Virus record (IMG/VR): IMGVR_UViG_3300030102_004644
Span: 1-27,213 of that record
DNA length: 27,213 nucleotides
Strand: one strand, 5' to 3'
From: a virus
Shown in pieces: positions 1 to 27,213 of the stretch (position 1 is its first letter; every line of letters begins with the position of its first letter). The notes below the pieces were generated by a model. The model searched no databases. It worked only from the letters and a program-made list of their open reading frames with translations, and was not told where the DNA came from. The position numbers and the translations under genes are program-made.

Positions 1-695
1 TCTGGGATAGAGCCGTTAGAGCGGATGGCGTTCAGATCGTTGTCAGCGGTGCCGACACGCAGATCTGTTTCCAGCAAACGAGTCGCCACAAACATCAGCG
101 CAGGCGGGACAATCAGCTTACGAGGACGCGCTGCAATCAGAAGGCCGCGCTCATCTACATAAGCTGCGATCTTGATTACTGCGTCTTCCAGCGATGTCTC
201 GTTCAGGTCAACATCTGTGGTAGGACGGTTTGCGTTATTGCCACCAGCTACAGTCGGGTGAGCCGTGCTGAACAGGGTTACGCCATCTCCAGAGTTGAAG
301 GTGGTGAAGCCATTGTTCAGCAGTGCTGCTGCCTTGACCTGCTTGGTGTACGCCATGGCCCGTGCGAGAGCCTTGGTGTAGCGAGCCGAAAGAGCATCGT
401 ACAAGTTGTCTTCCATAGCTTCCTCGGTCACCGAGAAACCCATAGCAACCGTTTCGTGGTTGTAACGAGCAGTGTACGACTCTTGCGCGGAATCGAAGCT
501 GATAGCCGAACCTTCAGGCTTAACTGGCGCTGCGCCAAAGCCCGATAATTTGACTTCCTCTTCAAAGCTACGCTCTGAGTTCTCCGTTTCGTAGATCTCA
601 GCATGCTCGTTTTCGTACTTTTCGTACTCAAGACCAAACAGTGCGTTAAGACCGGGGAGCAGCTCTTTCAGGAGTTGTGCGCGTGTAATAGCCAT
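1..695 (-). CDS. Major capsid protein, HK97-fold (C-terminus off the left edge)
   Basis: The minus frame is open from an ATG at 695 to the window edge, giving 231 residues of N-terminal sequence. The protein starts MAITRAQLLKELLPGLNALF. It has an early region with FEEEVKLSGFG, a HPTVAGGNNANRP stretch near residues 140-155, and a later segment on the pattern ARPRKLIVPPALMFVATRLL. This layout (HP..GGN..N, then P..L.VPP....A..LL) is typical of Mu gpT-like and related HK97-fold major head subunits. The Shine-Dalgarno AAGGAG lies about 7 nt before the ATG and overlaps the stop region of the upstream decoration-like gene. That neighbour, the scaffold and the portal on the same strand support the capsid role. 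The fold assignment is inferred from motif pattern. Confidence 0.85.
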   Translation of the reverse strand, partial: MAITRAQLLKELLPGLNALFGLEYEKYENEHAEIYETENSERSFEEEVKLSGFGAAPVKPEGSAISFDSAQESYTARYNHETVAMGFSVTEEAMEDNLYDALSARYTKALARAMAYTKQVKAAALLNNGFTTFNSGDGVTLFSTAHPTVAGGNNANRPTTDVDLNETSLEDAVIKIAAYVDERGLLIAARPRKLIVPPALMFVATRLLETDLRVGTADNDLNAIRSNGSIP

Positions 696-705
696 TTTCT
701 ACTCC

Positions 706-1308
706 TTACGCCGAGCCAGTGGTGGAGGTATGCTGATGGTAATTAAACTTACACACCAGAACCGGGAAAGACGTACCTTTCTCGTCACCCTGATCACCGC
801 CCAGATAGTCAATAACCCGAATCGGGTTCTGAGCATCCGTGCTGAGTTCAGAGATGTCCAACGCCACGCGGCTGACTTTCAGCGAGGTGTTGGGAGCAGT
901 TTGGACGAGAAGAGTGTTCTTGCCATAGATGTCGCCCGTGTTAGCTGGCGCACCATCGGCTTGGATGGTGAACAGAACATTCGGGTCATCTACAACATAC
1001 GCCATGATATCATCGGCTGCTGTGCTTGCCGGATAAAGCTGGCTGAACGTCTTTTGATTGGTGTTCGGATCTGTGTACGAACAACCAAGGAAGATACCGA
1101 CGATATCGATTTCAGTCGAATCATCGCCGGTGGCGGACTGCTTTTCGATTGTAGTGGCCGTGCCACCGTCAACCAGATGAACGATATCCCCTGTTGCAAT
1201 CGCAGTGCCGTAGCCCGAAGCAATCGGGTACTGGCGGAAAGCCTCAAGAGAACCGCTGTCAAGACGACCAATCGGGCGCAGACCGAAGGGAGCGGCTACT
1301 GAAGACAT
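706..1308 (-). CDS. Head decoration-like / capsid-associated structural protein
   Basis: This 200-residue protein starts MSSVAAPFGLRPIGRLDSG and is rich in Gly, Thr, Asp and Ala with few charged clusters, as expected for a beta-rich virion surface protein. It has no signal peptide or membrane segment. A strong Shine-Dalgarno (AAGGAGAG) sits 6 nt before the ATG. It lies directly upstream of the major capsid gene, 10 nt from it, where tailed phages often place a decoration, stabilisation or head-associated protein. The FGLRPIG-type N-terminus followed by small beta-strand segments recurs in uncharacterised structural proteins of marine phages (recalled, not searched). I do not see a named domain, so a decoration role is inferred from position and composition. 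Confidence 0.6.
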   Translation of the reverse strand: MSSVAAPFGLRPIGRLDSGSLEAFRQYPIASGYGTAIATGDIVHLVDGGTATTIEKQSATGDDSTEIDIVGIFLGCSYTDPNTNQKTFSQLYPASTAADDIMAYVVDDPNVLFTIQADGAPANTGDIYGKNTLLVQTAPNTSLKVSRVALDISELSTDAQNPIRVIDYLGGDQGDEKGTSFPVLVCKFNYHQHTSTTGSA

Positions 1309-1361
1309 GTGTCTCTCCTTCTAATCAAGCCATTTAACAATGGTAAGCGCCCCTGTATGGG

Positions 1362-1805
1362 TTACTTACCAAACGATGTTTTAGTCGTGCGCTCTGGATT
1401 CAGAACGGGCATGCGTGGATCAGACTGACGGAGATAACTGTTATCAACAGCATCCTGTTGATCTTGGTTCATCTGTTGATGCGCGTCAGTTCTTGAATCA
1501 ACGTATTCTGTAGAGTTTTCGCAGAGGAGCAAACCTCCGACCTCAACATTACCCTCAAAACGAGAATCGTGATCGGGTATGACCTGTAACTCTGGATGAT
1601 CTTCTGCCTTTACCGGGGTCCACCCATTTCGGAACTTGGACGACACGTTCTTGTTGTCTGTCTCACCCATGATTGATGTGCGTACCCAGCGGTACTCAAC
1701 ACCCTCACGAGGCTCTGGATCAGGCAACATGGTCGGCCTTTGCCATGTCTTCTTGCGCTCTTGCTTGTCTCTTGACTCGTTTGAGCGAGGTGTCCGGTTA
1801 GACAT
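1362..1805 (-). CDS. Hypothetical protein of the capsid operon
   Basis: This is a 147-residue, highly hydrophilic protein. Its N-terminus is basic and disordered (SNRTPRSNESRDKQERKK). A central WVRTSIMGETDNKNVSSKFR stretch is followed by GWTPVKAEDHPEL, and the tail is Gln/Asp-rich. There are no membrane segments or catalytic motifs. The start ATG overlaps the stop codon of the scaffold gene by 8 nt (ATGTCTAA), which suggests translational coupling. It is therefore expressed with the capsid assembly genes and may be a minor head or assembly protein. No family is recognised with confidence. Confidence 0.6.
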   Translation of the reverse strand: MSNRTPRSNESRDKQERKKTWQRPTMLPDPEPREGVEYRWVRTSIMGETDNKNVSSKFRNGWTPVKAEDHPELQVIPDHDSRFEGNVEVGGLLLCENSTEYVDSRTDAHQQMNQDQQDAVDNSYLRQSDPRMPVLNPERTTKTSFGK

Positions 1806-2760
1806 TAGATGTCTCCTTCAAAAGTTGCGCCGCGTATTGTTCGGGAGTTACTCCAAGCCTCTTGGCGAGGGAGACCTGAGTTGAGGTCAGTTGCACTCTG
1901 CGTGGTTTTTTTGCACTCCTGTTAGCGGGGGCAACCACGTTACCAGTTTGACGGGGCGGTGCTTCCTCAACTTCTACCTCGTCAAACTTGTCTGGAAACC
2001 TTTTACGCATGGCCTCATCGACCGCGCTATAATACTCTTCTACCCTTTGTGGGTTTGCCGGATCAATACCATTTTTCGTCAGGCGCTCATGAACGCCGAA
2101 AGCAAACCCGGTCATTTCCTCATCTTGCCCGAACCACTGGTTCTCGGATGCCCACTGTTTTGTACGATCGTCTAATTTTACTTGGGGCTGCTGAACAGGC
2201 TGTTCGGCAGGGGCTTGCGGCGCAGGCGTTTCGGCCTGACGCTTTTGCGGCTTATAGGAGTTGACCCTGATCTTTTCTGCCTGAAGCGCGGATAGCTGCT
2301 CCTGTGCATCTACAATCTTGTCAGGGTCGCCTGTCTCGTAAGCCTCTTTGTAGGCCGCTTTTGCGTTATTGATTTGTGCCTCGACACGAGTTTTTGCCTG
2401 CTCTACGAGAGTGTTTTCGCCCTCATCAAGAGTTTTACGGAGTCTGTTGTTCTCCTCTTGGAGCTTTTGGGCATAAGACACAGCCTCTTCACGAATGCGC
2501 TGGGCCTCTTCTTTTGCCCTGCGTTCCTCGTGATACTCGTATTTGATCTGCTTGATGCGCTTCTGGACGTTCTCTCCATAGTTGGAGACCTCATCATCCT
2601 CGCTTGCTTCAGGCTCTTTTTCGGCCTTCCTCTTGGGGCGATCACGATCCTCTGGCGGAGTATCATCGACAATGTCGATCTCCAGTTCACCGGAATCAAC
2701 GATCTCTACCTCGTTCTCTTCGGGCAGTTCGTCAAACTTCTCTGCTGGGTTCGTACTCAT
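1798..2760 (-). CDS. Capsid scaffolding protein
   Basis: This 320-residue protein has a strongly acidic N-terminus (about residues 1-55, rich in Glu and Asp). A long charged coiled coil follows (about 58-165, with runs such as RRAKEEAQRIREEAVSYAQK), then a Pro/Gln linker (about 170-200). The C-terminal basic helical tip (about 278-320) contains SAKKPRRVQLTSTQVSLAKR. An acidic elongated helical body with a basic C-terminal capsid-binding end is typical of phage scaffolds. It lies between the portal and major capsid genes. The start overlaps the co-chaperonin stop by ATGA, and the end overlaps the next gene by 8 nt, so translation is probably coupled. The role is inferred from architecture and context; no protease domain is visible. 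Confidence 0.75.
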   Translation of the reverse strand: MSTNPAEKFDELPEENEVEIVDSGELEIDIVDDTPPEDRDRPKRKAEKEPEASEDDEVSNYGENVQKRIKQIKYEYHEERRAKEEAQRIREEAVSYAQKLQEENNRLRKTLDEGENTLVEQAKTRVEAQINNAKAAYKEAYETGDPDKIVDAQEQLSALQAEKIRVNSYKPQKRQAETPAPQAPAEQPVQQPQVKLDDRTKQWASENQWFGQDEEMTGFAFGVHERLTKNGIDPANPQRVEEYYSAVDEAMRKRFPDKFDEVEVEEAPPRQTGNVVAPANRSAKKPRRVQLTSTQVSLAKRLGVTPEQYAAQLLKETSNV

Positions 2761-3125
2761 ACTCTTGTGTATCCTCTTGGGTCATCGACCACTGCTTCTA
2801 CAGTGTCGTCATTGATCAAACGAAACTCCTGCTTATCAATCTTGAAGCGGGTGCCTGAATAGGATCTGAAGATGACAAAGTCTCCTTCTTGGCAATACGG
2901 GCCATTCGGGAACTTGTCTTTGTCCATATAGGCGTCAGGACCAGCCTTGACCACGAAGCCAATGACCGATGCTGTCTGCTCTGCTGATTTGAGGGAGTCG
3001 GGCATGTAAACGCCGCTGTCCGTCTTCTCTTTTACCTCTAAGGGCTTGATCAAGAGTTTGTAGCCCGAAGGCTCTGGTATTTTGTTTGCGACCTTGTGAT
3101 CGACTTCTTTGACTTCAGAATACAT
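2757..3125 (-). CDS. GroES-like co-chaperonin (Cpn10 family)
   Basis: This 122-residue protein resembles Cpn10. Residues about 20-30 read SGYKLLIKPLEVKEK, like the GroES first strand. A TDSGVYMPDS segment (about 35-44) sits where GroES has its mobile GroEL-binding loop. It is followed by ASVIGFVVKAGPDAY, GDFVIFRSYSGTRFKIDKQE and a final strand with an acidic LINDDTVEAVV segment. GroES-like phage proteins (T4 gp31 is the classic case) modify host GroEL so that the phage capsid protein folds. Its place in the capsid operon, upstream of scaffold and major capsid protein, fits that job. The Shine-Dalgarno is GGAAG, about 5 nt before the ATG. The link to GroEL is family knowledge and was not demonstrated here. 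Confidence 0.8.
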   Translation of the reverse strand: MYSEVKEVDHKVANKIPEPSGYKLLIKPLEVKEKTDSGVYMPDSLKSAEQTASVIGFVVKAGPDAYMDKDKFPNGPYCQEGDFVIFRSYSGTRFKIDKQEFRLINDDTVEAVVDDPRGYTRV

Positions 3126-3175
3126 CTGTCTTCCTTGCAGTGATTGAGGTTCACAGTACCTTGCGGCCCTAGCCG

Positions 3176-3358
3176 TTACTCCTCTTGGAGAAGTTTTTCC
3201 AAATCTAATACATCTCGCTCTATTAACGCAAGAGCTTCTACTTTGCCAACGAGTCGCATATAGGACTCAAAGTCCTCACAGCCCCCACCAGCCATATGAT
3301 CCGCAATGTGATTCATATATTCGCGTATTTTCTGCCTAACGGCTTCAAGCTCATTCAT
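3176..3358 (-). CDS. Small helical protein between portal and co-chaperonin
   Basis: This 60-residue protein is almost entirely predicted helix. It begins MNELEAVRQKIREYMNHIAD, has a short glycine break (AGGGC) in the middle, and ends with a second heptad-rich helix (LIERDVLDLEKLLQEE). That is compatible with a helical hairpin or coiled-coil dimer. The start ATG overlaps the portal stop codon by 8 nt (ATGAATGA), so it is probably translated by re-initiation after the portal. No family is recognised. A virion-assembly or portal-associated role is inference from position. Confidence 0.6.
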   Translation of the reverse strand: MNELEAVRQKIREYMNHIADHMAGGGCEDFESYMRLVGKVEALALIERDVLDLEKLLQEE

Positions 3359-5789
3359 CGCTCTCTGTTATCTCCCTTGCTATTTCACGCCCAAGTTGAA
3401 TGCCTTCCCTGATGTCTTCACGGCGAGCATCATCTGCCTTTTGGGCGATCTGGACTCCGAGTCTTGCGCCTTCGCGCTTTTCCTCCGACTCGATACGATC
3501 TTTCTGCACTTCTACATTCGCGGCTTTCGCCTGAGCATCTGATTGCAACTTGGCGATATCAAGCTGCTTCTTATGCTCAAACTCCGCCTCTTTCAGAGCG
3601 AGTTCACGCTGCTGAATCTGGGTAAGTGGGTCTTGCTGCTGCTTCATAGCCTCTTCTTGCGCCATCTCTGCCTGATCTTTCTTCAGCAGCTTGGCTGCGG
3701 CTTCAGAGGCAAGGCGAGATATTTCGATCTCCACATCCTCTGGCAGCGGCTTATCTTCATCCGGCATACCAACACCGAGGTTCTTTTCGATCTCTTTGCG
3801 GTACTGGAACGCCACATGCTCCGTGACATGGGCTGCCATGGCCGCTTGGATTGCGCCAGCAAACGGGCTTTGTCCGATGATCTCTTGCAGCTTTGGATCT
3901 TGTGCTGCTGCCAAGTGAACCTGAATATGGGCCTCATGGTCCTGATACTTGAACGCCTTGACCGGCTCCTGCTTGAGGATCGCCATGTTCTCTGTGACCG
4001 GATCGTGAGGCTTGATGTCTTCAGGCAGCTTGATGATTTCGTCAGCATCCTTGATGCCAAGCACCTCCAGCATCTGCCTGTGCAGCTTGCCCATGTCGTA
4101 CAGGTTTGGTGCTTGCTGCGCCAACTGAAGGGCTGCCTGATACTGGACCACACGCTGTGACATGGTTGCTGCGTTTGGATCAGATACCGGGACAACATCA
4201 ACGCGGTCGTCGAAATCTTTGCGGCGATCAAAATCACCATCCATCTCGTAGGCGTACTCTGACGGCATGTAGTCTTTGATAACCACAGCCAGCAAGCCAA
4301 GCTCACGCTTGAGAGCTGCATGCAATCTGGCCTGAACGCCAGACATCACCTTCATGCTGCGCTCCATCAGAGCGAGAGTGGTGCCTACTGGAGCCTGTGG
4401 GTTGAGATTTCCAACTTGTACATCCGCAACGGAGCCAACCCGTCTCCCCTCTTCAACGATGTTTCCAAGCAGTTGATAGAGTACCGACGACGGCTCCTTG
4501 TAAGGAAGGAATGCAATAGAATCCCGAATTGCACCACCCGGTACGTCCACATCGCGGAACTCCCCCGGCATGAGAGGCGAATCATCGCCTTTAATGCGAA
4601 GACCCCTAGCCTTGAGGCCAGCAGGGAGATTCGATAGCGTGCCAGCGTCAATAAGCTGGCGAAGAATAGAAGTGGCGCTCTTAGCAAGACCGCCAATAAG
4701 ATGAATAAGACCCGTTCCGTAGAACCCGAGGCCCGGTAAGTAGCGATAATGTACGAAGTGTTGTCTCTTACGCTTTTTAGGATCTCCCTCATACCAGTTC
4801 CTCCTCACCGAAAGAACGATCTTGGACGACTTGTCTAGGGTGACGACATACGGACGGGCTATGCCGTCTGGGTCGTCGAAGGGTTCCGGCATGTTCAGAT
4901 CGACATGGAACTCAAGAACAGTGTGCCGGTCATCATCTTCGATGACGGCTGTCTCTCCTTCGATCTCGTCATACTTCTCCTGAATGTCTGAGTAATCCGG
5001 CTCAGGGTCAGGAAGCTCGACATCACGGTAAAAGCCGTTGACCTGTAGCTCGACAATCTCGTTGGCGTTCTTCTTCATCACATGCGTGTAGCGTGGGCAT
5101 GTGGCGAGATCAGATGCACCGTATGACACGACAAAGTCTTCAGCAGGCACGAACATGGCAGAGGGGCGCTCCATCAGCGGGTCGTAATAGACCTTCTTGA
5201 ACGCAGAACCGGCCAGAGGAAGACGGAAGAGCATCTGCTCTGTCTCGTCCCTGTATTCGGTCATCTTCTCTGTCAGGAGATAATTCATCTCCTCTTCGAC
5301 GCGCTGGGCCTGTTCCTGCTTTTCCGCATCCTTGCGTCCGACAATCTTGGTGCGGACGGGGCCTGATGCCGGGAACAACTCCCCCATGGCTTGCGCTTGG
5401 AAGCGGACAACTGCTTCTGTCAGAAGTGGGTGGAACACGCCAGCAGCACCCTGCCAAGGCTGAGTGCGCTCTTCGATCTTCATTCCAAGGAGATCAAGAC
5501 CGCGAGTATAGCTCCTTGCCCAATCACGACGGGACTGCTTGTCGCTTTCAAAGTCTGTGACAAGTTCTGATGCCAAGGATTCAAGATCCGCATCTTCCAT
5601 GTATTCGGCAAGGTTGGCGTCATGCTCTGGACCCATGATCTGCTCGACCATCTCTCCAGAAAAATCAATGACCATGGATTCATCGTCTCCAGAGATAGAG
5701 ACCGCGTCTGGATTTATGACCTCAACCTCTACAGCTTCAGTCCCTTCCATCTCCACGTCCGATGGTGTCATCTGCTTTTCGACTGCCAT
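3351..5789 (-). CDS. Portal protein, P22-like long form
   Basis: This 812-residue protein should form the ring at the capsid vertex through which DNA is packaged and ejected. An acidic N-terminus is followed by RSYTRGLDLLGMKIEERTQP and a conserved PWQGAAGVFHPLLTEAVVRF segment, then an FYGTGLIHLIGGLAKSATSI helical region. GLLAVVIKDY and ATMSQRVVQYQAALQLAQQA stretches typical of podovirus/P22-type portals come next. The last ~110 residues are a long Gln/Glu/Lys/Ala coiled coil resembling the extended barrel of P22 portals. It is longer than most siphovirus portals (about 400-550). It lies 11 bp downstream of the large terminase gene. A GAGG Shine-Dalgarno is about 9 nt before the ATG. Identity rests on motif pattern, size and synteny. 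Confidence 0.88.
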   Translation of the reverse strand: MAVEKQMTPSDVEMEGTEAVEVEVINPDAVSISGDDESMVIDFSGEMVEQIMGPEHDANLAEYMEDADLESLASELVTDFESDKQSRRDWARSYTRGLDLLGMKIEERTQPWQGAAGVFHPLLTEAVVRFQAQAMGELFPASGPVRTKIVGRKDAEKQEQAQRVEEEMNYLLTEKMTEYRDETEQMLFRLPLAGSAFKKVYYDPLMERPSAMFVPAEDFVVSYGASDLATCPRYTHVMKKNANEIVELQVNGFYRDVELPDPEPDYSDIQEKYDEIEGETAVIEDDDRHTVLEFHVDLNMPEPFDDPDGIARPYVVTLDKSSKIVLSVRRNWYEGDPKKRKRQHFVHYRYLPGLGFYGTGLIHLIGGLAKSATSILRQLIDAGTLSNLPAGLKARGLRIKGDDSPLMPGEFRDVDVPGGAIRDSIAFLPYKEPSSVLYQLLGNIVEEGRRVGSVADVQVGNLNPQAPVGTTLALMERSMKVMSGVQARLHAALKRELGLLAVVIKDYMPSEYAYEMDGDFDRRKDFDDRVDVVPVSDPNAATMSQRVVQYQAALQLAQQAPNLYDMGKLHRQMLEVLGIKDADEIIKLPEDIKPHDPVTENMAILKQEPVKAFKYQDHEAHIQVHLAAAQDPKLQEIIGQSPFAGAIQAAMAAHVTEHVAFQYRKEIEKNLGVGMPDEDKPLPEDVEIEISRLASEAAAKLLKKDQAEMAQEEAMKQQQDPLTQIQQRELALKEAEFEHKKQLDIAKLQSDAQAKAANVEVQKDRIESEEKREGARLGVQIAQKADDARREDIREGIQLGREIAREITESDE

Positions 5790-5800
5790 TCTAGATCCCC

Positions 5801-7309
5801 TCAGTAATATTCAACCGGCCTTCTGTAGATTGGCTCATCATCCCACTCATCCATTGAGCTTCTGATCCAACCGCCTTGACGGAACCGCAGAAGAGCCTGT
5901 GTTGTGGAGTCTACCAAGTCGTCATTGTCACCAGCGGGGAAGGCTGCACATTCTTCGACAACCTCTTCGGCCCACCTTGTTGCTGGACACCACACAATGC
6001 CAGATGCGAACAGGTCACTCACGGCATTGACACGGGCTATCTTATCCTGACCCCTCGACGGTGTAAACTCCGTCACCGGAATCCCCATGGCGCGAAGCTC
6101 AAAGATGAGGGGAGATCCAGCGGCTTTTGCTTCCACGATCATCTGATCAGGCTCGTACTCCCAGTATTTTTCGTAGGCAGCGCGTTTGAGATCAGGGAAC
6201 TCCAGCTTCTCCTTGTACGCATCAAGCAGGATCAGATTGGGTATCGACTCGCCATTTTCATTCGGATGGTGAAACACCCCCCATGTTGTGCAAGCAGAGT
6301 AGTCGGCGCGTTGCGTCTTGAGGAAAGCGGTGTCCCAACTCTGGATAATCGCATCGCAGTGGGGCGGGTTCTCGTATTCCCACTCCTGCCACCACTCGCG
6401 CTTGATGAGTGCGCCCTCTTCGGATGTGGGGTCTTGCTGATACTGGGCAGACCATTTGGAGACAGGCAGTTCTGCTTTCAGACTATCAAGCTGATCGATG
6501 GGCCAGAACTCTGGCCATAGCGGATCGCCAGACGGCATCACGGCAGGAAGCTCAATCACCTCCCATTCATCAGCGCCCTCTCTCTGGGTAGCGGATTTAA
6601 TGATCTGGCCCGTGAGATCCCGTGTTGACCACCGTGTCATCACGACAATGATGGCTCCCCCCGGCTGTAAACGCTGACGAGGTCCAGAGGTATACCACTC
6701 GTAGACCTTGTCATAGACCTCTGGGTTGTATGCACCCACCGCAGCGTCCTGCTCTGAGTGCGGATCATCGATAATCAGCACATCAGCACCCTTACCAGTG
6801 ACGGCACCGCCAACACCAATAGCGAAATAGTCGCCTTTTTTGTTCGTGTTCCAGCGCCCAGCCGCTTTTGAGTCGCTTGAAAGCTCTATACCGGGGAAAA
6901 CCTCTTGGAAATCATCCTGATTGATCAGGTTACGCACCTTACGACCGAATCCAACGGCCAGTTCGGCAGTGTGAGCGGTCTGGATCACCTTTTTTTCAGG
7001 ATATCTGCCGAGATACCACGCCGGAAACAGGTATGAAGCGAACTCCGACTTGGTATGACGGGGCGGCATGTTGATGATGAGGCGCTTTAGCTCTCCATTC
7101 GCCACCCTCTCAAAGGCATCAGCCATCACCTTGTGATGTCGGCCACTGATGAAGGCTGGCCACATGCGATTGACGAAAGTGAGGAAGTCTGTACGGGACT
7201 CTTCCTTGCTCTTTACCTCTTCAAGCTCGGACAAGAGCGCCAGAATCTCCTGTTTCTGGTCCGGGGGCAGCTTTTGTAGCTTGTTTTTAAGCCCTGCTAT
7301 CTGATTCAT
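5801..7309 (-). CDS. terL: Terminase large subunit (packaging ATPase-nuclease)
   Basis: This 502-residue protein has the two domains of a phage packaging motor. The ATPase has a Walker A-like PPRHTKS (residues 82-88, with Thr where Gly is usual), Walker B VLIIDD (177-182) and coupling motif VMTRW (223-227). The C-terminal RNase H-like nuclease has QSWDTAF with D326, a second acidic site around E393 (MIVEAKAAG), and the final acidic motif NDDLVDSTTQALLRF (D464/D467). It cuts concatemeric DNA and translocates it into the prohead through the portal encoded just downstream. AGGAAG precedes the ATG by about 4 nt. Upstream lies an AT-rich stretch (7397-7446) that could hold its promoter. Confidence 0.95.
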   Translation of the reverse strand: MNQIAGLKNKLQKLPPDQKQEILALLSELEEVKSKEESRTDFLTFVNRMWPAFISGRHHKVMADAFERVANGELKRLIINMPPRHTKSEFASYLFPAWYLGRYPEKKVIQTAHTAELAVGFGRKVRNLINQDDFQEVFPGIELSSDSKAAGRWNTNKKGDYFAIGVGGAVTGKGADVLIIDDPHSEQDAAVGAYNPEVYDKVYEWYTSGPRQRLQPGGAIIVVMTRWSTRDLTGQIIKSATQREGADEWEVIELPAVMPSGDPLWPEFWPIDQLDSLKAELPVSKWSAQYQQDPTSEEGALIKREWWQEWEYENPPHCDAIIQSWDTAFLKTQRADYSACTTWGVFHHPNENGESIPNLILLDAYKEKLEFPDLKRAAYEKYWEYEPDQMIVEAKAAGSPLIFELRAMGIPVTEFTPSRGQDKIARVNAVSDLFASGIVWCPATRWAEEVVEECAAFPAGDNDDLVDSTTQALLRFRQGGWIRSSMDEWDDEPIYRRPVEYY

Positions 7310-7396
7310 GCTGCTTCCTAGAGGCTGACGGCGAGGAGGGAGGAGGAACTTCCCATCCCCGCCGGAGACATCGGGAGAACGAATGCCTCGGCAAAA

Positions 7397-7446
7397 CTAT
7401 ATAGTACATAGTATATAATATATATATAATACATAAGCTCTATATC
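7397..7446 (-). promoter_or_regulatory. AT-rich element upstream of the large terminase
   Basis: About 50 bp are nearly pure A/T, with alternating TATATA runs, between the zinc-knuckle gene stop and the terminase gene. Read on the minus strand it contains ATATAGAGC followed by TTATGTATTATATATA. The same two words, spaced 3 nt further apart, occur in the AT-rich element at 19553-19596 on the opposite strand. Several overlapping TATAAT-like hexamers are present, so a promoter is possible. An easily melted DNA element is an alternative. Confidence 0.45.
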
Positions 7447-7448
7447 GT

Positions 7449-7634
7449 TCATGTACTATAAGCCTCATCCTTCAAGTAGAGATCCTCTCTACGTTCATCG
7501 ATACATCTAGGCACACAAAGCCCGCAACACTTGCACCTTCCCTTGGAATCAGTCCTCAGATGCGTCTCACAGCGTGGGCATAGGCCCATACGCTCTAAAC
7601 GATCCATCCTTCCGTCATCATCATAGATAATCAC
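7449..7634 (-). CDS. Small zinc-knuckle protein in the terminase operon
   Basis: I call a GTG start at 7634, giving 61 residues, because AGGAG lies 6 nt upstream. The longer frame from 7733 would have no good ribosome site and would read through the dyad at 7695-7712. The protein has CPRC followed by CKCCGLCVPRC, enough cysteines for one or two zinc sites, and an acidic tail (ERREDLYLKDEAYST). It sits between the small and large terminase genes. Small zinc proteins in phages often bind nucleic acid or act as adaptors, but nothing here shows which. Function unknown. Confidence 0.6.
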   Translation of the reverse strand: MIIYDDDGRMDRLERMGLCPRCETHLRTDSKGRCKCCGLCVPRCIDERREDLYLKDEAYST

Positions 7635-7694
7635 CCGTATCTCCTGATAGTGAGAAGTATATGGGGGTGTATGATTCCTACCCTCTTTGCCCGA

Positions 7695-7712
7695 TTTGTA
7701 CCCCCGTACAAA
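7695..7712. promoter_or_regulatory. Dyad operator-like site, copy 1 (spacer CCCC)
   Basis: Perfect inverted repeat TTTGTAC-CCCC-GTACAAA. It lies 60 bp upstream of the GTG start of the zinc-knuckle gene on the minus strand, in the 274-bp intergenic space after the small terminase gene. This is the only copy inside the late block. Confidence 0.75.
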
Positions 7713-7822
7713 AACAACAGCACATCGGCACAAAAAAACATAGGGGGAGGGGTATTATTTTTGAGGGATATTTGGATGTGTGGAACATCATGTATATACG
7801 ACGGCCATACGGCGGCGCAAAT

Positions 7823-7845
7823 GGGGTGGGCGGGGGCGGGTGGGG
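7823..7845 (+). other. G-quadruplex-forming motif
   Basis: The plus strand has five consecutive G-runs of 4, 3, 5, 3 and 4 bases separated by single T or C bases. This is the textbook pattern for a very stable parallel G-quadruplex with 1-nt loops. It lies in non-coding DNA about 65 bp downstream of the small terminase stop. On the transcribed (minus) strand message it is C-rich, so any effect is more likely at the DNA level or in a plus-strand transcript. Confidence 0.7.
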
Positions 7846-7908
7846 TCTCGCCGATTGCAAAAAAACACCCGCTAACCCCTTGTTATGACAGTAATTTTGG
7901 GTTTGGCC

Positions 7909-8379
7909 CTAATCGGCCATGAATCTCGCCAGCTTCTGCTGTAGCTCCGCTTCAATATCGTGGGCAGTGCGGTCAGTCTTTTCGCTGGTAACGACATGGT
8001 CCTCGAACAAGCCGCATGATCTGCCAAGCTGCGTCAGTGCCGCGACCCTCGACGTATCGCTCCCGACCTTGGCCTCATGCTTCAACTGATCAGTCACCCA
8101 TATCCTGAGCTTCTCATCGTCTGTCCGCTTTCGTGCGGCGTATTCCTCCGATAGCGTCTTGATCCTTAGTGCGACCTTAGCGTTCTGTGTCGCCAGCTTA
8201 CTGGCATTGGTCCAGACTGCGCTTGGCTTTGTCCCCTCGCTCACATTGTATGCCGCACGGTAAGCGTCGGTAAGCCGCTCACCTGATGCGACTAGCTGGG
8301 CGAAGTGTTCCTGCTTACTGGTGAGCTTGTCCTTACCTGTATCCCCCACAAGGTGAAGGGAAGGTCTATCTGTATCCAT
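7909..8379 (-). CDS. terS: Terminase small subunit
   Basis: This 156-residue protein recognises phage DNA for packaging and recruits the large subunit. The N-terminal part has LTSKQEHFAQLVASGERLTD followed by AYRAAYNVSE and KPSAVWTNASKLATQNAKVA. This is the Terminase_2-type helix-turn-helix pattern (K Q..F...........AYR.AY, then A..LL....V). It continues into a helical oligomerisation region and a charged C-terminal tail (AELQQKLARFMAD). GGAGG lies 11 nt before the ATG. It is the first gene of the leftward late block, diverging from the rightward early genes across a 610-bp gene-free region. The pac or cos site is likely in or near this gene, but I cannot place it. Confidence 0.88.
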   Translation of the reverse strand: MDTDRPSLHLVGDTGKDKLTSKQEHFAQLVASGERLTDAYRAAYNVSEGTKPSAVWTNASKLATQNAKVALRIKTLSEEYAARKRTDDEKLRIWVTDQLKHEAKVGSDTSRVAALTQLGRSCGLFEDHVVTSEKTDRTAHDIEAELQQKLARFMAD

Positions 8380-8485
8380 GGTGAAGTGCCTCCGCTGATC
8401 TGCGCTACGCTTGGTCGGGCGTCCAGATTGTTAGCATACCAACAAATCGACACACCCTGTTCCGCTCCCCCGATTTTGGGGAAAA

Positions 8486-8503
8486 TTCGTACTACCGTAC
8501 AAA
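8486..8503. promoter_or_regulatory. Dyad operator-like site, copy 2 (spacer TACC)
   Basis: TTCGTAC-TACC-GTACAAA, one mismatch from a perfect dyad. It lies 106 bp upstream of the small terminase start and about 490 bp upstream of the first rightward gene. It could therefore control leftward late transcription. Confidence 0.75.
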
Positions 8504-8916
8504 TCTACAATCTCACCTCAATATTTTGTAGGGCTGAAACGTCTACTGGAAGCCAAATAATAGAACCCATAAAGAAAATGGGTCTAATAGGGTTTACAGG
8601 GCATGATATCCATGCTAGGCAGGCTCTGCCTGACGCACTGAAGACGCGGCAGGGGGCCACGCAGTGGCCGCACAGGCTCAGATCGCCACCCGGTTATGTC
8701 GGTTCTAGCCCCGGCTCTCCTACCCCACTGAATGGCGGGGCGGTGTCACCTCTCCCACCTGCGAGGCTGAAGGCTCAGACTACGCCGCCTCGCGGGACAG
8801 CACCCAATGCGCTGATGCGGCTGGCTCCGGCTGGCCGCGCTTGTAGGCGGGGGCGTAAGTCTGGCAGGGCGGCGGCACGATGCCGTTCCTGCGGAGAGGT
8901 TCCCAAAAAAAATCTA

Positions 8917-8943
8917 GGGCTGGGCGGCACTGTCGCCCTGCCC
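8917..8943 (+). terminator. GC-rich hairpin before the first early gene
   Basis: GGGCTGGGCG and CGCCCTGCCC pair over 10 positions with one central T-T mismatch, around a 7-nt loop. It is followed by CTATTCATTTGACAC. It has the same placement and following sequence as the hairpins after later early genes. No gene ends just before it, so it may be a leader or attenuator structure. The downstream T-run is weak. Confidence 0.45.
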
Positions 8944-8990
8944 CTATTCATTTGACACTTTGTCACCACCAACAATCAGGAGACTGTCAC

Positions 8991-9362
8991 ATGGCACTAG
9001 CTTACACCGTCTATCAGATCATCCTCGACGACGAGACTGTTGCTCAAGTCAACAAGGATGGCTGGGGTTCCAGCAACAAGGCTTCAGCCTATGCCAAGGC
9101 TTTGAGCTTTGGCGACCCGACAACCGGCCTCAAGCATGGCTGCTACACCAAGGTCGCGGAGATCATTGCCGACGATCTTGATCATGTCTTTGAGATCGGC
9201 AACGGCGTCGTCCCCTGCGAAGAGGGTCGCATGCGCCGCTACGCAAAGATGACTAGCATCAGCGTCGGCAACATTATCGGCGACGATTTTGGACGCCGCT
9301 GGGTTGTCTCGCCGGTCGGCTTCACGCCGGTCGAAGAGGCCATTCAACAATACGCCACCTAA
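8991..9362 (+). CDS. Hypothetical early protein
   Basis: This 123-residue protein starts MALAYTVYQIILDDETVAQV. I chose the ATG at 8991 because AGGAG lies 8 nt upstream; the longer open frame runs back through the hairpin. The protein mixes short beta-like segments (YTVYQIIL, RRWVVSPVGF) with a helix-rich middle (ASAYAKALSFG, YTKVAEIIADDLDHVFEIG). It has no membrane segment, signal peptide or clear catalytic motif. It is the first gene of the rightward arm, and its leader contains the small palindrome TGACA-CTT-TGTCA. Early expression is likely; the function is not recognised. Confidence 0.75.
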   Translation: MALAYTVYQIILDDETVAQVNKDGWGSSNKASAYAKALSFGDPTTGLKHGCYTKVAEIIADDLDHVFEIGNGVVPCEEGRMRRYAKMTSISVGNIIGDDFGRRWVVSPVGFTPVEEAIQQYAT

Positions 9363-9368
9363 AAACAG

Positions 9369-9390
9369 GGCGGGGCTTCACGGCCCCGCC
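9369..9390 (+). terminator. Intergenic GC hairpin (8-bp stem, TTCACG loop)
   Basis: GGCGGGGC-TTCACG-GCCCCGCC is a perfect 8-bp stem starting 6 nt after the preceding stop codon and preceded by an A-run. The downstream sequence TCTATTCATTTG is only moderately T-rich. It is probably a terminator or a 3'-end stabilising hairpin. The loop is identical to that at 10487-10508. Confidence 0.6.
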
Positions 9391-9438
9391 TCTATTCATT
9401 TGCTCATTTACCAACCAACCCAAACCAAAGGAGATGTC

Positions 9439-10095
9439 ATGAGCAACAAAACTTTCACCGCCGCCGCAGATCGTATCAACCAGATCGGCCTCAACCAGAG
9501 CCGCATCAACACGCTCAAGGGTGACGCAAAGGAGATCACCGCAGAGAGCCAAGGGCTGAAGCTCGACAGCTACGCCCACCTGATCGCTGGCATTGCACCG
9601 GCCAAGCTCACCGCCAAGGCAAATCTGAATGCCAAGGATCGGGTCGCACTGAAGGGCGACCTGATGGATGCCGGTCAACAGACCGACAGCATGGCCGACA
9701 AGCTGATCAAGAATGCAGTCGGTGCGCGGAACGTCTTCCAGATCGGCGGCGACAACTGGACGCCAGCCGCCGTGCTGGAAGTGTTCGACGCAAATGAGAT
9801 CACCAGCGAGGCCAAGCTGATCAAGGCTGTCTCCGGTGACGACAAGAAGAGCAAGGTCGCACTGGCGGTCGAGAAGATCGCTGGCCGTCGTTCAACCAAG
9901 AAGAACGAGAAGGGCGAGCGGGTCGCTGGCGACAAGTGGCTGGGCGGCTTCAGCTACGACGAGATCGAAGAGTTCCACACCGCTCTCGCCGACGCCCTGC
10001 GTACTAGGGGCGAGATGGAAGCTGCCGCACAAGAGGCTGGTGACCAGACCGACCAAGACAACGCCGACGTAAACGAGATGCTCGAAAAGCTCTAG
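9439..10095 (+). CDS. Hypothetical early protein
   Basis: This 218-residue protein starts MSNKTFTAAADRINQIGLNQ. The ATG at 9439 follows AAAGGAGATGTC, a strong ribosome site; a longer in-frame extension would read through the hairpin and leader. Composition is Ala/Asp/Lys-rich and helical, with VALKGDLMDAGQQTDSMADK in the middle. A lysine-rich loop (RRSTKKNEKGERVAGDKW) precedes the FSYDEIEEFHTALADALRTR helix, and the end is acidic (DQDNADVNEMLEKL). It has no membrane segments and no catalytic motif that I recognise. It stands as a single-gene unit between two GC hairpins. Function unknown. Confidence 0.75.
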   Translation: MSNKTFTAAADRINQIGLNQSRINTLKGDAKEITAESQGLKLDSYAHLIAGIAPAKLTAKANLNAKDRVALKGDLMDAGQQTDSMADKLIKNAVGARNVFQIGGDNWTPAAVLEVFDANEITSEAKLIKAVSGDDKKSKVALAVEKIAGRRSTKKNEKGERVAGDKWLGGFSYDEIEEFHTALADALRTRGEMEAAAQEAGDQTDQDNADVNEMLEKL

Positions 10096-10111
10096 CATCC
10101 ACCCCAACCAT

Positions 10112-10135
10112 GGCGGGGGCCGACCGGCCCCTGCC
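10112..10135 (+). terminator. Intergenic GC hairpin (10-bp stem, GACC loop)
   Basis: GGCGGGGGCC-GACC-GGCCCCTGCC pairs over 10 bp with one G-T wobble, 16 nt after the preceding stop. It is followed by CATTTGTTTGACAC. Placement matches the other early-region hairpins. Confidence 0.6.
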
Positions 10136-10182
10136 CATTTGTTTGACACTTTGTCCACCACCAACCAATGGAGAATGCACCA

Positions 10183-10479
10183 ATGAATGCACAACGTCGC
10201 AAAGAGCTTTCCGCAATCATCACTGAGCTAGACGCAATCTCGTTCTATGCGATCGAAGACAAGCTGTCTCAGCTTTCCGACCGCATCGAAAACGTCATGT
10301 ATGACGAGGAGGAAGCCTACGACAATCTGCCGGATGGCCTGAAAAATTCTGCGAAAGGTGAGGCCATGGCTGATGCCATCAGGCTGATGCAGGACGCAGT
10401 GTCGGACATCTACAGCACCATCCAAGAGATGGGTGGCCTGTCAGCATCAGGCATTCTCGAAGAGGTGATAGCGGACTAA
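10183..10479 (+). CDS. Small acidic helical hypothetical protein
   Basis: This 98-residue protein starts MNAQRRKELSAIITELDAIS. The ATG at 10183 has GGAGA 8 nt upstream. An in-frame ATG at 10168 lies within that ribosome site's upstream sequence and is less likely. The protein is mostly helical and acidic, with ALA/LEU-spaced heptads and a central EEEAYDNLPDGLKNSAKGEA segment. Its length and the helix-DNLPD-helix pattern recall many small early phage proteins of unknown function. It stands alone between GC hairpins, with a TTTGACACTTTGTC leader element like that of the first early gene. Confidence 0.75.
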   Translation: MNAQRRKELSAIITELDAISFYAIEDKLSQLSDRIENVMYDEEEAYDNLPDGLKNSAKGEAMADAIRLMQDAVSDIYSTIQEMGGLSASGILEEVIAD

Positions 10480-10486
10480 AAAAATT

Positions 10487-10508
10487 GCAGGGGCTTCACG
10501 GCCCCTGC
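10487..10508 (+). terminator. Intergenic GC hairpin (8-bp stem, TTCACG loop)
   Basis: GCAGGGGC-TTCACG-GCCCCTGC is a perfect 8-bp stem beginning 7 nt after the preceding stop codon and preceded by an A-run. CCATTCATTTG follows. It shares the loop sequence of the 9369-9390 hairpin. Confidence 0.6.
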
Positions 10509-10551
10509 CCATTCATTTGATCATTTACCACCACCAACAAGCGAGGATCAC

Positions 10552-10836
10552 ATGAGAGAAAATCTTGTTCGCAACATGCGGTATGACGATGACGCTGGGG
10601 GCCGTCTCTGGGCTGTCTTTCCCCGCCGGTATTCGGACGAGCGCATCCGGCAATTCTTTCGGATGCACGGCGTCTGGACTGACGGCCACTACCAGCGCAC
10701 CGGCAAGGTCGCTCTAAGCATGGGCGGCGAAGGTGTAAGGTCGGGTGGCCCCGGCTCGTATTACGAGGACGGCTTGGTATTTCGCCGCCAAGGTTCTCGC
10801 GTTCTAGTCACCCAAAGCTGGGGGTATGACATATGA
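10552..10836 (+). CDS. Small basic hypothetical protein
   Basis: This 94-residue protein starts MRENLVRNMRYDDDAGGRLW and is rich in Arg, Gly, Tyr and Trp. Segments such as FPRRYSDERIRQFFRMHGVW and the glycine-rich ALSMGGEGVRSGGPGSYYED suggest a compact beta-containing fold. Its stop overlaps the next start as ATGA (10833-10836), so the two genes are translationally coupled. GAGG precedes the ATG by 5 nt. No family recognised. Confidence 0.7.
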   Translation: MRENLVRNMRYDDDAGGRLWAVFPRRYSDERIRQFFRMHGVWTDGHYQRTGKVALSMGGEGVRSGGPGSYYEDGLVFRRQGSRVLVTQSWGYDI

Positions 10837-11087
10837 AAAACCTGATCAGCCTTTATCACAAGCTGCTAGACGCGCAGCACAATGTATCTCAGGCCATGCA
10901 AAGTGATTGGCCTGCAAGCACCCGCGCCTTCAAGGCCGCTGAGACTAGGGCAAACAGAAAATATTGTGCAGCGGTTGAAGCCTATCTTGTCCAGCACGGC
11001 GTCGAGCCAACAATGCAAAACAAGATAAGCCTGATGACCAAGCTGGCAGTAGGTGAGCGCATGAAAGCTCGTAACAAGGGAGACTGA
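10833..11087 (+). CDS. Small helical hypothetical protein
   Basis: This 84-residue protein starts MKNLISLYHKLLDAQHNVSQ and is basic and mainly helical (RAFKAAETRANRKYCAAVEA in the middle, MTKLAVGERMKARNKGD at the end). Translation is coupled to the upstream gene through ATGA and followed at 1 nt by the next gene, so these three genes form a short operon. No catalytic motif or family recognised. Confidence 0.7.
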   Translation: MKNLISLYHKLLDAQHNVSQAMQSDWPASTRAFKAAETRANRKYCAAVEAYLVQHGVEPTMQNKISLMTKLAVGERMKARNKGD

Positions 11088-11088
11088 T

Positions 11089-11280
11089 ATGAAGATCATG
11101 ATCGAAGTGAAAAACAACTACGGCAAGCCGGTGGCCTATCCTGTCTGTGTGGCCGCTCACAATTTCGCGGCCATTGCCAAGACTGAGACCCTGACCGCCG
11201 ACACGCTGAAGCTGATCGGCCTTCTGGGGTTTGAGGTCGAGGTCGTCCAGCCTGATCTGTCTGATCTGCTTGGCGTCTAA
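11089..11280 (+). CDS. Small hypothetical protein
   Basis: This 63-residue protein starts MKIMIEVKNNYGKPVAYPVC. Its layout is strand, helix, strand (MIEVKNN, AAHNFAAIAKTE, KLIGLLGFEVEVVQ), with a short tail PDLSDLLGV. GGGAG precedes the ATG by 8 nt. It is the last gene of a three-gene unit ending at the hairpin 11286-11307. Function unknown. Confidence 0.7.
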   Translation: MKIMIEVKNNYGKPVAYPVCVAAHNFAAIAKTETLTADTLKLIGLLGFEVEVVQPDLSDLLGV

Positions 11281-11285
11281 ACATT

Positions 11286-11307
11286 GCGGGGGCCTCATGG
11301 CCCCTGC
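11286..11307 (+). terminator. Intergenic GC hairpin (9-bp stem, TCAT loop)
   Basis: GCGGGGGCC-TCAT-GGCCCCTGC pairs over 9 bp with one G-T wobble, 5 nt after the preceding stop. It is followed by CCATTTCTTAATTTG and then dyad copy 3. Confidence 0.6.
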
Positions 11308-11318
11308 CCATTTCTTAA

Positions 11319-11336
11319 TTTGTACCATCGTACAAA
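11319..11336. promoter_or_regulatory. Dyad operator-like site, copy 3 (spacer CATC)
   Basis: TTTGTAC-CATC-GTACAAA is perfect, and the flanking A/T pair extends it to 8-bp arms. It lies 49 bp upstream of the AAA+ ATPase start, between that gene and a terminator-like hairpin. Confidence 0.8.
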
Positions 11337-11385
11337 TGGCGGCAACCAACAGCCGCACAACAGCCAGCAAATGGAGATGCACCAA

Positions 11386-12447
11386 ATGGCTACATTACAG
11401 CAAGCAATGACTATCGTTCATCAGTCGATGATTTCGCAGGCTCAGTTCGCGCATGACCGTGACGCAAAGCGCGTCGTCGTGATGCTGCAAGCCGACCCCG
11501 GCACCGGCAAGACAAGCTGCCTTCAGCAAGGTGCTGAAGAGACCGGCGCACGTTCATCCATCCTGTCTATCGCCCAGTATGACCCCGGCGAGTTTCCGGG
11601 CTGGACGGTATCGCAGGGCGACGGCATGGTTCGCCTGCGTCCTGATTGGATGCCAGTGAACACGCCAGAAGAGCAGGCACGCGCAGAGGCTGGCGAGGTC
11701 GTCGGCTGGCTGATCGTGGACGAGCCGCAGAATGCACCGACCATGATGATGAACATCTTGGCGCAGCTTGTGAACGAGCGGCGCGTAGGTCGGCACTATC
11801 TGCCGGACGGCTGGGCTATCGTTCTGGCTGGCAACAAGGACAGCAACCGCGCTGGCACCAACAAGATGCCGACGCATCTGCGTGACCGCCTGACGATCAT
11901 TGAGCTTGAGGCAGAGGTCGAGACCTTCCTTGCCTACGCGAACAAGGTCGGCATGTCCCACCTGATCACCGGCTTTGTCCGCGCACGGCCCGACGCACTG
12001 AACGGCTTCAAGCGTGACGCTGTCGCATGGTCGTCGGCGCGTGGCCTTGATCGCACCAATACCATCTTGTCGTGGGGGCTGGACGCTGTGACACAGCAGA
12101 TCGCCATTGCCGCGCAGATCGGTGAGGGCATGGCCGCTGAGCTTGCTGGGTTCATCCGCATCCATGACAGCATGGGTGACCCTGCGGAAGCCCTTGCAAA
12201 CCCGTCCACCTATCCGGTGCCGGACGCTGACCCGTCAGCCACCTACGCTATGTGTGCGGCTCTGTCCAACATGGCCACGGCTGACAATTTCGCTGCAATG
12301 CTCACCTATCTGAAGCGGTTCGATCATCAGGAGTTCGCCGCCTTCACGATCAAGGACGCATGCAACCGCAAGCCTGAGTTGAAGAAGGTTCCCGCGCTGC
12401 GCGACTACCTTCTTTCGCACGGCAAAGACCTTCTGTTGAATTGGTGA
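11386..12447 (+). CDS. MoxR-type AAA+ ATPase
   Basis: This 353-residue AAA+ ATPase shows Walker A ADPGTGKTS (residues 36-44), Walker B WLIVDEP (108-114), a sensor-1 asparagine in LAGNKD (N150) and a likely arginine finger in MPTHLRDR (R166/R168). The C-terminal half is helical. I chose the ATG at 11386 because GGAGA lies 9 nt upstream; the longer frame would read through hairpin and dyad. MoxR-family ATPases work with von Willebrand A partners as chaperone or remodelling complexes (RavA-ViaA, CoxD-CoxE, NorQ-NorD are known pairs). The next gene encodes just such a partner, 5 nt away. The phage target of this pair is unknown. Confidence 0.85.
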   Translation: MATLQQAMTIVHQSMISQAQFAHDRDAKRVVVMLQADPGTGKTSCLQQGAEETGARSSILSIAQYDPGEFPGWTVSQGDGMVRLRPDWMPVNTPEEQARAEAGEVVGWLIVDEPQNAPTMMMNILAQLVNERRVGRHYLPDGWAIVLAGNKDSNRAGTNKMPTHLRDRLTIIELEAEVETFLAYANKVGMSHLITGFVRARPDALNGFKRDAVAWSSARGLDRTNTILSWGLDAVTQQIAIAAQIGEGMAAELAGFIRIHDSMGDPAEALANPSTYPVPDADPSATYAMCAALSNMATADNFAAMLTYLKRFDHQEFAAFTIKDACNRKPELKKVPALRDYLLSHGKDLLLNW

Positions 12448-12452
12448 TCGCT

Positions 12453-13610
12453 ATGGATGCTACAACAAAAATCGCTAGGGCCAAGGCCCAGCTTGCCTAC
12501 GACCAGCCTTTCTTTGGGGTGTTCGCTTTGGACACCCCCTTCATCCAAGATGATGATCAGCCGACCATGTGTACCAATGGTCAGTGGATCAAGTGGAACA
12601 GTGAGGCTGCGCTGCGCTGGTCAGACAGTGAGCGTCAGTTCGTCATCTGTCACGAGATCATGCACATTGCCTTGGAACACTGTGTCGAGATCAAAGAGAT
12701 CGATGGCGAACCGGCAGATCGCAAGCTGGTCAATGTCGCCATGGATTATGTGATCAACGCGCAGTTGATTGAGGCCGGCCTGATCATGCCGGAAGGCGGC
12801 CTGTATGACCCGCAGTATCGGGGCATGGGCTGGCTTCAGGTCTATCGCCTGCTGAAGAAGATGTCGCCGCCTGACAGGCCCCAGCCCCAGCCATGGGGCG
12901 GTGAGGTCGGCACCCCGAAAGACGGTCAGGGCAACACTCTGACCGGCGAGGCTGCCAAGCAGCATCAGAACGATATCAACATCCGCATGACCAAGGCCGC
13001 GCAGACGGCTGAGGCGCGGGGCGTGGGCAAGCTGCCAGCCGGTATCCAAGAGGCCGTCAGCAAGCTGCGTCAGACCAAGGTGCGGTTTGAGGATGTTCTG
13101 TTGCGGTTCATTGGCGGTGACACGCCAGAGGACTACAGCTTCCGCAAGCCTCACAAGAGGGGCTGGCACGAACATGGCCTGTATCTGCCCACAATGCTCA
13201 ATGAGGGCGTCGGTGATATCGCCATGCTGTTTGACTGCTCTGGCTCAATGTCCACGCCAGAGCTTGAGCAGGGCTTCTCTGAGGTCAAGTCTCTGGTCGA
13301 GGATTTCTGCCCCCGCTCTGTGACTGTCGTGCAGTTCGACGGCGAGGTGCAGAAGGTCGATACATTCGATGATGGCGACTTCATCGACAAGATCGAGTTC
13401 ACCGGCAGGGGCGGCACCAGAGTGGAGCCAGCCTTCAAGTATCTGGATCGGGCTGACGTTCCGCACGATCAGATCATCGTGTTCACCGACATGGGTATCC
13501 ATGACTATCCAGATATCCATCCCGATGTGCCGGTGCTGTGGGTATCGACTACATCACACTTTGCCGACCCGCCATTCGGCGAGACGACTGTGATTGAGGT
13601 GGGGGCCTAG
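12453..13610 (+). CDS. VWA-domain protein with metallopeptidase-like HExxH motif (DUF2201-like)
   Basis: This 385-residue protein has two parts. The N-terminal part has CHEIMHIALEH, a zinc-peptidase HExxH motif (H67, E68, H71), followed by DYVINAQLIEAG, as in DUF2201_N putative metallopeptidases. The C-terminal part is a von Willebrand A domain with an intact metal site: DCSGS (D261, S263, S265), GGTR (T322) and FTDMG (D346). A Pro/Gln-rich linker lies near 138-165. The ATG at 12453 is preferred because GGTGA lies 5 nt upstream; a GTG at 12444 overlapping the ATPase stop is the alternative. It is the partner of the upstream MoxR-type ATPase. Whether it cleaves protein is untested. Confidence 0.85.
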   Translation: MDATTKIARAKAQLAYDQPFFGVFALDTPFIQDDDQPTMCTNGQWIKWNSEAALRWSDSERQFVICHEIMHIALEHCVEIKEIDGEPADRKLVNVAMDYVINAQLIEAGLIMPEGGLYDPQYRGMGWLQVYRLLKKMSPPDRPQPQPWGGEVGTPKDGQGNTLTGEAAKQHQNDINIRMTKAAQTAEARGVGKLPAGIQEAVSKLRQTKVRFEDVLLRFIGGDTPEDYSFRKPHKRGWHEHGLYLPTMLNEGVGDIAMLFDCSGSMSTPELEQGFSEVKSLVEDFCPRSVTVVQFDGEVQKVDTFDDGDFIDKIEFTGRGGTRVEPAFKYLDRADVPHDQIIVFTDMGIHDYPDIHPDVPVLWVSTTSHFADPPFGETTVIEVGA

Positions 13611-13620
13611 CGCCCCCACC
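13598..13620 (+). terminator. Hairpin embracing the VWA-gene stop codon
   Basis: GGTGGGGGC-CTAGC-GCCCCCACC is a perfect 9-bp stem whose loop contains the TAG stop codon of the VWA gene. Dyad copy 4 begins 6 nt later. There is no T-run, so it may be a 3'-end stabiliser or a weak terminator. Confidence 0.55.
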
Positions 13621-13625
13621 AAACA

Positions 13626-13643
13626 TTCGTACCATCGTACAAA
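13626..13643. promoter_or_regulatory. Dyad operator-like site, copy 4 (spacer CATC)
   Basis: TTCGTAC-CATC-GTACAAA. It ends 14 nt before the ATG of the next gene, directly against its Shine-Dalgarno (TTGGAGA). A bound protein here would sit at the transcript's 5' end or over the initiation region. Confidence 0.8.
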
Positions 13644-13657
13644 TTGGAGATGCACTA

Positions 13658-14434
13658 ATGAACAAGACCACTTTCAAATACATCGAAGCACTGAAGGCAA
13701 AACTTCAGTCTGAGATTGACATCTGGACACCTGTCGTGGGCAAGGAGCTTATGCTCGACTGTCTCAAATATGGCGACACCAAATATGAATGGTCGCCAGA
13801 AGGCCGCGCTGCCTATGATGTCTATGCAAGCGAGTTGGACTACCATGCCGGTCGCTATCTCGCCAAAGCCTTTGACGCAACCCTTAAAACCTTGAGGCGT
13901 CTTAGGAAGACGGTATCGGAGCGTGAAGAATACAATCCGATGTTCAACCACAAGGTGAATAGCAGATTGTGGGTCAATCAAACCATGTCGAGACAGTTCA
14001 AGTCTGTGGCGAACACAATAAACATAGACCCAGATCTGGCTCTTGAGAACCAAGGCGAGGCAGACTACGCAAGGCGGGTGGAGTTCAATGTCCCCATGTC
14101 TTGGCACCGTAGCGTCTATGAGCGCGGCCTTGCGGTGATCAAATCTGGCAAAGGAAAGCACCTTGTCATCAGTGCGAAGCCTACGCCCATGCCATGGGTC
14201 GAAGAACAGGGGATGATTGTTTTCAAGTGCAAGACAATCTTCTTCAGGCGCAGGCACGGCGAGGAGATCGACGGCTGGCTGGTCCTGTTCAGTCACGGCA
14301 CCAACTCTGACGAGAACCCTGTCGTGGGTGATGACGGCAAGCTGCGACTGCCGCATGCGTTCCACACTGACCTGCGCCGGTCTGTCAGTCTTCTGAACAG
14401 TCGGACGTTTCGGTCACTATCCGACATGCTCTGA
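13658..14434 (+). CDS. Hypothetical early protein
   Basis: This 258-residue protein starts MNKTTFKYIEALKAKLQSEI. The N-terminal half is helical with a basic stretch (ATLKTLRRLRKTVSEREEYN). The C-terminal half looks beta-rich (KHLVISAKPTPMPWVEEQGM, then IVFKCKTIFFRRRHGEEIDG). There are no membrane segments and no motif I can name. GGAGA lies 9 nt before the ATG and dyad copy 4 lies 14 nt before it. A strong terminator follows at 14442-14469, so it is a single-gene transcription unit. Function unknown. Confidence 0.75.
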   Translation: MNKTTFKYIEALKAKLQSEIDIWTPVVGKELMLDCLKYGDTKYEWSPEGRAAYDVYASELDYHAGRYLAKAFDATLKTLRRLRKTVSEREEYNPMFNHKVNSRLWVNQTMSRQFKSVANTINIDPDLALENQGEADYARRVEFNVPMSWHRSVYERGLAVIKSGKGKHLVISAKPTPMPWVEEQGMIVFKCKTIFFRRRHGEEIDGWLVLFSHGTNSDENPVVGDDGKLRLPHAFHTDLRRSVSLLNSRTFRSLSDML

Positions 14435-14441
14435 TCTGGGA

Positions 14442-14469
14442 AGCACCAGCCTCACGGCTGGTGCTTTTT
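14442..14469 (+). terminator. Rho-independent terminator
   Basis: AGCACCAGCC-TCAC-GGCTGGTGCT is a perfect 10-bp stem followed by TTTT. It starts 8 nt after the stop of the 258-residue gene. This is the clearest classical intrinsic terminator on the plus strand of the window. Confidence 0.9.
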
Positions 14470-14511
14470 ATGACAGTAGTACAGAGAGCAACCATTCCGA
14501 TGGAGGATTGA

Positions 14512-15300
14512 ATGCAGATCATCACACAAGCAGAGGCAAAGGCGAGGGGACTGACCAAGTTCTTTACCGGCAAGCCCTGCAAACACGGACACATTTCCCA
14601 GCGTTGGGCATCAGGGGGCTGCATCGAATGTCAGCTTTCCAAGCGTCGTGCTGCGAACGCAAAGCGTCTGAGTGCTGAGTGGGAGCAATACAAGCGCGAT
14701 AATCAGCATCGCTTTGGCATTCCTATCATGTCTCGACAAGAAGCGAAGGACGCTGGCTCGAACTTTTATTTCACAGGACATGCTTGCGTCAATGGTCACA
14801 CGACAAAGCGAAGCACCCACACCCGCGAATGCTATGGATGCAGGGATGCGAAGAGGGCCGAATACAAAAAGCGGGGGCTGGCTCAACTGTATGACAAGAG
14901 GTCGAGAGAGAAGCACAAAGAGAAGATCAGAGCAGCAATGAAAATCTGGCGATCTCAAAATGCGGATCACCGCCGTGCTTACATGAAAAAATGGACGCAG
15001 GAGAACCGTGAACACCGACGCCTGTACAAGCAGGCAAACAGGGCAAGGATTGCCGAGCAGACCGTGGCTCGACAAGAGCGAACACGACAGGCAACACCGT
15101 TGTGGGCGAACAGAGACAGCATCCTGCTTAAATACAAAGAGCGTCAGCGAATGACGGCTATCACTGGCGTGCTGCATCATGTCGATCACAAAATACCGCT
15201 GCAAGGCGAAAATGTTTGCGGCCTTCATGTGGCTGCAAATCTGCGGGTAATCCCTGCGCGAGACAATCTGAGTAAGAACAACAAATGGGAGACAGCATGA
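14512..15300 (+). CDS. HNH endonuclease with duplicated zinc knuckles
   Basis: This 262-residue, very basic protein carries two copies of an FTGxxCxxGH...C..C knuckle. The first is KFFTGKPCKHGH with C37/C40, the second FYFTGHACVNGH with C107/C110. A long Arg/Lys-rich helical linker follows (about 111-215). The C-terminus is an HNH-type nuclease: HHVDHKIPLQGENVCGLHVA then NLRVIPARDNLSKNNK, with likely metal and catalytic residues H222/H223, D225, H226, N243 and N252. This layout is common among free-standing phage HNH and homing endonucleases. GGAGG precedes the ATG by 5 nt. Its stop overlaps the next start (ATGA). It may be a mobile endonuclease or have a packaging or recombination role. Confidence 0.75.
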   Translation: MQIITQAEAKARGLTKFFTGKPCKHGHISQRWASGGCIECQLSKRRAANAKRLSAEWEQYKRDNQHRFGIPIMSRQEAKDAGSNFYFTGHACVNGHTTKRSTHTRECYGCRDAKRAEYKKRGLAQLYDKRSREKHKEKIRAAMKIWRSQNADHRRAYMKKWTQENREHRRLYKQANRARIAEQTVARQERTRQATPLWANRDSILLKYKERQRMTAITGVLHHVDHKIPLQGENVCGLHVAANLRVIPARDNLSKNNKWETA

Positions 15301-15542
15301 TTACATACGACGACGCACCAAACTATCGATACAGAGGCTATCGATACGTTCCGCAGATCATGCACGAAGACGAGGAAGGCATCAGGAAGGCCAGCCACTT
15401 TGTGTTCAAGGTCGAGAACTACAACCCCAACCGCAGCGGCATTGCCCTGCCTGACTTCAGCATCAATGCGTCACCCTATCGCTGGCTGACCTATGACGAG
15501 TTCAAGCATCACATCGACAACTTGGGAGAAGATGATGACTAA
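15297..15542 (+). CDS. Small acidic hypothetical protein
   Basis: This 81-residue protein starts MITYDDAPNYRYRGYRYVPQ. I prefer the ATG at 15297, which has GGGAG 6 nt upstream and overlaps the HNH stop as ATGA, to the ATG at 15285, which has no ribosome site. It is rich in Tyr and Asp, ends with the acidic LGEDDD, and contains a SPYRWLTYDEFKHHIDN segment. It is part of a coupled run of four genes (HNH to the membrane protein). Function unknown. Confidence 0.65.
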   Translation: MITYDDAPNYRYRGYRYVPQIMHEDEEGIRKASHFVFKVENYNPNRSGIALPDFSINASPYRWLTYDEFKHHIDNLGEDDD

Positions 15543-15717
15543 GAACGAACGTGATAACCTGAAGGTTATCGGAAATCTTTTGCAGATCATGTTTGAACAG
15601 GGTCTGCCGTTTAAGTGGGCGGTTGAGTATGAGGCCGCTGTCGAGGCTTACAAGACTATGGGCGGTCCAACACCAGATGTTGGCGTTCATCCAGAAAGCA
15701 GGGGGTTAACGAAATGA
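15535..15717 (+). CDS. Small hypothetical protein
   Basis: This 60-residue protein starts MTKNERDNLKVIGNLLQIMF. GGGAG lies 6 nt before the ATG at 15535; another ATG at 15532 would be only 3 nt from it. A single amphipathic helix (LKVIGNLLQIMFEQGLPFKW) is followed by a second helix (VEYEAAVEAYKTMG) and a Pro/Gly tail. It overlaps its upstream neighbour by 8 nt and its downstream neighbour by ATGA. No family recognised. Confidence 0.6.
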   Translation: MTKNERDNLKVIGNLLQIMFEQGLPFKWAVEYEAAVEAYKTMGGPTPDVGVHPESRGLTK

Positions 15718-15884
15718 GGTACTACGCATATTTTCTGGTTGGCTTTATCGGCATGATCTTTGGTGCCGGTATGGCTGAAGACCCTTCAATGAACCTTTTC
15801 TACGGCGTTGCCGTGCTTTATCCATCTGTCGGCCTTTTGTGCTACAGTATGGTCAGGCTCGTGATGAAAAAGCATGGCCACTGA
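15714..15884 (+). CDS. Small two-helix membrane protein
   Basis: This 56-residue protein reads MRYYAYFLVGFIGMIFGAGM, then AEDPSMN, then LFYGVAVLYPSVGLLCYSMV and the basic tail RLVMKKHGH. It has two hydrophobic segments (about 4-20 and 28-50) joined by a short acidic loop, with positive charge at the C-terminal side. Its start overlaps the upstream stop as ATGA, so it is translated with the preceding small genes. An inner-membrane location is likely. Size and topology would fit a small holin-like or superinfection protein, but no lysis enzyme is nearby, so I give no function. Confidence 0.6.
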   Translation: MRYYAYFLVGFIGMIFGAGMAEDPSMNLFYGVAVLYPSVGLLCYSMVRLVMKKHGH

Positions 15885-15886
15885 CT

Positions 15887-15947
15887 TGTGCGGTGAGTTG
15901 TTGGTAGGCTTGAGGGACGCCTAAAGTATGTCGTGTTTCACCGCACA
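15887..15947 (+). other. Long-range inverted repeat in an intergenic leader
   Basis: TGTGCGGTGA (15887-15896) and TCACCGCACA (15938-15947) form a perfect 10-bp stem across a 41-nt interval. The interval contains a smaller AGGC/GCCT stem around a 9-nt loop. Together they could fold as a two-level RNA structure. It sits in the 173-bp gap after the membrane-protein gene, ahead of another hairpin (15985-16018). I do not recognise a known RNA family. Confidence 0.4.
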
Positions 15948-15984
15948 GGTGCATCCCTAACACACATACACCCTCACCAAGAGC

Positions 15985-16018
15985 GAAAGGGGCAGGACGC
16001 ACGGGTCTTGCCCCTTTC
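15985..16018 (+). terminator. Strong 14-bp intergenic hairpin
   Basis: GAAAGGGGCAGGAC and GTCTTGCCCCTTTC pair over 14 bp with one G-T wobble around a 6-nt loop. It is followed by CATTTCGTACC and dyad copy 5. It probably ends the transcript of the small-gene cluster upstream, although the T-run is short. Confidence 0.65.
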
Positions 16019-16021
16019 CAT

Positions 16022-16039
16022 TTCGTACCATCGTACAAA
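16022..16039. promoter_or_regulatory. Dyad operator-like site, copy 5 (spacer CATC)
   Basis: TTCGTAC-CATC-GTACAAA. It lies 3 nt after the 14-bp hairpin and 18 nt before the next ATG. Confidence 0.8.
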
Positions 16040-16057
16040 TCCAACCACGAGGTAATG

Positions 16058-17239
16058 ATGTCTGAAAATGAAAACGACCTCTTCAATGAGGTGATGCTGG
16101 CATTGGCGATGCCAAATCGCATGCTGGTAAATCGTGACGTTCAACGGCCACAAACGCACAAGGGTGCGGATTGGTCTATACGAAACACCCGCCAGCTTTT
16201 GTCTGGCTCAACCAAGTTTATCGTAAGTGACAGCCTGTTGCATCACGCTGTTCTTGCATCACTGGTCAAGCCAAAGGCTCTTCTTGAGGCTTGCAAGTGG
16301 GCTATGCCACCCATCGAAAATATGTGGATTGAGTGGAATGAACACCGCCGCGTAGAACTTATGGCAGAGCAGCTTAAATCCATGGGCATCAAGATAGCTG
16401 AAGAGAGTGACGACGCATATCGCTCTGAGCGAGTGGGGTATCACATATCCCCTGTCAAAGGGCTGAACATGTATTCCCTTTTCTTTCGGGATACTGACAA
16501 CAAAATCGCTGTTCCTCTAAATGCTTTCTACATCAAGAACGAAGAGACCATATCGGCAGAAGAGTTCGTGCGAGACCGCGAAACAAATATGTTTCACACA
16601 CAAAAAGACTTGAAAGATACCGATGCAGGTCTGGAGTTTTTTGAAGAGCATCAGGCTGTGTATGGCAAGGTTCTCTTGGGAACACCCTACTGTTCCGACA
16701 TATTTTCTGGGCCTGAGCATCAGAAGTATATCGATCAAGTGTGCCGACGCATGACGTTTGGCATGCACCCACTTGCTGGTGCTGCGTATCAAACCAGCTT
16801 TGTGAACCCGGTGGATAGTGGCATCTTAAAAACGCCCAGTGATTTCAAGCGTTGGTTCGACGCATCAATACAGATGAATTATGGGGACGCTCGTTTTCTG
16901 ATGACGCTGATGGCGCTTATCAACTACCCCAACATTCTGATTGAGCGTGATCAGCCAGAGGCGCAGCAGCGCATGATTGCTGGTCGTCGTGTGCCTCGCA
17001 ACGAGATGCGGGTGATCGAACTTGATCTGCCCAAGCCTCGCGGCGTCACCCGCTACCAGCGCATGTTCAAGGGCATGGGTACGCCTAAGCGTCAGCATGT
17101 TCGGCGCGGTCATGTCCGCCGGATAAAGCACAAGGACGGCACAGAGACCACTCGCTGGATACCTGAGATGGTTGTCGGTGACCCAAGCCTTGGCCGCATC
17201 GATCACCAGTATGATTTGAAGACAAAGGGGTCGAAATGA
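16058..17239 (+). CDS. Conserved-looking phage protein of unknown function
   Basis: This 393-residue protein starts MSENENDLFNEVMLALAMPN. ATGs occur at 16055 and 16058; the second is better spaced (5 nt) from GAGG. The body is mixed helix/strand with no membrane segment. The C-terminal ~90 residues are strongly basic, with RGVTRYQRMFKGMGTPKRQH, VRRGHVRRIKHKDGTETTRW and IPEMVVGDPSLGRIDHQYDL. That pattern (basic H.VRGH.R, then a W-I...GD.SLG motif) recurs at the end of uncharacterised phage proteins as I recall it. It could bind nucleic acid. The stop overlaps the next start as ATGA. Function not recognised. Confidence 0.75.
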   Translation: MSENENDLFNEVMLALAMPNRMLVNRDVQRPQTHKGADWSIRNTRQLLSGSTKFIVSDSLLHHAVLASLVKPKALLEACKWAMPPIENMWIEWNEHRRVELMAEQLKSMGIKIAEESDDAYRSERVGYHISPVKGLNMYSLFFRDTDNKIAVPLNAFYIKNEETISAEEFVRDRETNMFHTQKDLKDTDAGLEFFEEHQAVYGKVLLGTPYCSDIFSGPEHQKYIDQVCRRMTFGMHPLAGAAYQTSFVNPVDSGILKTPSDFKRWFDASIQMNYGDARFLMTLMALINYPNILIERDQPEAQQRMIAGRRVPRNEMRVIELDLPKPRGVTRYQRMFKGMGTPKRQHVRRGHVRRIKHKDGTETTRWIPEMVVGDPSLGRIDHQYDLKTKGSK

Positions 17240-17424
17240 AAAAGCCCTTTCAAACATACAAGTGTCATGTTTGCGGAAAGCTGCATGACAAGAACAAGGT
17301 CGATAATCAAAAACTTGGAAACACCCACATGATGGATGGCAGTATTGGCGGCAAAGCTGTTTTATTTTGCTTCACCAAATCATGCGTAGTTCGTTACAAA
17401 GAGGAGAGGGCCAATGAAGCCTAG
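17236..17424 (+). CDS. Small putative zinc-binding protein
   Basis: This 62-residue basic protein has CHVCGKLH (C10, C13, H17) and a second cysteine pair CFTKSC (C45, C50), enough for one zinc site. It starts MKKPFQTYKCHVCGKLHDKN, coupled to the upstream gene by ATGA. It overlaps the next gene by 11 nt. No larger family recognised; a nucleic-acid or adaptor role is a guess. Confidence 0.65.
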   Translation: MKKPFQTYKCHVCGKLHDKNKVDNQKLGNTHMMDGSIGGKAVLFCFTKSCVVRYKEERANEA

Positions 17425-17611
17425 AAGAGCAGACGCTTATTTCGTGTGTCAGCAGCAGTTGGCAGAGGTAATCAGGGCAACTGAACGCATCTTGCTTATG
17501 GACGAGTTCCCTGATCCATCTCCAGAAAAAGACATGCTCGACATGGCTGTCAGCAATTTGCAGCAAGCGCAGAGTGATTTGATGAAGGCGCGTTTGCGTA
17601 TGCACGAATAA
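17414..17611 (+). CDS. Small helical hypothetical protein
   Basis: This 65-residue protein starts MKPRRADAYFVCQQQLAEVI. It forms two likely helices split by a Pro-rich turn (MDEFPDPSPEKDM), the second being LDMAVSNLQQAQSDLMKARL. GGAG lies 7 nt before the ATG inside the upstream gene. It is the last gene before a strong hairpin (17612-17639). It resembles many short coiled-coil accessory proteins; no function can be assigned. Confidence 0.6.
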   Translation: MKPRRADAYFVCQQQLAEVIRATERILLMDEFPDPSPEKDMLDMAVSNLQQAQSDLMKARLRMHE

Positions 17612-17639
17612 AAATGGGGGGCCGAAAGGCCCCCCATTT
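17612..17639. terminator. Bidirectional terminator between convergent genes
   Basis: AAATGGGGGGCC-GAAA-GGCCCCCCATTT is a perfect 12-bp stem with a GNRA-type tetraloop. It begins at the base after the stop of the rightward gene. Read on the minus strand it is followed by TTATTCG after an ATTTTT tract, so it works well for the leftward primase-helicase transcript. On the plus strand the T-tract is shorter. Confidence 0.85.
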
Positions 17640-17681
17640 GTCTTGGGAGTTGTAACCTATTGCACCAGATCACGCTCCACC

Positions 17682-17699
17682 TTTATACCATCGTACAAA
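17682..17699. promoter_or_regulatory. Dyad operator-like site, copy 6 (spacer CATC)
   Basis: TTTATAC-CATC-GTACAAA, one position off the consensus. It lies between the convergent terminator and the stop codon of the primase-helicase gene, 9 bp from that stop, where neither neighbour starts. A simple promoter-operator role is hard to see at this copy. Confidence 0.7.
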
Positions 17700-17708
17700 T
17701 TTAGTCAA

Positions 17709-19472
17709 CTAGAACGGCGCATCGTTTTCATTGTAGGTCGGTGTGTACGTCATGGCCGCGAATGGATCGTGGTCTGTTTCTGAGTATCGGCTGGTGATCG
17801 GATTGAAATAAAGTTCAGCCATACCCTGCTTTCCCACCCATGAAAACCTACACTTCCACACATGCACTTCACTTATCGACGAGTTGATCGGGTCTGGCCG
17901 ATGCACGGACAGGCCCACATCTGCTTTTGCAAACCATGCCGCCGACCCTGAGATGTCGTAGCCCTTGGGGGCTGGCACCTTGCCATCCTGACCTCGCATC
18001 ATCTTTGTCGGGTGTGCAACGAACCAGAGATGGATGTCGTGGCTCTGGGCGAAGATGCGAAGCTGGGTCAGCATCTCGCTGATCCAATCGGTCTCGCTGA
18101 TGTCACTGGTCTTGGCGATGTAGTTGTAGGGGTCAATGATTGCCCCTCGTATGCCGTGGCGCATCACGGCGATCTTCAGCCGTTCAATGATACCATCGAT
18201 GGTCGCCATGCTGCCGTCGTTCTGATACAGGAAGCTGAAGTGTTCCTTCACAAACGACTTGCCCCTCTCCAGTTCTTCTGCGGTCAGTCGAGGCGTGACC
18301 CCTTGGAAGAACGGCTTTGAAAAATGCTTGCTGATGATCTTGGCAATGTGGATGCGCGGCTCGTTCTCAAAGGAACAGATGGCAAACTTCCAGCCCAGCC
18401 GTTCCGCAAGGTTTACCATGATCTGATCGATGAACTCTGACTTGCCCGATGATGGATGCCCAGTGACCACGGTAAGCTGGCCGGTGACTATCGAATACAG
18501 TTCATCCACTCCACTGTACCCAGTGGCCACACCCTTGCCGATACCGTTCTCGTAAATGTCGTCAAGCTGGTCGTAGAAGTGAGAGGCGTCGTACAGACCG
18601 GCAACTGGCCATGGCTGACAATCGACCACCATTTTCTCGACGGCCTTCCTGCCATGCTTCATCAGAACATCGTTGGCATCTTTGCAGCCGTCTGGATATT
18701 CGATCTTCCAGCATCTGTCTTTGCCGATGCGTCGAGCAATCTCTTCTGCCATTGCCTGACCAGCGCTGTCGCCGTCTGTCGCTATAATGACACGGTTGGC
18801 TGCGTCTATCTTTTCTTTTGCGTCCCATAGAAACTTGAATTTGTTGTCTTCTTTTGGGTCTATCTTTCCATCGACAACCTTCATCACCGCGCCATTCGGG
18901 ACGGACACGCTGCTCTCAAAGCCGCACTCGACCATGGTCAAGCAGTCTATCTCGCCCTCGCAAATATACAGATCATCATTTCTGACAACGGCGTCGAGAT
19001 TGAAAAAAGACGCTGGCGCACCGTTGCAGGAAAACCCCTTCTCGGTCAGCGGCCTGTTCTTTGTCGCGTATATCTGGCCTTGGTTCATGTAGGGGAACAT
19101 GGCGATATCTACCTCTTTTCCAATTCCCCTGATGTATCCAGATCCAGATTTTATGTTTGCCTGACGCGCAGTTTCTTCACTGATCCCACGCTTCTTCAGC
19201 CATTCCAATGTCTGCTTGTTCAGTTCTCCAATGTTATCCTGCTTTGCCAACGTCATTACTTTTCTCCCAGACGCAATAGGTTTCTCCTCCAACGGCACAA
19301 CACCACTGGCTTGGCAATGCCAGCATTGGTACAGAGTGCTGTCAGACTCAACGCGCAACGAAAGTGTGCGCTCGTTTTTCTTTTTTCGGGTTTTGGAGCA
19401 GATCGGGCAAGCTATTTTATGCTGGCCCTGCCCCTTGCGGACGGATTCACCGCGTATGTGTGCTTCAATCAT
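17709..19472 (-). CDS. Primase-helicase, T7 gp4 / Twinkle-like
   Basis: This 587-residue bifunctional replication protein has three parts. The N-terminal zinc site has CPIC (C22, C25) and CWHC (C50, C53). A Toprim-type primase core follows with CEGEID (E172) and ATDGDSAG (D233, D235). The C-terminal RecA-like helicase has Walker A GHPSSGKS (338-345), Walker B GAIIDP and FVAHPTK (H487). It should unwind the fork and lay down primers. The ATG at 19472 is chosen because GGGAG is 7 nt upstream; a TTG two codons earlier is inferior. It ends NENDAPF, an acidic tip with terminal Phe resembling partner-binding tails of T7 gp4 or SSB. It is on the minus strand, against the surrounding early genes, and is bracketed by dyad copies 6 and 7. 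Confidence 0.92.
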   Translation of the reverse strand: MIEAHIRGESVRKGQGQHKIACPICSKTRKKKNERTLSLRVESDSTLYQCWHCQASGVVPLEEKPIASGRKVMTLAKQDNIGELNKQTLEWLKKRGISEETARQANIKSGSGYIRGIGKEVDIAMFPYMNQGQIYATKNRPLTEKGFSCNGAPASFFNLDAVVRNDDLYICEGEIDCLTMVECGFESSVSVPNGAVMKVVDGKIDPKEDNKFKFLWDAKEKIDAANRVIIATDGDSAGQAMAEEIARRIGKDRCWKIEYPDGCKDANDVLMKHGRKAVEKMVVDCQPWPVAGLYDASHFYDQLDDIYENGIGKGVATGYSGVDELYSIVTGQLTVVTGHPSSGKSEFIDQIMVNLAERLGWKFAICSFENEPRIHIAKIISKHFSKPFFQGVTPRLTAEELERGKSFVKEHFSFLYQNDGSMATIDGIIERLKIAVMRHGIRGAIIDPYNYIAKTSDISETDWISEMLTQLRIFAQSHDIHLWFVAHPTKMMRGQDGKVPAPKGYDISGSAAWFAKADVGLSVHRPDPINSSISEVHVWKCRFSWVGKQGMAELYFNPITSRYSETDHDPFAAMTYTPTYNENDAPF

Positions 19473-19552
19473 AATCAATCTCCCAAGACGAAGACAGATT
19501 ATGTGGGTGCCAACATCAAGTCAATGCGGTTTTTCCCTATAGTTCATATGTT

Positions 19553-19596
19553 CTATATAGAGCATATTATGTATTATATATAATATATATAAATAC
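19553..19596. promoter_or_regulatory. AT-rich element upstream of the primase-helicase
   Basis: About 45 bp of nearly pure A/T lie between the RusA-like gene and the primase-helicase. On the plus strand it holds ATATAGAGC, then TTATGTATTATATATA, the same words as in the element at 7397-7446 but on the opposite strand. It contains TATAAT-like hexamers on both strands. It could be a promoter for the leftward gene or a melting element of an origin. Confidence 0.45.
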
Positions 19597-19617
19597 TCTT
19601 ACATAGCTCATATGTAA

Positions 19618-19635
19618 TTTGTACTAGGGTACAAA
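19618..19635. promoter_or_regulatory. Dyad operator-like site, copy 7 (spacer TAGG)
   Basis: TTTGTAC-TAGG-GTACAAA, a perfect dyad. It contains the TAG stop codon of the RusA-like gene (19624-19626) and lies 145 bp upstream of the primase-helicase start on the minus strand. Confidence 0.75.
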
Positions 19636-20016
19636 ACACGATGTGTTTTCTAGATCTGCCTCCTGAGATATACGCGATACTTTTATGATTGTTCTTGGCC
19701 GCTCTTTGTCCAAGCCCCAGAAGATATGCTTCTGTTTCACTTGTCTGTCGTTCTTGTAGATGAAGCCCTGCATCAGGTCGAGTATCAGGCTTTCATCAAG
19801 GTCAGGTCTTCTGCTGGCATAAAAGATTTTCATGTGGACTGACAGGTCGCCATCCATCATTTCGTCAAGCCTTGGACACTGGGCATTGAACATCTTGGCG
19901 TAGAGCCTTGCCTTGTCGCTTTTGATCGAAGCCGGTTTGCCGCTGATCAGAACGATCTTTCTGCTGTTGGCCTTGGACGCTGGTTCGCCCTCAATCGTGA
20001 ACGAATAATTCTCCAT
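19624..20016 (-). CDS. rusA: RusA-like Holliday-junction resolvase
   Basis: This 130-residue protein matches the RusA length of about 120. I use the ATG at 20016 because GGGGAG lies 10 nt upstream; longer frames have no ribosome site and overlap the divergent exonuclease gene. The first segment, FTIEGEPASKANSRKIV, is like the RusA N-terminal strand. The metal-binding region is RRPDLDESLILDLMQGFIYK, then NDRQV, with acidic residues D72, D74 and D90. The family pattern is usually DLDN..K..LD.L, then DD.Q. Here Asn is Glu75 and the catalytic Lys (K76 in E. coli) is Ile78. It probably cuts branched recombination or replication DNA, but the missing lysine makes activity uncertain. Confidence 0.75.
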   Translation of the reverse strand: MENYSFTIEGEPASKANSRKIVLISGKPASIKSDKARLYAKMFNAQCPRLDEMMDGDLSVHMKIFYASRRPDLDESLILDLMQGFIYKNDRQVKQKHIFWGLDKERPRTIIKVSRISQEADLENTSCFVP

Positions 20017-20060
20017 TGACTTGGTTCTCCCCATTTGATAAAACTCGCATAGGAGTTGTA

Positions 20061-20936
20061 ATGCACATAACAAACAATCACGGCTTACCACAAGCATTTG
20101 TGGACTTTGCTCGTTCCGACAAATACAGCAAGGGTGCTGCGGATATTTCTGCCACCTCACTCATTGACAGCCCTCGTGTGCGTCTGATGCGGGAGCATCA
20201 TGCCAGCGACAGGCAGATCGATGTTGTGGATATGATCTGGCCCCTGTTCGGGACAGCCGTTCACCATGTTCTTGAGAGCAGCAAACCATCAGATAATGTG
20301 ATCCTAGAAGAGCGTCTGTTCGCAAATGTTGATGGTTGGATATTGTCTGGCGCGATAGATCATCAACAGATCACCGGCAACAGTGTTCACCTTACCGACT
20401 ACAAAGTGACCAGCGTTTGGTCTGTCATCCACGGCAAAGTCGAGTGGGAGCGGCAGCTTAACGTCTATGCGTATCTGGTATCGAAGTCTAAGGGCATGGA
20501 TGTAACCGGCCTGTCCATCTGCGCGGTGCTGCGAGATTGGAACAAGCGGGATGCCGCGAACAGAGCCGACTATCCACAATCACCTGTGACCATCGTGGAC
20601 ATACCTCTTTGGGGCAGTGGTGATCGTTTATCCTACATCCATGACAGAGTGCGACTGCATCAAGAGGCGCAGCTTGAGTACGATATGGAGCAATCTTTCA
20701 CCGCCTGTTCTGACGATGATCGCTGGAAGAAGGAAGACAGTTGGGCGGTGAAGAAGAAGGGCCTGAAGAGGGCCTTGCGGGTTTTCAAGGATGAAACCGA
20801 AGCGAAGAATTTCTCTGACGGACAATCTGTCCCGACAGAGATAGAGCATCGTGCTGGGGAGTTCACGCGATGCAAAGGCAACTACTGCGGTGTTGCCGAA
20901 TTTTGCAACCAGTATCAAGGAGACAACAATGAGTAG
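20061..20936 (+). CDS. PD-(D/E)XK exonuclease, Cas4/RecB-like
   Basis: This 291-residue nuclease shows the RecB/Cas4-type core. It has FGTAVHHVLE (H68), LSGAIDH (D100), LTDYKVTS (D113-x-K115) and the downstream QLNVYAYL (Q132...Y136). The C-terminus has CKGNYCGVAEFC (C271, C276, C282), and C216 lies upstream. Four cysteines in that order resemble the iron-sulfur cluster of Cas4-like nucleases. The start at 20061 follows AGGAG by 5 nt; a longer frame would begin inside the divergent RusA gene. It overlaps the annealing-protein gene by 8 nt. Together they would form an exonuclease-annealase pair like lambda Exo-Beta, in which the nuclease resects ends to expose single strands. Confidence 0.85.
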   Translation: MHITNNHGLPQAFVDFARSDKYSKGAADISATSLIDSPRVRLMREHHASDRQIDVVDMIWPLFGTAVHHVLESSKPSDNVILEERLFANVDGWILSGAIDHQQITGNSVHLTDYKVTSVWSVIHGKVEWERQLNVYAYLVSKSKGMDVTGLSICAVLRDWNKRDAANRADYPQSPVTIVDIPLWGSGDRLSYIHDRVRLHQEAQLEYDMEQSFTACSDDDRWKKEDSWAVKKKGLKRALRVFKDETEAKNFSDGQSVPTEIEHRAGEFTRCKGNYCGVAEFCNQYQGDNNE

Positions 20937-21588
20937 TGTTTGGGAAACGCTATCGAAGATTGATGTGTCTAAGCACACAGAGGAGAAGAATGGTCTTACA
21001 TACCTCAGTTGGGCTTGGGCTTGGGGTATTGTGAAACAACACTATCCCCTCGCCAGATTTCAAAAGAATTTGTTCGATAGTACAAATACCAAGATGCCAT
21101 ACATGATAGACCCCTCGGGTTTTGCTTTTGTATCGGTCACGGTTTTTATCGAAGACGAGGAACAGACAGAGTTACTTCCTGTTCTTGACTACGCGAATAA
21201 GCCTGTTGCCAACCCCAACAGTTTCCAAGTGAATACCGCTCTGCAACGGTGCCTTGCCAAGTGCTGCGCTATGCACGGACTTGGCCACTACATCTATGCC
21301 GGTGAGGATTTGCCCCAAGGCGTAGAGAAGACTGTTTCTGTAGAGGACGCTGAGGGCAATAAGAAGGACGTACAGGGCCTTGAGACGCTGGCAGAGGTGT
21401 TCACCACATGGATACCTGAATGTGCCGACATCAAGGCTCTGAGGGGCTTCTGGGCGTCGAACAAAGAGGCCATAGAAATACTCCAGAGTGGCGATAGAGA
21501 ACTCTATGACATGGTCTATGGGCTGTTCATAGAGCGTTCAAACGCTTTGAAGAAGAAAGATGCCAAACCAAAAGGAGAAGCGGCATGA
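20929..21588 (+). CDS. Single-strand annealing protein, DUF1071/Sak3 type
   Basis: This 219-residue protein starts MSSVWETLSKIDVSKHTEEK and has TYLSWAWAWGIVKQHYP (residues 24-40). The LSWAWAW word marks the DUF1071/Sak3 family of phage recombinases, which are distantly Rad52-like. Further family-like segments are GFAFVSVTVFIEDEEQTELL, then NTALQRCLAKCCAMHGLGHY. It should coat and anneal complementary single strands exposed by the upstream exonuclease. AAGGAG precedes the ATG by 6 nt, inside the end of the exonuclease gene. The next gene starts at its stop (ATGA). The coding region contains one degenerate copy of the dyad motif (21069-21086). Confidence 0.88.
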   Translation: MSSVWETLSKIDVSKHTEEKNGLTYLSWAWAWGIVKQHYPLARFQKNLFDSTNTKMPYMIDPSGFAFVSVTVFIEDEEQTELLPVLDYANKPVANPNSFQVNTALQRCLAKCCAMHGLGHYIYAGEDLPQGVEKTVSVEDAEGNKKDVQGLETLAEVFTTWIPECADIKALRGFWASNKEAIEILQSGDRELYDMVYGLFIERSNALKKKDAKPKGEAA

Positions 21589-21899
21589 CTGATTACCCAC
21601 CCGGTGGCGTTCTGTTTTCCAACAAGCGCAAGAAGACAGAGACGCAGCCAGACTTCACTGGCGACCTAGAGTTGTCCGACGAGGTTGTGTCTGATCTGGT
21701 TAGCCAGATGGAAAGAGGCGTTAAGAAGCCGAAGATAGCCCTAGCTGGCTGGAAGAAAGTCAGCAAGAAGGGCCTTCACTTTGTGTCTCTGAGAGGCTCT
21801 GTGTTCAAGGAGCGTGAAGAGCGTCCGCCACAGAAGCCAGCAGACGACTTCAACATGGGGCCGTCGAAGGTAGCGGATGAAGACACAATTCCGTTCTAA
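21585..21899 (+). CDS. Small protein with SSB-like acidic C-terminal tip
   Basis: This 104-residue protein starts MTDYPPGGVLFSNKRKKTET. The N-terminal GVLFSNKRKK...PDFTGDLEL and the central IALAGWKKVSKKGLHFVSLR resemble small phage and DUF736-like proteins with an AW.K.SKKG..F.SL core. It ends KVADEDTIPF, almost the same as the SSB tip that recruits partner enzymes (E. coli SSB ends DDDIPF). Translation is coupled to the annealing protein by ATGA. It may be a small single-stranded DNA-binding or recombination partner protein. The tail and position are seen directly; the DNA-binding role is inferred. Confidence 0.65.
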   Translation: MTDYPPGGVLFSNKRKKTETQPDFTGDLELSDEVVSDLVSQMERGVKKPKIALAGWKKVSKKGLHFVSLRGSVFKEREERPPQKPADDFNMGPSKVADEDTIPF

Positions 21900-22161
21900 G
21901 AGAGTGAGGTCAGAGCGGTATCTCAAATCATTGCGTGGTCAGCCATGCTTGGTTTGCGGTACTGGCTCTGAGGCTCACCACATCATGTTCGCAGAGCCAA
22001 ATGCTATGGGGATGAAAGTGGGAGATAATTGGTGCGTTCCTCTGTGCCACACATGTCACATGACACTTCATGCTTTTGGCGATGAAAAAACATGGTGGGA
22101 TCTAAAAGGTGTAGACCCCTTGGCTTGGGCCAAGAGTAATTGGGAGAAGTTCAATGGATGA
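21877..22161 (+). CDS. HNH-family nuclease, DUF968/Ref-like
   Basis: This 94-residue basic protein has CLVCG (C24, C27), AHHIMF (H34, H35), NWCVPLCHTCHMTLHAFG (N51, C57, C60, H61, H65) and a helical tail. That is the zinc-stabilised His-Me-finger pattern of small phage recombination nucleases such as DUF968, YbcO and the Ref C-terminal domain. It overlaps the end of the previous gene by 23 nt and lies directly after the exonuclease-annealase set, which suggests processing of recombination intermediates. Specific family membership is inferred. Confidence 0.7.
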   Translation: MKTQFRSKRVRSERYLKSLRGQPCLVCGTGSEAHHIMFAEPNAMGMKVGDNWCVPLCHTCHMTLHAFGDEKTWWDLKGVDPLAWAKSNWEKFNG

Positions 22162-22267
22162 TGAATACGAGTGCGATCAGGACTGCGATTACAGCGATGT
22201 AGTTAACGGTGAATGCGAGTGCTACAACCGCAAGTCTGAAGAAGAAGAAGCGAGGTGTCCGGTATGA
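22154..22267 (+). CDS. 37-residue cysteine-rich acidic micro-protein
   Basis: The product is MDDEYECDQDCDYSDVVNGE followed by CECYNRKSEEEEARCPV, 37 residues with six cysteines and many acidic residues. GGGAG lies 7 nt before the ATG. It overlaps the HNH gene by 8 nt and the next gene by ATGA, so it is embedded in a continuous coupled run of genes. That supports it being translated despite its size. It could bind a metal or mimic a charged surface; no family recognised. Confidence 0.55.
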   Translation: MDDEYECDQDCDYSDVVNGECECYNRKSEEEEARCPV

Positions 22268-22521
22268 GTGACATGGTATGGACACTGAGCTTCCTCTCTT
22301 CAGTAGCGGGTGTGGTGACATCTACATCAGGAGATGGTGAAACTACACGACATTTCGCTTGGGCGTCAGATAGCCCTGATTATTGGCTGCATTACATCGT
22401 GGATGATAATGGCAAGCAGGGCATCATGATTGATGAAGAACACGCGCCGAATGAAGAATTGCTCTATCTAATTATGGGGTATGGGGCGTACCACGATGTA
22501 AATGTGGAGATTGCAGCATGA
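22264..22521 (+). CDS. Small acidic hypothetical protein
   Basis: This 85-residue protein starts MSDMVWTLSFLSSVAGVVTS. I take the ATG at 22264 (ATGA overlap with the previous gene, GAGG 8 nt upstream) over an in-frame GTG at 22255. It has a DSPDYWLHYIVDDNGKQGIM segment and an acidic middle (DEEHAPNEELLYLIMG). The N-terminus is mildly hydrophobic but too weak for a clear membrane segment. Function unknown. Confidence 0.65.
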   Translation: MSDMVWTLSFLSSVAGVVTSTSGDGETTRHFAWASDSPDYWLHYIVDDNGKQGIMIDEEHAPNEELLYLIMGYGAYHDVNVEIAA

Positions 22522-23003
22522 GCGATGTATCAGAAGCTGCCATTCACTTTGAGGCTGTCAAAACATCGATGTCTCAAAGCAAGGCCGGAACCATACTGCG
22601 GATAGCCATTCACCCGAATGATGTGCCGCCCAGCCTGCATACCGATTGGGTTGGATCAAGGTACATGGTGGCAATGGTGAAGCTGGATGACGAGGATCAG
22701 CCAGAGATATCTGATGATCAGCGTCAGGCAAAAGCTCTAGTCGCCAGTGCAGGTATGCTTTGCAGGAACGAAGACTTCCGCAAATTCTTGGACAGCCAAG
22801 ACCTGCTATCTTTCTCGCCAGATCACTGGAACGTGGATGGAGATGGAGATAAGTATTCAGACTTAGAGGCCTTAACAGCAAGATGCTTGCGTAGTTACCT
22901 TCACATCGAAAGCAGATCAGAGTTGGCCACAAACTCTGAGGCAAGGGAGAGGTTCAAGAAACTTCAAGAGGATTTCACGCTATGGAAGAAAAACAGACCG
23001 TAG
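22518..23003 (+). CDS. Conserved-looking phage hypothetical protein
   Basis: This 161-residue protein starts MSDVSEAAIHFEAVKTSMSQ, coupled by ATGA. It has KAGTILRIAIHPNDVPPSLH and VGSRYMVAMVKLDDEDQPEI near the front, LVASAGMLCRNEDFRKFLDS in the middle, and CLRSYLHIESRSELATNSEA near the end. This order (G..L...IHP.DVP, G.RYM.A.V.L, G.LC....F..FL) recurs in accessory proteins of alphaproteobacterial phages as I recall it. No enzyme motif is visible. Its place among recombination genes suggests a DNA-metabolism accessory, but that is only context. Confidence 0.65.
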   Translation: MSDVSEAAIHFEAVKTSMSQSKAGTILRIAIHPNDVPPSLHTDWVGSRYMVAMVKLDDEDQPEISDDQRQAKALVASAGMLCRNEDFRKFLDSQDLLSFSPDHWNVDGDGDKYSDLEALTARCLRSYLHIESRSELATNSEARERFKKLQEDFTLWKKNRP

Positions 23004-23194
23004 AGGGCGCATCTTCACAGGAGTTCATGGGTATCAAAGACATCAGTGAACTTCTGTCGATGACACGCAAACAAGCCTACTACATCACAAAGACAGACAA
23101 AGACTTCCCAAAGGGCATCAGCCTAAGCCCGAGGATCAAGAGGTGGAAAACTGCTGAAGTGATGTCTTGGCTAGAAACCAAACAGGACGATTAA
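22982..23194 (+). CDS. AlpA/excisionase-like HTH regulator
   Basis: This 70-residue protein has the layout of AlpA/excisionase-type winged helix proteins. FMGIKDISELLSMTRKQAYY (about 15-34) is the helix-turn-helix. A wing-like DFPKGISLSPRIKRWKTAEV is followed by a final helix ending in a conserved Trp (MSWLETKQ). Such proteins act as small DNA-binding regulators or recombination directionality factors. It overlaps the previous gene by 22 nt. Dyad copy 8 begins immediately after its stop codon. It is a candidate to bind the dyad sites, but nothing direct links them. Confidence 0.75.
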   Translation: MEEKQTVEGASSQEFMGIKDISELLSMTRKQAYYITKTDKDFPKGISLSPRIKRWKTAEVMSWLETKQDD

Positions 23195-23212
23195 TTTGTA
23201 CGATGGTACAAA
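23195..23212. promoter_or_regulatory. Dyad operator-like site, copy 8 (spacer GATG)
   Basis: TTTGTAC-GATG-GTACAAA, a perfect dyad whose spacer is the reverse complement of CATC. It follows the HTH gene's stop with no gap and ends 14 nt before the next ATG, just ahead of its GGGAG site. Confidence 0.8.
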
Positions 23213-23226
23213 ACGGGAGAACGAAA

Positions 23227-23469
23227 ATGAATGACGTATCGAAGCGCAAATACAACATCAAAAAGAAAGACCGCAAGCCTTGGTCAGAAGCTGCCAAAGA
23301 GGCTCAAAGCGAGCGCATGAAAGAGATGTGGAGACTGCGTAAGCTGAAAAAACAAAAGGCCAAGCTGGAGAACAAGGTCAATGCTGGGAAGATTTACATG
23401 ACCCTCACAGACAAGGTTGAGCCGAAGCCAATGTGGAAGCGCATCATTGATGCCATCTTGGGGCGGTAA
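23227..23469 (+). CDS. Small basic hypothetical protein
   Basis: This 80-residue, strongly basic protein starts MNDVSKRKYNIKKKDRKPWS. It contains SEAAKEAQSERMKEMWRLRK then LKKQKAKLENKVN, a long Lys/Arg helix that could bind nucleic acid. It ends PMWKRIIDAILGR, an amphipathic helix. The ATG at 23227 is set by GGGAG 8 nt upstream; a longer frame would begin in the HTH gene and cross the dyad. Its stop overlaps the next start (TAATG). The 'RM.E.W..RK' pattern is reminiscent of NUMOD-type or HTH linkers, but I assign no family. Confidence 0.65.
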   Translation: MNDVSKRKYNIKKKDRKPWSEAAKEAQSERMKEMWRLRKLKKQKAKLENKVNAGKIYMTLTDKVEPKPMWKRIIDAILGR

Positions 23470-23858
23470 TGTATCCCTGTCCTCAATGTCACTCAAGGGG
23501 TACGCGGACCAGAGACAAAGCTAATGTAACTCTCTGGCCCTACCCCCAAGTGACCCGGCATCGGGTCTGCGACGATTGCGGAACACACTTCATCACAGCA
23601 GAAGAGTTGTTCCGCGTCATCAAGCCAATACCGAAACTGGGCAAAAAACACAGCTTCCCTAGAAAGCCCCACTCCAAGGCCAGAGGCCGTATACAAGAGG
23701 CTTTGAAAGAGCTAGAGATCGGCGATTACATCATGGCAAACAACAAAAGAGAGGCCGTCGCATTGCAGGGCGGCATGATCAAGCTGTGTGGCGCTGGTTG
23801 TATGCGGGTACGAAAATCTAGGAAGTCAGACAGGTATGTTTGCCAACGGATCAAATGA
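23469..23858 (+). CDS. NrdR-like zinc-ribbon protein
   Basis: This 129-residue protein has an N-terminal zinc ribbon, MYPCPQCHSRGTRTRD (C4, C7) then RHRVCDDCGTHFITAEELFR (C34, C37). It closely follows the NrdR pattern C..C....T...R...R.R.C..CG..F.T.E. The NrdR ATP-cone domain is absent. The second part, RGRIQEALKELEIGDYIMAN, with LCGAGCMRVRKS...YVCQRI, resembles a small module seen after such ribbons in phage DNA-binding proteins. It may be a transcription factor. It is the last rightward gene and ends 1 nt from the stop of the convergent virion gene. Confidence 0.7.
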   Translation: MYPCPQCHSRGTRTRDKANVTLWPYPQVTRHRVCDDCGTHFITAEELFRVIKPIPKLGKKHSFPRKPHSKARGRIQEALKELEIGDYIMANNKREAVALQGGMIKLCGAGCMRVRKSRKSDRYVCQRIK

Positions 23859-23859
23859 C

Positions 23860-26800
23860 CTAGATGTCTGCCTCGTTCATAACCTTGTTGCCCCTCTGGA
23901 TAAGGGCCTCTAGATTGTCGCGCAGCCGTTCCGTGGCTTTTTCCTTCTGATCGTCAGATAGGTTTGGATTGGCATCTATCTGACGCAGCTTCCTCAAAAT
24001 TCTGTTTCTTGCGCTGTTGATCGCCCTGATCTGGCCAAACACAGAAAGTTCTTTTTGATATCTACTACGAACATCCCTGATGGCAGATGGGTCTCGCGAC
24101 TTGATGACCTCTTCCAGAACCTCTCTGGCTTTGAGAACCTTGTTCCTGTTCTCTATGAAGCCTGAGACATCTTCTCTTTCAGATACGCTGTAGAACACCT
24201 TCCGCAAGAACGGTGTCTGCCTGACAAACTCGTCCTCAAAGCCTTCCGACAGTGCCGTCGGTATGGTCTGTGTGGTGAAGTCTAGCGTCCGGTTGACAAA
24301 CATACCGGCACCACCAGTGAGATAGTTGAGCCAGTAATCGATTATGTCTGGGGAGAAGTCGAGCAGACCGCTTTCCACCTTGCTGCCACCAGTTAGCTTA
24401 TTCAAGTTATCTGTGGCCCACTTCAAGGATGGGCTGGTGGTTGACCAGTACAGTTGACTGTTTGGCGGCGGCGTTGGGTCGAATGGGCTTGTCTCTTTGA
24501 CGATGGGCCGACCAGAGAACTCTTCTTCGTTCCGCATCAAATCAACAAATGGATCTGCAACCGTTGGGGCTGCAAAGTTAAAGAAGTTATTTGTGCCGCC
24601 AAGAGGGTTCAATGCGTCTGCCGCTGTCATAAAGATGCTCGACCCAGCCTCACCGATGTCGTAACCGCCGCGCATCAATCGGCTCAAAGAGCGACCAAGA
24701 TTGAAGCCGATGTTCAGGCCATATGGCAGAGGTATGGAGATGTGAGACCTGTCAGTCACCCCGAATGGATCAGGTAGCAAGATATTATGCTCAAGTATGT
24801 ATTCAGGGGCTTTGTCAAACACCAGTTCTCCATCTTCATCTTCTTCTGACAGAGATGCGTTTAACTGATCTAGGATTATCCCAGCCATCACGGTGGAGAC
24901 CCATATCTTGCGAACCTTGGATGAGCGTGTGGCTGCATTGATAAGGGCAAACGAGCCTTGCAACGAGGCATTGTAGAACAGGTAGACAGAGTTCATAAAG
25001 GGCTTAAACTCCCCGCCCTTTGCAAAGTCTACCGTCACGTTTCTCGCTGCAAACGCGGCTCGTTCAAACCCTATCTTTGGTGCAAGTGATTTGAACGTGG
25101 CTACACGAATGGCGTTCTCAACCACCGTGTTGTAATCGTCTAGCAAGTTCAGGATTGAACCAGCGCCCTTGCCGACAAAGCTATTTTTTACAGAGTTCCA
25201 TTTGCCCCTCGCGCCGCTCTCGGCAATATCACCGATGACGCCCTTGATGCCATTGATCTGGTCTTGCAGGGTGTCCATGGTGTTCAGGGCATTCTGACCG
25301 CCATATATCTGGAACAATCTGAATACATCCGCGTCTGTGGCGTTGTTGATGTCAAAGCCTGCGGACTCTGCCATTTCTTTTGTGATCGTTGACGGCAGTT
25401 CAAACTGACCTGTGTTTTTGTTTCTACGCATACCGCGCACGACATCTTTGACGCCCTTGAACGCAGACTTGTAGTTGGTCAGTATTTCTTTTGTAAGGCC
25501 ATCGATCTCGTATTGATTGACGTTCACTCCCGCTGTTTGAACATCTCGCACAAGGTTTGTGACCAAGAACTCTGGGTTGTATGTGGTATTGATATTCGAC
25601 AGATATCTGTTGATCTTGCCGAACCCTCTCACAATTCCTGACAGGGTCTGGTTCGATGCCCCGGTTGAACCCTTCATGGCCTTCGCCACCCTTGGGTCTC
25701 TTGTCTTGATAAGTATTTCTTTCCCGCCCTCTTTGACGACCAGTATTGAGTCGTCGTTCTTGGCTTGGAAGTCGTACATCATTTTGACTGCGCCTTGGAC
25801 AAGGCCACGACGCATGGGTGGGCTTTGCAACTCGACTGCATACTCAGACATGGCTTCAGGTTCTGCGCGGATCAGGTCAAGGAATGACTTACCTACGGCA
25901 TTCTTCTCAGACCTGATGACGGCGTTTTGGTTCTGCATGAACACGCTTGCCAACACGCTAGTGGCGTACTCGCTGCGGCCAAGCATGCGGCGGTCTTCCT
26001 TGCCCCTGATGCTGAAGGTCTGACCACGGGCTGCGCCAAAGCTGCCCTCTTCGCTTGCCTCTCCATCTGGATCAAGTATGCCGCGTAAGGGGACATACTC
26101 TTGGAAGTCTGGTGCCGTAACCGTGTTGCCTTCTTCGTCAATCTCAACTTCGCCAGTATTGAAGTCTGCCGGTATCAGCCCGCCTTCTACACGAACTTTG
26201 TTTGTGTCGGCCACGATATCTCTGACTATGCCTCTTACATCCTGAAGCACCTGTCTGTTGTTTGTATCAAGGCTGTTTACCCAGTTGATGATGGCATCAG
26301 CCTCTGCATCCCGCATGCCCGAACCGGCGGTCTCGCCTTCGTTGATGGAGCTTATATATGCGTTTCTCTCTTTGGCATGCAGCGCGTATAGATACGCATC
26401 TACGACTGCAAGACGTTTGCTGCCCGACTCTTTCTCTGCCTGACGGACAAAGTCGCTCGCAGCAGCAAGACCTTCGTAATTTGTACCCTCGTCTAAATTT
26501 AGATCTTTGACGCGGTCAGCCGCTGGTTCGTAGAAAGCATTCTTTGCCTCTTCGATGCGGTTGCCCACACGGCCATGGTACAGGCTCTCCTGCAAGTATG
26601 GATCAAACGCATCATCGATTGTTGCGCCCTGCGCTCGCAGCTTGTCCACAACTTGTGCGATGGGGAGGAACCTGTCTTGGAACAGGTCGCCAAAGGTGTT
26701 GGCCGCCTTCTCTGCTTTCTCTTCGCTGCCCAAAGTTACGAGCTTCAGGGCCTTCTTTAGAACATCATATGACTTGCCATAGACGATGCTGTTCTGCGCC

Positions 26801-27213
26801 TCTCTCAGGTGAGAGGACGAGTAATCCATGGGTATGGCTGAACGGTCTGCTATTTCTCGTCTGTAGTTCTTCTCACGAGGAAATGCTGTAGCGACAGTGA
26901 ATATACCGTCTCCAGACCTAAGCCTGTTTGGCGGTATGAAAGCAAGGCGCACAACAATCTCTGGAGACTTCCTTGGTGGATTCTTCATAGAAAGCTGTAA
27001 GTCGCCACCGGGTCGAGTTTCGCTTATGACATCAGGGCCATCTCTGTAACCCTGCTTCGCCCAAGCCTGCATGACATCGTATATTGGCTGCTCTAGATCA
27101 GTGTACTTGCTGCTATCAAGAAACTCTTGAAGGTGATTTCTTTGCAGCATGTGATGAAGGCCAAAGTCTTGCAAGAACGACACTTTTAGCCCAGTAGACT
27201 TGTCCTGACCCGC
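23860..27213 (-). CDS. Giant internal/ejection-type virion protein, LPD38-like C-terminus (N-terminus off the right edge)
   Basis: The frame is open to the window edge; a GTG at 27183 is internal and ten more codons continue upstream, so 1,117 residues of the C-terminal part are visible. One block contains AYLYALHAKERNAYISSINE and GSGMRDAEADAIINW. A helical section holds FKSLAPKIGFERAAFAARNV, then TVDFAKGGEFKPFMNSVYLF and YNASLQGSFALINAATR. That pattern resembles LPD38 and neighbouring domains of giant polyvalent phage proteins, which are packaged and ejected with the DNA. A hydrophobic patch follows (VSTVMAGIILDQLNA). The end is a charged coiled coil. Enzymatic domains, if any, lie beyond the window. 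Confidence 0.7.
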   Translation of the reverse strand, partial: AGQDKSTGLKVSFLQDFGLHHMLQRNHLQEFLDSSKYTDLEQPIYDVMQAWAKQGYRDGPDVISETRPGGDLQLSMKNPPRKSPEIVVRLAFIPPNRLRSGDGIFTVATAFPREKNYRREIADRSAIPMDYSSSHLREAQNSIVYGKSYDVLKKALKLVTLGSEEKAEKAANTFGDLFQDRFLPIAQVVDKLRAQGATIDDAFDPYLQESLYHGRVGNRIEEAKNAFYEPAADRVKDLNLDEGTNYEGLAAASDFVRQAEKESGSKRLAVVDAYLYALHAKERNAYISSINEGETAGSGMRDAEADAIINWVNSLDTNNRQVLQDVRGIVRDIVADTNKVRVEGGLIPADFNTGEVEIDEEGNTVTAPDFQEYVPLRGILDPDGEASEEGSFGAARGQTFSIRGKEDRRMLGRSEYATSVLASVFMQNQNAVIRSEKNAVGKSFLDLIRAEPEAMSEYAVELQSPPMRRGLVQGAVKMMYDFQAKNDDSILVVKEGGKEILIKTRDPRVAKAMKGSTGASNQTLSGIVRGFGKINRYLSNINTTYNPEFLVTNLVRDVQTAGVNVNQYEIDGLTKEILTNYKSAFKGVKDVVRGMRRNKNTGQFELPSTITKEMAESAGFDINNATDADVFRLFQIYGGQNALNTMDTLQDQINGIKGVIGDIAESGARGKWNSVKNSFVGKGAGSILNLLDDYNTVVENAIRVATFKSLAPKIGFERAAFAARNVTVDFAKGGEFKPFMNSVYLFYNASLQGSFALINAATRSSKVRKIWVSTVMAGIILDQLNASLSEEDEDGELVFDKAPEYILEHNILLPDPFGVTDRSHISIPLPYGLNIGFNLGRSLSRLMRGGYDIGEAGSSIFMTAADALNPLGGTNNFFNFAAPTVADPFVDLMRNEEEFSGRPIVKETSPFDPTPPPNSQLYWSTTSPSLKWATDNLNKLTGGSKVESGLLDFSPDIIDYWLNYLTGGAGMFVNRTLDFTTQTIPTALSEGFEDEFVRQTPFLRKVFYSVSEREDVSGFIENRNKVLKAREVLEEVIKSRDPSAIRDVRSRYQKELSVFGQIRAINSARNRILRKLRQIDANPNLSDDQKEKATERLRDNLEALIQRGNKVMNEADI

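Follow-up and report, generated by a model that had tools for sequence, protein, structure and literature searches.

Repeated elements at gene boundaries have been described in several phage groups. T4-like phages carry the promoter early stem-loop (PeSL; Arbiol 2010 and Comeau 2014, as described in PMC4503421). Cluster K mycobacteriophages feature SAS, a 13-bp repeat of unknown function at the translation starts of some genes, accompanied just upstream of about half of its copies by ESAS, 17-bp inverted repeats with a variable spacer (PMC3203893). In L5 and other cluster A phages, about 24 dispersed, mostly intergenic stoperators serve a single repressor; their consensus varies between phages, and recombination between sites leads to deletions (PMC5712189). 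Type I hammerhead ribozymes are found in bacteria and phages, where the prokaryotic motifs often lie close together and flank small open reading frames, and their role in these settings is an open question (PMC6155905).

The locus studied here belongs to record IMGVR_UViG_3300030102_004644, and the whole stretch analysed, positions 1 to 27,213, is referred to as the window. Its source is probably an uncultured lineage of marine tailed phages. The terminase and portal are nearest to those of HTVC023P/HTVC027P-type and related phages, not T4-like myoviruses, and a search of sequenced phages returned no near DNA match to the window. No tRNA or Rfam RNA was detected in the window. The 23 other virus contigs that carry the dyads described below all share the same gene set in the same order.

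A first-pass annotation had described a recurring layout of hairpin, CATTTG-type tag or dyad, leader and ribosome site at early-gene boundaries, and this layout is borne out. On balance, the repeated unit probably represents a cassette boundary, combining an RNA element, in some units a palindromic operator, and a leader with a ribosome site. The seven units are:

8917..8990, + strand: unit 1, with hairpin 8917-8943, tag ATTCATTTG 8946-8954, small palindrome TGACA-CTT-TGTCA, leader CACCACCAACAA, AGGAGA 8978-8983 and ATG 8991
9368..9438, + strand: unit 2, with hairpin 9368-9391 (loop TTCACG), tag ATTCATTTG 9394-9402, leader, GGAGA 9430-9434 and ATG 9439
10112..10182, + strand: unit 3, with hairpin 10112-10135, tag CATTTG 10136-10141, TTTGACACTTTGTC leader, GGAGA 10170-10174 and ATG 10183
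10487..10551, + strand: unit 4, with hairpin 10487-10508 (loop TTCACG), tag ATTCATTTG 10511-10519, leader ACCACCACCAACAA, GAGGA 10543-10547 and ATG 10552
11286..11385, + strand: unit 5, with hairpin 11286-11307, dyad 11319-11336, A/C-rich leader, ribosome site GGAGATGCACCA 11373-11384 and ATG 11386 (AAA ATPase)
13598..13657, + strand: unit 6, with hairpin 13598-13620 (VWA stop in loop), dyad 13626-13643, ribosome site GGAGATGCACTA 13646-13657 and ATG 13658
15985..16054, + strand: unit 7, with hairpin 15985-16018, dyad 16022-16039, GAGG 16049-16052 and ATG 16055

The tag ATTCATTTG occurs three times against 0.01 expected and the leader CCACCAAC three times against 0.27, while CATTTG by itself is not enriched (5 observed, 3.1 expected). 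The CCACCAAC-type leader, described at first as a regular part of the layout, matches exactly in three units (8966, 10158 and 10531), is varied in others and missing from the 13598 unit. The tags and leaders of units 1-5 are confined to the window's subclade. Seven extra contigs matched the CATTTG leader types beyond it; these matches, with no window homologue and no dyad, were taken as chance.

The seven GC hairpins on which the layout was first recognized (8917, 9369, 10112, 10487, 11286, 13598 and 15985) are all present, with folding energies of -18 to -27 kcal/mol each and z-scores of -3.1 to -6.9 relative to dinucleotide shuffles. Between 8380 and 17720, ten 32-nt stretches fold at -18 kcal/mol or below, each of them either lying outside genes or spanning a stop codon, and intergenic sequence makes up 831 of the 8,812 bases scanned in the early region. 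These seven hairpins are among the ten strongest-folding stretches. Hairpins 9369 and 10487 do share the loop TTCACG, and relatives also carry GGGGCGG-TTCACG-CCGCCCC. Placement just after a stop codon does not hold for two hairpins: hairpin 8917 closes a non-coding stretch of more than 500 nt between terS, on the - strand, and the first gene of the early region, which is divergent from it, and hairpin 15985 begins 101 nt past the last stop. At 13598 the stop codon TAG of the VWA gene lies inside the loop, and this hairpin is 100% paired with five of nine pairs covarying (9 sequences). The distance from hairpin to ATG is 36-47 nt in six of the seven units; the leader of unit 5 is longer, at 78 nt.

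The hairpins are followed mostly by CATTTG-like sequence, not T-runs, and their T-tails are weak. Units 2-5 satisfy the loose T criterion of our scan, unit 6 (13598) is without a T-tail, and a canonical terminator occurs only at 14438. Two further structures, absent from the earlier list, were recovered:

14438..14468, + strand: hairpin followed by TTTTT (canonical terminator), after gene 13658-14434; fold scan
17612..17639, no strand assigned: symmetric hairpin between convergent genes, with the better T-tail on the - strand; terminator and fold scans

Terminator-like matches are enriched overall (42 observed, 16.4 expected). This enrichment, together with the restriction of the unit 1-5 tags and leaders to one subclade, would suit ordinary inefficient intrinsic terminators whose likeness reflects recent duplication, with no further regulatory logic, and intergenic duplications are frequent in phages. 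We regard this explanation as unlikely, given that the layout persists across the clade with unrelated sequences, that the hairpins covary, and that the hairpin's place is taken by a ribozyme-like element at a fixed distance from the start codon.

That element occurs in many relatives, in slots where the window has hairpins, and is predicted to be a self-cleaving ribozyme of the hammerhead type. The core has CUGAUGA, GAAA and a NUH cleavage site, with three helices connecting them; 99.6% of alignment cells are paired and 14 of 21 pairs covary. The predicted cut lies 35-47 nt from the start codon in 36 of 37 cases. Additional features are a pseudoknot between loop II and the 3′ flank and a repeat of the stem I strand, which could refold after cleavage. 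RF00163 gave no match in six clade records, RF03152 (RAGATH-1-hammerhead) scored at best 18.4 bits against a cut-off of 56.3 with one element tested alone, and no hammerhead match reached the Rfam gathering level. The ribozyme was not found in the window or its five closest relatives, nor by blastn in named phages. Because it is absent from the window and these five relatives, the case for treating it as equivalent to the hairpins is a positional one. Since the same slots in relatives often hold this predicted ribozyme, end formation by cleavage or processing appears as likely as the separate termination first proposed. A covarying family held 35-47 nt ahead of start codons, in slots occupied by hairpins in close relatives, makes a role in mRNA end formation directly testable.

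The dyad of units 5-7, TTTGTAC-N4-GTACAAA, has arms of 7-8 bp and a spacer fixed at 4 nt, and occurs at ten sites in the window (at most two mismatches) against 0.05 expected. Because sites also lie beyond the early range in which it had been noted, the dyad is a genome-wide element and not just part of the early-gene unit. These further sites, given without strand, are:

7695..7712: dyad TTTGTACCCCCGTACAAA, near the small gene 7449-7634
8486..8503: dyad between the divergent terS (-) and early genes (+)
17682..17699: dyad where two convergent genes end, 9 nt from the primase/helicase stop
19618..19635: dyad across the rusA-like gene's stop codon
21069..21086: dyad within the sak-like coding sequence, where codon-level conservation ranks 4 of 222 windows
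23195..23212: dyad directly past the stop of the AlpA-like gene, ahead of the next gene

Conservation of the elements, on which the first-pass annotation had made its proposal depend, was observed: hairpins covary, dyads are kept across the clade, with 2-12 per contig in the 23 other contigs and 7-12 in most larger records, and the sak dyad is under codon-level constraint, the codons beneath it scoring 0.88 against an average of 0.59. The dyad is specific to the clade, and the same palindrome network was not found in 50 kb from HTVC027P, 023Pt_psg01 and CRP-7. Because the dyads occur in either orientation and at starts and stops as well as within sak, they are better understood as DNA than as RNA sites; an RNA hairpin was rejected, the spacer orientation being inconsistent with transcription and sites lying over stops and in both directions.

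Dispersal across the genome, including sites inside structural genes and over stops, is odd for promoters and would be compatible with segregation, packaging, condensation or replication sites, bound in a ParB-like or nucleoid-like manner, in place of transcription operators. Such a role seems improbable, however, because the dyads concentrate at gene boundaries, often directly ahead of ribosome sites, and no ParB-like protein is present among the window proteins scanned. Even less credence attaches to a true PeSL arrangement, in which the dyads or CATTTG elements would be promoters and each unit would have its own transcript start. Units 1 and 3 contain TTGACA, and the gap between hairpin and ribosome site is the expected place for a promoter, but no -10 partner accompanies it. 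Sigma70-like promoters, the type covered by the scan, are not enriched (11 observed, 14.3 expected) and none falls at a unit, and neither the dyad nor CATTTG was accepted as a sigma70 promoter. The dyads also lie at stop codons and inside genes. A promoter for a T7-like phage polymerase was likewise rejected, as no T7-type RNA polymerase was detected in the larger relatives of the clade under a search whose positive control, CRP-7, worked.

Operators are the reading we prefer for the dyads. A sister lineage carries a different palindrome, AAAAGTT-N6-AACTTTT (dyad B), in largely the same slots as the window's dyad (dyad A), with four copies in one contig against 0.15 expected. The two are nearly mutually exclusive by contig and share the slots at AAA/VWA, terS, sak, alpA, orf18307 and capsid. 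This pattern fits operators of a regulator whose specificity has switched, and the switch at shared slots provides a natural experiment on the way in which an operator network may change its specificity as a whole. One window protein is a candidate for this regulator:

22982..23194, + strand: AlpA-like helix-turn-helix protein, candidate dyad-binding regulator (Pfam Phage_AlpA, E 2.7e-8, 34 bits, cut-off 21)

Of 15 dyad-A sequences, 13 carry dyad A at the alpA stop codon, and in one contig (G038) dyad B lies over it. Co-variation failed as proof that AlpA is the regulator: both dyad lineages have the protein, and its sequence differences cannot be separated from phylogeny, with three B sequences only. 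A search for a tyrosine integrase in the larger relatives found none, so a repressor network here would not obviously be a lysogeny system.

Alternatively, the dyads could bind a host transcription factor, with A and B marking two hosts and the phage having no regulator of its own for them. Phages frequently use host regulators; moreover, the shared structural genes of A and B phages are often 80-93% identical, so a host shift could explain the operator switch. We nevertheless consider a host factor quite unlikely. The sites lie inside or over phage genes at fixed phage slots, and when genomes of 84,980 species were searched, the exact 19-bp dyad (exact spacer only) turned up in just three stretches, from unrelated taxa, which is about chance by our estimate and led us to reject a host regulon.

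Phage genomes are known to be mosaic, and the sequence basis of their recombination sites is rarely visible. In this clade, genes g1, g3, g4 and g5 are gained, lost or replaced in relatives exactly between units, in agreement with the modular cassettes first proposed, and hybrid units, in which the hairpin of one unit is joined to the leader of another, mark the junctions exactly at points of gene loss. In G002 and G005, which lack g3-g5, the left part of the g2-g6 unit is identical to unit 3 at 32 of 33 positions and to unit 4 at 13-14 of 33, while the right part carries a unit 4 type leader, matching unit 4 of G001 at 47-48 of 53 positions and unit 3 at 40-41 of 55. In G004, which lacks g1, the left part corresponds to unit 1 of G005 (33/35) and the right part to unit 2 of the window (42/46). 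Unit 1 is kept in G001 and G005 ahead of different genes. All six near contigs have the unit 2 leader ahead of g2, joined in G004 to a unit 1 hairpin, and the unit 3 hairpin stays with g2 in near relatives with a differing leader. These junctions indicate, at the level of sequence, that the units are recombination boundaries, and such hybrids directly display where phage genomes recombine.

Taken as a cassette boundary, the unit would work in three parts. A structured RNA at the end of the upstream gene, a GC hairpin here and often a hammerhead-type ribozyme in relatives, may provide every cassette with an mRNA that has ends of its own and an open leader, with the early region read by host RNA polymerase. 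Some units also contain a putative palindromic DNA operator, with about ten copies genome-wide; it would bind a trans-acting protein, most simply phage-encoded and with the AlpA-like protein as the best candidate, which could dampen transcription at cassette boundaries. A short A/C-rich leader with a ribosome site would then provide the downstream gene with its own translation start. Because the units resemble each other, they could also serve as homology for recombination, and the genes between them would therefore be gained, lost and swapped. More tentatively, the clade as a whole may use a single standard slot at gene boundaries, itself exchangeable; the RNA part would be either a hairpin or a hammerhead-type ribozyme that cleaves itself (with loop II pseudoknot and post-cleavage 5′ hairpin) and the DNA part the operator of a genome-wide network whose specificity is switched wholesale between lineages, with no evident lysogenic life style; we hold this broader picture to be possible but do not lean towards it. 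A control system of this kind at gene boundaries could now be tested.

The layout had also been called unusual for phages, which is overstated, because PeSLs, SAS/ESAS and L5 stoperators provide precedents and several genes of the window sit in tight multi-gene blocks (10833-11280, 15297-15884 and 17236-17611). As far as PeSLs are described in PMC4503421, repeated intergenic stem-loops between early genes and gene shuffling among related phages are shared with the present units, whereas here no promoter was recognized in the units, a palindromic operator-like site is added, relatives have a ribozyme alternative, and the phage lineage is another. With SAS/ESAS the units share a repeat at translation starts and an inverted repeat nearby; in contrast to ESAS, the dyads have 7-8 bp arms and a fixed 4-nt spacer and lie also at stops and inside genes, and the SAS 13-bp sequence GGGATAGGAGCCC has no match at up to two mismatches. 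The dyads resemble stoperators in their many dispersed, mainly intergenic copies per genome and in a consensus that differs between related phages (A/B). However, the L5 consensus is absent, and L5 sites are asymmetric, oriented and found in temperate phages, whereas the dyads are palindromic, in both orientations and without a tyrosine integrase. The relatives' element matches type I hammerheads in its CUGAUGA and GAAA core, three helices and open stem I, and differs in its loop II-3′ flank pseudoknot, second stem I strand copy, strict 35-47 nt placement and sub-cut-off Rfam score.

The window, a 27.2-kb virus record, derives from an uncultured tailed phage whose genes, called with a simple ORF caller, fall into two opposed blocks:

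1–8.4 kb, − strand: structural genes (portal, terminase, terS)
from 8991, + strand: early genes

Beyond these come primase/helicase, RusA, an exonuclease and a Sak-like annealing protein, then an AlpA-like regulator and, at 23860–27213, the end of a giant LPD38 protein whose homologue in a relative has 3,106 aa (L046:2316–11636). Sequenced phages gave no near DNA match. A marine origin is inferred from the large terminase, which shares 50–58% protein identity with Pelagibacter phages HTVC027P/HTVC023P, 023Pt_psg01 and DSL-LC04. Relatives of the AAA ATPase and VWA/metallopeptidase-like pair (11386–13610) occur in Roseobacter phage CRP-7 as well as many 72–79 kb phages.

The seven hairpins that the first-pass annotation placed at early-gene boundaries are real, strong and located there. 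Among the recurring sequence elements, ATTCATTTG, CCACCAAC and, most strongly, the palindrome TTTGTAC-N4-GTACAAA (dyad A) are commoner than chance predicts, but CATTTG alone is not. From hairpin end to ATG, units 1 to 7 measure 47, 47, 47, 43, 78, 37 and 36 nt. Upstream, more than 500 non-coding nt with several GC hairpins (8380–8916) separate the divergent terS and early genes; the matching stretch differs in G004 and G005, two near relatives. AT-rich TATATA stretches upstream of terL (7401–7436) and of primase/helicase (19564–19592), inverse-orientation repeats of each other, are possible promoters or origins.

Across five near relatives (G001–G005), the units are retained and the genes between them change. 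The window reads g1-U2-g2-U3-g3-U4-g4-g5-g6-U5-AAA, where g1–g6 are small genes, U2–U5 units and AAA the ATPase gene. G001 carries a different gene at the g1 position (24% identity) and a further one where g4/g5 would be. In G002 and G005, g2 leads directly to g6 through a unit that is U3 through the hairpin and U4-like beyond. In G004, g1 is lost; the unit there combines a unit 1 hairpin with the U2 leader behind it, and U3 meets g6 at a second repeat, GGAGATTGCACCAATGAA. The upstream gene keeps its hairpin; leaders are reassorted. The IMG/VR contigs compared are partial, with pieces joined only if adjacent within one record.

Dyad A recurs in 2–12 copies in each of 23 further contigs, all 23 carrying window homologues in the same order. 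It lies before ribosome sites, between convergent genes, within sak (whose codon choice is constrained there), over a start codon (G009, 28235) and across the stop codons of rusA, alpA and capsid. It is absent from a sister lineage (G037, G027, G036, G038, G030, G039 and others), which has AAAAGTT-N6-AACTTTT (dyad B). One contig holds four copies against 0.15 expected, a one-contig excess that is not independent, the consensus having been chosen from an unguided palindrome count on the same data. In gene-anchored slots (AAA/VWA boundary, terS upstream, sak, alpA, primhel/orf18307, g9 and capsid) one lineage has A and the other B, though exact positions within a slot sometimes differ, as in sak. 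The near mutual exclusivity of A and B by contig draws on some 28 A contigs and 9 B contigs of shared ancestry. Between the two groups, structural genes often reach 80–93% identity. The simplest explanation is a trans-acting factor whose specificity has switched. For this role the AlpA-like protein is the best candidate, on suggestive evidence: of 15 A sequences, 13 have dyad A at the alpA stop codon, dyad B overlaps it in G038, and the two types differ in the helix-turn-helix and RW region.

More distant members carry CTGATGA...GAAA...GTC elements within early intergenic spaces: 37 stretches by pattern scan, sharing by construction the fixed letters of a pattern built from the first examples, and 39 by structural scan of fetched loci. 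An alignment of 32 sequences has 99.6% of its cells paired, with changes on both sides in 14 of the 21 pairs, loop II pseudoknot included; pairing is lost when the partner strand is slid. Apart from the stem I 3′ strand and the beginning of the 3′ flank, the pattern left the covarying stems free. The predicted downstream cleavage product would refold into a 5′ hairpin (100% paired, 4/5 pairs covarying). Our own model gave 63 matches in 64 loci (redundant, some overlapping) and none in the window subclade. Rfam RF00163 found no match in six clade records, and the scan of loci no hammerhead at gathering level; RF03152, applied to a single element by itself, gave 18.4 bits. In 36 of 37, a start codon served by a ribosome site follows the predicted cut at 35–47 nt. 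The window shows the same range, but this comparison is loose, counting from the hairpin end there and from the cut here. After orthologous g2, contigs differ: the slot is filled by a hairpin (in some with the stop codon in its loop), by a hairpin with a dyad, or by a ribozyme-like element. One distant relative, a 24.7-kb record (L088, 1123–3887, and L086, 7852–7939, both − strand), carries no fewer than five hammerhead-like elements, four of them inside 2.8 kb and some differing in stem I sequence; it is an array of small genes bounded by predicted ribozymes.

Upstream of unit 7 lies a non-coding stretch of ~100 nt, with counterparts in relatives:

window 15885–15984: the stretch itself
L017:5165–5262, − strand: counterpart
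L105:8281–8388, − strand: counterpart
L026:3080–3183, + strand: counterpart
L023:9993–10090, − strand: counterpart

Provisionally, the counterparts share a conserved pseudoknotted architecture (P1, P2, P3, P4), hand-picked, with every pair kept in four relatives and just 7/11 of P3 in the window. Rfam gave no convincing match in the window, and a plain fold of the window copy was no better than shuffles. Separately, Rfam Mu-gpT-DE RNA occurs in relatives near the capsid gene and a dyad (L061:13897–13943, L047:14509–14562).

Transcript ends would form at the boundary units, the ribozyme-like elements of relatives would self-cleave, and a protein would bind the dyads. Neither a single-subunit RNA polymerase nor a tyrosine integrase was found in the larger relatives; transcription by host machinery is therefore likely, a lysogeny-type repressor being less obvious. 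The regulator's role would be consistent with a temporal switch.

Among known systems, PeSL, SAS/ESAS and stoperators each match the boundary system in some defining features and fail in others. It behaves as PeSL and stoperators combined, yet belongs to neither.
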